NCBI RefSeq assembly: GCF_014196425.1
Contig: NZ_JACIDR010000007.1
Span: 62,001-126,000 of the forward strand
DNA from: Hansschlegelia beijingensis
GTDB lineage: Bacteria; Pseudomonadota; Alphaproteobacteria; Rhizobiales; Methylopilaceae
Length of the DNA: 64,000 nt
Direction of reading: 5' to 3'
The position numbers were made by a program, and so were the translations under genes. The notes beneath the pieces were generated by a model. The model searched no databases and was not told the origin of the DNA. It saw only the letters and a program-made list of their open reading frames with translations. Shown here piece by piece: positions 1 through 64,000 of the stretch. Numbering within the stretch: the first letter of the stretch is position 1; each line of letters begins with the position of its first letter.

Positions 1-565
1 ACAGCCCGGGCGCCCGGCGCGCGCCGATCCAGCCGACGAGCGCCGCAAGCAGGACGATGAGCGGGAACGGCAGGCGAAGGACGTAGATGCCGAGGAAGGA
101 GGCCGCCGCGATCGCGACCATCGCCCGGTTGCGCAGCGCCCGGCGGCCGATCCTCAGCACCGCCTCCACCACGATCGCAAGCACCGCGGCCTTCACGCCG
201 AAGAACGCCGCCTCGACGAGCGGCGCGTCGTGATAGGCCGCGTAGGTCGCGCTCAGCGCCAGCATCACAAGGGCGCCGGGCAGCACGAACAGCAGTCCGG
301 CGACCAGCCCGCCGGCGGTGCGATGCAGAAGCCAGCCGACATAGATGGCGAGCTGCTGCGCCTCCGGCCCCGGCAGCAGCATGCAGTAATTGAGCGCGTG
401 CAGGAAACGCTGCTCGCCGATCCAGCGGCGGCGCTCGACCAGCTCCCTGTGCATCAGGGCGATCTGGCCGGCCGGGCCGCCGAAGCTGAGGACGCCGATC
501 ATCGCCCAGACGCGCGCGGCTTCGGCGAATGTCGGCGCGGAGGGCGGGTCGGGGAAGCGGTCCAT
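1..565 (-). CDS. chrA: Chromate transporter ChrA, C-terminus cut by window edge
   Basis: Inner-membrane CHR-family transporter that exports chromate. The visible 188 residues start at an ATG at 565 and run off the left edge. The family hallmark is near the N-terminus: a conserved [12 protein letters not shown] segment around residue 23, then a [20 protein letters not shown] segment, and then hydrophobic helices. Only the first CHR half can be seen, so I cannot tell whether the protein is a full bidomain ChrA or a short-chain form. It lies 67 bp downstream of the RND permease on the same strand and may be transcribed with it. Family assignment is firm; substrate is by homology only. Confidence 0.88.
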
Positions 566-632
566 CCGGCGGGAAGCTGCCACAAAATCCGCCCGGCGCA
601 ATGGGAGCCGGAACGGGCGGCGCCGGGCCGCC

Positions 633-3600
633 CTACTCGGCCGGCGCGGCCGCGGGAGACGCGCGCCCTTCTCGGCCGCGGTTGAGCCGCAGCGCCAGCC
701 GGTCGAGATAGAGGTAGATGACCGGCGTGGTGAAGAGCGTCAGCAGCTGGCTGACCAGCAGCCCGCCGACCATCGCGTAGCCGAGCGGCTGGCGGAGCTC
801 GGAGCCGACGCCGGCTCCGAGCATCAGCGGCACGCCGCCCAGCATCGCCGCCATGGTGGTCATCAGGATCGGCCGGAAGCGCAGCATGCAGGCCTTGCGG
901 ATCGCCTGCTCGGGCGCGAGCCCCTCGTCGCGCTCGGCCGCGATCGCGAAGTCGACCATCATGATGCCGTTCTTCTTCACGATGCCGATCAGCAGCACGA
1001 GCCCGATCAGCGCGATCAGGCTGAAGTCGAAGCCGGCGAGATAGAGCACGCCGAGCGCCCCGACCCCGGCCGACGGCAGGGTCGAGAGGATCGTCAGCGG
1101 ATGGACGTAGCTCTCATAGAGCACGCCCAGGATGATGTAGACGGCGACCAGCGCGGCCAGGATCAGCAGCGGCACCGTCTTGATCGAGTCCTGGAAGGCC
1201 TGCGCCGTGCCGGCGAAGGAGCCGACCAGCGAGGCTGGCGCGCCGAGATCGCGCATCGTCTGCTCGACGGCGGCCGTGGCCTCTCCCAGCGACGCCCCTT
1301 CGGCGAGGTTGAACGAGAAGGTGACGGCCGGGAACTGGCCCTGATGGTTGATGGTCAGCGGCGAGGTCTTGTCCAGCCGCCAGCGCGCCAGCGCCGCCAG
1401 CGGCACCTGCTCGCCGCTGTTGGGCGAGCGCACATAGAGCCGGTTCAGGGTCTCGACGTCGCCGCGCTGCGTGGACGGCGCCTCGAGGATCACCTTGTAG
1501 CTGTTCAGCTGCGTGAAGAACTGCGCCACCTGGCGCTGGCCGAAGGCGTCGTAGAGCGTGTCCTGGATCGCCTGCGGCTGGATGCCGTAGCGCGAAGCCT
1601 GGTTGCGGTCGATCTCGAGCGTGAGCGTCGCGCCTGAATCCTGCTGGTCGCTCGCCACGTCGCGCAGCTGCGGCAGCTTCCTGAGCGCCTCCAGGATCTT
1701 CGGCGCGTATTCGTCGAGAACCTCCAGATCGGCGTCCTGGACCGCGTACTGGAACTGGGTCCGGCTGCGGCGGCCGCCGAGGCGCACGTCCTGCGCGGAC
1801 TGCAGCAGCATGGTCGCGCCCTCGACCTCGGCGAGCTTCGGACGCAGCCGCGCGATGATCTCCGCGGCGGAGGCGTCGCGCTCCTCGAGCGGCTTCAGGG
1901 TGATGAAGCTGCGGCCGGCGTTCGGCGCGGAGGCCCCGCCCCCGGCGCCGATCAGGCTGCCGACGGTGCTGACCGCCGGATCGCTCAGCAGCACGGCGTC
2001 GATCGCCTCCTGGCGACGCGACATCTCTGCGAAGGACACGTCCTGGGCGGCCTCGCTCGCGCCGGTGATCAGGCCGGTGTCCTGCTGCGGAAAGAAGCCC
2101 TTGGGGATGACGACGAACAACGCGACCGCGAGCCCGACCGTCGCGATGAACACCAGCAGCGTCGCGAACTGGTGGCGCAGCACGACGTCGAGCCCGCGGC
2201 CGTAGCCGCGCAGCATCGCGTCGAAGCCGCGCTCGATCAGCGCATAGGCGCGCCCGTGCCGCGCCTCCTTCTCGTTCTTCAGGAAACGGGCCGCCATCAT
2301 CGGCGTGAGCGTCAGCGACACCACCATCGACACCACGATGGTGATCGCGACCGTCATGGCGAACTCGCGGAACAGCCGGCCGACGATGCCGCCCATCAGC
2401 AGCAGCGGGATGAAGGCCGCGATCAGCGACACGCTGATCGAGACGATGGTGAAGCCGATCTCGCCCGCGCCCTTCAGCGCCGCCTCGAACGGCCGCATCC
2501 CGTCCTCGACATGGCGAGCGATGTTCTCGATCACGACGATCGCGTCGTCGACCACGAAGCCGACCGCGATCACCAGCGCCATCAGCGACAGGTTGTTCAG
2601 GCTGTAGCCGAACAGATACATCACCGCGCAGGCGCCGAGCAGCGAGATCGGCACCGCGAGCGCGGAGATGGTGGTCGCCCACACGCTCCGCAGGAAGACG
2701 AAGATCACCGCGACCACGAGCGCGATGGTGATCAGCAGCGTGAGCTCGACCTCGTGCAGCGAGGCCCGGATGGTCGTCGTCCGGTCGCTCATGATCTCGA
2801 CCTTGAGCGCCGGCGGCAGCCCCGCGGTCAGGCGCGGCAGTTCGGCCTTCACGGCGTCCACGGTGTCGACGACGTTCGCGCCCGGCTGCTTGCGGATCAC
2901 CAGGAACAGGCCGCGCTTGCCGTTGACCCAGGCGGCCTGGAAGCGGTCCTCCGGGCCCTCGATCGCATGTCCGACGTCGCGCACGCGGATCGGCGCGCCG
3001 TCGCGATAGGCGAGGATGACGTCGTTCCACTTGGCGGCTTCGGTCAGCTGCCCGTCGGAATAGATCGTGAAGGCGCGGCGCTCGCCGTCCAGCGTGCCGT
3101 TGGGGCTGTCGCTCGTGACCGTCGCCATCACGCCGCGGATCTCTTCGAGCGTGAGGTTCTTGGCCGCAATCTTCTGCGGATCGATCTGCACCCGGATCGA
3201 CGGCGTCTGCTCGCCCGCGATGGTGACCTGTCCAACGCCCGCGATCTGGCTGATCTGCTGGGCGATCCTGGTGTCGGCGAGGTCGTTCGCCTCGGTCAGC
3301 GGCATCGTGTCGGAGCGCACCGAGAGCAGCAGGATCGGGCTGTCGGCCGGATTGGTCTTGCGGTAGCTCGGCGGCGACGGAAGGTTGGGCGGCAGCTGGC
3401 CGCCGGCCGCGTTGATGGCGGCCTGAACGTCCTGCGCGGCGGCGTCGATGTTGCGGTCGAGGTCGAACTCGACGGTGATCGAGGTCGCGCCGATCGCGCT
3501 GACCGAGGTCAGCTCGGTCACGCCCGGGATCTGCGCGAACTGGCGCTCCAGCGGCTGCGCGACCGAGGACGCCATGGTCTCGGGGCTCGCGCCCGGCAGA

Positions 3601-3767
3601 TTGGCGTTGACCTGGATGGTCGGGAAATCGACCTGCGGCAGCGGCGCGACCGGCAGCAGCGGGAAGGCCGCGAGGCCCGCCAGCAGCGCGGCCGCCATCA
3701 GCAGCGAGGTCGCGACGGGCCTGCGGATGAATGGGCCCGAGACCCCGCCTGAGCCGCCGCCGATCAT
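633..3767 (-). CDS. RND multidrug efflux permease (MdtB/MdtC/MuxB type)
   Basis: Proton-driven inner-membrane efflux transporter of the HAE-1 RND family, 1044 residues, the usual length. The N-terminus ([17 protein letters not shown]) is the first membrane helix, followed by a periplasmic porter domain. The proton-relay aspartates appear as [12 protein letters not shown], with the Asp pair at residues 407-408, the same numbering as in AcrB. A second porter domain and a second membrane bundle follow, giving the expected internal duplication. The start overlaps the stop of the adaptor gene by 4 bp (ATGA), so the two are translationally coupled. No outer-membrane TolC-like gene is adjacent, so an unlinked one is probably used. 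Sequence flavour is closest to MdtB/MdtC, but only one permease gene is present here. Confidence 0.95.
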
Positions 3768-4924
3768 GGCGCCGCGCTCACGCTCCCGGTCTCCTGGGGG
3801 AGCGCGGCTTCAGAGATCTCCAGCCGCGCTCCGGACTGGACGCGCGAGGCGCCCGCCGTCACGACCCGGTCGCCGGCGTCGAGGCCCTTGGCGACCACCA
3901 CAAGATCCTGCGCCTGTCGCGCGACCGTCACGCCGCGACGCTCCGCGGTCTGGTCCGGCGTCATCACGAAGGCGAAATATCCGCCCGGCCCGCGCTGCAG
4001 GGCGTCCTCCGGAACCGTCACCACGTCTCGCAACGTGTCGATCCGGACGCGCACGGTGACTGACTGGCCGGGCCACAGGGCGCGGTCGGCGTTGGCGAAG
4101 GTCGCCTTCGCCTTGAAGGTGCCGGTGGCCTGGTCGATCTGGCTGTTCAGCACGGTGAGCTCGCCCTGCGCGAGTTCGCGCCCGTCGGGAGAGACCGCGG
4201 TCGCCGGGACAGGCCCCCGCTTCTCCGCCGCGGCGACTTCGGCGAAGTCCCGCTCCGGAAGGGTGAAGACCGCCGTGATCGGCTCGATCTGCGACAGCGT
4301 CACGATCCCGGCCGCGTCGCTGGCCCGCACCAGATTGCCCTGGTCGACGAGCCGGAAGCCGGCGCGGCCGGTCATCGGCGCGCGGATGGTGGTGTAGTCG
4401 AGCTGGACCTTGGCGCTCTCGACGGCCGCCTCGTCGCCCATGACCGCCGCCTCGAGCTGCGCCACCGTCGCCTTCTGCGCGTCGAGCTGCTGGCGGGAGG
4501 CGTAATTGTTCTGCGCCAGCTGGGCGTAGCGCGCGAGATCCCGCCGCGCGTTGGCGAGCTGGGCCTCGTCCTGCGCCTTCCGCGCCTTGGCCTGATCGAG
4601 GGCCGCCTGGTAGGGGCGCGGATCGATCTGCGCGAGCAGATCGCCCTCCTTCACCGTCTGGCCCTCCTCGAAGCCGATCCGCATGATCTGGCCGTCGACG
4701 CGGCTCGTGACGGTGACGACGTTGAGCGGCTGCACGGTGCCGAGCCCCGACAGCCAGATCGGGACGTCGGCCCGGCGGGCCGAAGCCACCTGCACCGGGA
4801 TCGACGGCGTCGAGGCCTGTTGTTGAGGGACCGCCGCGTCGGCGCCCCAGTGCGCTCGCCAAGCAACCGCGCCGCCGGCTGCGATCAGCGCGAGAGTCAG
4901 GATGAGGTAGGCCGGGCGCGCCAT
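3764..4924 (-). CDS. RND efflux periplasmic adaptor (membrane fusion protein, HlyD/MdtA type)
   Basis: Periplasmic adaptor of 386 residues that links the RND permease to an outer-membrane channel. Residues about 5-22 form a single hydrophobic N-terminal anchor; there is no lipobox cysteine. The lipoyl half-motifs flank an alpha-helical hairpin (LDQAKARKAQDEAQLANARR and the following QLDAQKATVAQLEAAV stretch), then come the beta-barrel and membrane-proximal domains, as in MdtA. It is first in a two-gene coupled operon with the permease. The 254-bp space upstream, shared with a divergent small gene, should hold the promoter; no regulator gene is adjacent. Confidence 0.94.
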   Translation of the reverse strand: MARPAYLILTLALIAAGGAVAWRAHWGADAAVPQQQASTPSIPVQVASARRADVPIWLSGLGTVQPLNVVTVTSRVDGQIMRIGFEEGQTVKEGDLLAQIDPRPYQAALDQAKARKAQDEAQLANARRDLARYAQLAQNNYASRQQLDAQKATVAQLEAAVMGDEAAVESAKVQLDYTTIRAPMTGRAGFRLVDQGNLVRASDAAGIVTLSQIEPITAVFTLPERDFAEVAAAEKRGPVPATAVSPDGRELAQGELTVLNSQIDQATGTFKAKATFANADRALWPGQSVTVRVRIDTLRDVVTVPEDALQRGPGGYFAFVMTPDQTAERRGVTVARQAQDLVVVAKGLDAGDRVVTAGASRVQSGARLEISEAALPQETGSVSAAP

Positions 4925-5178
4925 CGAGTTCCTTGGATCCGCCTTTAGGGACGCGGCCTCCCATGGACGCGCTTGGCGCGCGGGCGGAGCTCCGCGCCCT
5001 TCCCGACACGCGTCGCCGCGGTCGGCCCTGCGGGAGGCCGGCGAATGATTGTCCCCCCAACGACGGTTTCACGGAAATGAAAACGCCGTGTCCCCGGCCG
5101 CAGGAATTTATCCTCCTGCCCTCTGGCCGAACCCGCCCGACGCGTCATTTGTCGGCCTCTGCAGGAGAGAGATTGACG

Positions 5179-5370
5179 ATGCACGCATTTCAGGTCGGCA
5201 CTCAGGCGCACTTCATCGGCAGCCCCCTCGGGCCGAAGCCGCAGCCCGCGGAGGTCGTCGCCTGCCTGCCACCCGAGAACGGTCAGCCCGGCTACCGGGT
5301 GAAGTGTCTCGATGACGGCCATCTGAGGCACGTTTCCGAGTCCGAGCTGGTGCTCGAACCCGGAAAGTAG
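5179..5370 (+). CDS. Small conserved-looking hypothetical protein
   Basis: Encodes 63 residues with no signal peptide or membrane segment. The ATG at 5179 has a good ribosome binding site (GGAGAG about 8 nt upstream), which favours it over the longer in-frame ORF starting near 4933. The sequence is a compact mix of Pro/Gly and charged residues (VGTQAHFIGSPLGPKPQPAE, ending SESELVLEPGK). Its low cysteine content (two) and absence of repeats suggest a small soluble domain. I do not recognise a characterised family. It is divergent from the RND operon and faces the end of the next gene, so it appears to be a single-gene unit. Confidence 0.6.
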   Translation: MHAFQVGTQAHFIGSPLGPKPQPAEVVACLPPENGQPGYRVKCLDDGHLRHVSESELVLEPGK

Positions 5371-5375
5371 CCCTA

Positions 5376-6707
5376 TCAGGCGGCTCGCGCCGCCGGAGCA
5401 TCGCCAGAGTAGGACTGCGCCCGCCCGTCCGCCGCGTCGATCGCCGTAAGGTTCCAGACGCGGCCCGGGTTCCGCTTGGCGGCAAGCTCCATCTGCAGGC
5501 GCCACCATTCCGGCGGCAGCGGCTCGGCGCCGCCATAGGTGCGGGCCGGATCGCCCACCACCGCGACGTAGAGGAAGCGATCCGCGGCGGCGAACAGTTC
5601 GTCGAGCGTCCACGGAACGTCTTCCTCCGGAATGGCGGAAAGCACGTCGATGCAGGCCACGCCGTCGAACCGGCCTTCGACCGGCTTGGCGAAGGGGGCG
5701 TGCGTCACGTCGCGGCTCGTCACCGCGGCGCCGGCGAAGCTGCGCGGGCCGCCGGATGCCTGCGGAGCGGAGTAGTCGAGGACGGTCTTGGCGCCCGTCG
5801 CGGCGATCAGCCTGCCGACCGCATCGGCGTGGCGGCGTTCGTCGCCGGCCGCGGAGGGAGCTCCGTTGCCGCCGCGCGCCAGCGCCTCCGCGAAGCGGCT
5901 GCCCGGACGCTCGCGGGTGAAGCCGTTGAAGCGCGCGGCGTCGGCCTCGCGCTCCATCGCGAACCACACCTCGCCGTCCGGATGATCCGAGTAGCGGATC
6001 TGGTCCGGGAACGGCCGCCAGGGCTGGGTCTGCAGCGTCGTGAAGTGGAAGCACTTCGACTGCGACGGGTTGAACTCGTCGTCGCGGGCGTTCCACACGC
6101 CGGGCAGCACGCCCCAGAGCTTGAGGTCGGTCGCGGCGTTGCGGAAGCGCTTCTTCTTCATGCCCGGCAGGCCGACCTCTTCGATCGGCCAGTGCTTGGC
6201 CATGATCTCGCAGTCGATCAGCATCACCGAGTCTTCGCCCGGATTGATCGCCAGCGCGCCCTTGCCCTGCATGTCGAGGTCGAACATCTCGGCCGGGTCC
6301 GCGAGATAGACCTGATCGACGTCGTTGTAGATCGCGCGGCCCGTGCCCCCGGCGAGGCCCGGGATGGCGTAGCGGAAATTGGTGAAGCCGGTTTTCCAGC
6401 CGTGGCGGTCGTAGCCCTTGAGATCCTTCATCAGATAGATCTCGTAGACCCGCGACGGGTCGCGGCGCCGCTTGACCGACCAGAAGAAGATCCGCTCGGC
6501 GCGCGCCTGCAGCGGCTCGGTTCCGAGGAAGATGCGCACCGGCGGCTTGCCGCTCGGCGTCACGCCCGGCTCCACGTCGAAGCGAACGACCTCGGGCGTC
6601 TCGCGGTGTCCCTCCGGACGGGGACGGTCCTTGCGGAACCAATAGCCCGGCTGGCGGTGGTACCACTTAGTCTCGTAGCGGCTATGCCGCCCTGGATTCT
6701 TGGACAC
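5376..6707 (-). CDS. GT8-like glycosyltransferase domain fused to a methyltransferase-like domain
   Basis: About 443 residues. The N-terminal half resembles GT-A glycosyltransferases: a segment reading YNDVDQVYLADPAEMF (about residue 130) looks like a DxD-type metal site, and a polypeptide like WSVKRRRDPSRVYEIYLMKD precedes it, as in family 8 enzymes. The C-terminal part (from about residue 290) resembles a class I SAM-dependent methyltransferase, but the glycine-rich SAM loop is degenerate (VLDYSAPQAS instead of VLDxGCG). The start is uncertain: a GTG at 6707 is used here, a TTG at 6719 is possible, and neither has a clear ribosome site. It is followed on the same strand-side by two more glycan-related genes. 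The function is inferred to be surface glycan assembly; the substrate is unknown. Confidence 0.6.
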   Translation of the reverse strand: MSKNPGRHSRYETKWYHRQPGYWFRKDRPRPEGHRETPEVVRFDVEPGVTPSGKPPVRIFLGTEPLQARAERIFFWSVKRRRDPSRVYEIYLMKDLKGYDRHGWKTGFTNFRYAIPGLAGGTGRAIYNDVDQVYLADPAEMFDLDMQGKGALAINPGEDSVMLIDCEIMAKHWPIEEVGLPGMKKKRFRNAATDLKLWGVLPGVWNARDDEFNPSQSKCFHFTTLQTQPWRPFPDQIRYSDHPDGEVWFAMEREADAARFNGFTRERPGSRFAEALARGGNGAPSAAGDERRHADAVGRLIAATGAKTVLDYSAPQASGGPRSFAGAAVTSRDVTHAPFAKPVEGRFDGVACIDVLSAIPEEDVPWTLDELFAAADRFLYVAVVGDPARTYGGAEPLPPEWWRLQMELAAKRNPGRVWNLTAIDAADGRAQSYSGDAPAARAA

Positions 6708-6770
6708 GATCGATCGCAATCTAGAACTGTTGAAACGAGACGGCCTGTCAGCGACATGCCTGCGCGAGTT

Positions 6771-8027
6771 TTACTGCCGCTGCGCCTCCTCAGGCAACTG
6801 GCGCCGCCGCCGATCCGCCCAGGCGGCGTCGAGAACCGGGCTGAGGATCACCAGTTCGCCCCGGTAGGCGGCGAACTGGTCGAGCAGAAACTCGGCCTCG
6901 GCGTCGGCGTCATGGGCGGTGACGAAAGCGTTCGGAGTGCTGGGATCGCCAGGATAGGCGCCCTGCGGATGGCGGAACAGGTCGATGCCGGCCACCACCA
7001 GCTTTCTGGGCTGGAGCGCCACGGCGGTCGCGATCATGGCGGCGCCGTTGCTCGGCCGGAAGGCGCCCCAGTCATGGGCGCGCAGCGCCGGCGCCGTCTC
7101 GTCGGCGCGGAAGAACACGGCGCCCTTGCGCGACGGCGCCAGCGCCCGCCCCTTGGCGAGGCGGATCTCGGCGTGGTCCGTCTGCAGGCCGAGGATCACC
7201 GACTGCAGGTTCTCCATGACGTCGCGCCCGCCCGTGAACACCACCTTGGGATCGACGAACCGGCCCCGCTTGCGCCAGCTCTCGTTGACGCGGAACAGCG
7301 CGTCATAGGCGTGGCCGTCGAGGCGGGGATCCTCCGAGGACGGACCGTTGCCGAGGCAAAGAATGGTCTGCGGCGCGCCGAGCCGGGCGCGCAGCTCCTC
7401 CAGCGTCTCGATCCGCTGGATTCGCCCCGCCAGCAGCCGCCGCCAGAACGGCCGGCGCGATCCTTCCAGCACCAGCGCGGACGGGCTGAGCGGCTCCTTC
7501 CGCCGGCGCTTCTTGAAGTCGCGGGCGAGGAAGCGGAGCAGAATGTCGAGCGCCGGCTCCAGCGCCTTGTCCCCGCCGGCGCCGTCCGCTCCTCCGAGGT
7601 CGAGCGTCGCCTCGGCGGCCCGCGCTGTCGCGGGATCGGCCGGCGGCGCGGCGCGCGAGGTCCGCATCGCAAGCAGGGCCATGCCCTCGTAGCCGACCGC
7701 CGTGATCATCGCCCGCGGCAGCCGGACGTCGTCGAGCGCGACGATCGAGCGGAAGCCGCCATTGCGCACGAAGCGGCGGCAGGTCGAGAGCAGAGGAAGC
7801 GGCGCGGCGTGCGTCAGCGCTTCCGGGAACCGGCGCTGAAGCCGGTCGCGCAGTTCGGGCGGCCCGCTGAGCACGATCCGCAACCGCTCGAACCGCCTGC
7901 CGACCGCCTCGATGAACGGCGCCGCGGCCTCGAAGGCCTGCTCGCTGTCGCCGATCAGCAGCAGCGAGCGCGACTTCTCGAGCCGGACGCCGAGCGCCTC
8001 CCGCAGGCCGCCGCTGAACATGCCCAT
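6771..8027 (-). CDS. GT42-like (sialyltransferase-fold) protein
   Basis: About 418 residues. The central part carries a motif strongly reminiscent of GT42 sialyltransferases: LGNGPSS (around residue 222) followed by DALFRVNESW, then later RPSNGAAMIATAVAL and VAGIDLFRH. In GT42 enzymes the first motif binds the CMP-sugar and the second fits the NGxxxI/A region. The N-terminal 200 residues look like a separate Rossmann-like domain of unknown role. The start is an ATG at 8027 within GTGATG, overlapping the stop of the ELM1 gene by 1 base (a GTG at 8030 would give a 4-base overlap), so it is coupled to that gene. The donor and acceptor sugars cannot be read from sequence. Confidence 0.6.
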   Translation of the reverse strand: MGMFSGGLREALGVRLEKSRSLLLIGDSEQAFEAAAPFIEAVGRRFERLRIVLSGPPELRDRLQRRFPEALTHAAPLPLLSTCRRFVRNGGFRSIVALDDVRLPRAMITAVGYEGMALLAMRTSRAAPPADPATARAAEATLDLGGADGAGGDKALEPALDILLRFLARDFKKRRRKEPLSPSALVLEGSRRPFWRRLLAGRIQRIETLEELRARLGAPQTILCLGNGPSSEDPRLDGHAYDALFRVNESWRKRGRFVDPKVVFTGGRDVMENLQSVILGLQTDHAEIRLAKGRALAPSRKGAVFFRADETAPALRAHDWGAFRPSNGAAMIATAVALQPRKLVVAGIDLFRHPQGAYPGDPSTPNAFVTAHDADAEAEFLLDQFAAYRGELVILSPVLDAAWADRRRRQLPEEAQRQ

Positions 8028-9112
8028 CACCCTGCCTGGCCCCGCTCGAGAAGCGCCCGCAGCCGCGCCGCGAGCAGCCGCCGCTCGTCATGTGGGGCGG
8101 GCTGCGCGCGGTTGAGCGCGCCGTCGAACAGCCGTCCCCAGCCGCGGGCGACGATCAGAGCGTGCATGTCGTCGAGATCGCGGCGCGGCGAGACCCAGCC
8201 ATCGGCGAGGATCTTGCGGCAGAGCGCCGCGAGCGGCCCCGAGGACCGCGCGCGGCGCGCGATCGCGGCGCGCAGCCGGCTCTTGAGCGGCGGCGCCTTA
8301 GGCGCGAGCGGGTAGATGGTGAGCGGCTTTCCGGCCGCGACGGCCTCGGCGATCATCGACTCGCTCTCTCCTGTCACGACCAAGAGATCGGCCTGCGCAA
8401 GACACGCGTCATAGGGGCTCGGAGCGTCCGCCGACCAGGCGATGACGCGCGCCGCGGGCGCGGCGGCCGCCATGCGTTCGGCCGCGCCGGCGGGCGTGCG
8501 GCGGCTGGTCAAGATCGCCAGCCCGCCCCGGAGCGCGTCGACGGCCGCCGCCACCTCGGCCGCCATGCGGGCGGCCTGGTCGAGCGTCATCTCATGCTGC
8601 CCCGTCGGGCCGCCGACCAGCAGCACGACGCGCGGCGGCCGCAGGCCGGCCAGCGGATCGGGCTCGCGGCGGGCGGCGTCGAGCGCCTCAGGGTCGATCC
8701 GCGTCAGCGGCAGGTCGAGCTGCAGCAGTTTGGGGTGCGGCGGCTGGACCAGATAGCCCGGCCGCACGACCAGATCCGCATAGGCCTCGGGCGTGCGTCG
8801 GCCGATCAACGCCACGGCCGCGCCGGCCTCGCGCCGCAGCCAGGCGGCCACCGGGGCGACGCGGCCTCCGGCGGCGATCACCAGATCGGGATAGGGCGGC
8901 GCGATCGCGGCCCTGGAGGCGTCGTCCAGCGTCGAGAGCGTGGGACCGAGCCCGCCCACCGTGCGCGCCTTGCGTCTCCGGAAACGCAGCGGCTTCTCCA
9001 CGGCCGGCAGGCCGAGCGCGCGCGCCGCGCCGAGCGCCTGCGTGCGGTTTCCGGGTCGGTCGTCGGTGAGCAGCCAGATCGTCGGGCCGGTCCGCTGTTG
9101 GCCTTGGGGCAT
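8027..9112 (-). CDS. ELM1/GtrOC1-family putative nucleotide-sugar glycosyltransferase
   Basis: 361 residues from an ATG at 9112; the longer ORF to 9196 adds an arginine-rich, low-quality N-terminus. The start region TIWLLTDDRPGNRTQALGAA is the characteristic opening of the ELM1 family (formerly DUF1022), bacterial relatives of the plant mitochondrial-fission protein ELM1. The fold is GT-B-like: VVLLVGGPTGQHEM in the second domain, then LLVVTGESESMIAEAVAAGKP, the usual GT-B nucleotide-binding region. In proteobacteria this family is often near LPS or capsule genes. It shares a 106-bp divergent promoter region (9197-9303 is free) with the ABC exporter of the sphingolipid locus and is coupled to the GT42-like gene. 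Confidence 0.78.
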   Translation of the reverse strand: MPQGQQRTGPTIWLLTDDRPGNRTQALGAARALGLPAVEKPLRFRRRKARTVGGLGPTLSTLDDASRAAIAPPYPDLVIAAGGRVAPVAAWLRREAGAAVALIGRRTPEAYADLVVRPGYLVQPPHPKLLQLDLPLTRIDPEALDAARREPDPLAGLRPPRVVLLVGGPTGQHEMTLDQAARMAAEVAAAVDALRGGLAILTSRRTPAGAAERMAAAAPAARVIAWSADAPSPYDACLAQADLLVVTGESESMIAEAVAAGKPLTIYPLAPKAPPLKSRLRAAIARRARSSGPLAALCRKILADGWVSPRRDLDDMHALIVARGWGRLFDGALNRAQPAPHDERRLLAARLRALLERGQAG

Positions 9113-9303
9113 GACGCTTTCGTCGGGACGCGCGGGACCGTGGCCCGCTCGGCCCTCAATGCGGCGGCGACCGCGCCTCGTCAACGCGAAGGTCAAGCGG
9201 CTCGGCTTGAGGCGCGGCGCTTTTCCCCATAGGAGAAGGCCCGCACGACGAGCGGCCCGCCGCCCGTCCCCGGCGCGGCCGCGCCGCCTCGAACAAGGCC
9301 GCC

Positions 9304-11118
9304 ATGTCGATCGCCTCTGAGCACGATACGCCGTTGAAACAGCGGAAGGCGCCGCTTTACACGCTGCGCCGCATCGTGACCGTCATCCCGCTCCGGCGGA
9401 CGCTCGCCATCCTGGGCTGCCTGGTGTTCGCCGGCGTCGCGGAGGGCCTCGGCGTCGCGAGCCTGCTGCCGCTGCTGTCGGCCATCGGGCCGGAGGGCGG
9501 CGCTCCCAAGGGCGTCAGCGGCCAGATCGTCCAGATCATCGAAGGCATGGGGCTGGAGCCCACGCTCGGCTTCTTCCTGTCGCTGCTGGTCGGCGGCATG
9601 GTGATCAAGGCCACCCTGACGCTGCTCGCGATGTACCGGGTGGGCCAGGCGACCGCCGACGTCGCCAACAAGATGCGCCTCGACCTGATCGACGCGCTGC
9701 TGGCCGCCCGCTGGGGCTATTACGTGCGCCAGCCGGTCGGCCGCTTCTCGGCCGCGCTCAGCGCCGAGTCGAGCCAGGCCGGCGAGGCCTACAACGCCGC
9801 CGCCCGGTTTTCGGCGGAGGCCATCCAGGTCGCGACCTATGTGGTGGTCGCCACGCTGATCTCGTGGCGGCTCGGCCTGCTGTCGCTCGGCATCGGCCTG
9901 CTGATGGTGCTGACGCTCAACCGCTTCATCACCATCGCCAAGCGCACCGCGCGCAAGCAGAAGCGGCACATCCGCGCGCTGGTCGCCGGCCTCGTCGACC
10001 TGCTGGTCGGCATCAAGCCCATGAAGGCGATGGGCCGCCACGCGCGGTTCCAGGCGCTGTTCGAACGGGACGCCAACCGGATCCGCCGCGCGCAGGTGAA
10101 GCAGTCCTTCGCCCGCGAGGCCAACAAGGCGCTGCAGGAGCCGTTCCTGGCCATCTTCCTGGCCGGCACGATCTATGTCGCCGTCGGCCTGTGGGGCATG
10201 TCGCCCGGCCATGTGCTCGTCATGGCGCTGGTGCTCGCCCGCGTCGTGACCTCGATCGGCAAGGCCCAGCAGGCGCTGCAGGCGGTCCGGATCGCCCAGG
10301 CGGCGTTCTCGGCGATCGCCAACATGATCGACGGCGCGCGCGCCATGCGCGAATCCGACTCCGGCGGCCTGCCGCCGAGCCTCGAGCGCGGCATCGCCTT
10401 CCGCGACGTGTCCTGCGCGATCGACGGCGCGCCGATCCTCAGCGACGTCAGCTTCGAGATCGGCAGGGGCTCCGTCACCACGCTGACCGGCCCCTCGGGC
10501 GCCGGCAAGACCACGACGGTCGACGTGCTGCTCGGGCTTCACGAGGCGAGCAGCGGGGTGGTGCTGATCGACGGCCAGCCGCTGCCGGAGATCGACCTCG
10601 CCGCGTGGCGGCGGATGATCGGCTACGTCCCGCAGGAGCTGATCCTGTTCCACGACACGCTGCGCGCCAACCTGACGCTCGGCAATCCCGACTATTCGGA
10701 CGAGGACGTCGCGCGGGCGCTCGCCGGCGCGGGCGCGGCCGGCTTCGTCGCGACCCTTCCCGAGGGGCTCGACACGGTGCTGGGCGAGCGTGGCGCGCGG
10801 CTTTCGGGCGGACAGCGGCAGCGCATCGCGATCGCGCGCGCGCTGATCCACCGCCCGAAGCTGCTGATCCTCGACGAGGCCACCACGGCGCTCGACCCCG
10901 AAACCGAGGCCAACATCGTCCGCAACGTCATCGAGCTCGCGCGCTCGACCGGCCTCACCGTGCTGGCGATCTCCCATCAGCCCGCCTGGGAGCGGGCCTC
11001 CGACATGGTGGTCCGGCTGGAGCGCGGCCGGCTTGTCGCGATTGACAGGCCGGGCTCGGGATGGTCGACCGCCACCGACGACGAAGCCGCGCGCGCAGCC
11101 GCCGACGGAGTCGCCTGA
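9304..11118 (+). CDS. MsbA-like ABC exporter (fused membrane and ATPase domains)
   Basis: 604-residue half-transporter with an N-terminal six-helix exporter domain and a C-terminal ATPase. Walker A is GPSGAGKTTT (about 397-406), the signature is LSGGQRQR (about 500) and Walker B is LLILDEATTAL (about 519). The family moves lipids or oligosaccharides across the inner membrane as a homodimer. It is 35 bp upstream of, and co-directional with, the acyl-ACP synthetase gene. This makes it a candidate flippase for a sphingolipid or its glycosylated form; that role is inferred from context only. ATG at 9304 used. Confidence 0.88.
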   Translation: MSIASEHDTPLKQRKAPLYTLRRIVTVIPLRRTLAILGCLVFAGVAEGLGVASLLPLLSAIGPEGGAPKGVSGQIVQIIEGMGLEPTLGFFLSLLVGGMVIKATLTLLAMYRVGQATADVANKMRLDLIDALLAARWGYYVRQPVGRFSAALSAESSQAGEAYNAAARFSAEAIQVATYVVVATLISWRLGLLSLGIGLLMVLTLNRFITIAKRTARKQKRHIRALVAGLVDLLVGIKPMKAMGRHARFQALFERDANRIRRAQVKQSFAREANKALQEPFLAIFLAGTIYVAVGLWGMSPGHVLVMALVLARVVTSIGKAQQALQAVRIAQAAFSAIANMIDGARAMRESDSGGLPPSLERGIAFRDVSCAIDGAPILSDVSFEIGRGSVTTLTGPSGAGKTTTVDVLLGLHEASSGVVLIDGQPLPEIDLAAWRRMIGYVPQELILFHDTLRANLTLGNPDYSDEDVARALAGAGAAGFVATLPEGLDTVLGERGARLSGGQRQRIAIARALIHRPKLLILDEATTALDPETEANIVRNVIELARSTGLTVLAISHQPAWERASDMVVRLERGRLVAIDRPGSGWSTATDDEAARAAADGVA

Positions 11119-11153
11119 CGGCGGCCGCAGCGGTCTCTCAACGAGGATTTCGA

Positions 11154-12872
11154 ATGACTGATCTCGCCGAGCCCATCGTCTCGCCGGCGACCGCGGCGGA
11201 CGCGGACCACACCATCCTTGACGCGCTCGAGGCGGCCGCGCTGAGCCCGGAAGGCTTCAACTTCCATTCCGGCAAGGGCGTGCTGACCACCGCCCTGCCC
11301 TATTCGCAGCTCGTCGCCGACGCGCAGGCGCTCGCCGCCCGGCTGCTCGGCGCGGGGCTGAAGCCCGGCGACTGCGTCGCGCTGATCGCCGACACTGAGC
11401 CGGATTTCGTGCGGCTGTTCTTCGCCTGCAGCTACGCCCGCATCGTGCCGGCGCCGATGCCGCTGCCGATGGCGTTCGGCGGGCGCGAGGCCTATCTGGC
11501 GCATGTCCGCCGGATGATCGAATGCGCCGACGCGCACGCCGCTTTCGCCCCGGCGGCGATGCGGGACTGGCTGGTCGAGGCCGCCGCCGGCCTGCCGCTC
11601 GCGCTGGTCGGGACGATCGAGGACCTGGCCGCGGTGGAGCCGGCGCCGGGCGAGCTGTCGAGGCCCGCGCCCGACGACTTCGCCTATCTGCAGTTCTCCT
11701 CCGGCAGCACGCGCTTCCCGAAGGGCATCTGCGTCACCCACCGCGCCCTGATGGCGAACGCGACCGGCATCAGCCGGCACGGGCTGGTGGTGCGCGAGGG
11801 CGACCGCTGCGTCTCCTGGCTGCCGTTCTACCATGACATGGGCCTGGTCGGATTCATGCTGACCCCGATCGTGGCGGGGCTCACGGTCGACTACCTCGCC
11901 ACCCGCGACTTCGCCCGCCGGCCGCTGCTGTGGCTCGAACTGATCGCCCGCCACAAGGCGACGATCTCCTACAGCCCGAGCTTCGGCTTCGAGCTCAGCG
12001 CGCAGCGCGCCGCGACCCTCGATCTCGGCGATCTCGACGTCTCGTCCTGGCGCTGCGCCGGCATCGGCGGCGACATGATCCGACCGCACGTGCTGCGGCG
12101 CTTCGCGGACCGGTTCCGCCGCCACGGCTTCGACCTCGACCGCTACGTGGCGAGCTACGGCATGGCCGAGGCCACGCTGGCGCTGACGTTCGCGCCGCTC
12201 GGCGAGGGCCTCAAGGCCGAGACCGTCGACCTCGACCGGCTGGAGAGCGAGGGCGTCGCGACGGCCCCGGGGGCCGAGGGCGCCCGCTCGCGCGAGTTCG
12301 TGCTGTGCGGCCCCGCGCTGCCGGACCATGAGATCGAGGTGCGCTCGCCCGACGGCGCCGCCCTGCCGGAACGGCGCGTGGGCCGCGTCTTCGCGCGCGG
12401 CCCGAGCCTGATGCGCGAGTATTTCCGCGAACCGGAGGCGACCGCCGAGACCATCTCGCCGGACGGCTGGCTCGACACCGGCGACCTCGGCTATTTCGCC
12501 GACGGCCAGCTGGTGATCACCGGGCGCGCCAAGGACCTGATTCTGGTGAACGGCCGCAACGTCTGGCCGCAGGATCTGGAATGGACCGTCGAGGCCGAGA
12601 TCGAAGGCGTGCGAAGCGGCGACGTCGCGGTGTTCTCGGTCGACTCCCAGGACGGCGAGGAGGTCGTGGCGCTGGTCCAGTGCCGGACTTCGGCCGAGGA
12701 GGCGCGCGCCGCGCTGGTCGAGCAGGTCGGCACGCTGCTCCGGCTGCGGTTCGGCACGCCTGTGACGGTGCGGCTCGTGGGCGCTCACGCGCTGCCGGTC
12801 ACCTCCTCCGGAAAGCTCAGCCGCAGCCGCGCGCGGGCGCTCTATCTCTCGCTGCAGGCCGACGGCGCCTGA
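11154..12872 (+). CDS. Fatty acyl-AMP ligase / acyl-ACP synthetase (AasR-like)
   Basis: 572-residue member of the adenylate-forming superfamily that activates fatty acids with ATP and loads them onto an acyl carrier protein. The P-loop is SSGSTRFPKG (about 182-191), the A5-like motif is ASYGMAEATLALTF, the hinge region DTGDLGYF is present, and the A10 lysine is in SSGKLSR (about residue 550). The start at 11154 gives MTDLAEP; the longer ORF reading back to 11061 lies inside the upstream gene. In Caulobacter an acyl-ACP synthetase of this kind (AasR) is one of the genes needed for ceramide synthesis, and here it is near acp and spt. It has a stem-loop downstream (12952-12974). Confidence 0.88.
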   Translation: MTDLAEPIVSPATAADADHTILDALEAAALSPEGFNFHSGKGVLTTALPYSQLVADAQALAARLLGAGLKPGDCVALIADTEPDFVRLFFACSYARIVPAPMPLPMAFGGREAYLAHVRRMIECADAHAAFAPAAMRDWLVEAAAGLPLALVGTIEDLAAVEPAPGELSRPAPDDFAYLQFSSGSTRFPKGICVTHRALMANATGISRHGLVVREGDRCVSWLPFYHDMGLVGFMLTPIVAGLTVDYLATRDFARRPLLWLELIARHKATISYSPSFGFELSAQRAATLDLGDLDVSSWRCAGIGGDMIRPHVLRRFADRFRRHGFDLDRYVASYGMAEATLALTFAPLGEGLKAETVDLDRLESEGVATAPGAEGARSREFVLCGPALPDHEIEVRSPDGAALPERRVGRVFARGPSLMREYFREPEATAETISPDGWLDTGDLGYFADGQLVITGRAKDLILVNGRNVWPQDLEWTVEAEIEGVRSGDVAVFSVDSQDGEEVVALVQCRTSAEEARAALVEQVGTLLRLRFGTPVTVRLVGAHALPVTSSGKLSRSRARALYLSLQADGA

Positions 12873-12951
12873 ACACATTCGGCGCCGGAATGTTTCAATC
12901 GCGCGCATTCCGCCGCCGCCATCCGTACCTGTGGCACTGACGAGCGTCGCC

Positions 12952-12974
12952 CGACGCCTTCTCCCAAGGCGTCG
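12952..12974 (+). terminator. Stem-loop after the acyl-ACP synthetase gene
   Basis: A perfect 9-bp inverted repeat (CGACGCCTT / AAGGCGTCG) separated by the 5-nt loop CTCCC lies 80 bp after the synthetase stop codon. It has no T-run, so it is at best a weak or Rho-assisted terminator or a 3'-end stabiliser. Confidence 0.45.
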
Positions 12975-12989
12975 ACGGCGCGGCGGGCT

Positions 12990-13010
12990 CTGACCGAACG
13001 GTTCGGTCAG
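12990..13010. promoter_or_regulatory. Perfect 21-bp palindrome, TetR-operator-like
   Basis: CTGACCGAAC-G-GTTCGGTCAG has perfect 10-bp arms about one base. The GACCGAAC/GTTCGGTC core is typical of operators bound by TetR-family repressors, which bind such palindromes as dimers. It lies in the 465-bp gene-free gap between the acyl-ACP synthetase gene and acp-spt, 328 bp upstream of the acp start. No TetR gene is present in the window, so the regulator would be encoded elsewhere. Assignment as an operator is inference from symmetry and composition. Confidence 0.5.
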
Positions 13011-13337
13011 TCCGCCGAATTCGCGAGAAATTTGAGGCGATTGCGATGAAGCGAGATGAGCCGGCGGTCAGCCGCAGCTTCGCCGTTTCGCGCCAGAACG
13101 GTCCGAAGGTCTGCCGCAGGAGCGATTACGACATTTCGGCAACACTTCGCGCGCATCCTCCCAGGGCTCCTTTCGGGGGTCGCGCGATTCGTGTTTCAGT
13201 CGGGATATCAGCCTGTAACATCCTGCATTGATTAGTGTTTCCCCAACGGCTTCTTGAACTTTACAGCGCCGCGCCGGGTTTCTAGTTTGCCGCCGTCGAC
13301 CTAGGTCTGCAGTGGCGAGTCTGCCAAGGCCTAAAGA
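13011..13337 (+). other. Intergenic leader upstream of acp-spt, locally AT-richer
   Basis: This is the rest of the 465-bp gap (12873-13337). Composition becomes visibly more AT-rich towards acp (for example TGATTAGTGTTTCC and TTGAACTTTACAG near 13230-13265), as expected of a promoter region. A TTGAAC hexamer near 13254 could be a -35 element but I cannot pair it convincingly with a -10. A 61-codon ORF (13046-13231) is present but has no ribosome site or recognisable sequence. In Caulobacter the ceramide reductase gene cerR sits at the equivalent position; no remnant of it is visible. Confidence 0.4.
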
Positions 13338-13589
13338 ATGACGGAAGACAGAGTCGCCCTCATTTCCGAGATTTCGGAAGTACTAGAGACCGTGACGAAT
13401 AAGGCGATCGAGCTGAAACCGGGCATGAATATCGTGAATGATCTCGGGTTGGACTCGATCGCAGTGATGAACTTTTGCATGGCATTGGAAGATCGGTTCG
13501 ACATCTCGATCCCGTTGCATGACATGGCCAGCGTCGTGACGGTCGACGACCTCGCGTCGACGATCGAGACGCTGCGGAGTAATGCGTGA
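13338..13589 (+). CDS. Acyl carrier protein of the sphingolipid locus (AcpR-like)
   Basis: 83-residue acidic four-helix carrier protein. The 4'-phosphopantetheine site is DLGLDSIAVM with the modified serine at residue 40. Unlike housekeeping AcpP (which has DSLD), it reads DSIA, typical of dedicated carrier proteins. Its stop codon overlaps the spt start region (TGATG), so acp and spt are translationally coupled. With the neighbouring acyl-ACP synthetase it should deliver acyl groups to serine palmitoyltransferase, as proposed for Caulobacter. Codon use is less GC-extreme than the neighbours in the first 100 bp. Confidence 0.9.
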   Translation: MTEDRVALISEISEVLETVTNKAIELKPGMNIVNDLGLDSIAVMNFCMALEDRFDISIPLHDMASVVTVDDLASTIETLRSNA

Positions 13590-14902
13590 TGGCTATTCTC
13601 GATAAGTTCTCCGGCCTCGCTGCCCGCTACGAGCAGCTGAAGGCGAGCGGCGGCGATCCCTTCTCGATCCAGTTCGACGACATCATCTCGTCCGTCGAGG
13701 GCGTGGTGAAGGGCAAGCGCACGCTGCTGTTCGGCACCAACAACTATCTGGGCCTGACGTTCGACCCCATCTCGATGGAGCGGTCGATCGACGCCATCCG
13801 CAAGCACGGCACCGGCACCACCGGCTCGCGCATCGCGAACGGCAGCTACCGCGAGCACGAGAAGCTGGAGCGCGAGCTCGCCGACTTCTACGGCCATGAG
13901 CACTGCATGGTGTTCTCGACCGGCTACCAGGCGAACCTCGCGATGATCTCGACGCTGGTCGGCAAGGACGACCACCTGATCATCGACGCCGACAGCCACG
14001 CCTCGATCTATGACGCCTCGCGCCTCGGCCACGCGCCGGTGGTGCGCTTCCGGCACAACAATCCCGAGGATCTGGCGAAGCGGCTGGCCCGTCTGAAGGA
14101 CCAGCCCGGCGAGAAGCTGATCGTGGTCGAGGGCATCTATTCGATGCTCGGCGACACCGCGCCGCTGAAGGAGTTCGTCGACGTCAAGCGCGAGTTCGGC
14201 GCCTACCTGATGGTCGACGAGGCGCATTCGATGGGCGTGCTCGGCCAGCGCGGCCGCGGCCTCGCCGAGCGCGAGGGCGTCGAGGAAGACGTCGACTTCG
14301 TGGTCGGCACCTTCTCCAAGAGCCTGGCGAGCGTCGGCGGCTTCTGCGTCTCCAGCGTCGAGGGCTTCGACATCCTGCGGCTCGCCGCCCGCCCCTACAT
14401 GTTCACGGCCTCGCTGCCGCCGGCGATCATCGCCTCGACGCTCTCCGCGCTCGAGACGCTGCGCAACGAGCCGCAGCGGCGCGCCAAGCTGCGGGCCAAT
14501 TCGCGCCGCTTCTACAACGGCCTGAAGGACGCCGGCTTCACGGTCGGCCCGGAGGCGAACCCGATCGTCGCGGTCATCCTCAACGATCCGGCGGTCGCCA
14601 CCATGTTCTGGAAACGGCTCGTGGACGAGGGCATGTACCTCAACCTCGCGCTGCCGCCCGCCACGCCGAACTCCTCGGCCTTCCTGCGCTCGAGCGTGAG
14701 CGCGGCGCACACCGAGGAGCACATCGACTTCGCGATCGCGCTGATGACCCGCGTCGGCCGCGAGTTCGGCATCCTTCCGGAGGCTCCGGAATACTCCAAC
14801 GTCACCCCGTTCCCGCGCGTCAGCGCAGAACGCCTTTCCGCCAGAGCCGCCACAGCGCCGGCCCGGCGGCGAGCAGCGGATGTCGGCGCTGGAATGGCGT
14901 GA
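13589..14902 (+). CDS. spt: Serine palmitoyltransferase (alpha-oxoamine synthase family)
   Basis: 437-residue PLP enzyme that condenses serine with an acyl thioester to 3-ketosphinganine, the first step of sphingolipid synthesis. The PLP lysine is K244 in GTFSKSLASVGG; VDEAHSMG (D210) contacts the pyridine nitrogen and the histidine in DADSHAS (H137) stacks on the ring. The sequence alone would also fit other alpha-oxoamine synthases (KBL, AONS), but a coupled acp, an acyl-ACP synthetase and a linked ceramide synthase make Spt much the best call. Start: ATG at 13589, overlapping the acp stop by 1 base; a GTG at 13586 is an alternative. The last 28 or so codons are antisense to the end of the next gene (83-bp tail-to-tail overlap) and look less family-like. 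Confidence 0.9.
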   Translation: MAILDKFSGLAARYEQLKASGGDPFSIQFDDIISSVEGVVKGKRTLLFGTNNYLGLTFDPISMERSIDAIRKHGTGTTGSRIANGSYREHEKLERELADFYGHEHCMVFSTGYQANLAMISTLVGKDDHLIIDADSHASIYDASRLGHAPVVRFRHNNPEDLAKRLARLKDQPGEKLIVVEGIYSMLGDTAPLKEFVDVKREFGAYLMVDEAHSMGVLGQRGRGLAEREGVEEDVDFVVGTFSKSLASVGGFCVSSVEGFDILRLAARPYMFTASLPPAIIASTLSALETLRNEPQRRAKLRANSRRFYNGLKDAGFTVGPEANPIVAVILNDPAVATMFWKRLVDEGMYLNLALPPATPNSSAFLRSSVSAAHTEEHIDFAIALMTRVGREFGILPEAPEYSNVTPFPRVSAERLSARAATAPARRRAADVGAGMA

Positions 14903-15758
14903 CCTCCACGCGGTGGCCGGAGTGCCGCTCGATCTTCCAGGCGAGGTAGTCCACCCCGCCTGAAAACGTGAAGGCGGCTTTCGCGAGCCGCGCCAGATTC
15001 AGGGGCTTGGCGATCCGCTTGCGGCGGCGCCAGGCCCTTTCTGCATCAGCCCGCTGCGAGGCCGTCAGCGCCGGCGCGAGGCCGCCCTCGGGCGTCTGCG
15101 CGAAAGCGAGCCCATCGGCCGCCCAGGCGAGCGGCAGCACCGCGGCGTAGCGCTCCGGCGCGCTGTCGACGATCGAGCCGGCGCGGCCGGTCCCCTCGAC
15201 GCGCAGCTCCGAGGCGTAGGTGCGCCGGAACAGCTCCCGCCAGAACTCCTCGCCCCGGGCCTCGGCGGGGCCGAGCCGCGCCGCCCACCAGGCCGCGCCG
15301 CGCACCGCGCCCGCGACCGCCCGGGCGGCCTGCGACCACGCTTCGGCGTCCCGCGCATCCACGATCGCCACGGGCTGCGCGAAGCGCGCCCAGATGGTGG
15401 TGTCGAGGCTCTGCGCCCGCGCATGGTCGCGGAACTGCGCGAGCGTCATGATCGCGATCTTGGCGCGCAGCCTGGCGTCGCCGGCGTCATGCTCGGCGTA
15501 TTCGATGTTCGGCGGCAGCATGCGCGCCCCGGCCCGCGCGGCGCGCCCCCAGTCCCAGGCGGCGAGATCGTCGAGCAGGACATAGAAGTCGAGCAGGCCG
15601 TCGGTCTCGCCTGTGCGCAGCGCCGAGCCATAGAACAGGACGGCGACGACGCCGCCGCGCCCGCGCGCCGCGATCCCGGACGCAAAGGCGCGGATCGCGG
15701 GCGCGACCGGGCGGTTCAGTTCGTCCTGGATGAAAGCGACCAGCGGCGTCTCGCTCAT
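14820..15758 (-). CDS. Tam41-like nucleotidyltransferase-fold protein of the ceramide phosphoglycerate block
   Basis: 312 residues. A nucleotidyltransferase-type motif is visible: AVLFYGSALRTG (GS at 44-45) followed by LLDFYVLLDD (D57). The spacing, the following LPPNIEY and the LRAKIAIMTLAQF then FAQPVAIV segments resemble mitochondrial Tam41, a CDP-diacylglycerol synthase unrelated to CdsA. The second metal-binding Asp of a normal DxD is Tyr59 here. The ATG at 15758 has a strong AGGAGG ribosome site inside the tail of the kinase gene; a GTG at 15779 is an alternative. It is third in a coupled leftward operon with the CDP-alcohol phosphotransferase and the kinase. I recall Caulobacter cpgABC as three such adjacent genes next to spt, but cannot assign which letter this is. 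Function inferred. Confidence 0.6.
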   Translation of the reverse strand: MSETPLVAFIQDELNRPVAPAIRAFASGIAARGRGGVVAVLFYGSALRTGETDGLLDFYVLLDDLAAWDWGRAARAGARMLPPNIEYAEHDAGDARLRAKIAIMTLAQFRDHARAQSLDTTIWARFAQPVAIVDARDAEAWSQAARAVAGAVRGAAWWAARLGPAEARGEEFWRELFRRTYASELRVEGTGRAGSIVDSAPERYAAVLPLAWAADGLAFAQTPEGGLAPALTASQRADAERAWRRRKRIAKPLNLARLAKAAFTFSGGVDYLAWKIERHSGHRVEVTPFQRRHPLLAAGPALWRLWRKGVLR

Positions 15759-15775
15759 GGCCGCCTCCTGCTCCG

Positions 15776-16711
15776 TCACAGCCTGACGAATGTCAGCGGC
15801 GGGCCGGCGCGGAGCTCGACCCTCCCGTCGGGCCCCGGGGCGAACCTGTCGCCGTCGATGATGAAGGGATCGCGCAGACCGAGGCGGATCAGGTCGGCGC
15901 GTTCGCTGCGCCAGCCTTCGGCGGCCGCCGACGCGCGCGGCCGCCCGAGTCCGGCGGTCACGAGATTGCGGCCGAGCCGTCTCGGAGGCGCGGCCACCTC
16001 GGTGACCGCGATCACGCCGGCGCCCTGCCCCCAGAACGGCCAGAGGCCGAGCACCCAGCGCCGCAGCGATGTCGCCAGCAGCGCGAAACTGTCATGGGCG
16101 ACCTCTGGCCCGCCGTCGAGCGCGAGCGACAGCGGCACGCCGCGCCGCCACGCCTCCCGGTCCTTCCCGAACAGGGCCGCGGAGCCCGACGCCACGACGC
16201 CGAGCGCGACGCCGAGCTTCTGCGCGAAACCGCGGTCGTGAACCCGCTCGTCGACCAGCCGGGTGGCGCGCTCGAAGGCGCCGAGGCCGAACACGAAGCC
16301 GTGGACGGAGCGGCCGTCGAACGAGGCTACGATCGGGCGGCGCACGCTCGTCGCGAGCGGCGAGCCGCCTCTCAGGGCGGCCGCGAGCCTCTCGGCCGCC
16401 TCCGGCCCGCGCCCGGCCCCGCCGACATCGGCCGCGGCGACGTTGGTCTTGCCGTTCGGCAGCAGCGCGATCTGCGGGAGGGCTTCGCCGAAGGCGGGCG
16501 GGAGCGCGCTCATCACGTCGCGCAGCGTGCCGTCGCCGCCGTCGACCGCGAGCGTCGTCACGCCGGCGGCCGCGAACCGGCGCATCACCTCGGGATAGTC
16601 GGCGGGGGACTCCGGCGCCTCGAACAGCGCGTCGCGGGGCGGCGTGGCGCGCGCGCCTGCGTTGCGGTTGCGCCAGCTCCGGCCGTTCGCGACGATCCCG
16701 AGCCGGCTCAC
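15776..16711 (-). CDS. cpgB: DAGK-family lipid kinase, probable ceramide kinase (CpgB-like)
   Basis: 311 residues from a GTG at 16711 that overlaps the stop of the upstream gene (GTGA). The diacylglycerol-kinase catalytic motif GGDGT is at 58-62. The next family motif, normally PLGTGNDFAR, is replaced by LLPNGKTNVAA (83-93), and the C-terminal beta-sandwich is recognisable. In Caulobacter a DAGK-like protein of the spt locus, CpgB, phosphorylates ceramide on the way to ceramide phosphoglycerate; context here (spt, cerS, CDP-alcohol transferase) matches. Diacylglycerol or sphingoid base as substrate cannot be excluded. Its stop abuts the ribosome site of the next gene. Confidence 0.75.
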   Translation of the reverse strand: MSRLGIVANGRSWRNRNAGARATPPRDALFEAPESPADYPEVMRRFAAAGVTTLAVDGGDGTLRDVMSALPPAFGEALPQIALLPNGKTNVAAADVGGAGRGPEAAERLAAALRGGSPLATSVRRPIVASFDGRSVHGFVFGLGAFERATRLVDERVHDRGFAQKLGVALGVVASGSAALFGKDREAWRRGVPLSLALDGGPEVAHDSFALLATSLRRWVLGLWPFWGQGAGVIAVTEVAAPPRRLGRNLVTAGLGRPRASAAAEGWRSERADLIRLGLRDPFIIDGDRFAPGPDGRVELRAGPPLTFVRL

Positions 16712-17838
16712 GCCGACAGCCAGGAGGTCACCGGCCCCTTGCGGCTGGCGATGATCCCCTGCACGACCTGCGCCGCGTGGACGACGAGCGACAGCACGAT
16801 CCACCACAGCACCACGATCATGCCGAGGTCCGGCCGGCCGAACAGCGTGAAAACGGTGAGGATCACGAGGTTCGGGTTGCGGCGCGCGGTGATCAGCCGG
16901 AAGAAGCTGTCGAACGGCCGCCAGACATGCATGTGCATGCCGAACAGCCGCAGGAACGCGCCCTCCAGAAGGCGCTGGACCACATAGCCGCCGACGATGA
17001 CGCCGACCGCAAGCCCGGGGTGCTCCAGGGGCATGCCGACCGCCGGAAGGCCGACGATCCAGGCCCACCACCAGAATGGCGGGTGGATGAGATCGATGCC
17101 GTGGTCGAGCACGTCGCCGAACTTGGAGTAGGTCATGGTGACGCGGGCGAGCTTGCCGTCGACCGTGTCCAGGAAGGTCATGATCCACGCCGCGACCAGC
17201 CCCCAGCCATAGTGGCCGGTCCAGAACAGCCAGAGCGCGACGAACACCAGCAGCAGGCTGACCGTCGTCACCTGGTTCGGCGTGACGCCGAGCACGGCGC
17301 ACCATTTGGTCACGATCCGGGCCGGCAGCGGCCAGACATATTTGGTGATGACGTCGGTCACCCCCTTGTAGGAGCCGGCGAAGCTGCGCGCCTCGAAATC
17401 GGCCGCCGTCTGCGGGTTCAGGGGCGCCACATAGGCGATCTCGCGCTTGCGGAGCTTGCGGTTGTAGGAGCCCGCGAGTCCCTCGGAATCCAGCGCTTCC
17501 GTGCCTGCCGGGACGCGCCCTTCCGCAAGCGCGGCGGCGGCCGCCGCGGCCTCCGCTCCCGCGACATTGGCCGCGACCGCGACGCCGCCCGAAACGAGCG
17601 TCGCGCCCGGGCGCTCGGCCAGCGCCTCGACCAGTCGCTGCTCATAGGCGTGATCGAGCCTGAACAGCAGCGTGCGGCCGCCCGCGGGCGCCACCGGGGT
17701 GTCCCGCACGTCGGTCACGCCGACGCGCTTCAGCTGCCTTCTGAGACGCTCCGCGGCGCTCATTCCCCAGATGCGGACCTCAGAGGCGCCGACGAGAAGG
17801 GCGGTCGGCGCCGAGGCCGGGCGTGTCGCATCCGTCAT
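16708..17838 (-). CDS. CDP-alcohol phosphatidyltransferase with N-terminal nucleotidyltransferase-like domain
   Basis: 376 residues. The C-terminal membrane domain has a perfect CDP-alcohol phosphotransferase motif: D224xxDG...AR...G241xxxD245xxxD249, followed by several hydrophobic helices. The N-terminal 150 residues resemble a nucleotidyltransferase domain (LLVGASEVRIWGMSAAERLR, then LLFRLDHAYEQRLVEAL), but the G-rich NTP loop is eroded, so it may be structural or regulatory. Bifunctional fusions of this layout exist, for example inositol-phosphate cytidylyltransferase/DIPP synthase. Here it probably transfers phosphoglycerate from CDP-glycerate to a ceramide lipid, which is inference from the locus. 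First gene of the coupled leftward block; ATG at 17838. Confidence 0.82.
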   Translation of the reverse strand: MTDATRPASAPTALLVGASEVRIWGMSAAERLRRQLKRVGVTDVRDTPVAPAGGRTLLFRLDHAYEQRLVEALAERPGATLVSGGVAVAANVAGAEAAAAAAALAEGRVPAGTEALDSEGLAGSYNRKLRKREIAYVAPLNPQTAADFEARSFAGSYKGVTDVITKYVWPLPARIVTKWCAVLGVTPNQVTTVSLLLVFVALWLFWTGHYGWGLVAAWIMTFLDTVDGKLARVTMTYSKFGDVLDHGIDLIHPPFWWWAWIVGLPAVGMPLEHPGLAVGVIVGGYVVQRLLEGAFLRLFGMHMHVWRPFDSFFRLITARRNPNLVILTVFTLFGRPDLGMIVVLWWIVLSLVVHAAQVVQGIIASRKGPVTSWLSA

Positions 17839-17940
17839 TTGTGCTTGCAGTTCCTGCGCAGGCCACACTATGGGCGTGTCGTTTAGCGACAAACTTCCGG
17901 CCTTTCCAGCGCGGCGGCGCCGATCGTCACAGGACCCCAG
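17839..17940. promoter_or_regulatory. Divergent promoter region between the two cpg/cerS transcription units
   Basis: The 102 bp between the leftward CDP-alcohol transferase operon and the rightward HIT-lptFG-cerS operon. It contains a perfect 10-bp palindrome CCTGCGCAGG (17853-17862) and an inverted repeat TGTCG-TTTAG-CGACA (17877-17891). Either may be an operator allowing joint control of both units. No match to the GACCGAAC palindrome upstream of acp-spt is seen. Confidence 0.4.
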
Positions 17941-18378
17941 ATGGCCAACAAGACGATGGAGAAGTTCGGCCACCCCGCCTCCGTGGTCGCGGAGGTGGGC
18001 GCATGGACAATCCAGGTCCGCCCGAAACAGCTGGCGCTCGGCTCGCTCGTCCTTATATGCCGCGAGCCTGCCGGGGCGTTCTCCCAGCTCTCCCCGCAGG
18101 CCTTCGTGGATCTCGGCGCGGCTGTCGCGGAGATCGAGCGCGTCCTGAAGGCGTTCGTGCGGTATGAGCGCATCAACTACCTGATGCTCATGATGGTCGA
18201 TCCCGACGTCCATTTTCACGTGATCCCGCGCTACGAGGGCGAGCGCTCGTTCGGCGGCGCGACCTTCGGGGACGCCGGATGGCCCGGGCCGCCCGATCTT
18301 GCGCGCGGCGTCGACCTCGACCCCGATGCGCTCGCCGCCCTGACGGCCGAGCTCCGCTCGCGCTGGGCCGCGGCCTGA
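17941..18378 (+). CDS. HIT-family protein with altered HIT motif
   Basis: 145 residues, histidine-triad fold (nucleotidyl hydrolase or transferase superfamily). The motif normally H-h-H-h-H-h-h reads DVHFHVI (about 89-95): the last two histidines, including the nucleophile position, are kept, while the first is Asp. It starts the coupled rightward operon; its TGA overlaps the ATG of the LptF-like gene by 1 base. Genes of this family sit in the equivalent Caulobacter locus as far as I recall. A role in processing a CDP- or NMP-linked intermediate of head-group synthesis is plausible but unproven. Confidence 0.8.
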   Translation: MANKTMEKFGHPASVVAEVGAWTIQVRPKQLALGSLVLICREPAGAFSQLSPQAFVDLGAAVAEIERVLKAFVRYERINYLMLMMVDPDVHFHVIPRYEGERSFGGATFGDAGWPGPPDLARGVDLDPDALAALTAELRSRWAAA

Positions 18379-19604
18379 TGGCGGACGCTCGCGCGAGCGG
18401 CGGCTGGTTCCGGCTGCGCCTGCTCGACCGCTACGTCCTCGCCCTGACGCTGCGGCCCATGCTGATGTCGCTCGGCGTCGTGCTGACGGCGCTGCTGCTC
18501 GAACGGGTGCTGCGCCTGGTCGACATGCTGGCGACCGCCGGCGCGCCGATCATCCTGGTGGTCTCGCTCTCCACGAACCTGATCCCGCATTATCTCGGCT
18601 TCGCGCTGCCGGCGGGCTTCGCGCTCGGCATCTTCAGCGCCGTCTCGCGGCTGAGCCTCGGGGCCGAGCTCGAGGCGATGCTCGCCTCCGGGGTCTCGAT
18701 CCAGTCCGTGCTGCGGCCGCTGGTCGCGCTGGGCTGCATCCTGTCGCTGATCAGCATCCTGGTGGTGGGATACCTGGCCCCCTATTGCCGCTACGCCTAT
18801 CGCGACATCATCAATTCGAGCGTCGCCTACGCGTGGCGCGCGCATGCGCCCGCGGCCACCTTCATCAGCGTCAAGGACGGGCTGACGATCACCGCCGACG
18901 AGGTCGACAAGACAGGCCGGCAGCTCAAGGGCGTGTTCATCCAGAACCGCGACCAGGGCGCGGACGTCGTCACCTCCTCGGTCGCCGGCACGCTCGAGCT
19001 GACGCCCGACAAGACCCAGATCCAGCTCAAGCTGCACAACGGCGTCGTGGTGCGCGACTACGGCGCGGCGCGGCCGAGCACGCTGCGCTTCCAGGAGCTC
19101 GTGCTCGACAAGAAGTTCGACCTGCAGGCCCCGCCGTTCCGGCCGCGCGGCGGCAATGAGCGCGAGCTCACGTTGAGCGAGCTGTGGAGCGAGATGAACT
19201 CGCCGATGCCGTCCTCGCCGCTGAACGAGCTGCAGGCCGAGTTCCACTCGCGGCTGGCGCGCTCGCTGTCGCTGCCCTTCCTGCCGCTGCTGATCGTGCC
19301 GCTCAGCATGACGATGCGGCGCAACGCGCGGGTCGGCAACGCGGCCGCCTCGGCGGTGCTGATGGTGCTGTTCCACAACGCGCTGCAGATCGGCCAGACC
19401 TTCGCGCACAAGGGCATTGGCTGGGCGCCGCTCGATTGCTGGGCGCCGTTCTTCGTCTATGTGGCCTTCGCGCTCTGGCTCTACCGGACCAGCACGGACC
19501 GGCCGGGCGACACCGTCGTGTCCCGCGCGCTCGACAGGGTGAGACGGGTCATCGAAAGCCTGACGCGCCGTGTCGGCGCGCGGCTGCAGGCGGCCAAGAG
19601 CTGA
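18378..19604 (+). CDS. LptF/YjgP-like permease of the sphingolipid operon
   Basis: 408 residues with the LptF/LptG layout: N-terminal helices (DRYVLALTLRPMLMSLGVVL), a periplasmic beta-jellyroll-like middle (about 160-285) and C-terminal helices (LPLLIVPLSMTMRRNARVG). LptF and LptG form the inner-membrane channel that extracts LPS together with the LptB2 ATPase. The pair here lies between a HIT gene and ceramide synthase, not beside the usual alphaproteobacterial lptD-surA-pdxA neighbours. It is therefore likely a second, dedicated pair for sphingolipid. ATG at 18378 overlaps the HIT stop by 1 base and the TGA overlaps the next ATG by 1 base. Confidence 0.85.
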   Translation: MADARASGGWFRLRLLDRYVLALTLRPMLMSLGVVLTALLLERVLRLVDMLATAGAPIILVVSLSTNLIPHYLGFALPAGFALGIFSAVSRLSLGAELEAMLASGVSIQSVLRPLVALGCILSLISILVVGYLAPYCRYAYRDIINSSVAYAWRAHAPAATFISVKDGLTITADEVDKTGRQLKGVFIQNRDQGADVVTSSVAGTLELTPDKTQIQLKLHNGVVVRDYGAARPSTLRFQELVLDKKFDLQAPPFRPRGGNERELTLSELWSEMNSPMPSSPLNELQAEFHSRLARSLSLPFLPLLIVPLSMTMRRNARVGNAAASAVLMVLFHNALQIGQTFAHKGIGWAPLDCWAPFFVYVAFALWLYRTSTDRPGDTVVSRALDRVRRVIESLTRRVGARLQAAKS

Positions 19605-20737
19605 TGCGCCTCACCCGCTATCTGAGCGTGTCGCTCGTCCGGATGGCGCTCACCGCGACCTTCATCCTGGCGTTCATCGCGCAGATCCTCGATCTGGTCG
19701 ACAACGCCGGCGACATCCTCGACCAGGGCGACGGCCTCTACGGCATCCTGCGCTACGTCGTGCTGCGAATGCCGACGCTGCTGACGCGCTCGCTGCCGCT
19801 CGGCGCGCTGGTCGGCGCGACGCTCGTTCTGCTGCTGCTCGCCCGCAACAGCGAGATCGTGGCGATGCGGTCAGCGGGGCGCAGCACCGCCCAGCTGTTC
19901 CTGTCGATGCTGCCCGGCGCGCTTGTGCTGGTGCTGTTCCAGTCGACGCTGATCGACGTGGTCGCGCCGCACACCGAGGCGCGGCTCGCGATCCTGCTCA
20001 CGCAGCGCATCGACCGCCAGGCCGACGAGGCGTCGAAGAACCCCAAGGCCACATGGCTGCGGATCGGCGACGCGGTGGTCTCCTTCGACCGGGTCAGCGA
20101 GCGCGGCAGGCGGCTGAGGTCGGTGCGCATCTACGATCGCGACCAGAACAAGGTCGTGACCGCGCGCACCACAGCGGCCGAGGCGCGCTACCGCAACGGC
20201 AGATGGACGCTCAAAGACGCCGAGCGGGTTCTCTGGACGCGCGAGAACTTCAACGAGCGCACGCCCGCCGACGGGGTGTGGGAGACGAGCCTCACGCCCG
20301 ACGACGTGCTGTCGTCGCTCACCCCCGAAAGCCGCGTCTCGCTGGCGGCGGCGCGCGCGGTGCTGGCCGGCGAGATGACGCCCAATGCGCCGCTGCCGTT
20401 CTACCAGACGCTCATCGAGCGGGTGTATGCGGGGCCCCTCGGCGTCATCGTGATGGTGCTGCTCGCCATGCCGGCGGCGCTCGTGAACTGGCGCGACGCC
20501 CGCACCGGGCGGCGCGGCGTGCTGGCCATGACGGCCGGACTGATCTTCCTGCTCTCCGACGGGTTGCTGACCACGCTCGCCCTGACCGGCGTCGTCAGCC
20601 CCGCCATCGGCGCGTGGTCGGCGCTGGTGGTGTTCGCGATCTACGGCGCCTACCGGATCTTCCGCATCGACGGCGGCTGGCCGCCGCGAGCGACCAGGGC
20701 GCAACCGGCGAAGCGCCTGGCGGAGGCCAAGAATTGA
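19604..20737 (+). CDS. LptG/YjgQ-like permease of the sphingolipid operon
   Basis: 377 residues. The N-terminus MRLTRYLSVSLVRMALTATF and the early RSLPLGALVGATLVLLLLARNSEIVAMRSAG region match the LptG/LptF coupling-helix area (E and MRSAG being conserved where LptB docks). A periplasmic jellyroll-like domain (about 120-285) and C-terminal helices follow. Paired with the gene upstream it should form an LptFG-type heterodimer; an LptB-type ATPase must come from elsewhere, since none is in the operon. Coupled on both sides: 1-base overlap upstream, 4-base TTGA overlap downstream. Confidence 0.85.
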   Translation: MRLTRYLSVSLVRMALTATFILAFIAQILDLVDNAGDILDQGDGLYGILRYVVLRMPTLLTRSLPLGALVGATLVLLLLARNSEIVAMRSAGRSTAQLFLSMLPGALVLVLFQSTLIDVVAPHTEARLAILLTQRIDRQADEASKNPKATWLRIGDAVVSFDRVSERGRRLRSVRIYDRDQNKVVTARTTAAEARYRNGRWTLKDAERVLWTRENFNERTPADGVWETSLTPDDVLSSLTPESRVSLAAARAVLAGEMTPNAPLPFYQTLIERVYAGPLGVIVMVLLAMPAALVNWRDARTGRRGVLAMTAGLIFLLSDGLLTTLALTGVVSPAIGAWSALVVFAIYGAYRIFRIDGGWPPRATRAQPAKRLAEAKN

Positions 20738-21861
20738 GCTCGATCGACGTTCGCCCTGTCGTCTCGAAGCGCGACTTCGAGCAGTTCATCGCCCTGCCGG
20801 GCCGCCTGCACGCCAACGACCCGACCTATGTGGCGCCGCTCAAGATGGAGCGACGCGAGGCGCTCTCGCCGAAGAAGAACCCGCTGTTCAACTACATGGA
20901 CTGGGCCTTCTGGCTGGCGTGGCGCGACGGCAAGCCGGTCGGACGGATCAGCGCGCAGGCCGACCGCCGCACCGGCGACGTCGGCCATTTCGGCATGATC
21001 GCGGCGGAGGACGACCCGGCCGTCTTCAGCGCCCTGTTCCGCGAGGTGGAGGCGTTTCACCGCGCGCGCGGCAAGGCCGAGATCCAAGGCCCGTTCAACC
21101 TCAGCATCAACGAGGAATCCGGCCTTCTGGTCGACGGCTTCGACACGCCGCCGATGCTGCTGATGCCGCACGACCTGCCCTATGTCGGACCGCGCGTGGA
21201 GGCCGAGGGCTACGCCAAGGCGATGGACCTCTACGCCTATCTGCACGACGTCGACACGCCGTTTCCGCCCGCCGTGGAGCGCATCCTGGCGCGTCCCACC
21301 CCGCCGGAGCTCACCGTGCGGCACATGGACTGGAGCCGCTATGACGACGAGCTGCGGGCCATCGTCGAAATCTTCAACGACGCCTGGGCTGACAATTGGG
21401 GCTTCGTGCCGCTCGGCGAGGACGAACTCCAGCACCTCGCCAAGTCGCTCAAGCTGCTGATCGACGAGCGGCTTGTCTGGATCGTGGAGATGTCGGGCAA
21501 GCCCGCCGCCTTCGGGGTGGCGCTGCCGAATCTGAACGAGATCATCCGCGACCTCGACGGCGAACTGCTGCCCTTCGGCTGGGCCAAGCTGCTGTGGCGG
21601 CTGAAGCGGCGGACCTACAGGTCCGGCCGCGTCGCCCTGATGGGCGTGCGCCGGGAGTACCACCGCAGCTTCCTGGGCAAGACGATGCCGCTCTACATCT
21701 TCCAGAAGTTCCGCGAGGAGGGGCGCGTCCGGAAGGTGAAGTGGGTGGAGATGTCCTGGGTTCTCGAGAGCAACACGCCGATGCGCCACATCGGCGAGGC
21801 GCTCGGCGGCGGCAGGGCCTACAAGACCTATCGCGTCTACTCGAAGAAGCTCACGGCGTGA
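20734..21861 (+). CDS. cerS: Bacterial ceramide synthase (GNAT-like N-acyltransferase)
   Basis: 375 residues from a TTG at 20734 that overlaps the previous stop (TTGA); GGAGG lies about 9 nt upstream. The family pattern is clear: VAPLKMERREALSPKKNPLFNY, VGRISAQADR, a long IQGPFNLSINEESGLLVDGF run and MGVRREYHRS. Proteins of this GNAT-like family were shown in Caulobacter to be the bacterial ceramide synthase (bCerS), N-acylating the long-chain base; the fold is unrelated to eukaryotic ceramide synthases. The general family is broader, so the call depends also on linkage to spt, acp and the cpg genes. Cytosolic or membrane-peripheral; no membrane segments seen. Confidence 0.85.
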   Translation: MSSIDVRPVVSKRDFEQFIALPGRLHANDPTYVAPLKMERREALSPKKNPLFNYMDWAFWLAWRDGKPVGRISAQADRRTGDVGHFGMIAAEDDPAVFSALFREVEAFHRARGKAEIQGPFNLSINEESGLLVDGFDTPPMLLMPHDLPYVGPRVEAEGYAKAMDLYAYLHDVDTPFPPAVERILARPTPPELTVRHMDWSRYDDELRAIVEIFNDAWADNWGFVPLGEDELQHLAKSLKLLIDERLVWIVEMSGKPAAFGVALPNLNEIIRDLDGELLPFGWAKLLWRLKRRTYRSGRVALMGVRREYHRSFLGKTMPLYIFQKFREEGRVRKVKWVEMSWVLESNTPMRHIGEALGGGRAYKTYRVYSKKLTA

Positions 21862-22595
21862 CCACGGCCCTGGTGCTCGCCGGCGTCCGGCCCGGCGGCG
21901 ACCCGCTCGCCGAATTCGCCGGCGTCAGCCACAAGGCGCTGATCCCGATCGGCGGCGTCGCGATGCTCGACCGGGTCGTCGACGCCCTGCGGGCGAGCGG
22001 CCGGATCGACCGCATCGTGGTGTCGATCGACCGCCCGGAGCTCGTCACGCGGCCGGACGTCGAGGTGCTGCGCTCGGGGCAGACGCTGAGCGCCAGCGTC
22101 TCGGACGCGCTCGAGAAGCTCGGCGCGCCGCTGTTCGTGACGACCGCCGACCATGCGCTGCTCGAGCCCGAATGGGTCGGCTACTTCCTTGACCACCTGC
22201 CCGAGACCACGGTCGCGGCCGGGCTGGCGCGCTCCGAGAACGTCATGGCCGCGACGCCGGACACCAAGCGCACCTTCCTGCGCTTCTCAGACGGCGCCTT
22301 CTCGGGCTGCAACATGTTCTTCCTGCGCGACGCCTCGGCGGTCGAGGCTGTGCGCCGCTGGCGCGAGGTCGAGGCGCTCCGCAAGAAGCCGCTCAAGATG
22401 CTGGTGCGGCTCGGGCCCGGCGCGATCCTGTCCTACCTGCTCGGCCGCCTCACCCTCGCCCGTGCGGCGGCGGCCGCCGGACGGGTGCTGGGCGCGAGCG
22501 CGGGCGTGGTGGAGCTGCCGTTCGGCCGCGCCGCGGTCGACGTCGACAAGCCGGCCGACCTGATCCTGGTGCGCCGGATCGTCGAAGGCGGCTGA
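21858..22595 (+). CDS. cpgD: MobA-like NTP transferase, probable phosphoglycerate cytidylyltransferase (CpgD-like)
   Basis: 245 residues from a GTG at 21858, coupled to cerS by a 4-base GTGA overlap. The N-terminus ALVLAGVRPGGDPLAEF...KALIPIGG (K26) is a nucleotidyltransferase NTP-binding loop; LFVTTADHALL carries the metal-binding Asp, and VDVDKPADL near the C-terminus holds the second. In Caulobacter the nucleotidyltransferase of this locus (CCNA_01210, CpgD) was reported to make CDP-glycerate from CTP and 3-phosphoglycerate for ceramide diphosphoglycerate. Position next to cerS and family agree. It is the last gene of the operon; the next gene is convergent, 3 bp away. Confidence 0.75.
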   Translation: MTTALVLAGVRPGGDPLAEFAGVSHKALIPIGGVAMLDRVVDALRASGRIDRIVVSIDRPELVTRPDVEVLRSGQTLSASVSDALEKLGAPLFVTTADHALLEPEWVGYFLDHLPETTVAAGLARSENVMAATPDTKRTFLRFSDGAFSGCNMFFLRDASAVEAVRRWREVEALRKKPLKMLVRLGPGAILSYLLGRLTLARAAAAAGRVLGASAGVVELPFGRAAVDVDKPADLILVRRIVEGG

Positions 22596-22598
22596 CGC

Positions 22599-23954
22599 TC
22601 AGCCGCGCGCGGTGACGATCGCGGGGGCGTGGCTCTCCGCGCTGCCCGGAGCGGGCCGGACGCGGGCGCCCGGCAGGCCGGTCGGCTGCCCGACCGCGAC
22701 CACCAGCAGCTCGCCGTCGCCGAACAGCTTGCGGGCGGCCGCGCGCACGTCGTCCTCGGTCACGGCCGCGACCAGATCGTTGCGCCTCGCCACATAGTCG
22801 ATGCCGAGCTCGTCGAGCTGCAGGTGGACGAGCTGGTTGGCGATCTTGGTCGAGGTGTCGAACCGGAGCGCATAGGAGCCGATCAGGTACTTCCTGGCGC
22901 CGTCGAGCTCCTTCGGCGTGGGCCCCTCGGTGGCCATGCGGCGGATCTCGGCCTGGATCAGGTCGATCGACTGCCCGGCGCGGTCGTTGCGCGTCGCGAC
23001 GCCGCCCAGGAACATGCCGGCGTGGTCATAGGGCGACAGATAGCTGTAGACCGAATAGGCGAGGCCGCGCTTCTCGCGCACCTCGGTGAACAGCCGCGAC
23101 GAGAACGAGCCGCCGCCCAGGATGTGGTTCGCCACATAGGCCGGGATGAAGTCGTCGTCATTGCGCAGCGGGCCGCTGCGGCCGAACACGATTGAGGTCT
23201 GCGGCACGTCGAGCGTGACGATCTCGGTGCGGCCGATGGCGGCCGGCGCGACGGTCGGCACCGCGATCAGGCTCGCGGCTTCCGGAAGGTCCGCCAGCAG
23301 CCTGTCGACGAGGCCCGCGAGCCGTTCGGGCGAGACCGCCCCGACCGCGCCGATGACGATGTTGTCGCGGGTGATCAGCCGCCGGTGCGCGCCGAGCAGT
23401 TCCTGCCGGCCGATCGCCGCGAGGCTTTCGACCGTGCCGCGCGGCGGCCGGCCATAGGGATGGCCCGGAAAGGCTTCGGCGAAGAAGGTGCGGCCGGCGA
23501 GATCCTCGGGGTCCAGCGCGTCGCGGCGGAGCTGCGCCGAAAGCTGCGAGCCGATGCGCTCCACCGCGTCGTCGTCGAAGCGCGGGCGCGACAGCGCGAG
23601 CGACAGCAGGCCGAAGGCCTCGTCGAGGTTCTCCGGCAGCGTCCGCAGGCTCGCCGTCACGGCGTCGCGGTTGGACGAGAAGGACAGCTCGATCGCCTTC
23701 TCCTCCAGCGTCTCCTGGAAGGTCTCCGCGCGCAGCTCGCCCGCGCCCTCGTCGAGCAACGCGGCCATCAGCCCGACGACGCCCGGCAGCTCCGCCGGGT
23801 CCTGCGCCGAGCCGCCCCGGAAGGCGACCTCGACGGCCACCACCGGCACGGTGTTCTCCTCGACCAGCCACGCCTCCGCCCCGTGCGACGCGGCGACGCG
23901 CTGGATGCGGGTGACGTGCGCCTGCGGCGCGGCGGCGGTCGAGGCGGAAGACAT
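22599..23954 (-). CDS. M16-family peptidase, non-catalytic partner subunit
   Basis: 451 residues, homologous to M16 metallopeptidases but lacking the zinc motif: where HxxEH should be, it reads VGLMAALLDEGAG. A late R/Y motif region (FSSRLFTEVREKRGLAYSVYS) is well kept. Such inactive subunits pair with an active one, as in the processing peptidase and the two-gene bacterial systems; the active partner lies 50 bp upstream. The start is uncertain: ATG at 23954 or TTG at 23966. Probably periplasmic or membrane-associated function, but no obvious signal peptide is seen from either start. Confidence 0.88.
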   Translation of the reverse strand: MSSASTAAAPQAHVTRIQRVAASHGAEAWLVEENTVPVVAVEVAFRGGSAQDPAELPGVVGLMAALLDEGAGELRAETFQETLEEKAIELSFSSNRDAVTASLRTLPENLDEAFGLLSLALSRPRFDDDAVERIGSQLSAQLRRDALDPEDLAGRTFFAEAFPGHPYGRPPRGTVESLAAIGRQELLGAHRRLITRDNIVIGAVGAVSPERLAGLVDRLLADLPEAASLIAVPTVAPAAIGRTEIVTLDVPQTSIVFGRSGPLRNDDDFIPAYVANHILGGGSFSSRLFTEVREKRGLAYSVYSYLSPYDHAGMFLGGVATRNDRAGQSIDLIQAEIRRMATEGPTPKELDGARKYLIGSYALRFDTSTKIANQLVHLQLDELGIDYVARRNDLVAAVTEDDVRAAARKLFGDGELLVVAVGQPTGLPGARVRPAPGSAESHAPAIVTARG

Positions 23955-24004
23955 GATCGCGGACAAGGTCCTTCGGGTCGGGCGAATGCGGAGGCGCGGC
24001 CGGA

Positions 24005-25366
24005 TTATTCGGCGGCCAGCCGCTCGGGCGCGGGCGCGGACAGCAGCTCGCCGGTGACGGAGCGGCGCGGGTCGAGCACGGCGCGGGCGACGTCGCGCAC
24101 CGCCCCGGACGTCACCGCGCGGATCCGCGCGGGCCAGGCCTGCACCTCCTCGATCGTGCCGCCGGTGGCGAGCGAGGCGCCGTAGATGCGGGCGAGCGTG
24201 GCCTGGCTGTCCTGCGCATAGATCGTGTCGGCGATCAGCCGGGTCTTGGCGCGGTCGAGCTCGGCCTCCGTCGGGCCCTCGGCCATGAAGCGGGCGAGCT
24301 CCTCGTCGATCGCCGCCTCGAGATCCGCGAGCGGCACGCCGGCGCGCGGGATGGCGTAGATCGCGAACCGCCCTTCGTCGAGCGCGTCGCCGTAGTACCA
24401 GGCGCCGGCGTTGGCCGCGACGCCACGCTCGACCACCAGCGCGCGGTAGATGCGGCTCGTCGAGCCGCCGCCCATGATCTGCGACAGCAGGTCGAGCGCA
24501 TAGGCCTCGTCGCCCGTCGCGGTCTCGTAGGAGGGAGCCAGATAGTTGCGCTGGAGCGAGGGCTGCGTGACGCGCGGGTCGGCGAGGCGGACCCGCCGCG
24601 CGGCGCGCGGCTCGGGCTCGCGCGGCCGGACGCGCGGGCCGAGGTCGACGCGCCGCTCGACCTTGCCGTAGGTCTCCTCGGCGAGTCCCCTCACCTCCTC
24701 GGCGTCGACATCGCCCGCGACCACCAGGATCGCGTTGTTGGGCGTGTAGAAGCGCTCGTAGAAGGCGATCGCGTCATGGCGGTCGAGCTTCTCGATCTCG
24801 TGCTCCCAGCCGATGATCGGCGTGCCGTAGGGGTGGTTCACGAACAGCGCGGCCGCCACCGCCTCGCCGAGCTGCGAGCTCGGGTCGCCGTCGACGCGCG
24901 ACCGGCGCTCCTCGAGGATCACGTCGCGCTCGGGGTTCACGACCTCGTCGGTGAGCTGCAGCCCCGTCATCCGGTCGGCCTCGAAGGCCATCACGGTCTT
25001 CAGGTGCTCGCGGGCGACGCGCTGGAAATAGGAGGTGTAGTCGTAGGAGGTGAAGGCGTTCTCCTGCCCGCCGAGCTCCGCGACCACATGGCTGAACTCG
25101 CCGGCCGGGTGCTTCGCGGTGCCCTTGAACATCAGATGCTCGAGGAAATGCGCGATGCCGGAGACGCCGGGGGACTCGTCGGCCGAGCCGACCTTGTACC
25201 AGATCATGTGCGTCACGACCGGCGCGCGCCGGTCGGGGATCACCACCACCTGCAGGCCGTTCGCCAGCGTGAAGGAGGCCACGTCCGGCCCGGCGCCGCG
25301 GGCGGCGTCGGCGGGCGTCTGAGGCTTCAGTTCGGCGACGGCGCCGGCGGGCGTGGCTGCTGCCAT
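24005..25366 (-). CDS. M16-family zinc metallopeptidase, catalytic subunit
   Basis: 453 residues. The inverted zinc motif HFLEH is at 73-77, with the third ligand glutamate expected about 75 residues later (RDVILEERRSRVDGDPSSQL). The C-terminal half carries the second M16 domain. Alphaproteobacteria often have this active/inactive pair in tandem; the pair is related to pitrilysin and mitochondrial processing peptidase. ATG at 25366. It is separated by 160 bp from the upstream secreted hypothetical gene and is probably co-transcribed with the downstream partner. Confidence 0.93.
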   Translation of the reverse strand: MAAATPAGAVAELKPQTPADAARGAGPDVASFTLANGLQVVVIPDRRAPVVTHMIWYKVGSADESPGVSGIAHFLEHLMFKGTAKHPAGEFSHVVAELGGQENAFTSYDYTSYFQRVAREHLKTVMAFEADRMTGLQLTDEVVNPERDVILEERRSRVDGDPSSQLGEAVAAALFVNHPYGTPIIGWEHEIEKLDRHDAIAFYERFYTPNNAILVVAGDVDAEEVRGLAEETYGKVERRVDLGPRVRPREPEPRAARRVRLADPRVTQPSLQRNYLAPSYETATGDEAYALDLLSQIMGGGSTSRIYRALVVERGVAANAGAWYYGDALDEGRFAIYAIPRAGVPLADLEAAIDEELARFMAEGPTEAELDRAKTRLIADTIYAQDSQATLARIYGASLATGGTIEEVQAWPARIRAVTSGAVRDVARAVLDPRRSVTGELLSAPAPERLAAE

Positions 25367-25526
25367 GACGTTCGGGAAGCCTCCGTGAGAGATCGGGGAC
25401 CCGCCCGGGCGACGGCGATAAGCCCGGGGGTCGCGCCATCATATAGGCGAACGGCCCGCCCTCCGCGAGGCGCATGCGCGCCGGGCGGAGGATCGGGCCG
25501 TTAAACCTGCGTAATGGAGGAGGCGC

Positions 25527-26141
25527 TCAGTTCCCGAGCAGCCGCGAGTACCAGGCCTTCTTCTCGGTCTGGACGGAGGCGGTCACGCCGTCGCCGACCA
25601 GATAGCCGGGGGGCGGATCGCTGAGCCGCGTGCGCGGGCCGGGTGTGGTGGGCGCGGCGCCCGCGGTCCTCTTGGCGCGCAGCTCGCTCGGCGAAAGCCG
25701 GCTCGTGTCGCCATAGATCGGGTCGCCCGGCGCGGTGGTGACGTTCGCGCCCTCGATGCGGCGGCGCTGAAGCTCGCTCGGCATCAGGCGCGAATTGCGG
25801 TCCATCCGCCAGTTGTTGGTCTCCGTCGGCAGCACGTCGCCGCGCGCCTTGGCTTCGGCGCGGCGCTGCTCGTCCGGATCGTTCGGCCACTGGCCGGTCG
25901 CGCGGCCGGCCGCGCCCTTGGCCTGCGGCGGCGGAAGCTGCGCCGTCGTGGGCGGCGGCACCAGCGGCGCCCGCTCCTGATAGCTGATCTCGGGCTTCTC
26001 CTTGTCCCCCATCCCGAAGCTGTCGAACAGCTCGGTGATCGGGTTCGAGCCCATGTCGTCCGCGGCGTGGGCCGGGACCGCGAGCGCGCTCGCCCCTAGG
26101 ACGATCGACGCGCTGGCGAGGCACGCTGTGATTTGGCGCAT
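25527..26141 (-). CDS. Secreted proline-rich hypothetical protein
   Basis: 204 residues with a clear Sec signal peptide (MRQITACLASASIVLGASAL..., cleavage after AHA near residue 26). The mature part is low-complexity, Pro/Arg-rich, with a duplicated motif: MPSELQRRRIEGANVTTAPG and LSPSELRAKRTAGAAPTTPG. The conserved SRLxPSELxxxR repeat suggests a short protein-binding motif. I recall similar proteins between lspA and M16 genes in Hyphomicrobiales but know of no function. Located 37 bp after lspA on the same strand, so likely in the ileS-lspA operon. Confidence 0.7.
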   Translation of the reverse strand: MRQITACLASASIVLGASALAVPAHAADDMGSNPITELFDSFGMGDKEKPEISYQERAPLVPPPTTAQLPPPQAKGAAGRATGQWPNDPDEQRRAEAKARGDVLPTETNNWRMDRNSRLMPSELQRRRIEGANVTTAPGDPIYGDTSRLSPSELRAKRTAGAAPTTPGPRTRLSDPPPGYLVGDGVTASVQTEKKAWYSRLLGN

Positions 26142-26178
26142 GGTTCGCTGCTCCTTCCGGCGAAGGGCGGCAAGGCCA

Positions 26179-26667
26179 TCAGGCTACCTCGCGCGCGCCT
26201 TTCGAGCCGCGGAAGGAACCATACAGAAGCAGCACCACGCCCGCAACGATGGCCGCGTCCGCGACATTGAACACGTACCAGGTGACGTCGCCCCAGTGCA
26301 GCAGCGCATAATCCACGACCGCCCCATAGGCGATGCGGTCCACCCCGTTTCCGAGCGCGCCGCCGAGGATCAGGGCGAGGCCGTAGGCCGAGGCCGGCTG
26401 GCGCTCGCGCGTGATCCAGAACGCGATGCCGACCGAGGCCACCACATGAAGACCGACCAGCAGCCAGCGGCCGAGCTCGCCGTCCTGCTGCAGCATCCCG
26501 TAGCTGACGCCGCGGTTCCAGATCAGGATCAGGTCGAACACCGGCAGCACCGGCACGCGGCCCTTCTCGGCGAGCTCGAAGACGAACAGCGCCCAGAGTT
26601 TGACGGCCTGGTCGACCACGAAGATCAGCGCCGCGAGCAGCATGGCGCGGCGGGCGAGCGGGCTCAT
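26179..26667 (-). CDS. lspA: Lipoprotein signal peptidase (signal peptidase II)
   Basis: 162-residue, four-helix inner-membrane aspartyl protease that removes the signal peptide from prolipoproteins. Conserved boxes visible: IWNRGVSYGM (about 49-58), GGALGNGVDR (102-111), catalytic Asp119 in AVVDYA and catalytic Asp137 in NVADAAI. ATG at 26667. It follows ileS with a 130-bp gap almost filled by a palindromic repeat; ileS-lspA adjacency is common in bacteria. Confidence 0.96.
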   Translation of the reverse strand: MSPLARRAMLLAALIFVVDQAVKLWALFVFELAEKGRVPVLPVFDLILIWNRGVSYGMLQQDGELGRWLLVGLHVVASVGIAFWITRERQPASAYGLALILGGALGNGVDRIAYGAVVDYALLHWGDVTWYVFNVADAAIVAGVVLLLYGSFRGSKGAREVA

Positions 26668-26674
26668 GGGACCG

Positions 26675-26788
26675 TCGTCATCCCGGCCGCAGCGGCGAAG
26701 CTGCGGAGAGCCGGGATCGTGCGCGGCGAAGTGCGCTCGATCCGGGTCGCGATCCCGGCTCTCGGCTCACGCCTCGGCCGGGATGACG
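26675..26788. repeat. Palindromic repeat between ileS and lspA (same family as the one inside ileS)
   Basis: The element begins CGTCATCCCGGCCGC and ends GGCCGGGATGACG, giving inverted termini of about 12 bp; internal CCGGGATC / GATCCCGG arms add further stems. It fills the gap between ileS (ends 26798) and lspA (starts 26667). The same terminal sequences occur in the copy at 29037-29144. The organisation resembles the extragenic palindromic repeats common in alphaproteobacterial genomes. Confidence 0.75.
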
Positions 26789-26797
26789 GCGCGCGCC

Positions 26798-29700
26798 TCA
26801 CGCGGCCTTCCCCCGGCGCGCTTCCCACTCGCGCATCGCCTGGGCGTCGCGCGGCGTGATGTCGGGATAGTCGGGGTCGGCGCCGACATCCGGCGTGACC
26901 TTCCATGAGCGGGCGCATTTGCGGCCTTCGGCGCGGGCCGGGACCACGGCGACGCCCGGCGCCTCGGCCAGCCGGAACGCCTCTTCCGGGGCTTCCTCGA
27001 CCGTCACCCTGATCGCGCTGGTGATGCAGACCTCGGCGAGATCGACGCCTTCGAGCGCGGCCATCAGCTCCGGATCGGTCACATGCACGACAGGCGCGGC
27101 CTCGAGCGAGGAGCCGATGCGCTTGGCCGCGCGCTCGATCTCGAGCGCGCCCGTCACCACGCGGCGCACGCGACGGACCTTTTCCCACTTCTCCGCCAGC
27201 GCCTCGTCGCGCCAGGCCTCGTCCGCGAGCGCGAACATCTGGAGATGCACCGAGCCGTCCTCGGACGGGAAGCGGGACAGCCAGCTCTCCTCCGCCGTGA
27301 AGGGCAGCAGCGGCGCGAGCCGGGTGACGAGCGCGCGGAACAGCCGGTCCACCACGGTGAGGCAGGCGCGGCGCGTCACCGACGAGGCCGGGTCGCAGTA
27401 CAGCGCGTCCTTGCGGACATCGAAATAGAACGCGCTGAGGTCGTTGGTCAGGAAGGTGAACAGGCTCGCGAAGCCGCGCTTGAAGTCGAACGCCTCGTAG
27501 GCCGCGCCGATCTCGCCGTCGACCTCGGCGAGACGATGCAGCATGTAGCGCTCGAGCTCCGGCATCTCGGCGATCGGCACGGCGTCGCCATCGCCGAGAT
27601 GCGCCAGCGCGCCGAGCATCCAGCGCAGCGTGTTGCGCAGCTTGCGATAGGCGTCGGTGGTGGTCTTGAGGATCTCCTGCCCGATCCGCAGGTCGTCCTC
27701 GTAGTCCGACATCACGACCCACAGCCGCAGGATGTCGGCGCCGGACTGCTTGATGACGTCCTGCGGCGCGACGACGTTGCCGAGCGACTTCGACATCTTG
27801 CGGCCCTGCTCGTCGAGCACGAAGCCATGCGTCAGCAGCGCGTCATACGGCGCGCGGCCGCGGGTGCCGCAGCTCTCCAGCAGCGAGGAATGGAACCAGC
27901 CGCGGTGCTGGTCGGAGCCCTCGAGGTAGAGCACCGTGTCCTCGCCGCCGTCGACGGCGCGCCGCGGCGCGAGGTCCGGCCGGCGCTCCAGCACATAGGC
28001 GTGGGTGGAGCCGGAATCGAACCAGACGTCGAGAATGTCGGTGACCTTCTCGTAGTCCTCCAGCGAGTGGTTGCCGAGGAAGCGGCTGCCGTCGCTGGCG
28101 AACCAGGCGTCCGCGCCCTCCTGCTCGAACGCCTCGGCGATGCGCTGGTCGACCATCTCATCGCGCAGCGGCTCGCCGGTCTGCTTGTTCACGAACACGC
28201 AGATCGGCACGCCCCAGGCGCGCTGGCGCGAGACCACCCAGTCCGGCCGGCTCTCGATCATGCCGCGCAGCCGGTTCTTGCCCTGCGGGGGGAAGAACGC
28301 GGTGGCCTCGATCGCCGCGAGCGCACGGCTGCGCAGCGTGTCGGCCGGACCGTCGATGTCGCGGTCCATCGCGATGAACCATTGCGGCGTGTTGCGGAAG
28401 ATCACCGGCTTCTTCGAGCGCCAGGAATGCGGGTACTGGTGCCGCAGCTTGCCGCGCGCGACGAGCCGGCCGGCCGCGACCAGCGCCTCGATCACGGCCT
28501 GGTTGGCGTCGCCCTTGTCGCCCTTCTCGGTGATCACCGAGCGGCCCTCGAAGCCCGGCGCGTCCTTGGTGAGGAAGCCGCCGGCGTCGACCGTGTAGGG
28601 GATGCGGGTCGCGATCCCGCGCTTCTCCAGATCCGAGCGGTGGTCCATCCACAGCTCGAAATCCTCGCGGCCGTGGCCGGGGGCGGTGTGCACGAAGCCG
28701 GTCCCGGCGTCCTCGGTGACATGGTCGCCGGCCAGCAGCGGAACGGAGAAGTCGTAGCCGAGATGCGCCAGCGGGTGCTGGGCCTCGACGCCTTCGAGTT
28801 CGGAGGCCGACACATCGGCGACCTTGCGGAAACCCGCGACCTTGGCGGCCTTGAAGACGCCCTCGGCGAGCGCGTCGGCGAGCAGGTAGCGCGCGCCGAC
28901 CCTGGCCCAGTTGTCCTCGGGCGCCTCGGTCACCTCATAGACGCCGTAGGCGATCTTCGGCGAGTAGGCGACGGCGCGGTTGCCCGGTAGCGTCCAGGGG
29001 GTCGTGGTCCAGATCACGACGGAGGCGCCGGCGAGCGTCGTCCCGGCCGAAGCCGAAGGCGCAGCCCCGGCACCGTCCGGGGAAGAAGACGCCTGATCCT
29101 GCGCAGGATCCCGGCTCTCCGCTTCGCTGCGGCCGGGATGACGGCTGATCGGGAACGCCACGAACACGGTGTCGCTCAGGAACTCGGCGTATTCGATCTC
29201 GGCTTCGGCGAGCGCCGTCTTCTCCACCACCGACCACATCACGGGCTTCGAGCCGCGATAGAGCTGGCCGGTCTGCGAGAACGTCATGATCTCGCGGGCG
29301 ATCTGCGCCTCGGCCGAGAACTTCATGGTCGTGTAGGGGTCCGCCCAGTCGCCCGTCACGCCGAGCCGCTGGAACTCCTCCGACTGAACGCCGATCCATT
29401 TGTCGGCGTATTCCCGACACTCGCGCCGGAACTCGATGACCGGCACCTCGTCCTTGTTCAGGCCCTTGGCGCGATAGCCCTCCTCGACCTTCCACTCGAT
29501 CGGCAGGCCGTGACAGTCCCAGCCGGGCACGTAGTTGGCGTCGAAGCCCGCCATCTGGCGCGTCCGCACCACGACGTCCTTCAGCACCTTGTTGAGCGCG
29601 TGGCCGATGTGCAGGTGGCCGTTGGCGTAGGGCGGGCCGTCATGCAGCACGTATTTCTTCCGCCCCGCGGCGGCCTCGCGCAGCCGCTCATAGAGCCGGA

Positions 29701-29821
29701 CGCGCTTCCAGCGTTCCAGGAACTCGGGCTCGCGCTGCGGCAGGCCCGCGCGCATCGGGAAATCCGTCTGCGGCAGGAACAGCGTCTCGGAATAGTCGCG
29801 AGGCTTGGCGTCAGAAGGCAT
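26798..29821 (-). CDS. ileS: Isoleucyl-tRNA synthetase with in-frame repeat insertion
   Basis: 1007-residue class I aminoacyl-tRNA synthetase charging tRNA-Ile. HIGH box at 71-74 ([10 protein letters not shown]), KMSKS at about 674, and the editing-domain motif [14 protein letters not shown]. Just before that motif, residues about 226-263 (beginning [14 protein letters not shown]) are a 37-residue Ser/Ala/Pro-rich stretch absent from the family; its DNA is a palindromic repeat. The C-terminal zinc knuckle is degenerate: KCARSW and ITPRDA stand where two CxRC pairs are found in E. coli, a form I believe is common in this order. ATG at 29821; the ribF gene is 68 bp upstream. Confidence 0.97.
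29037..29144. repeat. Palindromic repeat inserted in the ileS reading frame
   Basis: Starts GTCGTCCCGGCCGAAG and ends GCGGCCGGGATGACGG, the inverted termini of the family also seen at 26675-26788. An inner near-palindrome (TCCTGCGCAGGA) and CCGGCACCGTCCGG form extra stems. Length is compatible with an in-frame insertion, and the translated segment keeps ileS open. Confidence 0.78.
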
Positions 29822-29889
29822 TTGGGCGTCCGCTTGAAAGGCCGGAGCGGTTTAGCAGGGCGGACGCGTCTGGCAAGTAAACGCCGGCC

Positions 29890-30837
29890 TCAGACCAGCG
29901 CGCTCGGGGCCAGCGGGTCTTCGGGGGCGGCGATCGCGGCGCGCGCGTCCAGCACGTCGCGCTCCATCTGGACGACGAGCGCCTCGACGCTGTCGAACTT
30001 CAGCTCCGGCCGCAGATAGGCCACGAGCTCGATCCTCAGGCGTAGGCCATAGAGGTCGCCGGAGAAGTCGAGCAGGAAGGTCTCGAAGCGCGGCGCGCCG
30101 TCGTCGAACTGCGGGCGCCGGCCGAAGCTCGCCGCGCCGTCGACGATCCGGTCGCCGACCAGCGCCCGCACGGCGTAGACGCCATGCGCGAGCCGCGTCT
30201 CCGGCGGGAGCACGATGTTCGCCGTCGGATAGCCAAGCTCGCGGCCGCGCTTGTCGCCGTGCACGACCTCGCCCTCGATGATCCAGCGGCGGCCGAGCAG
30301 GCGGTTGGCGCCCTGCAGGTCGCCGGCGTCGAGCCGGTCGCGGATCGCGCTCGAGGAGACCGGCGTCGGCCCGCCGAACGGCGGCACCACCTCGACGAAC
30401 ATGCCGTGGCGCGGCCCGGCCTCGGCCAGGAAGGCGGGCGAGCCGGCGCGGTTGCGGCCGAAGTGGAAATCCCAGCCGACGACCGCGGTGTGGGCCGCAA
30501 GCCGCCGCGCCAGCACGTCCGCCACGAAGGCCTCGGCCTCGATCGCCGCGAGCGCTTCGTTGAAGGTCAGCACCACGGTCTCGTCGGCGCCGGCGCGCGC
30601 CAGCATGCGGGCTTTCTCGTCGCGCCCGGTCAGGCGGAACAGCGGCTGCTCGGGCCGGAAGAAGGTGCGCGGATGCGGCTCGAAGGTCAGCGCCACGACC
30701 GGCCGCCCGGCCGCATGCGCGGGCGCGGCGGCCTCGCGGATCACCGCCGCGTGCCCGCGATGGACGCCGTCGAAATTGCCGACCACGACATGGCCGTCGC
30801 GCAGCGACGCGGGAAGCTCTGGCGGGTCGATCAGCAA
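29890..30837 (-). CDS. ribF: Bifunctional riboflavin kinase / FAD synthetase
   Basis: 315 residues. The N-terminal FAD-synthetase domain has GNFDGVHRGH (about 23-32, nucleotidylyltransferase HxGH) and SSSAIRDRL; the C-terminal flavokinase domain has VVHGDKRGRELGYPTANI. The enzyme converts riboflavin to FMN and FAD in the cytosol. The start is a TTG at 30837 (no better in-frame ATG before the first motif). It is upstream of ileS on the same strand, the usual ribF-ileS-lspA order. Confidence 0.95.
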   Translation of the reverse strand: MLIDPPELPASLRDGHVVVGNFDGVHRGHAAVIREAAAPAHAAGRPVVALTFEPHPRTFFRPEQPLFRLTGRDEKARMLARAGADETVVLTFNEALAAIEAEAFVADVLARRLAAHTAVVGWDFHFGRNRAGSPAFLAEAGPRHGMFVEVVPPFGGPTPVSSSAIRDRLDAGDLQGANRLLGRRWIIEGEVVHGDKRGRELGYPTANIVLPPETRLAHGVYAVRALVGDRIVDGAASFGRRPQFDDGAPRFETFLLDFSGDLYGLRLRIELVAYLRPELKFDSVEALVVQMERDVLDARAAIAAPEDPLAPSALV

Positions 30838-30952
30838 GGCTCAATCCGGCGCGGGGCGGAACGGCCGAAGGAGCCGGCCGTCTTCGCGGGCGCGAGATGG
30901 CCCCGCGGCGGCCGCATCGTCAAGACTGCGGGACCGCCCGCGGCCGCAGGGC

Positions 30953-31435
30953 TCAGGCGAGCTCGGCGTCGATCTCGTCGCGCGTCGGCACCATGACTTG
31001 GGCCTCGCCGTCGAGCACGACCTTGTCGCCGACCGAGCAGGTGCAGAAGAAGGTCGCGCGCTGGCGCGCCGGATCGAGCGAGGTGATCTCGACCTGCGCG
31101 GTCACCACGTCGCCGATCCGGACCGGCGCGCGGAACTTGATGGTCTGCGAGAGATAGACCGCGCCGGGCCCCGGCAGGCGGGTGCCCAGCACCGCCGAGA
31201 TCAGGCTCGCGGTGTAGAGACCGTGCGCGATGCGCCCGCCGAAACGGGTGTTGGCCGCATAGGCCTCGGACAGGTGGATCGGGTTGGTGTCGCCGGTCAG
31301 CGCCGCGAAGTTGCGCACCCCCTCCTCGGAGACCTCGTGCCGGATCTCGGCGGTCTGGCCGACCTCGAGATCCTCGAACGCGATCTGCGGGCGCGTCTGG
31401 TGCTCGTCGTCCAGCGATTGAAGGGCTGCGTTCAT
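30953..31435 (-). CDS. MaoC-like (R)-specific enoyl hydratase-fold protein
   Basis: 160-residue hot-dog-fold protein. The hydratase motif is present: TGDTNPIHLSEAYA with catalytic Asp and His, then RFGGRIAHGLYTASLIS. Such proteins hydrate trans-2-enoyl-CoA in fatty acid or polyhydroxyalkanoate metabolism. ATG at 31435. It is a stand-alone gene between ribF and the divergent cheYZ pair; the exact substrate cannot be told. The C-terminal TRDEIDAEL tail is typical of MaoC-like proteins. Confidence 0.85.
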   Translation of the reverse strand: MNAALQSLDDEHQTRPQIAFEDLEVGQTAEIRHEVSEEGVRNFAALTGDTNPIHLSEAYAANTRFGGRIAHGLYTASLISAVLGTRLPGPGAVYLSQTIKFRAPVRIGDVVTAQVEITSLDPARQRATFFCTCSVGDKVVLDGEAQVMVPTRDEIDAELA

Positions 31436-31645
31436 GCCGGCGGCCGGTCCCCAAAAGAGGCCGCACTCTGCGGCGGGGCCTGTTGCGGCGCAACGCGCCT
31501 TTTGTCGGACGCGCGGGAGTGAAGGCGAAACGGAATTTCAACCGGAGGCGCCGCATCGTCCCCGGCGAGCGGCAGGACGCCGTCGACACACGAGTTCAGC
31601 GTCGGGACGAGGCGGCTCTCCCGATGAGTAGATGGAGTCTCCAGG

Positions 31646-32029
31646 ATGGCGCTCGACCACTCGATGCCGGTCCTCATCGTCGATGACTACAGCACGATGC
31701 TGCGGATCATCCGCAACCTCCTGAAGCAGATCGGCTTCGAGGACGTGGATGAGGCCTCGGACGGCACCCAGGCTCTCAGCAAGATGCGCGACAAGCGCTA
31801 CGGGCTGGTGATCTCCGACTGGAACATGGAGCCGATGACGGGGATCGAGCTGCTGCGGGAGGTTCGCGCGGACGACAAGCTCAACCGCACGCCGTTCATC
31901 ATGGTCACCGCGGAAGCCAAGACCGAGAACGTCATCCTCGCCAAGAAGGCCGGGGTGAACAACTACATCGTCAAGCCGTTCAACGCGGACACGCTGAAGT
32001 CCAAGATCCAAGCGGTGTTCGGCGAATGA
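31646..32029 (+). CDS. cheY: CheY-type single-domain response regulator
   Basis: 127 residues, a stand-alone receiver domain. Acidic pocket Asp13/Asp14, phospho-acceptor Asp58 in VISDWNMEPMTG, Thr88 and Lys110 (YIVKPF) are all present; the WNM after the acceptor is typical of chemotaxis CheY. It would bind the flagellar switch when phosphorylated. It overlaps cheZ by 4 bp (ATGA). No CheA or receptor gene is nearby, so the kinase is encoded elsewhere. Confidence 0.94.
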   Translation: MALDHSMPVLIVDDYSTMLRIIRNLLKQIGFEDVDEASDGTQALSKMRDKRYGLVISDWNMEPMTGIELLREVRADDKLNRTPFIMVTAEAKTENVILAKKAGVNNYIVKPFNADTLKSKIQAVFGE

Positions 32030-32694
32030 GCCGCGGTCCGGGCGGCGAGAGCATTCTGAAGCAGCCCTTCGACCGGGTGCGGGAGTACGTCTCCGGCAAG
32101 AGCGAGGGCGAGGCCTCCTTCGGCGACGTCGTGGCGCTGGCGGAGATCACCGCCGATTCGATGCAGACCTTCTTCGCGGCGATCGATCGCACGATCTATC
32201 GCGAGCTGCGCGAGATCGCGGAGTACATCACCAATCTGCGCAGCGAGATCGCGCATCTGCGCGCCGGCGAGCTGCAGAATGACCGGCTCCCGAAGGCGGG
32301 CGAGCATCTCGGCGCGATCGTCGCGGCGACCGAGGAGGCGACGAACGCCATCATGGAGGCCGCCGAGGCGATGCTGGCCGCGAGCGGCGAGGACGAGGCG
32401 GCGTTCAAGAAGATCGTCAACGACAAGGTCATGACGATCTTCGAGGCTTGCTCGTTCCAGGACCTGACCGGGCAGCGCATCGCCCGCGTGGTCGAGACGC
32501 TGGAGCAGATCGAGAAGCGGATCGGACGCTTCGCGGCCGCCGTGAAGACGACCGCGCCGGGCGCCCCCGCGGCCGAGGACCCGCGCGAGCGGCGGGCGCG
32601 CGAGCTGCTGCTGAACGGGCCGCAGGACCGCGGCGTCGCGATCGAGCAGTCCGACGTCGACGCGCTGTTTTCCGAGAAGCCCGCGCGGCCCTGA
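32026..32694 (+). CDS. cheZ: CheZ-like CheY-P phosphatase
   Basis: 222 residues, mostly helical. The catalytic CheZ motif FQDLTGQRI is at about 145-153 with Asp146 and Gln150 in the positions of the E. coli catalytic residues. The C-terminus ends SDVDALFSEK, like the CheY-binding peptide of CheZ. It dephosphorylates CheY-P to reset flagellar rotation. Coupled to cheY. The region between about 165 and 205 is a Pro/Ala linker that would tether the C-terminal peptide. Confidence 0.9.
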   Translation: MSRGPGGESILKQPFDRVREYVSGKSEGEASFGDVVALAEITADSMQTFFAAIDRTIYRELREIAEYITNLRSEIAHLRAGELQNDRLPKAGEHLGAIVAATEEATNAIMEAAEAMLAASGEDEAAFKKIVNDKVMTIFEACSFQDLTGQRIARVVETLEQIEKRIGRFAAAVKTTAPGAPAAEDPRERRARELLLNGPQDRGVAIEQSDVDALFSEKPARP

Positions 32695-32753
32695 CGGTTT
32701 GCGCGGACGCCTCGCCGCGCCTATATGGGCGCGGACGAGGAGCCTTGAACGCC

Positions 32754-32966
32754 ATGAACCGCTACGAGCGGCCGTCCTCTTCGGACGAGGCCGAAGTCCG
32801 CTATCTGGACGCCGATTTCCGCGTGATGCGGCCCGGCGCCTTCGTGCGCTGCGCGGTCACGGGCGTGGCCATCCCGCTCGAGGAGCTGCGCTACTGGAGC
32901 GTCGAGCGCCAGGAGGCCTATGCGGGTCCGCAGGAAGCCCTGGCCCGCGCCCTCGGCAAGGCCTGA
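32754..32966 (+). CDS. DUF2093 family protein
   Basis: 70 residues, a short conserved protein of Hyphomicrobiales: AEVRYLDADFRVMRPGAFVR, then CAVTGVAIPLEELRYWSVER. The conserved Cys and C-terminal YWSVERQEAY are family marks. ATG at 32754; a TTG at 32745 is closer to the GAGGAG ribosome site and may be the true start. Function unknown; possibly a small zinc-less binding domain. It sits just after cheZ but is separated by 59 bp. Confidence 0.8.
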   Translation: MNRYERPSSSDEAEVRYLDADFRVMRPGAFVRCAVTGVAIPLEELRYWSVERQEAYAGPQEALARALGKA

Positions 32967-32992
32967 GCCGGCCCCGCCGAGGTGAGCGGCCG

Positions 32993-33238
32993 TCAGCCGG
33001 CCGCGAGCGCCGCTTCGGGCTCCAGCAATTTGTGCAGATGAACGACGAAATAGCGCATATGCGCGTCGTCGACGGTCGCCTGCGCCTTGGCCCGCCAGGC
33101 CGCCCGGGCGCTGTCGTAGTCGGAGAAGATGCCGACGAGATCGAGCCCCTGAACGTCGCGGAACGAGACGCCGGAGACGTCCTCCAGTTCGCCGCCGAAC
33201 ACCAGATACAGCGGCTGCTGCGGGAAGACGTCGCTCAT
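32993..33238 (-). CDS. DUF4170 family protein
   Basis: 81-residue small protein with the family sequence LYLVFGGELEDVSG and RYFVVHLHKLLEPE. Its ATG overlaps the stop of the phosphatase gene by 4 bp, so they form a coupled two-gene unit; this pairing with a CysQ-like phosphatase is frequent in Hyphomicrobiales. Function unknown. Confidence 0.82.
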   Translation of the reverse strand: MSDVFPQQPLYLVFGGELEDVSGVSFRDVQGLDLVGIFSDYDSARAAWRAKAQATVDDAHMRYFVVHLHKLLEPEAALAAG

Positions 33239-34059
33239 CGATAGGGCTCCAGGGCTGCAAGCGTCTCGCGCTCCGTGTGGAGCGCGGCGAGAAGGGCGCG
33301 GTGGCGCGCCGGCGGGGCGGCGACCAGGCCGGCATGGCGGGTCGTCGCGCGGTTATAGGCCGGAACGGCGCCGTCGAAATTCGTCAGGCGGGCGCCGGCT
33401 TCCTCGAGGATCAGATGCGCGGCGGCGATGTCCCAGTCATGGGCGTTGGGCCGCGCGATCGCCGCGTCGAGCCCGCCGGAGGCGACCTTCACCAGCCGGT
33501 TGGCGAGCGCGTAGAGCCAGGGCCCGCGGCTGACCCCGTAGGACTCGAGCGGGCCGAGCAGCGACTTCGGGCCGCCGACCCGGGCGCCTTCGAGCAGCGG
33601 CGGATCGGGCGTGACCATCGGCTCGCCGTTGCGCCGCGCGCCGAGGCCCCGGAAGGCCTCGAAGGTGACGTCGTTGCAGGCGTCGAACACGACGCCCGCG
33701 ACCGGCGCGCCATCCTCGACCAGCGCGACCGAGACCACCCATTCGGGCCGGCCCTCGATGAAGGCGCGGGTGCCGTCGATTGGATCCACCACCCAGACCC
33801 GCCGGCGCGTCAGCCGCTCGGGCGTGTCGGCCGTCTCCTCCGACAGCCAGCCGGAGCCGTCGACCAGCGGCGGCAGATGCTCGGCGAGGAAGCGGTCGAC
33901 GGCGAGGTCGGCCTCGGTGACCGGGCTGTTGTCGGACTTGGTCCAGCGCTCCGCGCCCTCGCGGAACATCCGAGCCGCGATCGCGCCGCCCTCCCGCACG
34001 GTTTCGGCGAGCACGCCCGCAAGGCGTTCGAGATCGATCGGCGCGTCGGTTGAAGGCAC
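33235..34059 (-). CDS. Inositol monophosphatase-family phosphatase (CysQ-like)
   Basis: About 274 residues. Metal- and phosphate-binding motifs of the family are present: VVDPIDGTRAFIEG and NAHDWDIAAAHLILEEAG, with the upstream SEET glutamate. CysQ-type members hydrolyse 3'(2')-phosphoadenosine 5'-phosphate; inositol- or fructose-bisphosphate activity is also possible. The start is unclear: GTG at 34059 is used, an earlier GTG at 34146 would add 29 low-quality residues. Coupled to the DUF4170 gene downstream. Confidence 0.85.
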   Translation of the reverse strand: MPSTDAPIDLERLAGVLAETVREGGAIAARMFREGAERWTKSDNSPVTEADLAVDRFLAEHLPPLVDGSGWLSEETADTPERLTRRRVWVVDPIDGTRAFIEGRPEWVVSVALVEDGAPVAGVVFDACNDVTFEAFRGLGARRNGEPMVTPDPPLLEGARVGGPKSLLGPLESYGVSRGPWLYALANRLVKVASGGLDAAIARPNAHDWDIAAAHLILEEAGARLTNFDGAVPAYNRATTRHAGLVAAPPARHRALLAALHTERETLAALEPYR

Positions 34060-34309
34060 GATGGCGGGCAATCCGGTTCGAGGGGGCCGCGCGGGGTGCG
34101 CGCTGGCCCCAAGGTGGTGGGACAGCAGGGCTGACGCAAGCGCCACGCCGCGTTCATCACATTCTTACCCTCTCTGGCAAGCTCTTCTTCAGCATGGCGG
34201 AAGAACAGGCCTGTGAGAGGCTAGGGTCAGAAAACATTCACCAGCTCTGTTAAGCCGGTAAAGCAGTCCTCGAGCGTATGTTCCAGCAACGAACGAAGAG
34301 CCCGCAGCA

Positions 34310-34918
34310 TTGGGCCTTCTGGGAGACTGGACATTGGTTAGTCAAAGCGACGCCTGCGCGCACACGCGCGCCGGAACGGGGACGGCCGACCGGCTCGACC
34401 CCTTCACCCTGCCGGTGCGGTTCGCCGCTCCGGACCCAGCCGCGGACGGCGGCGAACGCCGCGTGACGGTCGATTCCGGCCGTGTCGTGGTGGACCGGAT
34501 GGTCCGCCGCATCGCGATGCGGATCGTCGCGCCGCTCTCCACCTTCACGGGGGTGGCGATGCGGGTCGCGCCGGGGGCCGACCCGCGCGAGGACCAGGTC
34601 GAGGTCGTGCTCGCCCATCCGGACCGGGCGCTCGACGTTCCGCTCGCGACCGAGCCGCGTGACGGCGAGGCGCTGGCCGAATGGCGCTCCTGGGCGCGCG
34701 CTCTGAAGCTGCCGCTGCTGATCGAGGAGCTCGACGGCCGGCGCATGACGCTCAACGCCCGCGTCGGCGAGCTCGAGGTCGGCCGCACGCGGCCGCGCCG
34801 CCGGCACAGCCTGCTCAAGGACCGCCGCACCCGCTTCCAGGCGAAGCGCCGGACCGGCAGCCTGACGCCGGAGACGCCCGTGCATCGCGACGAGCGCGAG
34901 ATCATCGCGCGCGACTGA
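34310..34918 (+). CDS. DUF6101 family protein
   Basis: 202 residues matching a conserved Hyphomicrobiales family of unknown function (DUF6101, from memory): LPVRFAAPDPAADGGERRV, VVVDRMVRRIAMRIVAPLST and LAEWRSWARALKLPLLIEE. The C-terminal third is basic (RTRPRRRHSLLKDRRTRF). The start is uncertain: TTG at 34310 is used. No membrane segment. Unlinked to neighbours in any obvious pathway. Confidence 0.7.
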   Translation: MGLLGDWTLVSQSDACAHTRAGTGTADRLDPFTLPVRFAAPDPAADGGERRVTVDSGRVVVDRMVRRIAMRIVAPLSTFTGVAMRVAPGADPREDQVEVVLAHPDRALDVPLATEPRDGEALAEWRSWARALKLPLLIEELDGRRMTLNARVGELEVGRTRPRRRHSLLKDRRTRFQAKRRTGSLTPETPVHRDEREIIARD

Positions 34919-34921
34919 CCT

Positions 34922-35056
34922 TCAGCCGCGCGTGAAGAACCACGCTCCCAGCGCGACCAGGATCGCGAGCGCGATCCACAGCCTGAGGCCGGCCTGAAAC
35001 AGCACGAAGCGCCTGTGCTCAGGCGGCAGCGGATCCTTCACGGCGGGCTCGGTCAT
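34922..35056 (-). CDS. Small single-pass membrane protein downstream of ubiA
   Basis: 44 residues, too short for routine ORF calling. A soluble start (MTEPAVKDPLPPEHRRF) is followed by one hydrophobic helix (RLWIALAILVALGAWFF) ending TRG, so it is a short membrane-anchored peptide. The ATG at 35056 is only 7 bp after the ubiA stop, on the same strand, which suggests translation in the same message. I do not recognise it. Convergent with the DUF6101 gene, 3 bp apart. Confidence 0.6.
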   Translation of the reverse strand: MTEPAVKDPLPPEHRRFVLFQAGLRLWIALAILVALGAWFFTRG

Positions 35057-35063
35057 GCGGGTC

Positions 35064-35996
35064 TCAGATCCTCAGCAGAGCGTCGGCGCAGAAACCGAGG
35101 AAGACGAGCGCGCCGGCCTCCCGGTTCGACTTGAACAGCATCAGACATAGCGCCGGGTCTTCGATGTCGAGCCGGGCGATCTGCCACGCGCAATGCGCCG
35201 CGAAGCCCAGGACGCCGAGAAAGCTCAGGGCTCCGGCGCCCGCCGCCCATGCGGCGAGCCCCAGCAGCGCCGCCGCGCCCGCATAGAACCCCGTCAGGAT
35301 CGGCCGCGTGCGCGCCCCGAACAGCAGCGCCGTGGAGCCGACGCCGACCAGCGCGTCGTCCTCCTTGTCCTGGTGGGCGTAGATCGTGTCGTAGCCGATG
35401 ATCCACAGGAAGGCGGCCGCGTGCAGCAGCAGTGGCGCGGCGGCGAGGCTCTGGAACGTCGCGCTCCAGCCCATCAGCGCGCCCCAGCCGAAGCACACGC
35501 CGAGCATCGCCTGCGGCCACCAGGTGACGCGCTTCATGAACGGGTAGAGCGCGACCGGCAGCACCGAGCAGAACCCGACCAGGATCGCGAAGGGCGGCAG
35601 CGCGAGCAGCACCGCGAGCCCGACCAGCAGCAGGACGCCGAGAAAGACCGCGGCCGCCTTGGGGGTGATCTGGCCCGACGGCAGCGGGCGGGAGCGGGTG
35701 CGGGCGACCTGCGCGTCGATGTCGCGGTCGACGAGGTCGTTATAGGCGCAGCCCGCGCCGCGCATCGCGACCGAGCCGATCGCGAACAGCGCGAGATGCC
35801 ACGGGTTCGGCCACGGCGCGCCGGAGGCGACGGCCGCGAGCGCGCTCGACCAGGCGCACGGCCAGAACAGCAGCCAGGCCCCGATCGGCCGGTCGGCGCG
35901 CGCCAGCCTCAGATAGGGCCGCCAGGCGGCCGGCGCGCGCCGGTCGACCCAGTTCGCGGGCGGCGCATCGGCGACGGGGGCGTTGATCTGCGACAT
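35064..35996 (-). CDS. ubiA: 4-hydroxybenzoate polyprenyltransferase
   Basis: 310-residue membrane prenyltransferase of ubiquinone synthesis. Both aspartate-rich motifs are present: NDLVDRDIDAQVARTRSRPL and YDTIYAHQDKEDD, binding Mg-prenyl diphosphate, with around eight hydrophobic helices. ATG at 35996. Divergent from rsmE with 146 bp between. Ubiquinone-linked respiration is in line with an aerobic alphaproteobacterium. Confidence 0.95.
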   Translation of the reverse strand: MSQINAPVADAPPANWVDRRAPAAWRPYLRLARADRPIGAWLLFWPCAWSSALAAVASGAPWPNPWHLALFAIGSVAMRGAGCAYNDLVDRDIDAQVARTRSRPLPSGQITPKAAAVFLGVLLLVGLAVLLALPPFAILVGFCSVLPVALYPFMKRVTWWPQAMLGVCFGWGALMGWSATFQSLAAAPLLLHAAAFLWIIGYDTIYAHQDKEDDALVGVGSTALLFGARTRPILTGFYAGAAALLGLAAWAAGAGALSFLGVLGFAAHCAWQIARLDIEDPALCLMLFKSNREAGALVFLGFCADALLRI

Positions 35997-36142
35997 GGAC
36001 GCTCAGCTACCGGATCGTCACAGGCGACGCCATCGCGCCGCGCCGGTCAAGCGCAGCCGGGCGCCGCGACAGGTGGGTCGGGAGACTTGGGCTGCGCCGC
36101 CGGACGGCTTAAGACGGCCGCCGGACCTTCAGGAGCCGGGCA

Positions 36143-36895
36143 TTGGCCGCCTACGACTTCTCCTCCACCCGCCTGTTCGTCGACGCCCCGCTCGCCGAGG
36201 GGGCCGAGCTCGTGCTGGAAGACGCGCAGGCGAACTACGTCCGCAACGTGATGCGGATGGCGGCCGGCGACGGGCTGCTGCTGTTCAACGGGCGCGACGG
36301 CGAATGGGGCGCGCGGATCTCCGACGTGGCCAAGAAGCGCGTCACGCTGGTCGCCGAACGCCGGACCCGGCCGCAGACGCCGGCCGGCAAGCTCCGCTAT
36401 CTGTTCGCGCCGCTCAAGCACGCCCGGCTCGACTACATGGTGCAGAAGGCGGTCGAGATGGGCGCCTCCCGGCTGTCGCCGGTGATCACCCGCCGCACCC
36501 AGGCGAGCCGCGTCAATGTCGAGCGGATGCGCGCCAACGCGGTCGAGGCCGCCGAGCAATGCGGCGTGCTGGCGCTGCCGGAGATCGACGAGCCCGAGCC
36601 GCTGGCGCGCACGCTCGAAAGCTGGCCCGCGGACGCTCCCCTCGCCTTCTGCGACGAGGATTCGGAGGCCCAGGATCCGGTCGCGGCCCTGCGGCCGCTC
36701 GCCGGCCGCCCGATCGCCGTGCTGATCGGCCCCGAGGGCGGTTTCGCCCCCGAGGAGCGGGCCGCGCTGCTGCGCCTGCCGTCCGTGGTCCGGCTGTCGC
36801 TCGGGCCGCGGATCCTGCGCGCCGACACGGCCGCCGTCGCGGCGCTGACGCTCGTGCAGGCCGTGGCCGGAGACTGGCCGGCCGGCCCGGCTTGA
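36143..36895 (+). CDS. rsmE: 16S rRNA m3U1498 methyltransferase RsmE
   Basis: 250-residue SPOUT methyltransferase with an N-terminal PUA-like domain and the C-terminal trefoil-knot region: LIGPEGGFAPEER (about 195-207) and SLGPRILRADTAA, the SAM-binding motifs. Start TTG at 36143 with AGGAG upstream. It methylates N3 of U1498 in the ribosomal decoding region. Housekeeping; adjacent to gshA-region genes as in many Hyphomicrobiales. Confidence 0.95.
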   Translation: MAAYDFSSTRLFVDAPLAEGAELVLEDAQANYVRNVMRMAAGDGLLLFNGRDGEWGARISDVAKKRVTLVAERRTRPQTPAGKLRYLFAPLKHARLDYMVQKAVEMGASRLSPVITRRTQASRVNVERMRANAVEAAEQCGVLALPEIDEPEPLARTLESWPADAPLAFCDEDSEAQDPVAALRPLAGRPIAVLIGPEGGFAPEERAALLRLPSVVRLSLGPRILRADTAAVAALTLVQAVAGDWPAGPA

Positions 36896-37100
36896 CCTTC
36901 TGTTAACCACGCCGGGCCATGGTTCTCCCGGGGCTGGCCGCCGCGCGGGCGCTCCAAGACTGCGTTGCCCAAATGCCGCACCATTGCGGGACTCGGCGAC
37001 ATTTAGCGAACTTGGCGAGCCGGATGGCCCGCTACCGGCGTATAGGCGTAATGGCGCCGTCGACATGCGACGGACTTTCTACGAGTCAGTGCGAACCTCC

Positions 37101-37835
37101 ATGTCGACAGGTTTCTTCTCGCGCAGCGTCGCAACCTCGTTCTCGGTCTGGCTGCGGCGGGCGGCCGTGCTGGCCGTTCCTCTGGTGCTCGCCGCCTGCG
37201 CGGGTTCGAGGCCTCTCCCGCCGGCCGGCGCGACCGACCCGATGGCGTTCGCTCCCGCGCCGGTCCCGACGTCGCCGGCCTTCACGCCGAACATCACCGA
37301 CAACAGCCGTTACGGCGAGGTCGCGGACGAGCCGTTCCCGGTGAAGCCGGTGAACCTCGAGAAGATCGACTCGAGATTCCTGAAGCAGGTCGTCCCGAAC
37401 ACCACGGGCGAGGCGCCGGGCACCATCGTGATCGATCCCCGCGAACGCCACCTCTACCTCGTCCAGGACGACGGCACCGCGATCCGCTACGGCGTCGGCG
37501 TCGGCCGCGAGGGCTTCGCCTGGAGCGGCACCGCCTATATCCGCCGCAAGCTGGAATGGCCCGACTGGCACCCGCCGGCCGAGATGGTCGCCCGCGACCC
37601 GCACGCCCGGCCCTACGCCAACGGCATGCCCGGCGGCCCCGGCAACCCGCTCGGCGCCCGCTCCATGGCGCTGTGGGAAGGCAACCGCGACACGCTGTTC
37701 CGCATCCACGGCACGATCGAGCCCTACTCGATCGGCAAGGCGGTCTCTTCAGGCTGCATCCGGATGCTCAATCAGGACGTGATCGACCTCTACTCGCGCG
37801 TGCCGCTCGGCACCAAGGTGGTCGTCCGGTCCTGA
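37101..37835 (+). CDS. L,D-transpeptidase (YkuD domain) lipoprotein, first of a tandem pair
   Basis: 244 residues. A lipoprotein signal with lipobox LAAC (Cys33) anchors it in the envelope. The catalytic YkuD motif is HGTIEPYSIGK followed by SSGCIRM with the nucleophile Cys at about 219. The enzyme forms 3-3 cross-links in peptidoglycan or attaches proteins to it. ATG at 37101 chosen because it gives a normal lipoprotein signal; the longer ORF from 36984 is leader. A paralog follows 132 bp downstream. Confidence 0.9.
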   Translation: MSTGFFSRSVATSFSVWLRRAAVLAVPLVLAACAGSRPLPPAGATDPMAFAPAPVPTSPAFTPNITDNSRYGEVADEPFPVKPVNLEKIDSRFLKQVVPNTTGEAPGTIVIDPRERHLYLVQDDGTAIRYGVGVGREGFAWSGTAYIRRKLEWPDWHPPAEMVARDPHARPYANGMPGGPGNPLGARSMALWEGNRDTLFRIHGTIEPYSIGKAVSSGCIRMLNQDVIDLYSRVPLGTKVVVRS

Positions 37836-37967
37836 TGCAGGAGTTCGAGCCCGCGCCGGGGGGCGAGCGGGCTCGCGGCGGGTGCGCAAGCGCCCGCCAT
37901 CAGATGGCCGGACCGTCCGGGGGGCGGTCCGGCCATTCGTCTTTTTGATCCAGTGGACGGACCCTGC

Positions 37968-38654
37968 ATGACCGATCGAGACCGCTTCGCGCCAGCGCCC
38001 GCTGGGCTGACCCGCCGCGCCTTCGTGGCCTCGGCCCCGCTCGCGCTTGCGGCCTGCGCCGCCGGGCCGAACATGGACATGGGCGACCTGTTCGCCGGCG
38101 ACAGCGGCTTCGACTATTCGGAGATCTACGGCGCCAAGCCGAACGAGAAGTTCCCGCTGCCGGCGATGAACTGGCGCACGCTGGACCCCTCGGTGCTGCG
38201 CCGCCGCGTCACCGATCCGACCGGCGAGGCGCCCGGCACCATCGTGGTGCGGCCGGCCGAGAAGCACCTCTACTTCGTGCAGGACGGCGGCAAGGCGATC
38301 CGCTACGGCATCGGCGTCGGCCGCGAGGGCTTCGAGTGGAGCGGCCGGGCGACCGTTCAGCGCAAGGCGCAGTGGCCGCGCTGGACGCCGACGCCGGCCA
38401 TGATCCGGCGCAACCCGACGCTCTACGGGCGCTGGGCGGGCGGCATGGACGGCGGCCTGCAGAACCCGCTCGGGGCGCGCGCGCTCTATCTCTACCAGGG
38501 CGGCCGGGACTCCTCCTATCGCATCCACGGCACCAACGAGCCGCGCTCGATCGGCCATGCGATGTCGTCGGGCTGCATCCGCATGTTCAACCACGACATC
38601 ATCGATCTCTACGACCGGGCCGGCGTCGGGACGCGGGTGCTGATCAGGGGCTGA
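37968..38654 (+). CDS. L,D-transpeptidase (YkuD domain) lipoprotein, second of a tandem pair
   Basis: 228 residues and clearly paralogous to the gene upstream (shared VTDPTGEAPGTIVV-type region and GVGREGFEWSG). N-terminus has twin arginines (LTRRAFVASAPLALAAC) with a lipobox Cys30, so it could be exported by Tat or Sec and lipidated. Catalytic motif SSGCIRM with Cys at about 203, and HGTNEPRSIG before it. Same role as its paralog in peptidoglycan cross-linking; the tandem copies probably differ in regulation or partner. Confidence 0.9.
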   Translation: MTDRDRFAPAPAGLTRRAFVASAPLALAACAAGPNMDMGDLFAGDSGFDYSEIYGAKPNEKFPLPAMNWRTLDPSVLRRRVTDPTGEAPGTIVVRPAEKHLYFVQDGGKAIRYGIGVGREGFEWSGRATVQRKAQWPRWTPTPAMIRRNPTLYGRWAGGMDGGLQNPLGARALYLYQGGRDSSYRIHGTNEPRSIGHAMSSGCIRMFNHDIIDLYDRAGVGTRVLIRG

Positions 38655-38780
38655 CGCGAGGCGCGTCGACCGGAGGCCGAAGCCAGGAAGAGCCGGGGCG
38701 CCGAACGCGCGCTCCCGGCCCTACTGGACGGGCGCCCGCCGAGAGCCTAACTGACGGCGCTGTTTATCGCGGGATCCCCG

Positions 38781-40151
38781 ATGGCGCGTGACCTGACCGA
38801 CTCCACTCCGATCGCGTCGCGCGAGGAGCTCGTGGCCTATCTGGAGGCGGGCTGCCGCCCCTCGGCGCAGTTCCGCATCGGCACCGAGCACGAGAAGTTT
38901 CCGTTCCGGCGCGCCGACCTCTCGCCCGTCGCCTATGAGGGGCCGAACGGCATCCGGGCGCTGCTCGACGGCATGCAGTGCCTGCTCGGCTGGGAGCCGA
39001 TCATGGAGGCCGGCCACATCATCGGCCTCTATGACGTCACCGGCGGGGGCGCGATCAGCCTGGAGCCCGGCGGACAGTTCGAGCTCTCCGGGGCGCCGCT
39101 CGAGACGCTGCACCAGACCTGCTCCGAGCTGCACGCCCACTTGGCGCAGGTGCGCGAGATCGCCAACCCGCTCGGGCTCGGCTTCCTCGGGCTCGGCATG
39201 AGCCCGAAGTGGTCGCTGGCCGAGACGCCGGTGATGCCCAAGGGCCGCTACGGCATCATGACCCGCTACATGCCGAAGGTCGGCTCGCGCGGCCTCGACA
39301 TGATGTACCGGACCGCGACCGTGCAGGTGAACCTCGACTTCTCGAGCGAGGCCGACATGGTGCGCAAGATGCGCGTCGGCCTCGCGCTGCAGCCGATCGC
39401 CACCGCGCTGTTCGCGAACTCGCCCTTCACCGACGGCAAGCCGAACGGCTTCCTGTCGGCGCGCTCGGAGATCTGGCGCGACACCGACAACGCCCGCGCC
39501 GGCATGCTGCCCTTCGTGTTCGAGGACGGCATGGGCTTCGAGCGCTACGTCGACTACGCGCTCGACGTGCCGATGTATTTCGTGAAGCGCGGCGACCACT
39601 ATCACGACGTCGCCGGCGCCTCGTTCCGCGACCTGATGGCCGGGCGCCTGCCGCAGCTGCCGGGCGAGCGGGCGACCGTCGCGGACTGGGCCAACCATCT
39701 GTCGACGATCTTCCCCGAAGTCCGGCTGAAGCGCTTCCTGGAGATGCGCGGCGCGGACTCCGGGCCGACCAGCCGGATCTGCGCGCTGCCGGCCTTCTGG
39801 GTCGGGCTGTTCTACCATCAGCCGAGCCTCGACGCGGCGTGGGAGCTGGTGAAGGGCTGGTCGGCGCAGGAGCGCCAGGCGCTGCGCGACGCCGTCCCGG
39901 CGCAGGGGCTGGCGGCCCACATCGGCAACCGCACCGCGCTCGAGGTCGCCCGCGACGCGCTCGCGCTCTCGGAGGCAGGGCTCGCGGCGCGGGCCCGCCG
40001 CAACAGCTTCGGCGACCACGAGGGCATCCATCTCGCCCCGCTGCTGCGGGTGGTCGAGGAGAAGCGCTCGCTCGCCGAGACGCTGCTGCAGAAATACGAG
40101 GGCGACTGGGGCCGCAGCGTCGATCCGGTGTTCGCCGAGTTCGCCTACTAG
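38781..40151 (+). CDS. gshA: Glutamate-cysteine ligase, alphaproteobacterial/plant type
   Basis: 456 residues, GCS2 family; makes gamma-glutamylcysteine, the first step to glutathione. Recognisable segments: RIGTEHEKFPFRRADL near residue 32 (active-site Glu), GGGAISLEPGGQFELSG and MYRTATVQVNLDFSSE. Length and these motifs match the alphaproteobacterial/plant enzyme rather than the E. coli type. Glutathione also supports formaldehyde detoxification in methylotrophs. ATG at 38781. Confidence 0.95.
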   Translation: MARDLTDSTPIASREELVAYLEAGCRPSAQFRIGTEHEKFPFRRADLSPVAYEGPNGIRALLDGMQCLLGWEPIMEAGHIIGLYDVTGGGAISLEPGGQFELSGAPLETLHQTCSELHAHLAQVREIANPLGLGFLGLGMSPKWSLAETPVMPKGRYGIMTRYMPKVGSRGLDMMYRTATVQVNLDFSSEADMVRKMRVGLALQPIATALFANSPFTDGKPNGFLSARSEIWRDTDNARAGMLPFVFEDGMGFERYVDYALDVPMYFVKRGDHYHDVAGASFRDLMAGRLPQLPGERATVADWANHLSTIFPEVRLKRFLEMRGADSGPTSRICALPAFWVGLFYHQPSLDAAWELVKGWSAQERQALRDAVPAQGLAAHIGNRTALEVARDALALSEAGLAARARRNSFGDHEGIHLAPLLRVVEEKRSLAETLLQKYEGDWGRSVDPVFAEFAY

Positions 40152-40160
40152 GGCGCGCGT

Positions 40161-41162
40161 TCAGGCGGCGGCGCAGCGCGCGTCGGTGCAGCGGTTGACC
40201 TCGACCGTGAGGTGGCTGAGCTCCCGCAGGTCGGCGAGCTTGGCCTTGTAGATTTCGGGCTCGCGCGGCTCGTGGGTGACGAGCGCCACGATCGCCGACA
40301 GATGGCCGGGCCCGACGCGCCACAGATGCAGGTCGCAGACCCGGTCGCCGCCGACCTCCAGCCGCTCGCGGATCTTGCGCTCGAGATTCGGATCGGCCGG
40401 CGCGTCGACCAGCGTGGCGGCGGTCTGGCGGGCGAGCGACACCGACCAGGAGGCGATCATGGCCGCGCCGAGCAGGCCGACCGCCGGATCGATCCAGCGC
40501 CACCCCAGCGTCCAGCCGGCGAACAGCGCCGCGATCGCCAGCACCGAGGTCAGCGCGTCGGCCAGCACGTGCAGATAGGCGCCGCGGAGATTGTGGTCCT
40601 CGACCCCGTCGGCCGGCGAATGGTCATGCGGGCGCCCATGCCCATGCTCATGCGCGTGGCCGGCGTGATCATGGCCGTGCGCATGGCCGGCGGACCCGCC
40701 ATGACCCAGCACGAAGGCGCAGACGATGTTCACCAGCAGGCCGAGCACAGCGACGATCATCGCCTCGCGGTACAGCACCTCCTGCGGGCTCGCGATCCGC
40801 AGCAGCGACTCCCAGGCGATCGCGAGCGACACCACCCCGAGCACGATCGCGTTGGCGAAGCCCGCGAGGTCGCCGACCTTGCCGGCGCCCATCGCGAGCC
40901 GCGGGTCGTTCGAGCGCGCGGCGGCGATCCGGTAGGCCAGCGCCGCGACCCCGATCGCGCCAGCGTGGGTCGCCATGTGGAAGCCGTCGGCGAGCAGCGC
41001 CATCGAGCCATAGGCCCAGCCGGCCACGATCTCGACGCCCATCGCGACGGCCGTGACGGTCATCGCGATGCGGGTGCGGCGCGCGTTGCGGGCGTGGTCG
41101 CGACCGAGGAAGCGGTGCTCGTGCTCGAATTGGGCGGCGTGGTCGCCACGTGACCTGTGCAT
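40161..41162 (-). CDS. dmeF: CDF-family metal exporter (DmeF-like)
   Basis: 333-residue cation diffusion facilitator with six predicted helices. Metal-site residues: LLADGFHMATHA in helix 2 and YLHVLADALTSVLA in helix 5. Between the helix 4 and 5 regions lies a strongly His-rich loop (GHAHGHDHAGHAHEHGHG, then HDHS), characteristic of DmeF, which exports Co and Ni (and sometimes Zn, Cd) in rhizobia. The C-terminal cytosolic domain is present. No DmeR-type repressor is adjacent; regulation unclear. Confidence 0.9.
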   Translation of the reverse strand: MHRSRGDHAAQFEHEHRFLGRDHARNARRTRIAMTVTAVAMGVEIVAGWAYGSMALLADGFHMATHAGAIGVAALAYRIAAARSNDPRLAMGAGKVGDLAGFANAIVLGVVSLAIAWESLLRIASPQEVLYREAMIVAVLGLLVNIVCAFVLGHGGSAGHAHGHDHAGHAHEHGHGRPHDHSPADGVEDHNLRGAYLHVLADALTSVLAIAALFAGWTLGWRWIDPAVGLLGAAMIASWSVSLARQTAATLVDAPADPNLERKIRERLEVGGDRVCDLHLWRVGPGHLSAIVALVTHEPREPEIYKAKLADLRELSHLTVEVNRCTDARCAAA

Positions 41163-41223
41163 CTGCGCTGTCTCCTCAGCGGGCTGAGATCGCGACGGAC
41201 CCGCCCGGCTTCAAGCCGGCGGG

Positions 41224-42111
41224 CTATTCGGCGGCTTCGGCCTGCGCCCCGGGCGACATGTTGTCGAGGCTCGCGACGATGTGGTCGGCGAGCGCCTGGG
41301 CGGTCTCGGTGACCGCGCCGGGGTTGCGCAGCAGCGCGATCTTGCAGCTCGGCAGCGCCGGGAAGCCTTCCGCCGTCCCGAGCACCCGCATGCCCGGCCG
41401 CAGCGCGGATTCCGGCACGACCGAGATCGCGAGCCCCGCCAGCACCGCCGCGCCGACCGCCGCGAAATTGCGGCTCGAGTAGAGCACGCGGTGCGGCCGC
41501 TTGATCTCCTGCAGCTTGCCGATCGCGGACTCGCGCCAGACGCAGGCGGCGTGGCTGAGCGCGAGCGGCAGCACGGGCTCCTCATGCGCCACCGAGCGCT
41601 GCGAGGTCACCCACAGCAGCGGCTCCTGGCGGATGACCTCGCCCATCGGCTTGCGGGCCGCATGGGTGATGATCGCGAGGTCGAGCTCGTCGCGGTCGAT
41701 CATCTCGACCAGCTGCACCGAAGGCTCGCAGACCACCGTCACCTCGACCAGCGGGTTGGAGGCCGAGAACCGGGCGAGGATTTCGGGCAGGTAGCGCTCC
41801 GCGTAGTCGTCCGGAAGGCCGAGCCGCACCCGGCCGGTCAGCGCGTCGTCCGCGAAGGCCGAGACCGCCTCGCGCGAGATGTGGATGATGCGCCGGGCGT
41901 AATCCAGCAGACGCTCGCCGTCCTCGGTGAGCCGGACGCCCCGGCCGTCACGCGCGAACAGCGCCCGCCCGACCCGCTCCTCGAGCCGCTTCATCTGCAT
42001 CGAGACCGCGGACTGGGTCTTGAACACCACGTCCGCGGCGCGGGTGAACGAGCCGGTGTCGACGATCGCCACGAAGCTTCGGAGCTGATCGACGTCGAGA
42101 AGCGCGACCAT
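41224..42111 (-). CDS. LysR-type transcriptional regulator
   Basis: 295 residues. The N-terminal winged helix (LRSFVAIVDTGSFTRAADVV, helix-turn-helix with KTQSAVSMQMKRLEERVG) is followed by a LysR substrate-binding domain. The effector is unknown. It is divergent from a small gene at 42220 with a 108-bp AT-richer space in between (near 42140), the usual site for a LysR-regulated promoter. ATG at 42111. Confidence 0.92.
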   Translation of the reverse strand: MVALLDVDQLRSFVAIVDTGSFTRAADVVFKTQSAVSMQMKRLEERVGRALFARDGRGVRLTEDGERLLDYARRIIHISREAVSAFADDALTGRVRLGLPDDYAERYLPEILARFSASNPLVEVTVVCEPSVQLVEMIDRDELDLAIITHAARKPMGEVIRQEPLLWVTSQRSVAHEEPVLPLALSHAACVWRESAIGKLQEIKRPHRVLYSSRNFAAVGAAVLAGLAISVVPESALRPGMRVLGTAEGFPALPSCKIALLRNPGAVTETAQALADHIVASLDNMSPGAQAEAAE

Positions 42112-42219
42112 GGCGGCCCCATCACTCGGAATGATGACCTACATTACTAACATTCGTTTCACTGATCAAACGGCCGGAGCTATCCAGATGCTCCAGGCTG
42201 ATTTGGCAGGGAGGCTCCC

Positions 42220-42414
42220 GTGTCGATCGAACCGCAGGCCGCCGCCCGCTTCGTTCGCGCCGCCGCGGCGGCGCTGCGCGCTCTCGGCGCATCGCTCGGG
42301 CGCCGGAAGCTGGCCGCGGATCCGGACCGCGCGCCGGCCGACGCCGGACCGGCGGGCGCGGCCGCCGAATGGTCGCTCTGGGCCACCCGGAACGGCCGGC
42401 CCGGACGGTTCTAG
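42220..42414 (+). CDS. Small hypothetical protein divergent from the LysR gene
   Basis: 64 residues, Ala/Arg-rich, no recognisable family. Start GTG at 42220 is supported by a strong AGGGAGG site 6 nt upstream. The last TAG is shared with the neighbouring convergent gene (CTAG palindrome at 42411-42414). Its position makes it a candidate LysR target. The high Ala content leaves room for it being a chance ORF, so confidence is moderate. Confidence 0.5.
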   Translation: MSIEPQAAARFVRAAAAALRALGASLGRRKLAADPDRAPADAGPAGAAAEWSLWATRNGRPGRF

Positions 42415-43283
42415 GATTTGTCGGAGCGCTCCTTCGCGCCGAAGAAGGCGTCGAAGATCTGCTCCATGGCGCGCGCGTTCTGCGCCGACAGTTCGCGACC
42501 GGTGGCGACGAGTTCGTCGAAGCCGCCGGGCGCGCTCTCCGCCGGCCGGGGCTCGTCCCCCGCTCCGGCCGGCGGCTCCTTGGTCTTCTCGCGCTCCTCG
42601 GACGGCCTTGCGCCGGCGCCGCCGAACATGCCCTTGAGCATCTCGGCCATCATGTCGCCCATCATCATCGCGCCGGCCTCCTGGGGGCCGCCGCCGCCGG
42701 CCTTGCCGCCCGGCGCGAAGCCGCGCGTCCACTCCTCGAAAGGATTGCCGGGGGCGCCGCCCGCCGGCTTCTGCTGCGCGGCGCCGGAGGCCGCGCGCAT
42801 CGCCTCGCCCCAGAACGCGCCGAACGCGCCCGGCAGGCCGGACGCAGCCCCCGCCCCCATCGAGCCCTGCGCCGCCTTGGCGAAGCCCCCGACCAGAATG
42901 CTCGCCAGCGCCGGCAGCACCTTGCGGATGATCTCCGCCTGGACCCCGGAGGCCGCGGCCGCCTGCGCGGCCACGGCGCGGGACACCTCCTTGGAGCCGA
43001 ACAGCGCGCCGAGCGCCTCCTCGCCCGCGCTGGCGGCGGCCTGATCGAAGGCGCTGGCCTGAGCCTCGAAGGCGCGCGCATAGGTCTCGGTCTGCAGCAG
43101 TTCGGCGAAGCGGCGCGCGGCCTCGTCGTTCTGCGGCTGGCGCTGGAAGCCCTGCGCGAAGGCCGGGGTCAGCGCCGCGACCGCCGCGCGCATCTGCTCC
43201 GGCGAGACGCCATAGGCCCGGGCGAGGTTGTCGAACGCCGCGCCGCCCTGCGCCTGCCGCAACAGCTCGAACATGTTGATCAT
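42411..43283 (-). CDS. DUF937 family protein
   Basis: 290 residues from the ATG at 43283 (MINMFELLRQAQGG). The N-terminal two thirds are helical and Ala/Gln-rich; the C-terminal part is Gly/Pro/Met-rich low complexity with a MMMGDMMAEMLKGMF stretch. DUF937 proteins include granule- or surface-associated proteins of unknown function. In this order relatives are annotated as DUF937 hypotheticals. Convergent with the small gene, sharing a CTAG. Confidence 0.72.
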   Translation of the reverse strand: MINMFELLRQAQGGAAFDNLARAYGVSPEQMRAAVAALTPAFAQGFQRQPQNDEAARRFAELLQTETYARAFEAQASAFDQAAASAGEEALGALFGSKEVSRAVAAQAAAASGVQAEIIRKVLPALASILVGGFAKAAQGSMGAGAASGLPGAFGAFWGEAMRAASGAAQQKPAGGAPGNPFEEWTRGFAPGGKAGGGGPQEAGAMMMGDMMAEMLKGMFGGAGARPSEEREKTKEPPAGAGDEPRPAESAPGGFDELVATGRELSAQNARAMEQIFDAFFGAKERSDKS

Positions 43284-43371
43284 GGCGTCCCCTCCCGGCG
43301 GCGCGCTTCCGGCGCTCGCCCGGGGCAAGACTATGGCGCCCTCCGAAGACGCGCCAATGGCGCGCCCAGGT

Positions 43372-45222
43372 CTATTCGGCGGGGGCCGCGGCCGGCGCGC
43401 CGGCGCGGGCGTCCGGGGCGCCCTCGCCGTCGATCTTCTGGCCCTTGCGGCGCGGCTCCGACAGCGGCTCGGGCGTCGGCCGGTTGGTGTAGGACAGGTG
43501 CCGGCCCGCCGAGATGCCCTCCACCCGCTGGATCTGCAGGCGCTGCAGGTCGCGCAGCCGGACATCCGCCTCGATCTCGGCGGCGCGCTCGGGATCGACG
43601 CCGACCGACTCGAGCGCCAGACGCCCGAGCGCCAGCGCGCTCTCGAACGTCTCGCGCACGACGTTTTCGACGCCCGCGCCGTAGAGGTCGAGCGCGTGCC
43701 CGCGGTCGTAGGCCTTCACCACGAGCTGGGCGAGCGGGAAGTGCTTCTGGATGGTGTCGACGATCCGGCGCGAGATCTCCTGGTCGTCGACGCAGACCAC
43801 GATGGCGCGCGCCTCGTCGGCCTTCACGGCGCGCAGCACGTCGAGCCGCGAGCCGTCGCCGTAATAGACCTTGAAGCCGAACCGGGTCGCCTGCTCGACG
43901 CGGGCCGCGTTGGCGTCGATCAGCGTAGTCTCGACGCCCTCGGTGAGCAGCAGCTGGGCGGCGATCTGGCCGACGCGGCCGAAGCCGATGACCAGCACCT
44001 GGCCCTTGGCGTCCGAGTAGTCCGGCGTCGGCCCGTCAGTCTGCGGCTCGAGCCGCGTCGCCAGCCTGTCGCACAGCGCCACCAGCGCCGGCGCGAGCAT
44101 CAGGCTGAGGGCGGCCAGCGCCGAAAGCATGCTCGACGTCTCCGCGTCGATCAGCCCCTCGGTCGCCGACAGCGGGATCAGCACGAAGGCGAACTCGCCC
44201 GCCGCTCCCAGCAGCGCCCCGATGCGCAGCGCCGAGCTCAGGGGCGAGCCGAAAAGCCGCGCGAGCGCCGTCGCGATCACCGTCTTGACCGCGAGATAAG
44301 CCACGACCGCGAGCGGCAGCGCCACGAGATGGCTGGCCACCGTCCGGAGGTCGATCGTCATGCCGACGCCCATGAAGAACAGGGCGATCAGCAGGCCGCG
44401 GAACGGCTCGACGTCCGCCTCGAGCTCGAGCCGGTAGGACGAGCCGGCGAGCAGCACGCCGGCCAGAAAGGCGCCGAGCGCCATCGACAGGCCGGCCGCG
44501 TGCGAGATCTCGGCGGCGCCGAGCACGACCAGCAGCGCCGCGGCCGTCATCACCTCGCGCGCGCCGACTTCGGCGAGCAGACGGAACAGCGGGTTCAGCA
44601 GATAGCGTCCGGCGAGCACGATCGCCGCCAGCGCGCCGGCGCCGATCGCGGCGGAGCCCAGCGCCTGCATCCAGTCGGTCGCGTGCTCGGCCGGCCCGTC
44701 GCCCAGCATCGGGATCAGCGCGAGCGCCGGCACCACCGCGAGGTCCTGCGCGAGCAGCACCGCGAAGGTCCGCTCGCCATAGGGCCGGTTGAGATGGCCG
44801 CGCTCCTGCAGGATGCGCACCGCCATGGCGGTGCCCGAGAAGGCGAGCGCGATGCCGATCGCCATCGCGGCGGGAGCGTCGAGGCCCGCCAGCAGGGCGA
44901 GGCCCGCGAACGCCGCGCCGCTCAGGATGATCTGCAGCCCGCCGAAGCCCACGATCAGCTTCCGCAGCGCGATCAGTCGCTCGATGCGCAGTTCGAGGCC
45001 GATCAGGAACAGCAGCATGACGACGCCGATCTCGGCGACCTGCAGCACCGCGCCCGCATCCTTGATGAGCGCGAGGGCCGAGGGCCCGATGATCACGCCG
45101 GCGACCAGATAGCCGACCGCGACGCCCAGCCCGAAGCGGCGCGCCAGCGGCCCGGCGACGACCGCCGCTCCAAGGAAAATGAGAGCGCCGATCAGCGGGC
45201 CGGCGACGGAGGCGTGTTCCAT
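43372..45222 (-). CDS. Kef-type potassium/proton antiporter with TrkA-N domain
   Basis: 616-residue CPA2 antiporter: 12 or so helices (residues 1-380), including the ion-binding FAVLLAQDLAVVPALALI segment, then a TrkA-N/RCK domain (GQVLVIGFGRVGQIAAQ at about 407) that binds NAD or glutathione adducts in the KefB/KefC relatives, and a charged C-terminal tail. Such systems protect against electrophiles such as formaldehyde or methylglyoxal by acidifying the cytosol. ATG at 45222; the longer reading to 45261 lacks support. Confidence 0.92.
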   Translation of the reverse strand: MEHASVAGPLIGALIFLGAAVVAGPLARRFGLGVAVGYLVAGVIIGPSALALIKDAGAVLQVAEIGVVMLLFLIGLELRIERLIALRKLIVGFGGLQIILSGAAFAGLALLAGLDAPAAMAIGIALAFSGTAMAVRILQERGHLNRPYGERTFAVLLAQDLAVVPALALIPMLGDGPAEHATDWMQALGSAAIGAGALAAIVLAGRYLLNPLFRLLAEVGAREVMTAAALLVVLGAAEISHAAGLSMALGAFLAGVLLAGSSYRLELEADVEPFRGLLIALFFMGVGMTIDLRTVASHLVALPLAVVAYLAVKTVIATALARLFGSPLSSALRIGALLGAAGEFAFVLIPLSATEGLIDAETSSMLSALAALSLMLAPALVALCDRLATRLEPQTDGPTPDYSDAKGQVLVIGFGRVGQIAAQLLLTEGVETTLIDANAARVEQATRFGFKVYYGDGSRLDVLRAVKADEARAIVVCVDDQEISRRIVDTIQKHFPLAQLVVKAYDRGHALDLYGAGVENVVRETFESALALGRLALESVGVDPERAAEIEADVRLRDLQRLQIQRVEGISAGRHLSYTNRPTPEPLSEPRRKGQKIDGEGAPDARAGAPAAAPAE

Positions 45223-45360
45223 GGGCGCTCCAGACAGAGATGCTCCATGTGACCGCCACAACCCGCGAGAGCAAGACCCACGGGCGCATTGCGGGATGGC
45301 GGCCGGACCGGCGCGACGCCCCGAGGGGCCTTGGCCGCAAGACGCCGGAGCCGAAGGAGC

Positions 45361-45789
45361 TCAGCGCCTCGCGCGGAAGAAGTCGCGCAGCAGCGCGGCC
45401 GAGTCCTGTTCGGCGAAACCCGGATAGACCTCCGGAGCGTGGTGGCAGGTGGGCTGGTCGTACAGCCGGACGCCCGACACCACCGCGCCCCCCTTGGGGT
45501 CCTGCGCGCCGAAATAGAGCCGCCGGATGCGGGCGAAGGAGATCGCCGCCGCGCACATCGGGCACGGCTCGAGCGTCACCCACAGGTCGCAGCCGACCAG
45601 CCGCTCGGAGCCCAGCGCCTCGCAGGCCGCGCGGATCGCCAGGATCTCGGCGTGCGCGGTCGGATCGCACCGCTCGCGCGGCCGGTTGCCGGCCGCGGCG
45701 ATCACCGCGCCGTCGCGCGTGACGACGGCGCCGACCGGCGTCTCGCCGCGCGCGGCGGCGGCGCGCGCCTCCTCCAGCGCGCGATCCAT
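45361..45789 (-). CDS. tadA: tRNA adenosine-34 deaminase
   Basis: 142 residues. Zinc deaminase motif HAE at 46-48 (AHAEILAIR) and PCPMC at 75-79, typical of TadA, which converts A34 to inosine in tRNA-Arg(ACG). ATG at 45789 preferred; a TTG at 45816 would add 9 residues. Divergent from the pseudouridine synthase gene, 58 bp apart, a frequent arrangement in this order. Confidence 0.95.
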   Translation of the reverse strand: MDRALEEARAAAARGETPVGAVVTRDGAVIAAAGNRPRERCDPTAHAEILAIRAACEALGSERLVGCDLWVTLEPCPMCAAAISFARIRRLYFGAQDPKGGAVVSGVRLYDQPTCHHAPEVYPGFAEQDSAALLRDFFRARR

Positions 45790-45847
45790 GGGTGAGGCGC
45801 GGTTGGTCCTCGTCAACGCCTCGCCCGCATGCTATCGCCCGCTCGTC

Positions 45848-47806
45848 ATGACAGAACCGACCGAAACGCCCGGCGAGCCCCAAGGGGACGCGCCGGAGGA
45901 CCACGCCACGCGCCGCCCCGGCGAGCGCCTCGCCAAGGCGATCGCGCGCGCCGGCCTCGGCTCCCGCCGCGACGCCGAGATCTGGATCGGCGAAGGCCGC
46001 GTGAAGGTCAACGGCGCGGCGGTGACGACCGCGGCCTTCAACGTCACCCGCGACGACCGCGTCGAGGTCGACGGCCGCCCGCTTCCCGAACGGGAGCGGA
46101 CGCGGCTGTGGCTTTACCACAAGCCGCGCGGCTATGTGACGACCAACCGCGACCCGGAAGGGCGCGAGACGGTGTTCTCGATCCTGCCCCCCGGCCTGCC
46201 GCGGGTGATGACGATCGGCCGGCTCGACATCAACACCGAAGGCCTGCTGCTGCTCACCAATGACGGCGGGCTGGCGCGCGTGCTGGAGCTTCCCGAGACC
46301 GGCTGGCTGCGCCGCTACCGGGTGCGCGCCTTCGGCCGCGTGACGCAGGCGCAGCTCGACGCGCTCAAGGACGGCGTGGAGATCGACGGCTTCGCCTACG
46401 GCCCGGTCGAGGCCGAGGTCGAGCGCCAGCAGAGCGACAATGTGTGGCTCATGATCGGCCTGCGCGAGGGCAAGAACCGCGAGGTCAAGCGCCTCGCCGA
46501 GCATCTCGGGCTCGCGGTCAACCGGCTGATCCGGATCTCGTTCGGGCCGTTCCAGCTGGGTTCGCTGCCGGAGGGCGAGGCCGAGGAGGTGCGCACCCGC
46601 ACGCTCATGGACCAGCTCGGCAAGCGCCTGGCCGAAGAGGCCGGCTGCGATTTCGAGGCCGCCGTGACGCGCGACGACCAGGCGCCGAAGGTGACCGGCG
46701 GGCGCGGCGGGGCCCGCTCGGGCCCCGATCCGCGCGACCGCGCCCGGCTCGGCGATCCGTCGCAGCGCGTCGGGCGGCGCGCGCCGATCGCCCGCCCGCG
46801 CGACATGGCGCCGCCGGCCGCCGCCGCGCCCGCCGAGGACAAGCCGGCCCGCGTCAAGCGCGCGGCCCCGGTCGCCGACCGCCGCGGCCGCAAGGTCGCG
46901 GTCGAACGCGTCGCCCGCGCGGCCGGCGACGAGGCCCCGAAGCGGGTGCGCCGCAAGGACGCCGGCGCGGCCGAGCGCTTCGGCGCGGCGGGCCGGCCCG
47001 AACGTCCGACGCGTCCCGGCGCGAAGCCCGCGCCGCGCGGCGATCGACCCGAGAGACCCGATCGCGCGCCGCGTGGCGAAGGCGGCGAGCGCTTCGAGCG
47101 CCGCGCGCCGTCCGGCGACCGGCCCCGCGAGCGTGGCGACCGTCCGTTCCGCGCGCCGGCTGGCGACAGGCCGCGTCCGGAGCGTGGCGAACGGCCGCAG
47201 CGCGCCTTCGGCGACAGGCCGCAGCGCGCGGAGGGCGGAGAACGCCCGGCCCGTGGCCCGCGGCCCTTCAACGACAGGCCCCGCCCGGAGCGCGGCGAGC
47301 GGCCCCAGCGCGCCTTCGGCGACCGTCCGCAGCGCGGACCGCGCCCCGAGCGTCCGGACCGGGCCCCGACCGAGTCCGGCGCGTCGGCGTCGCGCGCGCC
47401 TGCGCCGCGCTGGCGTGACGAGGCGTCCTCGGGCGCGGCCGAACGGCCCCGGCGGCCGGCCGGCGATCGGCCGCAACGCAGCGACCGTCCCGAGGGCGGG
47501 CGTCCGCCGCGTCCGGAGGGCGGTCGTCCTCCGCGCCGCGACGGCGGCGAGCGTCCCGCCGGCGGCCGTCCGCCGCGCGGCGACAGGCCTTCCGGCGACC
47601 GGCCGGCAGGCGGGGGTCGTCCTGGCGGCAAGCCCGGCGGCAGACCGATGGGCGGCAGGCCAGGCGGGCCCGGCGGAAAGCCCGGCGGCGGCTTCAAGCC
47701 GCGCGGACCGGGCGGCGGCAGGCCGGGCGGCGGCGGCAAGCCCGGCGGACGACCGACTGGCGGCGGCGGCAGAGGACGGCCGGGCGGTGCGGATCGTCGG
47801 CGGTAG
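45848..47806 (+). CDS. RsuA/RluB-family pseudouridine synthase with a long arginine/glycine-rich C-terminal tail
   Basis: 652 residues. An S4 RNA-binding domain (about 30-75) precedes the pseudouridine-synthase core; the catalytic Asp lies in MTIGRLDINTEGLLLLT and a KNREVKRL motif follows. The core ends near residue 281. The remaining roughly 370 residues are low-complexity Arg/Gly/Pro, built from degenerate repeats such as ERGERPQRAFGDRPQR, later turning to GGKPGG runs. The tail resembles RGG RNA-binding regions. It overlaps rsmD by 20 bp. Likely target is 23S rRNA (RluB-like) but this is not certain. Confidence 0.88.
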   Translation: MTEPTETPGEPQGDAPEDHATRRPGERLAKAIARAGLGSRRDAEIWIGEGRVKVNGAAVTTAAFNVTRDDRVEVDGRPLPERERTRLWLYHKPRGYVTTNRDPEGRETVFSILPPGLPRVMTIGRLDINTEGLLLLTNDGGLARVLELPETGWLRRYRVRAFGRVTQAQLDALKDGVEIDGFAYGPVEAEVERQQSDNVWLMIGLREGKNREVKRLAEHLGLAVNRLIRISFGPFQLGSLPEGEAEEVRTRTLMDQLGKRLAEEAGCDFEAAVTRDDQAPKVTGGRGGARSGPDPRDRARLGDPSQRVGRRAPIARPRDMAPPAAAAPAEDKPARVKRAAPVADRRGRKVAVERVARAAGDEAPKRVRRKDAGAAERFGAAGRPERPTRPGAKPAPRGDRPERPDRAPRGEGGERFERRAPSGDRPRERGDRPFRAPAGDRPRPERGERPQRAFGDRPQRAEGGERPARGPRPFNDRPRPERGERPQRAFGDRPQRGPRPERPDRAPTESGASASRAPAPRWRDEASSGAAERPRRPAGDRPQRSDRPEGGRPPRPEGGRPPRRDGGERPAGGRPPRGDRPSGDRPAGGGRPGGKPGGRPMGGRPGGPGGKPGGGFKPRGPGGGRPGGGGKPGGRPTGGGGRGRPGGADRRR

Positions 47807-48344
47807 GTTCAAGGGCCGCGCGCTGAAAGGCCCCTCGGCGGACTCGCGCGCGATCCGGCCGACCAGCGACCGGCTGCGCGAGGCGGTGTTCAACGTGCTC
47901 GCCCACGCCTATGGCGATCCGGCCGACGGCGCGCGCGTGCTCGACCTGTTCGCCGGCACCGGCGCGCTCGGCCTCGAGGCGATGTCGCGCGGCGCGCGCT
48001 TCGCGCTGTTCGTCGACGAGGGGGCGGAAGCCCGCGCCTGTTTGCGCGCCAATATCGAGACCTTCGGGCTCGGCGGCGCGACCAAGATCTTCCGGCGCGA
48101 CGCGACCAGGCTGGGGCCCGCCGGCATGGCGCCGTTCGAGCTCGTGTTCGCCGACCCGCCCTACGGCAAGGGGCTCGGCGAGCGCGCGCTGGCCTCCGCC
48201 CGCGACGGCGGCTGGCTCGCCCCGGGCGCGCTCGTGGTCTGGGAGGAGAGCGCCGAGGCCGAAGCGGCGGCGCCGGCCGGCTTCGAGACCCTCGAGGTCC
48301 GGACCTATGGCGACGCGAAGGTCGCGCTGCTGCGGGCCGCCTAG
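47787..48344 (+). CDS. rsmD: 16S rRNA m2G966 methyltransferase RsmD
   Basis: 185 residues from a GTG at 47787. Class I methyltransferase: LDLFAGTGALGLEAMSRGA (motif I) and VFADPPYGKG (DPPY motif, N2-guanine methylation). Its start lies inside the last 20 bp of the pseudouridine-synthase gene, so the two are probably translated together. It ends at a CTAG shared tail-to-tail with the GGDEF gene. Housekeeping ribosome maturation. Confidence 0.95.
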   Translation: MRIVGGRFKGRALKGPSADSRAIRPTSDRLREAVFNVLAHAYGDPADGARVLDLFAGTGALGLEAMSRGARFALFVDEGAEARACLRANIETFGLGGATKIFRRDATRLGPAGMAPFELVFADPPYGKGLGERALASARDGGWLAPGALVVWEESAEAEAAAPAGFETLEVRTYGDAKVALLRAA

Positions 48345-49597
48345 CCGCCCACGAGGTTCTCGTCGGCCACCGCCACCCGGTCGCGCCCGGCGCTCTTGGC
48401 CGCGTAGAGCGCCGCGTCGGCGCGCTCCACGATGACTTCGGCGGCGGCGTCGTCCCTGCGCCGGCCCGCGACCCCTATGCTGACCGTCACCGGGATCGCC
48501 ACCGCCCCGACCGTGACCGGCTCAGCGATGATCGCCTCGCGCAGCCGGCGCGCGACGCAGGCGGCGTGCGCGGCCTCCGTTCCGGGCAGGAGCGCCGCGA
48601 ACTCCTCGCCGCCGACGCGGGCGATGAGGTCCTCCTTGCGCAGCGCCGCCTTGCCGCGCGCGGCGACCGCCTTCAGGACCTCGTCGCCGACGCTGTGGCC
48701 GAAGCGGTCGTTGACGGCCTTGAAGTGGTCGACGTCGAGCATCAGCACCGTCAGCGCGCGGTTCGGCGGCGCGTTGTCGAGGAGCGACTGGGCGGTTTCG
48801 AAGAAGCAGCGCCGGTTCGGCAGGCCGGTGAGGCTGTCGGTCAGCGCGAGCTCGCGCAGCTCCGTCTCCAGCCGGCGGCGGTCGCTGACGTCCCAGAGCA
48901 CCAGCGAGAACCCCTCCCCGGCGCGGCGATAGTAGAACTGGATGTCGCGCGTGACGCCGTCGCGGCACATCACCGCCCATTCGGCCATATGAGCCTGCGT
49001 CGGATCGGCCTCGGCGGCCGCCGTGACGACGGCCCACTCCGCGCGGGCCGCCTCGCGCTTTTCCGCGTCGGGGAAGGCGAGATCCCACCAGTCGGCGTGG
49101 TTGATGATGGCGCGCTCGGAATAGTCGAACAGCTCGTCGGACTTCCTGTTGTAGAACAGGGCGTTGAACCGCCGGTCGTAGAGCTCGATGCCGACCGGCA
49201 GCGACTGCAGCACCATGTTGGCCTGCGAAAGCGCCTCGACCGCCGTGGCGTCCGCGGTCTCCTCCCGAAGGGTGAGCACGAAGACGTCGGTCCGGCCCGG
49301 AGCGCGCGCGACGTCGGCCGCGAGCAGCAGCGCGCCGCGCGGCGTCTTGCAGGAGATCGCCGTGCGGGCGCCGAGGCCGTTCATCGGAAGCCGCTCGGCG
49401 AAGGTCGCGAGCTCCGCCGCCGCGGACCGGCCGACGAGCCGGGACAGGGGGACGCGGAGGTTCGCTTCGTGGGCGATCCCGAACAGGCGGCAGGCCGCCG
49501 GATTGGGCGCGACGCGAAGCGCCCGCCCCCCGACGGCGATCAGCACGGCGTGCTCGACGAGATCGAGCAGCCCCGTATCCGGGAAGGCGCCGCTCAC
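48341..49597 (-). CDS. Diguanylate cyclase with PAS sensor region
   Basis: 418 residues. Two PAS-like segments (about 10-100 and 140-255) precede a GGDEF domain: active site GGEEF at about 329-333, with an inhibitory I-site RKED ending five residues before it. The enzyme makes cyclic-di-GMP. Its GTG start at 49597 overlaps the mutL stop by 4 bp (GTGA), an unusual coupling with a DNA repair gene. No membrane segments; sensing is cytosolic. The signal sensed is unknown. Confidence 0.92.
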   Translation of the reverse strand: MSGAFPDTGLLDLVEHAVLIAVGGRALRVAPNPAACRLFGIAHEANLRVPLSRLVGRSAAAELATFAERLPMNGLGARTAISCKTPRGALLLAADVARAPGRTDVFVLTLREETADATAVEALSQANMVLQSLPVGIELYDRRFNALFYNRKSDELFDYSERAIINHADWWDLAFPDAEKREAARAEWAVVTAAAEADPTQAHMAEWAVMCRDGVTRDIQFYYRRAGEGFSLVLWDVSDRRRLETELRELALTDSLTGLPNRRCFFETAQSLLDNAPPNRALTVLMLDVDHFKAVNDRFGHSVGDEVLKAVAARGKAALRKEDLIARVGGEEFAALLPGTEAAHAACVARRLREAIIAEPVTVGAVAIPVTVSIGVAGRRRDDAAAEVIVERADAALYAAKSAGRDRVAVADENLVGG

Positions 49598-51378
49598 CGC
49601 CGGCCGAACAGCTTTTCGAGATCCGCCGTCGTCAGCGTCACGAAGGTCGGGCGGCCATGGTTGCAGGTCGAGGCGGCGGGCTCGGCCTCGATCGCGCGCA
49701 GCAGCGCGTTCATCTCGTCGGGCTTCAGCCGCCGGCCCGCCCGCACCGAGCCGTGACAGGCGACCGTCGCCAGGATGTGGTCGAGCCGGCGCGCCATCGG
49801 GGTGGCGTCCGCCTCGCCCTCCGCCAGCGCCTCGGCGACGTCGCGCACCAGCCGGATCCCGTCGCACGGGCCGAGCGGCGCCGGGGTGGCGCGCACCAGC
49901 AGCGCGCCCGGCCCGAACGCCTCGACCGCGAGCCCGAGCCGCTCCAGCTCCCCGCGCGCGGCCAGCACCCGCTCGGCGTCGGCCGGATCGAGCTCGACCA
50001 CGTCGGGCACGAGCAGTTCCTGCCGCGGCACGCCGGAGCGTTCGCGCAGCCGCTTCAGCTCTTCATAGACCAGCCGCTCATGGGCCGCGTGAGCGTCCAC
50101 CAGCGCGACGCCGTCCTGGGTCTCGGCGAGGATGTAGGTGTCGTGCAGATGCGCCTTGGCCGCGCCGAGCGGCCGGCGGACGGCGTCCGCCGGCTCGTCC
50201 ACGAAGGCGGCCGGGTTGGCGGCGGGCGGCAGGTCCATCGCCTCGACCGCGAAGGCCGCCTGCGCGCCGGAGGCGAAGCCGCGGACAGGCGCGGCCGGCC
50301 GCGGGGCCGCATAGGCGGCAGGCGGGGCGGCGCGGCGGGCGGCGAAGCGCGCGATCTCGGCGCCGCCGGCCGCGTAGGGCTTTGGCCCGCTGTCGGCGAG
50401 CGCGGCCCGCACGGTCGAGACGATCAGCGCCCGGATCAGGCCCGGATCGCGGAACCGCACCTCGGCCTTGGCGGGATGGACGTTGACGTCGACCTCTCCG
50501 GGCCCGACGCGGATGTCGAGCGCCGCGACCGGCGAGCGGTCGCGCGGCATCACGTCCTGATAGGCGGCGCGCAGGGCGCCGACGAGCAGCCGGTCCTTGA
50601 CCGGCCGGCCGTTGACCGAGAGGTGGATCGCGCCCGCCGTGGCGCGGTGCAGATGGCTGAGGCCGACATGGCCGGCGAGCCGCGCGCCGCCGCGCTCGCC
50701 CACGACCGGGATCACGGCGCCGGAGACGTCCGCCCCCAGCACCTGCGCCAGCCGCTCGGCGCGGCCGGCCTCGTCCGCCACCGCCGGGAAGCGCAGCGTG
50801 CGGTCCTCCACCACCAGGGTCCAGTCGATCGAGGGGGTCGCGAGCGCCAGCCGCCGCACGACCTCCGCCGCAGCCTGCGCCTCCGCCCGCTCGGACTTCA
50901 GGAACTTGGCCCGCGCGGGCGTCGCGAAGAACAGGTCGCGGACCTCGATGCGCGTGCCGCGCGGCAGGGCCGCCGGCTCCGGCGCGCCCTTGCGGCCGCC
51001 CTCGACCTGGAGCCGCCAGCCATGCGGCGCGTCCGCCGTGCGGGTCTCGATCGCCAGCCGCGCCACCGCGCCGATCGACGGCAGCGCCTCGCCCCGGAAG
51101 CCCATCGTGGCGACCTCGCCGAGGTCGGTCTCCGAGGAGATCTTGGAGGTCGCGAAACGCTCGACCGCCAGCGCCAGGTCGTCGCGATCCATGCCGCAGC
51201 CGTCGTCGACGACCCGGATCAGCCGCGCGCCGCCGCCCTCGAGCACGATCTCGATGCGCCGCGCGCCGGCGTCGAGCGCGTTCTCGGCGAGCTCCTTCAC
51301 CACCGAGGCCGGCCGCTCCACCACCTCGCCGGCGGCGATCCGGTTCGCGACCGTGTCGTCGAGCAGGCGGATGGGCAT
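49594..51378 (-). CDS. mutL: DNA mismatch repair protein MutL, endonuclease type
   Basis: 594 residues. N-terminal GHKL ATPase: MPIRLLDDTVANRIAAGEVV, the ENALDAGA and DDGCGM motifs and GFRGEALPSI. The C-terminal dimerisation domain carries DAHAAHERLVYEE, matching the metal-dependent endonuclease motif DQHA(x)2E(x)4E with Gln replaced by Ala, so a MutH-independent mismatch repair system is expected. ATG at 51378. Followed without gap by the GGDEF gene. Confidence 0.96.
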   Translation of the reverse strand: MPIRLLDDTVANRIAAGEVVERPASVVKELAENALDAGARRIEIVLEGGGARLIRVVDDGCGMDRDDLALAVERFATSKISSETDLGEVATMGFRGEALPSIGAVARLAIETRTADAPHGWRLQVEGGRKGAPEPAALPRGTRIEVRDLFFATPARAKFLKSERAEAQAAAEVVRRLALATPSIDWTLVVEDRTLRFPAVADEAGRAERLAQVLGADVSGAVIPVVGERGGARLAGHVGLSHLHRATAGAIHLSVNGRPVKDRLLVGALRAAYQDVMPRDRSPVAALDIRVGPGEVDVNVHPAKAEVRFRDPGLIRALIVSTVRAALADSGPKPYAAGGAEIARFAARRAAPPAAYAAPRPAAPVRGFASGAQAAFAVEAMDLPPAANPAAFVDEPADAVRRPLGAAKAHLHDTYILAETQDGVALVDAHAAHERLVYEELKRLRERSGVPRQELLVPDVVELDPADAERVLAARGELERLGLAVEAFGPGALLVRATPAPLGPCDGIRLVRDVAEALAEGEADATPMARRLDHILATVACHGSVRAGRRLKPDEMNALLRAIEAEPAASTCNHGRPTFVTLTTADLEKLFGRR

Positions 51379-51585
51379 AGGCCGGACGGCTCCGGGAATC
51401 GTGGAACGGAAGGCGACGCTAGCACGCCCGGCCGTCGCAGGGGCGGCGACCCGGGGCCCGCGCCGCCATTTCCCAGCGTTCCAGCGGCGGGAGACCGGAG
51501 GCCGGGCCATCACGAAGCGTCGTCCCGCGAACGATTTCGTCTGCTCGCGCGTTCGTCCCGGTTAAGCAAGCAGGGTTTTTGCTCG

Positions 51586-51744
51586 ATGGACGTCGTACGC
51601 ATCCTGATCGCCATCCTGGTCCCGCCGCTGGGCGTGTTCCTGCAGGTCGGACTTGGCCTTCAGTTCTGGCTGAACATCCTTCTCACGATCCTCGGCTACG
51701 TGCCGGGCATCATCCACGCGATCTGGGTGATCATGCGCAGATGA
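51586..51744 (+). CDS. Pmp3/YqaE-family small membrane protein
   Basis: 52 residues, two hydrophobic helices with the family sequence ILVPPLGVFLQVGLGLQFWL and ILGYVPGIIHAIWVI. Pmp3 proteins are linked to salt and membrane stress in plants, fungi and bacteria. ATG at 51586 with GGTTTTTGCTCG before it (weak ribosome site). Overlaps the DUF4112 gene by 4 bp (ATGA). Confidence 0.9.
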   Translation: MDVVRILIAILVPPLGVFLQVGLGLQFWLNILLTILGYVPGIIHAIWVIMRR

Positions 51745-52148
51745 CAGCCGCCCGCGCCGCCCGTCCCACCCCCGGCTTCGCCGGGCGCATGCCGCGCGCC
51801 AGCGAGGCGGAGACGCTCGACCATCTCGAGCGGCTCGCCCATCTGCTCGACACCAGGTGGCGCGTGCCAGGGCTCGGCTGGCGGTTCGGGATCGACGGGA
51901 TCGCGAGCTTCGTGCCCGTCGCGGGCGACGTCGCGACAGGGCTGGTCTCGGCCTACATGATCAAGCGCGCCCATGAGCTCGGCGCCCCGAGCCATGTGCT
52001 CGCCCGGATGGTCGGCAACGTCGTGCTCGACACCGTGGTGGGCAGCGTTCCGGTGGTCGGCACAGTGTTCGACTTCGCCTTCAAGGCCAACCGCCGCAAC
52101 ATGAAGCTGCTGCGCAAGCATTTTGGCGGCGGGCCGGACGTCGTTTAG
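51741..52148 (+). CDS. DUF4112 family protein
   Basis: 135 residues. Family features: ERLAHLLDTRWRVPGLGWRFG, FVPVAGDVATGLVSAY and SVPVVGTVFDFAFKANRRN. Amphipathic and short hydrophobic helices suggest a peripheral or membrane-inserted protein. Coupled to the Pmp3 gene, so the two likely act together in envelope stress; function is not established. Confidence 0.85.
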   Translation: MTAARAARPTPGFAGRMPRASEAETLDHLERLAHLLDTRWRVPGLGWRFGIDGIASFVPVAGDVATGLVSAYMIKRAHELGAPSHVLARMVGNVVLDTVVGSVPVVGTVFDFAFKANRRNMKLLRKHFGGGPDVV

Positions 52149-52178
52149 GCTTTTATTCCTTGACATCAGCCGTCACCC

Positions 52179-52554
52179 GTGATCTCCTCCTGCTGTCCTT
52201 CCCCCGACAGGGAGGGCGACGACAAATGGGCGGCGATTTTCGAGCTTGCCGCGGAAGCGGGACGATTGGCAGCCGCGAGCACCGTGCCGACACCGATGTC
52301 CATCTCGGGTTTCGGAATAGAGATGGATGGATTGTGCGGCTTCGCGTGGGTTCGCGTCCCTGACGCCCGACGCGGCTTTGCGCGGTGGGGCAGTGAATAC
52401 GGGCCGTGCCCACCGCCACCACCGGTCTGGCGCACAAATTTTCGCGGTCGGAACTACCCAATCCATCGACCGAGCTTGTGCCTATGCAACCGCGTTCGCG
52501 GCTGTGCTGAAACACAACGGCATCGTGTGCGAAGTCGAGTCGCGATTGGACTAG
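52179..52554 (+). pseudogene. Frameshifted small gene at the edge of the lower-GC island
   Basis: Two partial reading frames look like one protein. The first (frame of the GTG at 52179) reads KWAAIFELAAEAGRLAAA and then GLCGFAWVRVPDARRGFARW up to about 52390. The second, shifted +1, reads QIFAVGTTQSIDRACAYATA then FAAVLKHNGIVCEVESRLD to a TAG at 52552. I recall a small conserved family of unknown function with CGxAWVxxK and QSxxRKxAYAxAFAxVL motifs. The shift would fall in the CCACCGCCACCACCGG region (about 52410-52424). It may be a decayed gene, a sequencing error or programmed frameshifting; AT content is higher than in the flanks. Confidence 0.5.
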
Positions 52555-52744
52555 GTAGTTGCTTTCGAAAAGCCTCGCTCAGCTTTGGCACCGACGGAAG
52601 CCCGACTTTTTAGATTGCGACCGCTAGCAATTGTCTTTCTCGGACTACACCCGCCCGTGAACTTGGCGCAAGGGGCCAAGGCAGCGCCCCAGCGTTGAAT
52701 CCGCAGGTGCTGTGGGCCGGCTGTCACACCGCAATCAAACCCAA

Positions 52745-54448
52745 CTAAGTCTTGGCCTTTGCCGGTTCCTTGCCAAGGATCGAGGTCTTGACCTTGGCTT
52801 TCTTGATCAAGGTAGCAGTGAAAGCGGCGTCCTTAGCCGTCTTGTCGGAGGCACCTGCCTGGTCGAAGAGCTTGATCAGATGCGCCAGCTCTTCTTTCAT
52901 ATTGGCGTCCGTCAATGTGCCCACTTTTAGCTTGGCGAGGGCAGCGGCGTGTATGGGGCGCGATCCGTTGAGGCGCCAGGCGAGCGACATCATCAAGTGG
53001 TAACGCAGGTTGTTGCGGTGGATGGTGGAAATCGCTTTGCGCTCGCTCCTGAAGTAGCCGTCCACACGGAAGTAGAGTTCCGCGCAGACCTTATAGATGT
53101 TCAGGTCTGTGTCCGAGGAGAACATCTCGTCATAGGTCTGTTCGACGCGAAGGATGGTGGTGGGGCGGCCGCGCGCATCATGAGGACGTTCCAGAAGGAT
53201 CGCCGCCACGGACTGGGCCAGGCGTTCGAGGCCAATGATCCGGTCCGCCGCCCTTCCCTTGTTGCGCCAATAGTCGCGCCGCCGATCGTAAAATATATTC
53301 AGCTGCTCCAGGAAGTCTTCGATCTTCCGCTGGAACGGTTCGGTGGCGTGGAGTGAGGCGGCTTTGATTGCGGTCTGGGAATTTGTCGCCTTGATCACCC
53401 TATCGCGCAGTTCGGTGTCCTCGAGTTGGAGGACCCGGACCAAGACAGCGCGATTGTCATCCTTTCCGCCCTTGGAGAAGAAGTTGAACACCTCATGCGA
53501 CGTCTGTAGGCCGTTGACGATCAGCGGATTTCGGATGGTCATGACGTTGTCCTGGGCGTTCGCGTCCTCCGCCAGCATCGTCACGCCGTTGTTGAGCCAC
53601 CAGAAGTCTGCAGGATCGCCTTCAGTCGCAAGGGTTTTGCCGATCTCCTTGTTGACAGACGCCGTCTTATTGTAGTCTCGGACATTGAACTCGAAGAAGG
53701 TGTCAATGATCTCACCCTCATCGCTGATGAAGTCGTAATAATCCTTGATTTTGGCCAGGAACACATAGCCTTTGCCGTGTGATACGGCGGTCTTCTCGAA
53801 TCGGAGCTGCTTTATATTTCGGCTCTGCTTACGCGCCTCCGCATAGAGGCGGGCCGCGTCCCACAGCTCCACCTTGCATTCAAGATTAGGGTGCACCTTG
53901 GCCACTGTGGCCTCCAGCGTCGGCCTCAGTGCCGTGACCTTGTCGTTGCCGTGCTTTGCCAAAGTCACGTAGATTACGTGCACGTTGATCTTAGGGAATT
54001 CGCCCGCGAGGTCCTCAACAGCCTTCCGATAGGTCTCAAACTTCTCGCAGACCTTGTCGTTGTAGACCTTTGCAAGGTCGAGGGGCTTCGCCTTCAGGGT
54101 CATCAGGCTCGGCAACGCGGTCGCCAGCTTGGTCATGGCGGCTTCCTTGAAACCCGGCTCTAGCTTCGACTGGATCACGTAGAGATCGATCACGACCGGC
54201 TCCTTGAAGAGCCCCATGTCCGTGTCGGTGGCTATCAGCGCGCGGTTGACGAAGAGGTAGACGCTGTCGATCCCTCCGTCGTCTTGGCCGTCGACGATGC
54301 CATCCTCGATCTGATCGAAGTTGAGACCGAACCGCTTCAGGATCGTCTTGGCGGTGAAGCGCTCGAAGGCGTCGCCTTCCGAAAGCCCGGCGCCGTAGGT
54401 GGGTGCCTCCTTGGCGAGGATCGTCTTGATTAGGCCGGCTTCGGGCAT
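52745..54448 (-). CDS. AIPR-family (abortive infection phage resistance) protein with nuclease-like N-terminus
   Basis: 567 residues. The AIPR domain (about 245-560) is clear: WWLNNGVTMLAED, NPLIVNGLQTSHEVF and RDRVIKATNSQTAIKAAS. The N-terminal 100 residues contain a PD-(D/E)xK-like pattern: DGQDDGGIDSVYLF (D61) then VVIDLYVIQSK (Q93, K95), as in Mrr-type nucleases with QxK. AIPR proteins are linked to phage abortive infection and occur in defence islands. GC is clearly lower than the flanks, and there is no operon partner. ATG at 54448 (MPEAGLIKTIL). Predicted anti-phage nuclease; no target data. Confidence 0.85.
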   Translation of the reverse strand: MPEAGLIKTILAKEAPTYGAGLSEGDAFERFTAKTILKRFGLNFDQIEDGIVDGQDDGGIDSVYLFVNRALIATDTDMGLFKEPVVIDLYVIQSKLEPGFKEAAMTKLATALPSLMTLKAKPLDLAKVYNDKVCEKFETYRKAVEDLAGEFPKINVHVIYVTLAKHGNDKVTALRPTLEATVAKVHPNLECKVELWDAARLYAEARKQSRNIKQLRFEKTAVSHGKGYVFLAKIKDYYDFISDEGEIIDTFFEFNVRDYNKTASVNKEIGKTLATEGDPADFWWLNNGVTMLAEDANAQDNVMTIRNPLIVNGLQTSHEVFNFFSKGGKDDNRAVLVRVLQLEDTELRDRVIKATNSQTAIKAASLHATEPFQRKIEDFLEQLNIFYDRRRDYWRNKGRAADRIIGLERLAQSVAAILLERPHDARGRPTTILRVEQTYDEMFSSDTDLNIYKVCAELYFRVDGYFRSERKAISTIHRNNLRYHLMMSLAWRLNGSRPIHAAALAKLKVGTLTDANMKEELAHLIKLFDQAGASDKTAKDAAFTATLIKKAKVKTSILGKEPAKAKT

Positions 54449-54744
54449 AGGGTATCAATCCTTTGGGCCGCCATAGTTACGTGGGAGTCAGCACGCCACG
54501 CAAGGCAGGGCGCTCGGTGATCCCTTCAGTTCGGCGGGCAGCTTGCCCCTAGCACCAAATGGCCGTCGCGGACTGGACTAGAAGGGCGGCTAGAGCGTTC
54601 TGGTAGATAGATTGCATAACCGGTATGGCGGATGCCCCAAGCGCTAGTACCGAATGTCCGGAGTCTGGCTAGGGACCAATGTCGGCTACTAGCGCGTTGC
54701 GGGCTCTGCCGTAAAAAGGGATCGTGTCACACGGGCGAGAGGCG
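54449..54744. other. Gene-free spacer upstream of the AIPR gene
   Basis: 296 bp of mixed composition with many stop codons in all frames. It should contain the AIPR promoter. I see no tRNA, attachment-site repeat or insertion-sequence end here. Confidence 0.5.
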
Positions 54745-55020
54745 GGGACCCTAAACCGACACGCAAACGGTTTGTCGGTGTAGGGAAGAGCGCGACCCCG
54801 CAAGGGAGAACGGGCCGCCCGCGACCGGAGCGCGGCTTCCGCCAGCTGATGAACAAGCCGCCGCGCGTGGAGCGCCGGGCGACCGGCCAAAATACGCGTA
54901 AAACCACGGTGGCCCGGCGCTCCGCGCCTTCCGCTGTCGCTGTTTGAAACGGATGAAGGATTTGGAGCCGTGCGACCCGGCGGATCGCACGCGCCTGCCG
55001 TGAAGCGCCGGACCCTCGAC
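54745..55020. ncRNA. Strongly structured non-coding module (possible ncRNA or mobile repeat)
   Basis: Three successive inverted repeats lie in order: ACCGACA/TGTCGGT (54755-54761 and 54773-54779), GCGGCTT/AAGCCGC (54832-54838 and 54855-54861) and a perfect 12-bp pair GGAGCGCCGGGC/GCCCGGCGCTCC (54869-54880 and 54912-54923). ORFs in all frames are low quality. On the plus strand a 16-codon peptide (MKDLEPCDPADRTRLP, 54953-55003) can be read. My impression is that this block recurs in other Hyphomicrobiales and is often annotated as spurious proteins, but I cannot check that. Confidence 0.4.
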
Positions 55021-55116
55021 CGTCATGCCCGGCCGCAGGCCGGGTATCCACGACTTGGGCGTAAGGCGGCGCGGCTGGAAGGTAAGTCGTGGATGCCCGC
55101 GAAGGCGGGCATGACG
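55021..55116. repeat. Palindromic repeat, type 1, copy 1
   Basis: Starts CGTCATGCCCGGCC and ends GGCGGGCATGACG; inner arms TATCCACGACTT and AGTCGTGGAT are also inverted, so the entire 96 bp can fold into one long hairpin. The same arms occur at 55389-55478. Confidence 0.78.
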
Positions 55117-55211
55117 GGAGGGGAAAGCCGGCGGCGGAGGGTCTTCTGCGCAGGGTCGGTTCCGGACGCGAGCTCAGCGCCGGGATTCAAGGGTGCGCTC
55201 TACGCCCAAGA

Positions 55212-55359
55212 CCCCACCCGACCCTTCGCTGCGCGAAGGGCCACCCTCCCCGCGCTGCGCGCGAGGAGGGAGAAGAGGCGGCGCGGCACGGACGAAGGGC
55301 GGTCTTATCCCTCCCTCGCAGAGGGGAGGGTGGACGGGCGAAGCCCGGCCGGGTGGGGT
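55212..55359. repeat. Palindromic repeat, type 2, full inverted unit
   Basis: The left part (55212-55283) reads CCCCACCCGACCCTTCGCTG and on; the right part (55308-55359), ending CCGGGTGGGGT, is its imperfect inverted complement. A shorter direct copy of the left part is at 55541-55614. No ORF of interest. Confidence 0.7.
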
Positions 55360-55388
55360 GTCTTCAAACGGAACCACCCGAACCTCCG

Positions 55389-55478
55389 CGTCATGCCCGC
55401 GCCTTCGCGCGGGTATCCACGACTTCAATCGCGCGGGACGGAGAAGGAAGTCGTGGATGCCCGCAAGCGGGCATGACG
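55389..55478. repeat. Palindromic repeat, type 1, copy 2
   Basis: Same terminal and inner arms as the copy at 55021-55116 (CGTCATGCCCGC...TATCCACGACTT and AGTCGTGGATGCCCGC...GGGCATGACG), with a different loop of about 24 nt. Confidence 0.78.
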
Positions 55479-55540
55479 GCGAGGCGGGCCTGCGGGTCCA
55501 TCGAAGGCCCGACGAAGACGGGCTGCGCCCCACGCCCCCA

Positions 55541-55614
55541 CCCCACCCGACCCTTCGCTGCGCGAAGGGCCACCCTCCCCACGGCTCCGCCGCGAGGAGG
55601 GAGAAGAAGCGGCG
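55541..55614. repeat. Palindromic repeat, type 2, half copy
   Basis: Nearly identical to the left half of the unit at 55212 (first 45 or so bases the same). It ends 2 bp before the stop codon of the dehalogenase-like gene, so it forms the 3' flank of that message. Confidence 0.72.
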
Positions 55615-55615
55615 T

Positions 55616-56524
55616 TCAGCCCCGGGCGAAAAACGCGAGCAGTTCCCGGAGCGTCTCCTCGGGGGCCTCTTCGGGCAGGAAGTGGCCGCATTTGAGCGCC
55701 CTGCCCTCGACCTCGGCGCCCCAGCGCCGCCAGGTCTCGAGCGGACCCTCGGTCTCGCCCGGAAAGCCGCTCTCGCCCCACAGCGCGAGCAGCGGCGCGG
55801 CGACGCGGCGGCCGGCGATGTGGTCGACCTCGTCATGGGTGACGTCGACATGCGCGCCGGCGCGGTAGTCGCCGCAGGCGGCGGCGATGCGGGCGGGGTC
55901 GCGGAAGGCGGCGCGGTAGTGCTCGAGCGCGCCCTCGAACGGCGCGAGGCTGCGGGCTGCGGTCCAGCTCGCCAGCGTGGTCTCAAGGAAGAAGTCGGGG
56001 TCGGCGCCGATCAGCCTCTCGGGCAGCGGCGCGGGCTGCGCCAGGAAGCTCCAGTGATAGGCCTTGACGGCGAGCCGTGCGTTCATGGCGGCCCACATCC
56101 GATGGGTCGGCACGATGTCCAGCACGGCGAGCCGGGTGAGCTTGTCGGGGTGGTCGAGCCCGAGCCGGTAGCCGACCCGTCCGCCCCGGTCGTGGCCGAT
56201 GATCCCGAAGCGCTCATGGCCGAGCGCGGTCATCAGCCCGAGCATGTCCTCGGCCATCGCGCGCTTGGCGTAGTTCGCCCCGAACGGCGCGGGCTCCGGC
56301 GCGGAGGAGGCGCCATAGCCCCGCAGGTCCGGCAGCACGACCGTGAACCGCTCGGCGAGCGCCGGCGCGAGACCGCGCCAGCAGGCGTGGGTCTGCGGGA
56401 AGCCGTGCAGCAGCAGCAGCGGCGGCCCCTCCCCGCCGATCCGGGCGAAGATCTCGACGTCGCCGACCGGCGTGCGCCGGGTCGCGAAGCCGGGGAACAG
56501 ATCGGGCAGGGTCTCAGACGCCAT
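55616..56524 (-). CDS. Alpha/beta hydrolase of the haloacetate (fluoroacetate) dehalogenase type
   Basis: 302 residues. The whole active-site set of fluoroacetate dehalogenase can be placed: nucleophile Asp112 in GHDRGGRVGYR, carboxylate-binding Arg113 and Arg116, acid Asp136, halide-pocket His157, Trp158 (YHWSFLAQPAPLPE) and Tyr220 (CGDYRAG), base His281 (CGHFLPEE). These align with D110, R111, R114, D134, H155, W156, Y219 and H280 of the Rhodopseudomonas enzyme (numbers from memory). Epoxide hydrolase relatives lack this halide set. ATG at 56524, 5 bp after xseA; likely co-transcribed. Confidence 0.8.
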   Translation of the reverse strand: MASETLPDLFPGFATRRTPVGDVEIFARIGGEGPPLLLLHGFPQTHACWRGLAPALAERFTVVLPDLRGYGASSAPEPAPFGANYAKRAMAEDMLGLMTALGHERFGIIGHDRGGRVGYRLGLDHPDKLTRLAVLDIVPTHRMWAAMNARLAVKAYHWSFLAQPAPLPERLIGADPDFFLETTLASWTAARSLAPFEGALEHYRAAFRDPARIAAACGDYRAGAHVDVTHDEVDHIAGRRVAAPLLALWGESGFPGETEGPLETWRRWGAEVEGRALKCGHFLPEEAPEETLRELLAFFARG

Positions 56525-56529
56525 GGGGC

Positions 56530-57957
56530 TCACCCGAACAGATCGGCCTGGGGAGTTCCGGACGGGCGCGGCCTGCCGGCGGGCTTTCGCGCCGGGCGGT
56601 CCTCGCCGCCGTCGGCCGTGGCCGCCACCTCGCCGTCCGAGAATTTGAGCGTCAGCGCCTGGCCGGGCGCGACCGAGGCGGCGCGCGACAGGACGTGGCC
56701 GTCGGCGCCGAGCGCGAGCGCGTAGCCGCGCTCCAGGACGCCCTCGTGGCTCAGGCTGCGCGCGAGCTTCCACACCGCTTCGAGCCGATCGCGGCGGCGT
56801 TCCGTCAGCGCCCGCTCGGCCCGCGCCAGGCGGCCGTGCAGCGCCGCGACCCGTTCGCCGCACAGCGCGACCCGGCCCGTCAGCGCGGCGGGCGACAGTC
56901 GGGCGGCCGCGGCGGCGAGCCGGGCGCGATGGCGGCCGGCGTTGGCGGCGAGCGCCGGCCCGAGCCGCGCGGCCGCGTGGTCCAGCCGCTGGCGCGGGAC
57001 CTGGGTCAGCGCATCGAGGCTCGGCAGCGCGCGGGCGGCGGCGCGCAGCTCGCGGCGGCGCAGGTCGAGCCCGCGCGCCAGCGCCGACCGGAGCCGCGCG
57101 CCGCGGTCCTCGGTCGCGGCGATCAGCTCGGCGCGCACCGGCGCGGCGATCTCGGCCGCAGCCGTCGGCGTCGGGGCGCGCCGGTCGGAGGCGAAGTCGA
57201 TCAGCGTGGTGTCGGTCTCGTGGCCGACGGCGGAGATCAGCGGAATCGCGCTCTCGGCGGCGGCGCGCACCACGATCTCCTCGTTGAAGCCCCAAAGGTC
57301 CTCGAGGCTGCCGCCGCCGCGCGCCACGATCAGCACGTCGGGCCGCGGGATCTTGCCGCCGGCCGGCAGCGCGTTGAAGCCGCGGACGGCGGCCGCGACC
57401 TCGGCCGCGGCGGTGTCGCCCTGCACCCGCACCGGCCAGACCAGCACGCGGCGCGGGAAACGCTCGGCGAGGCGGTGCAGGATGTCGCGGATCACCGCGC
57501 CGGTCGGCGAGGTCACGACGCCGATCACTTCGGGCAGATAGGGCAGCGGCCGCTTGCGGGCCTCGTCGAACAGCCCCTCGGCGGCGAGCCGCTTGCGGCG
57601 CTCCTCGAGCTGCGCGAGCAGCGCGCCGACCCCGGCCGGCTCCAGCACGTCGATCACGATCTGGTAGGTCGACTTGCCCGGATAGGTGGTGAGCCGCCCC
57701 GTGGCGATCACCTCCATGCCCTCCTCGGGCTTGAACTTCAGCTTGGAGAAGCTCGTCCGCCAGACCACCGCGTCGATGCGCGCGCCTTCGTCCTTGAGGC
57801 AGAAATAGGCGTGGCCGGAGGAATGCGGCCCGCGATAGCCGGACACCTCGCCCCGCACCCGGACATAGCCGAAGGTGTCCTCGACGGTCCGGCGCAGCGC
57901 CTGGCTGAGCTCGGTGACGGAGATTTCCGGAGCGTTGGACAGAACGGGTTCGGGCAT
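56530..57957 (-). CDS. xseA: Exodeoxyribonuclease VII large subunit
   Basis: 475 residues. N-terminal OB-fold ([39 protein letters not shown]), catalytic domain with [17 protein letters not shown] and [20 protein letters not shown], and an Ala/Arg-rich helical C-terminal region. Degrades single-stranded DNA together with XseB, which is not in the window. ATG at 57957. Confidence 0.96.
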
Positions 57958-58388
57958 GGGGGTCCTTGGAGGCGGGCGTCCGAACTTAGCCGCTTCGCGG
58001 GCGCGAGGCGACCGCCTCCCGGGCCGGCGCCGGAGGGCCGCCTGCGTCATTGAGGCCGATCACGGAGCGATCATTTTCTTCTTACCAAGCTGGAACCCTT
58101 CTTCGATTGCTCCCCCGGAAGTGGAACTCTAATGCTCTCGCCGTGGCGGAGGCGACGCCCGCCGCGGCTTGGAGATCGACTGATGGTCGACAGCGGTCCG
58201 CTTTCTTTCGTCACCCCGCCAAAGGCGGTGACGCTCTTCGGCGCCAACTGGCTGGGACGTCTCAGCGACGCCTCGCTCTTCGGCCGTTCAGGCTCCCCCA
58301 TTCAGGCCTGATCCGACTTCGGCCGCCGCCGGTTCCGGGACGGCGGCGACGCACCTCCTCACGCCCGGGCTTTCCAAGGACACGTTCC
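57958..58388. other. 431-bp intergenic region upstream of the amicyanin-like gene
   Basis: No convincing gene. Composition is AT-richer around 58070-58135. A small stem-loop (GTCACCCCGCC-AAA-GGCGGTGAC, 58210-58232, with a two-base bulge) lies in the middle and might be a terminator of an unseen transcript or a small palindrome. Both the xseA promoter (leftward) and the copper protein promoter (rightward) must be here. Confidence 0.5.
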
Positions 58389-58763
58389 ATGCGTTCCATG
58401 CTGCTCGCGGCGCTGTGCGTCGCGCTCCCGCTCAGCGCCGCACACGCCGCCGACCCGATCGAGATTCTGCCCGACGCCAAGGCCGCCACCGGTGAGATCA
58501 CCGAGATCGACATCGACAAGATGGCGTTCCTGACGCCTGAGGTGAAGATCAAGTCCGGCCAGATCGTCCGCTGGACCAACAAGGAAGCGGTCGCGCACAA
58601 CGTTCACTTCCGTCAGGGCCCGGCCAAGACCGTGAAGGGCGCGATGGGCCCGATGCTCAACGTCAACGAGGCCTATGCGGTCAAGTTCATCGAGCCGGGC
58701 ACCTACAACTACATCTGCACGCCGCATTCGGCGGTGATGAAGGGTAAGGTGATCGTGGAGTAA
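58389..58763 (+). CDS. Amicyanin-like periplasmic blue copper protein
   Basis: 124 residues with a Sec signal ([20 protein letters not shown], cleaved before ADP). The 104-residue mature part aligns with amicyanin along its length: [32 protein letters not shown] and [15 protein letters not shown]. Type-1 copper ligands His70, Cys110, His113 and Met117. The loop is C-x2-H-x3-M, one residue longer than amicyanin (C-x2-H-x2-M) and one shorter than pseudoazurin. Amicyanin accepts electrons from methylamine dehydrogenase; no mau genes are in the window. Pseudoazurin-type function is the alternative. Confidence 0.82.
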
Positions 58764-58800
58764 CGGCGCTTCGCTTTCGCGAAAGAGCCAACGCAGCTAG

Positions 58801-58836
58801 AACGTCGCCGGGTCCCACAAGAGCCGGCGACGTTTT
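58801..58836 (+). terminator. Rho-independent terminator after the copper protein gene
   Basis: Perfect 11-bp stem AACGTCGCCGG / CCGGCGACGTT with a 12-nt loop, followed by TT and a short AT-rich stretch. It ends 5 bp before the purD ATG, so it separates the two genes and lies in the purD leader. Confidence 0.75.
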
Positions 58837-58840
58837 CATT

Positions 58841-60121
58841 ATGATCGTACTTCTCCTAGGCTCCGGCGGACGCGAGCACGCGCTGGCGGCGTCGATCGCG
58901 CGCAGCCCGCTTCTCACGAAGCTGATCGCCGCGCCCGGAAATCCCGGAATCGCCCAGCACGCCGAGTTGCGGCCGGTCGCGGCCGACGACGTCGCGGGCG
59001 TGGTCGCCCTCGCGAAGGCCGAGAAGGTCGACCTCGTGGTCGTGGGCCCCGAGGCGCCGCTGGTCGCGGGTGTGGTCGACGCGCTCGCGGAAGCCGGGAT
59101 CAAGGCCTTCGGCCCCAGCGCCGCCGCGGCGAGGCTCGAAGGCTCAAAGGCCTTCACCAAGGAGCTGTGCGAAAGGCGCGGCATCCCGACCGCCGCCTTC
59201 CGCCGCTGCCGCACCGCCGAAGAGGGACACGCCGCCGTCGAGGCCTTCGGCGCGCCGGTCGTGGTGAAGGCCGACGGCCTCGCCGCCGGCAAGGGCGTCG
59301 TGGTCGCCACCACGCTGCAGGAAGCCCATGCGGCGGTCGATCACGTGTTCGGCGGCGACCTTGGCGCAGCCGGCGCGGAGGCCGTGATCGAGGAATTCAT
59401 GGACGGCGAGGAGGCCAGCCTGTTCGCGCTCTGCGACGGGACCACGGCCTTGCTGTTCGGCGACGCGCAGGATCACAAGCGGGCCTTCGACGGCGACGAG
59501 GGGCCGAACACCGGCGGCATGGGCGCCTATTCGCCGGCGCCGGTGCTGAGCCACGCGCTGATCGAGAGAGCGATGGCGGAGATCGTCCGCCCGACGGTCG
59601 CCGCGATGAAGGAGGACGGGACGCCGTTCGTGGGCTTCCTCTACGCCGGCCTGATGGTCGGCCCCGATGGTCCCCGGCTGGTCGAGTACAATGTGCGCTT
59701 CGGCGACCCGGAGGCGCAGGTGGTGCTGCCCCGGCTGAAGGACGACCTGCTGGAGCTGATGGTGGCGGCGGTCGATGGCCGGCTTGCGGGCCGCAAGCCC
59801 GCGTTCCGGCCGGAGACCGCGCTCGCGGTGGTGCTCGCCGCGAAGGGCTACCCGGGCGCCTACCGGAAGGGCTCGGAGATCCGCGGGATCGAGGCGGCGG
59901 AGAAGCGGCCGCACGTCACGGTGTTCCACGCAGGAACCGCGATCGAGAACGGCAGGCTGGTCGCGGCCGGGGGCCGCGTGCTCGCCGTGACGGCGACCGG
60001 CGCAGACGCCTCCGAGGCGCAGATGAACGCCTATTCGGCGGTCGACCTCATCGACTGGCCCGAAGGCTTCTGCCGCCGCGACATCGGCTGGCGGGCCGCA
60101 GCCGCCTCCGAGGAAGGCTGA
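58841..60121 (+). CDS. purD: Phosphoribosylamine-glycine ligase
   Basis: 426-residue ATP-grasp enzyme of purine synthesis. N-terminus [20 protein letters not shown], the [20 protein letters not shown] region, the ATP-grasp segment [16 protein letters not shown] and [18 protein letters not shown] are all diagnostic. ATG at 58841 sits directly after a terminator-like hairpin, so its message may begin very close by or start inside the hairpin region. Confidence 0.97.
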
Positions 60122-60135
60122 GGAAGGTCAGATGA

Positions 60136-60166
60136 CCGGCCCGGGCGCCTGAGGCGTCCGGACCGG
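60136..60166. terminator. Stem-loop between convergent purD and fae-like genes
   Basis: A 14-bp stem with one mismatch and one G-T pair (CCGGCCCGGGCGCC / GGCGTCCGGACCGG, loop TGA). It lies in the 55-bp space between two convergent genes and can serve both, although no T-run follows. Confidence 0.5.
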
Positions 60167-60176
60167 CTCGAATGGC

Positions 60177-60725
60177 TCAGACCTTACCGTCGAGACCCAT
60201 CTGGTAGTACTTGTGGGTGATCTTCTCCTGGTTCTCCAGGAGCCAGTCGATCGAGGGCTCGGACGCCATCGCCTTGCGGATGGCCTCCAGCATGCCCTTG
60301 CGATGGATGTCGAACAGCACCTTGTGGTCGAGGTTCTCGACGTCGACGATCGTCGGCGCGAGCCAGACCGAGCAGATGATGCCGAGGTCGTTCGCCTTCT
60401 CCTTCGGGATGTACCCGGCGCGCACCGCGTCCAGCACGCCGTTCGCGATCGCGAACTGCACCGTGCCCATCAGGATGTTGGTGTAGCGCGGATTGTCGAC
60501 CGTCACCTTGGAGACGCAGAGCGTCACCGGGCGCACCATCACGTCGGTGTTGAGCAGGGCGAAGACGCGGGTGTGACCCTTGACCTGGTCGCCCGTGAGG
60601 GTGGCGAGCGCCGTGCCGACCGGCCCGTCGAGCTCGCCGATCACGACCTCCGGCTCGGCCGCGGTGCCGGGAGGGCCGCCCGCGACGAGCGCCTCGCCGG
60701 TCCTGAGGACGATTCGGTTGCTCAT
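60177..60725 (-). CDS. Formaldehyde-activating-enzyme (Fae) family paralog
   Basis: 182 residues homologous to Fae, which condenses formaldehyde with tetrahydromethanopterin: TGEALVAGGPPG, VIGELDGPVGTALA, KVTVDNPRYTNILMG, VQFAIANGVLDAVRAGYIP and ending IRKAMASEPSIDWLLENQEK. By hand alignment the catalytic His17 of Methylobacterium Fae is Glu here (AAEPEVVIG), so this is likely a Fae2/Fae3-type paralog and not the main enzyme. ATG at 60725. Its presence supports a methylotrophic or formaldehyde-handling lifestyle. Confidence 0.82.
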   Translation of the reverse strand: MSNRIVLRTGEALVAGGPPGTAAEPEVVIGELDGPVGTALATLTGDQVKGHTRVFALLNTDVMVRPVTLCVSKVTVDNPRYTNILMGTVQFAIANGVLDAVRAGYIPKEKANDLGIICSVWLAPTIVDVENLDHKVLFDIHRKGMLEAIRKAMASEPSIDWLLENQEKITHKYYQMGLDGKV

Positions 60726-60829
60726 TCGTGGTCTCCTCGAGTTCTGTCATCTGACGCGCCGGCCACAGCCGGGCGCCCGTTATTCGGGACGCCCCGAGGG
60801 GCGTCCACATAAGAAAAACTTTGAGCGGC

Positions 60830-61699
60830 CTACCAGACGAGCCGGGGCATGACCGCGACGGGGCTGTAGCCATGCTCGGCGAACAGCGCGGCGAGCTTCT
60901 CGGGGTCAGGCGAGCCGCGCCCGAGTTCCTCGCCATGGATGCCGTCGGCGATGAACACGCAGTCGATCCCGGCGGCGGTCGCGCCCGCCAGATCGGTCCG
61001 CACCGCATCGCCGATCGCGATGACCCGCGAACGGTCGACGCTGCGGTTCAGGATCTCCTCGGCGAGGCCGAGGGCCGCGTCATAGACCGGCGCATAGGGC
61101 TTGCCGGCATAATGCGTCTCGCCGCCGATCTTCTCGTAGAGATCGGCGATCGCGCCCGCGCACCAGAGCTGCTGGTCCCCGACCTGGACCACGAGATCAG
61201 GGTTGGCGCAGATCATCGGCAGGCCCCGCTCCTTCAACGCGGCGAGGCGGTCCGCATAGTCCTCCGGAACCTCGGTCTGGTCATCGAACAGGCCGGTGAC
61301 CACCACCATCGCGGCGTCCTCGGGGGCCACCCGCTCGATGCGCTCGTCGCCGAGCAGCGGCAGGTCGCGCGGAGGGCCGATGTGATGCACCCGCAGGACG
61401 TCGCGCTCGGCCAGCATGCGTCGCGTGACGTCGCCGGAGGTGACGACCGCATCCCAGGCGCCGCGCGGCACGCCCTTCTGGTCGAGGTTCTGGACCACCC
61501 ATTCCGAGGACTTGGGCGCGTTCGACACCAGCACCACGGCGCCGCCGCCCGCCCGGAACCGGGTGAGCGCGTCGGCGGCCGCCTCGTGAGCGTGGATGCC
61601 GTCGTGCAGCACGCCCCAGACATCGCAGAGCACGACGTCATAGGCGGTGGCGAAGGGCGCGAAACGGCCGAAGACCGGCGAGGATTCAGTATCTGACAT
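60830..61699 (-). CDS. HAD-family hydrolase, class IIA type (TIGR01459-like)
   Basis: 289 residues. HAD motif I is VVLCDVWGVLHDG, motif II VVLVSNAPKSS, motif III lysine in HYAGKPYAPVYDAA and motif IV VIAIGDAVRTDLAGA. Relatives are the p-nitrophenylphosphatase/NagD-like sugar phosphatases; the alphaproteobacterial TIGR01459 group has no known substrate. ATG at 61699. Confidence 0.92.
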   Translation of the reverse strand: MSDTESSPVFGRFAPFATAYDVVLCDVWGVLHDGIHAHEAAADALTRFRAGGGAVVLVSNAPKSSEWVVQNLDQKGVPRGAWDAVVTSGDVTRRMLAERDVLRVHHIGPPRDLPLLGDERIERVAPEDAAMVVVTGLFDDQTEVPEDYADRLAALKERGLPMICANPDLVVQVGDQQLWCAGAIADLYEKIGGETHYAGKPYAPVYDAALGLAEEILNRSVDRSRVIAIGDAVRTDLAGATAAGIDCVFIADGIHGEELGRGSPDPEKLAALFAEHGYSPVAVMPRLVW

Positions 61700-61769
61700 C
61701 AGGCTGCGCTAAGCGGCGGGCGCCCCGGCGTCAAGTTCCGCCGCCGCGTCCGGGCGCGGCCGACGCGGC

Positions 61770-63161
61770 TCAGCTCGCTGCGGCGTTGCGCGGAACGAGC
61801 CGGAGCGCCGCCCCTCCGGGGGTCGAGCCGTCCCGCTCGGAAGGCGGCCGCACCGGACGCGCGGCCCCGAACAGCAGCCCCTGCGCCGCCCGCACGTCCA
61901 TGTCGAGCAGTTCAGGAACGGTCCGCTCCTCCTCGACATTGGTCGCCACCAGGTCGATGCCATGGCGGGCGAGCAGGCCGGCGAGATCGGCCGGATGGAT
62001 CGAGGCGCCCCGCACCGCGTCGGGATCAAGCAGCCGCTCGGCGGCGACCTTCACGAAGCGCACGCCCTTCTGGGCGAGATCGCGGGGCTCCAGCCTCAGA
62101 TCGGTCGTACGATCCATCGAGAGCCGCACCCCGCGTTCGCGGAAGCCGTCGAGCGCGGCCCGCTGCACCGCGTCGAGCTGCTCGAACTCCGCCTGCCGCA
62201 GTTCGAGCACGACCAGACGCGCGCATTCCGACTGGCGATCCAGCGTCGCCCTGATGGCCGCGACGGCCGCGTCGTCCGAGAGCGTGCCCGGCGCGATGTT
62301 CACGAACACCGACCCCGTGCGCCCGCTGGCCGCGAGCCGCAACGCCACCCCGGCCGCGCGCTCCAGCGCGCGACGGTCGATCTCCGCGAGCCTGCCGGCC
62401 GCCGCTGCGACGTCCATGAAGCCCGCGGCCTCGGTGACCACGTCGGTCTCGATCAGGCGCGACAGCGCCTCGTAATGCAGGATGCGCCGGCTCGGCAGCG
62501 ACACCACCGGCTGAAGATGGACGTCGATGCGGTCGTCGCGCAGGGCGAGCTCGAGCCGCGCCAGAAGCCCGAGGTCCGGCGCCGCCGCGCGCCGCAGGGG
62601 CTCGGCCGGCGCTTCGGGTTCGTCCGGGTCGAAAGGCTCGAGGTCGGGCCTTGTCCGACGCGGTTCGAGCGAGATCGGCGCCGGCTGCGCTCGCGCGGGG
62701 GCCGGCGAAGTGGCCGCGGGGCCGGCGGGGGGCGCGGCGGTCGCCTGCTCCAGCAAGCGGGCCGCCGCGAGCTGCCCGAGCCTGGCGTCGTGCGCGGCGA
62801 CCTCCTTGGCGATCGAGGTGACCAGCGCGCCCAGCGCCGCGAGCTCCTCGACGATCGGCTTGACGGCCGCGCGGGCGCGCTCGCCGGCCGCGCCGTCGAG
62901 CGTCGCGAGCCGGAGCTCCACCGTCTCGAGCCTGCTCTGCAGCTCGGTCGCGACGCGGTCGAGGTCGTCGATCCGGCCGTCAGGCGGCGCAGGGGTGCGG
63001 ATGAAAGCCAGGTGGACGACGGCCATGCCGCCGAGCGCCGCCAGCGCGGCCAGCGACGCCGACGCGAATCCGAGGCCGAGCCCGTAGGCTGCGATGACGC
63101 CCACGCACACCGACGTCACCGCCATCGCGGCGGCGACAAAGAAGTCGGCGGGTTTCGTCAT
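61770..63161 (-). CDS. Membrane-anchored EAL-domain protein, probably catalytically inactive
   Basis: 463 residues. Two N-terminal helices (about 6-60, FFVAAAMAVTSVCVGVIAAYG then SLAALAALGGMAVVHLAF), a coiled-coil/Pro-rich linker, and a C-terminal EAL-like domain. The YEALSRL motif (about 231) and FVNIAP are kept, but DDFGTG is replaced by MDRTTD and AEGVE by ATNVEEE, so phosphodiesterase activity is unlikely. The layout recalls Caulobacter TipF, a cyclic-di-GMP-binding flagellar assembly factor. ATG at 63161 favoured by GGAAG upstream; earlier ATGs at 63191 and 63194 are possible. Confidence 0.82.
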   Translation of the reverse strand: MTKPADFFVAAAMAVTSVCVGVIAAYGLGLGFASASLAALAALGGMAVVHLAFIRTPAPPDGRIDDLDRVATELQSRLETVELRLATLDGAAGERARAAVKPIVEELAALGALVTSIAKEVAAHDARLGQLAAARLLEQATAAPPAGPAATSPAPARAQPAPISLEPRRTRPDLEPFDPDEPEAPAEPLRRAAAPDLGLLARLELALRDDRIDVHLQPVVSLPSRRILHYEALSRLIETDVVTEAAGFMDVAAAAGRLAEIDRRALERAAGVALRLAASGRTGSVFVNIAPGTLSDDAAVAAIRATLDRQSECARLVVLELRQAEFEQLDAVQRAALDGFRERGVRLSMDRTTDLRLEPRDLAQKGVRFVKVAAERLLDPDAVRGASIHPADLAGLLARHGIDLVATNVEEERTVPELLDMDVRAAQGLLFGAARPVRPPSERDGSTPGGAALRLVPRNAAAS

Positions 63162-63274
63162 GTGGCTCGGCTTCCGGACGGCGTACGACATCATCGCCGA
63201 TTCGTGATTCGCCGGCCAAGCCCTCGAAGGTCGGGCGCCCGGCCTCCACATGAGATGAATCAGAAGGAGGCGAC

Positions 63275-63478
63275 ATGGTCACGCTCGAAGTGTCCGGAAT
63301 GGTGTGCGAGGGCTGCGAGAAGTCGGTCCGTCAGGCGATCACCGGCAAGGATCCCGGGGCGGTCGTCACGGTTTCTCGGGAGACGGGCCGGGTGGAGGCC
63401 GAGACCAGGCTGAGCGCCGAGGAAGCCGCGAGCGCGGTGGCGGCGGCCGGATTCGAGGCGCGTCCCGCGGCGTCCTGA
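63275..63478 (+). CDS. Heavy-metal-associated (HMA) domain protein, CopZ-like
   Basis: 67 residues, one ferredoxin-like HMA fold: VSGMVCEGCEKSV with metal-binding Cys11 and Cys14, then a beta-alpha-beta core. Such proteins ferry Cu(I) or Zn(II) to P-type ATPases. No ATPase is adjacent. ATG at 63275 with AAGGAGG directly upstream, a strong ribosome site. Confidence 0.9.
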   Translation: MVTLEVSGMVCEGCEKSVRQAITGKDPGAVVTVSRETGRVEAETRLSAEEAASAVAAAGFEARPAAS

Positions 63479-63573
63479 GCCGCCGATCACCATTCGTTTA
63501 CCCTGTTGGGACACCTTGGAAGCCCGGCGGCCGCCGACCTGCGACGCCGGCATCATCCAAGGACCGACGCCCG

Positions 63574-64000
63574 ATGCCGCTTCCGCAGACCTCGGACCCC
63601 GCGACCCGCGCCGATGCGCGCCGGCCGCTCGTCCTGCTGGTCGACGCGGACGCGGCCGCGGTGCGCGTGGCGACCGCCGCCGTGGCCAACGCCGGCGGCG
63701 AGATCCTGGCGGCGGTCGAGCCGGCGGCGGCGGTGGGTTTCGTCCGCTCCCGGCTCGCCGACATCGCGATCGTGGACGTCCCGGACCGCGCGACGCTGCC
63801 GATCATCGAGGCGCTCGGCGCGAGCGGCCTGATCGTGGTGGCGACGAGCGGCGCAGGTTCCGTGGCGCTCGCCGTCGAGGCGATGCGGCGCGGCGCGGTC
63901 GACTTCGTGCTGAAGCCCTATTCGCCCGAGACGCTCGCGCGCCGGCTTGCGCCACGGCTGGAGGAGCGGCGGCAGCCCGTCGAGGCGCCGATCGAGGCCG
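63574..64000 (+). CDS. Response regulator receiver, C-terminus cut by window edge
   Basis: 142 residues visible from ATG at 63574. Receiver-domain pattern: LLVDADAA for the acidic pocket, IAIVDVPD with Asp68 as the phospho-acceptor position, a TSGAG switch and Lys114 in DFVLKPYSPET. The MRRGAVDFVLKPY run is typical of NtrC- or FixJ-type regulators, so an output domain may follow beyond the edge. Family cannot be decided. Confidence 0.75.
   Translation, partial: MPLPQTSDPATRADARRPLVLLVDADAAAVRVATAAVANAGGEILAAVEPAAAVGFVRSRLADIAIVDVPDRATLPIIEALGASGLIVVATSGAGSVALAVEAMRRGAVDFVLKPYSPETLARRLAPRLEERRQPVEAPIEA

Follow-up and report, generated by a model that had tools for sequence, protein, structure and literature searches.

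Does the gene cluster at positions 9304–22595 of the window, the 64,000-nucleotide stretch of the Hansschlegelia beijingensis genome (G000) analysed here, encode a genuine bacterial sphingolipid pathway, and what might its product do in the outer membrane? The original prediction described a 12-gene ceramide-phosphoglycerate locus in a probably methylotrophic member of the Hyphomicrobiales, with the aside that such a lipid can replace the function of lipopolysaccharide (LPS). All 12 genes were found, the locus is of the Caulobacter type, and its Spt is a true serine palmitoyltransferase. The presence of such a locus in a relative of the Hyphomicrobiales is supported; the nearest named organisms are Hansschlegelia plantiphila and H. 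quercus (Spt identity 90–91%). Several named relatives are recorded as culture-collection strains. The aside turned out to be the important part of the prediction, since the clade of the window is devoid of key lipid A genes.

Gene content and layout of the locus

By layout, the locus consists of four units. The first includes the gene of an ABC exporter (9304–11118, plus strand; Pfam ABC_tran and ABC_membrane), a CC_1166-type candidate sphingolipid flippase kept in each of the 12 same-genus loci extending that far, and the gene of AasR (11154–12872, plus strand), an acyl-ACP synthetase (fatty acyl-AMP ligase; NF006624, 826 bits, cut-off 600). It is followed by a 465-bp gap (12873–13337, no strand), the site of cerR in many other loci, with a perfect 10-bp inverted repeat at 12990–13010 that may be an operator. 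The second unit is formed by AcpR, a specialised acyl carrier protein (13338–13589, plus strand; Pfam PP-binding, 45.5 bits), encoded immediately 5' of spt, and Spt (13589–14902, plus strand). The third unit lies on the minus strand and encodes a CpgC-type nucleotidyltransferase-like protein of 312 aa (14820–15758), a putative CpgB-type ceramide kinase (15776–16711; Pfam DAGK_cat), and a CpgA-type CDP-alcohol phosphotransferase (16708–17838), with the CDP-OH_P_transf domain at residues 186–268 and an N-terminal extension of ~180 aa. The fourth unit, on the plus strand, comprises a HIT-like protein (17941–18378; the label is that of the original prediction; homologues in similar loci elsewhere, no Pfam match at 1e-3), LptF2 (18378–19604) and LptG2 (19604–20737), matching Pfam LptF_LptG with 202 and 205 bits, respectively, the GNAT-type bacterial ceramide synthase CerS (20734–21861; Pfam Acetyltransf_1), and an NTP transferase of the CC_1153 type (21858–22595; NTP_transf_3; F420_cofC 29.6 bits, under its cut-off).

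The proposed coupling by overlaps of 1–4 bases holds for six junctions, with 1 base shared by AcpR/Spt, HIT/LptF2, and LptF2/LptG2 and 4 bases by LptG2/CerS, CerS/NTP transferase, and CpgB/CpgA, but the layout in four units does not agree with a single operon. The convergent overlap of Spt and CpgC is 83 bases. The gene order is common to all 13 same-genus genomes. In G011, it can be followed only from CpgC onward, where the contig starts, and G011 was therefore not counted as a genome without the locus. Since the order recurs throughout the genus and Solimonas, Nevskia, and other Alphaproteobacteria have comparable ones, the arrangement is not due to chance.

Ceramide and phosphoglycerate genes

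Spt scored 676 bits with the NCBIfam serine palmitoyltransferase model NF047599 (cut-off 500), and its scores with the bioF and KBL models (336 and 325) were under their own cut-offs. Among solved structures, serine palmitoyltransferases were the best matches (2x8u, 441 bits), with 225 bits for the best KBL. Hence, an assignment to KBL or AONS was ruled out by both the NCBIfam cut-offs and the PDB profile scores. As in Caulobacter-type loci, Spt has its own acyl carrier protein and acyl-ACP synthetase as well as a CerS-type N-acyltransferase, recognised by its GNAT domain and by homologues in other Spt loci (36–55% identity to CerS-like genes adjoining Spt in loci L017–L042, where found).

CpgA-, CpgB-, and CpgC-type genes are all represented. 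Those of CpgA and CpgB type were called by domains and all three by position and by homologues in the other loci compared. CpgC is 37–76% identical to the genes at the CpgC position of 10 other loci, with YGS and D57 invariant. Its proposed likeness to Tam41 was not confirmed by sequence: the Pfam profile search yielded no nucleotidyltransferase family (no match at 1e-3), and the best match among PDB profiles, a nucleotidyltransferase, had an E value of 0.26.

The gene at 21858–22595, first regarded as CpgD-like, had to be reassigned. The NCBIfam match places it with CC_1153, described as CofC-like in PMC11324152, and a separate CpgD-type gene is present elsewhere in the genome, which rules out the identification as CpgD. 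This putative phosphoglycerate cytidylyltransferase gene is unlinked to the locus (contig C2 of G000, near 293 kb) and 49% identical to a gene adjoining aasR in Roseomonas harenae. Its product matches structure 4jd0, which the CpgD paper names. It was detected in 13/13 same-genus genomes vs. 0/5 other genomes of the family.

Absence of CerR

Many loci outside the genus carry cerR between the genes of AasR and AcpR or Spt. CerR was not among the genes listed in the original prediction, and a CerR profile search of the 13 same-genus genomes gave no match above the level of widespread paralogues: complete CerR proteins score 255–450 bits and partial copies at contig edges from 177 bits, and the best match in G000 reached 125 bits (79/79 candidates scored). 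A CerR relic in the 465-bp gap was also rejected, as nothing there exceeded chance. By Caulobacter standards, the ceramide step is thus incomplete because CerR is missing. Family f70 (perhaps Acetobacteraceae; G086, G217, and G315) likewise combines Spt with AcpR and AasR and has no CerR-level match; it differs in that G315 has another SDR right after spt (locus L235). This SDR was discarded as the replacement reductase, as a search of 21 genomes at 1e-8, including the 13 of the genus and run with no positive control, gave no match.

The missing step, reduction of the 3-keto group, could be performed by an SDR paralogue, presumably NDUFA9-like, although we find this rather doubtful. In G000, its gene precedes cpgD by 88 bp in the same orientation, and the two genes also adjoin each other in G005 and G002. 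The paralogue is the top match of the CerR profile in G000, and its nearest NCBIfam model is the ketoreductase OleD (57 bits, far under the cut-off of 580). CerR itself is described as a homologue of NDUFA9 in PMC11087976. However, matches of the same level occur in genomes without Spt (e.g., G014, 140 bits; G060, 145 bits), and in the other 10 genomes of the genus, the paralogue is not next to cpgD.

Loss of lipid A genes

LpxB was absent from 8 of the 13 same-genus genomes (that of the window and 7 of the 12 others), and the same eight had no canonical LpxC. The five sister genomes keep both. In the locus tree, the LpxB-less genomes form one clade (100/100). An LpxC-like paralogue with conserved metal-site residues remains in six of the eight, including G000, but is missing from G002 and G005; it accompanies canonical LpxC in all five sisters. 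At the level of LpxB and LpxC, the two lipid A enzymes covered by the genome-wide search, the pathway is absent as in LPS-lacking bacteria, with no LpxB and LpxC only as the divergent paralogue. Stretches of ~150 kb from contig C6 of G000 and of 240 kb from G012 contained no bamA-lpx cluster.

Among 61 genomes, LpxB was missing from 15/20 with the locus vs. 2/41 without it (Fisher p = 2.4e-8, uncorrected for relatedness). The two LpxB-less genomes without the locus are 84% and 88% complete. G023 is without LpxB, yet it keeps LpxC and an extra LptFG, so that a break in the assembly may account for the missing LpxB. A search of open-licence literature turned up no title about loss of LPS or about sphingolipids in either Hansschlegelia or Methylopila.

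LptF2-LptG2 and the Lpt machine

LptF2 and LptG2 gave the two PF03739 matches of G000 and are the only LptF/LptG found in this genome. Both are under the corresponding NCBIfam cut-offs (191 vs. 230 and 219 vs. 240). In all eight LpxB-less genomes, LptF/LptG matches were confined to the locus (in G007 as four broken pieces), and the five sisters have two LptFG pairs each. LptF2 belongs to the sphingolipid-locus clade of its tree. LptG2 joins 14 sphingolipid-locus LptGs with a support of 91; taken together, sphingolipid-locus LptGs do not separate from the canonical LptGs as a single clade. A relocated canonical pair was rejected, as the trees and the NCBIfam cut-offs separate LptF2-LptG2 from it.

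LptD was found in 13/13 same-genus genomes, and LptA and LptB of G000 pass the NCBIfam cut-offs (77 vs. 72 and 371 vs. 240), so that G000 keeps these three components with LptF/LptG of the sphingolipid type only. The canonical gene order is rnd-lptC-lptA-lptB-rpoN; LptC was not found between rnd and lptA in G000, G005, and G002, the three genomes in which this interval was examined.

The gene order of G004 is holC-pepA-lptF-lptG-lptD-surA-pdxA, and that of G013 is the same as far as lptD. Canonical lptFG is missing between pepA and lptD in G000, G005, G012, and G002, all four examined of the eight. The gap contains a decayed lptG tail, clear in G000 and G005 and weak in G012 and G002: 0, 0, 9, and 11 of 1000 shuffles, respectively, matched the LptG C-terminus equally well, in regions tested after the match had already been seen.

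Comparison with known systems

The Caulobacter crescentus locus CC_1168-CC_1152, as given in PMC11324152, PMC10331486, and PMC12275187, has the same gene set in one region: aasR, acpR, spt, cpgC, cpgB, cpgA, lptF2, lptG2, cerS, the CC_1153-type gene, and the ABC exporter. The cpgD-type gene is also shared, but here it is unlinked to the locus. Unlike Caulobacter, the window's genome has no cerR, and no CC_1158-type phosphoesterase is present in the window and no lptC2 was recognised. Caulobacter produces LPS and, once LPS is lost, relies in part on CPG2 to survive, whereas the clade of the window has neither LpxB nor canonical LpxC. LPS-lacking Sphingomonas and Sorangium cellulosum, as cited in PMC11324152, likewise combine sphingolipid genes with absent or predicted absent LPS. 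The present case differs in the order concerned, in LPS absence predicted from genes only, in its phosphosphingolipid genes, and in same-genus sisters that keep lipid A genes together with the same locus.

Proposed role of the sphingolipid

The genome of the window has the gene set described, is without LpxB, canonical LpxC, and canonical LptFG, and retains LptA, LptB, and LptD. As key LPS genes are gone and Lpt parts are kept, the sphingolipid probably took the place of LPS and its export route. We consider it probable that ceramide phosphoglycerate replaced lipid A and is exported by the inherited Lpt machine with a sphingolipid-type LptFG; the lipid's structure, its transport and place in the membrane, and the lack of LPS are all probable readings of gene content. 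The locus appears capable of making acidic sphingolipids. AasR would charge AcpR, Spt would condense acyl-AcpR with serine, and CerS would N-acylate the product to ceramide, which CpgB, CpgC, CpgA, the CC_1153-type enzyme, and the unlinked CpgD could convert to ceramide phosphoglycerate and diphosphoglycerate. Lipid A synthesis would have been lost in the Hansschlegelia-like clade, apparently once, and canonical lptFG deleted there; LptF2-LptG2 would then feed the sphingolipid into the retained LptB-LptA-LptD machine, and the lipid would occupy the place of LPS in the outer leaflet. A more speculative version, which we consider unlikely, is that the outer leaflet consists of CerR-unreduced ceramide phosphoglycerate, either as 3-oxo-ceramide lipids or after reduction by an unrelated enzyme, and that the former LPS exporter LptB-LptF2G2-LptA-LptD has turned into a dedicated sphingolipid exporter.

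The product was deduced from gene content, and the locus could yield ceramide or other phosphosphingolipids only; the retention of the kinase, CpgC, CpgA, CC_1153-type, and CpgD-type genes across the genus makes this improbable. Still less probable is an unusual LPS, made by the LpxC-like paralogue and unrecognised enzymes and carried by LptF2-LptG2 alone or together with the sphingolipid. The conserved metal-site residues in G000 and the retained LptD, LptA, and LptB fit such a divergent lipid A, but LpxB has no match in any of the eight genomes, canonical lptFG is gone, and the paralogue does not represent the replaced step, because it stands beside canonical LpxC in the sisters and has disappeared from G002 and G005. 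As for artefacts of assembly gaps or contamination, several genomes are drafts, and in G007, which is 88% complete, the LptF2/LptG2 frames are broken. This explanation is hardly credible and already largely refuted: G000, G002, G005, and G012 are 100% complete (G012 in one contig), the three absences agree genome by genome, in four genomes the sequence runs unbroken across the vacant lptFG site, and the LpxB-less genomes are monophyletic.

Replacement of lipid A by ceramide phosphoglycerate, the reading we prefer, bears on two published statements. The core synthetic enzymes are stated to be present in all sphingolipid-making bacteria (PMC11087976), to which the absence of CerR would be an exception if these bacteria make sphingolipid. 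PMC11324152 (2024) gives the route of bacterial sphingolipids to the outer membrane as unknown. Here, lipid A genes were apparently lost once within one genus, the sphingolipid-locus LptFG is the sole LptFG beside LptA, LptB, and LptD, and the sisters with lipid A genes and the same locus are built-in controls. Both the transport question and whether an anionic sphingolipid stands in for LPS can therefore be tested directly in cultured strains.

Gene content and order of the locus

The region 9304-22595 had been predicted to be a ceramide-phosphoglycerate locus, and its sphingolipid character was borne out. Twelve genes are present in the order ABC-AasR-AcpR-Spt, CpgC-CpgB-CpgA (reversed), and HIT-LptF2-LptG2-CerS-NTP3. 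Spt scored 676 bits with the NCBIfam serine palmitoyltransferase model (cut-off 500), and its best solved-structure matches were also serine palmitoyltransferases. Gene order was identical in 13/13 same-genus genomes, 12 of them with complete loci; the G011 locus starts at CpgC because the contig begins there. The named carriers (n = 8) were Hansschlegelia plantiphila, H. quercus, H. zhihuaiae, Methylopila capsulata, M. turkensis, M. jiangsuensis, a Methylopila MAG, and a strain named Chelatococcus sambhunathii (S14, locus L012). The locus tree placed the latter within the Hansschlegelia-like clade, and its name is probably wrong.

As listed in PMC11324152, Caulobacter CC_1168-CC_1152 begins with LptC2, an unrelated gene, a flippase, AasR, CerR, AcpR, and Spt, continues with CC_1161 (CpgC), CC_1160 (CpgB), CC_1159 (CpgA), CC_1158 (phosphoesterase), and CC_1157, and ends with LptF2, LptG2, CerS, CC_1153 (CofC-like), and CC_1152, the last being CpgD according to PMC12275187. 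The window locus matches this content save for CerR, CC_1158-type, CpgD-type, and LptC2 genes: tblastn found no match to the first three in the window's 64 kb, and no LptC2 was recognised. These are putative orthologies, judged from domain content, gene position, and comparison with loci outside Caulobacter. The last gene (NTP3, 21858-22595), originally predicted to be CpgD-like, proved instead to be CofC-like and thus of the CC_1153 type. A CpgD-type gene (248 aa) lies outside the window on contig C2 of the same genome (G000), where the match extends upstream across a stop preceding the gene's own start. This gene type was present in 13/13 same-genus, 0/5 other same-family, and 7/7 same-order Spt-positive genomes; at 1e-10, matches were found in 23 of 61 genomes, the remainder being weaker relatives.

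A Mito_fiss_ELM1 gene (8027-9112) adjoins the locus, and ELM1-like matches occur near Spt in the distant loci L024, L025, L027, L033, L165, and L170. The aasR-acpR gap contains a perfect 10-bp inverted repeat, CTGACCGAAC-G-GTTCGGTCAG (12990-13010), which we take to be a possible repressor operator; exact copies of its 19-bp core were found in the same gap of G005, G002, G001, and G007, all LpxB-less, and were absent from the other loci examined. In some loci, a fatty acid hydroxylase follows LptG2 or stands beside CerS (PF04116 at L238:18576-19358; similar-looking ORFs, by eye, in L233, L234, and L239); none was seen at the window locus. At L233:10694-16525 and L234:2861-9337, AasR is the terminal portion of open frames of 1943 and 2158 aa, located in 30% GC stretches; the long N-terminal parts of these frames matched no Pfam family. 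Genes for Spt, CerS, and AasR are also present in a MAG labelled Klebsiella pneumoniae (L033). An uncultured gammaproteobacterium (L034) has an identical Spt, and the Klebsiella label is probably wrong.

Absence of CerR

CerR, the reductase encoded between aasR and acpR in many other loci, was searched with a profile of 10 proteins, two of them from G053 and G054. Strong matches (334-450 bits) were obtained in six of seven same-order Spt genomes, the seventh giving 177 bits for a partial match at a contig edge. The best matches in the 13 genus genomes reached only 115-129 bits, the level of genomes without Spt (up to 36 candidates scored per genome); in G000, with all 79 candidates scored, the best had 125 and the next 63 bits. 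In a class-wide sample, Spt was detected at 1e-120 in 48 of 367 genomes, and a CerR match of at least 228 bits was obtained in 43 of these 48, the next match anywhere being 160 bits (up to six candidates scored per genome). The five Spt genomes without CerR were G000, three members of family f70, and the contaminated draft G286, in which Spt lies at a contig edge; when all their candidates were scored, none exceeded 125 bits. No CerR relic above chance was found in the 465-bp aasR-acpR gap. The 3-keto step may be performed by the SDR paralogue adjoining cpgD or by an unrelated reductase, or there may be no reduction at all. One CerR-less f70 genome has another SDR (Epimerase/3Beta_HSD) directly 3' of spt (L235:6391-7341), a candidate alternative ketoreductase.

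Lipid A and Lpt genes

LpxC (PF03331), LpxB (PF02684), and LptD (PF04453) were searched over 61 genomes and LptF_LptG (PF03739) in 21. Judging from these profiles, key lipid A genes (LpxB and canonical LpxC) are missing in the window's clade. LpxB was missing in 8 of 13 same-genus genomes, the same eight that lack canonical LpxC (323-327 bits), which was found only in G003, G004, G006, G009, and G011. A divergent LpxC paralogue (181-238 bits) occurs in 11 of the 13, six of them without LpxB; it is the sole LpxC match in six genomes and is also carried by the five with the canonical protein, and PF03331 had no match in G002 and G005. The G000 paralogue (L315:9791-10609, contig C6) is flanked by genes for an efflux-type MFS protein and a SodC-like protein, and its metal-site residues are conserved.

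LpxB was also missing in 7/7 same-order Spt genomes and elsewhere only in G026 (84% complete) and G033 (88%), being present in 44 of 61. LpxC was missing as well in six of the seven same-order Spt genomes; the status of G023 is uncertain because it keeps LpxC and an extra LptFG. Overall, LpxB was missing in 15/20 genomes with the locus vs. 2/41 without, a count that ignores relatedness and enters G011 as a carrier and G036 (sub-threshold Spt-like match, 467 bits) as a non-carrier. LptD was present in 59 of 61 genomes, among them all 15 that have the Spt locus but no LpxB, and LptA and LptB of G000 pass the NCBIfam cut-offs. The rnd-lptA interval is too small for lptC in G000 (L149:7812-8003), G005, and G002, only ~170-230 bp being available.

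PF03739 gave two matches each, both at the sphingolipid locus, in G000 and six more same-genus genomes, and four pieces, all within that locus, in G007; the five genomes with canonical LpxC have two LptFG pairs. The canonical LptF/LptG of G004 (M. turkensis) pass the NCBIfam cut-offs (275/273 bits), and the window pair fails (191/219). In G004, the order is holC-pepA-lptF-lptG-lptD-surA-pdxA-ksgA, shared as far as lptD by G013, a same-family genome without Spt. Four of the eight LpxB-less genomes (G000, G005, G012, and G002) have a G004-like order minus lptF and lptG. Just before their lptD lies a stretch resembling the LptG C-terminus (E = 8e-4, 1e-6, 1e-3, and 0.18, respectively); its score was reached by 0, 0, 9, and 11 of 1000 dinucleotide shuffles per gap, the gaps having been picked after the match was already seen.

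Phylogeny and origin of the locus

A concatenated tree of nine locus proteins, which has a long outgroup branch, separates the eight LpxB-less genomes from the five others, each set forming a clade (both 100/100); this topology fits a single loss of lipid A genes. In a quick tree, the window LptF2 is separate from canonical LptF and falls in a 20-row sphingolipid-locus clade (97), and LptG2 groups with 14 other locus LptGs (91) and is separate from canonical LptG (100); the remaining locus LptGs have no resolved placement. The genus Spt stands outside the clade of other same-order Spts (99), nearer other Alphaproteobacteria and Nevskiaceae (quick tree; exact place modestly supported), and no Spt above the cut-off was found in the five same-family genomes of other genera. 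For these two reasons, the Spt locus was likely acquired by the genus ancestor, with lipid A loss following in one branch.

Proposed function

In published biochemistry with Caulobacter proteins, acyl-AcpR is converted to 3-oxo-sphinganine, followed by N-acylation; CpgB makes ceramide-1-phosphate, and CpgD makes CDP-glycerate. Genes, absences, synteny, and relics were observed in the genomes. The predicted product of the locus is ceramide phosphoglycerate or diphosphoglycerate (CPG/CPG2), which would be extracted by LptB with LptF2-LptG2, be delivered by LptA-LptD, and occupy the outer leaflet. Since Caulobacter viability without LPS depends partly on CPG2, according to PMC12275187, the window's lineage may, by analogy, have undergone this LPS-for-CPG2 exchange in nature.
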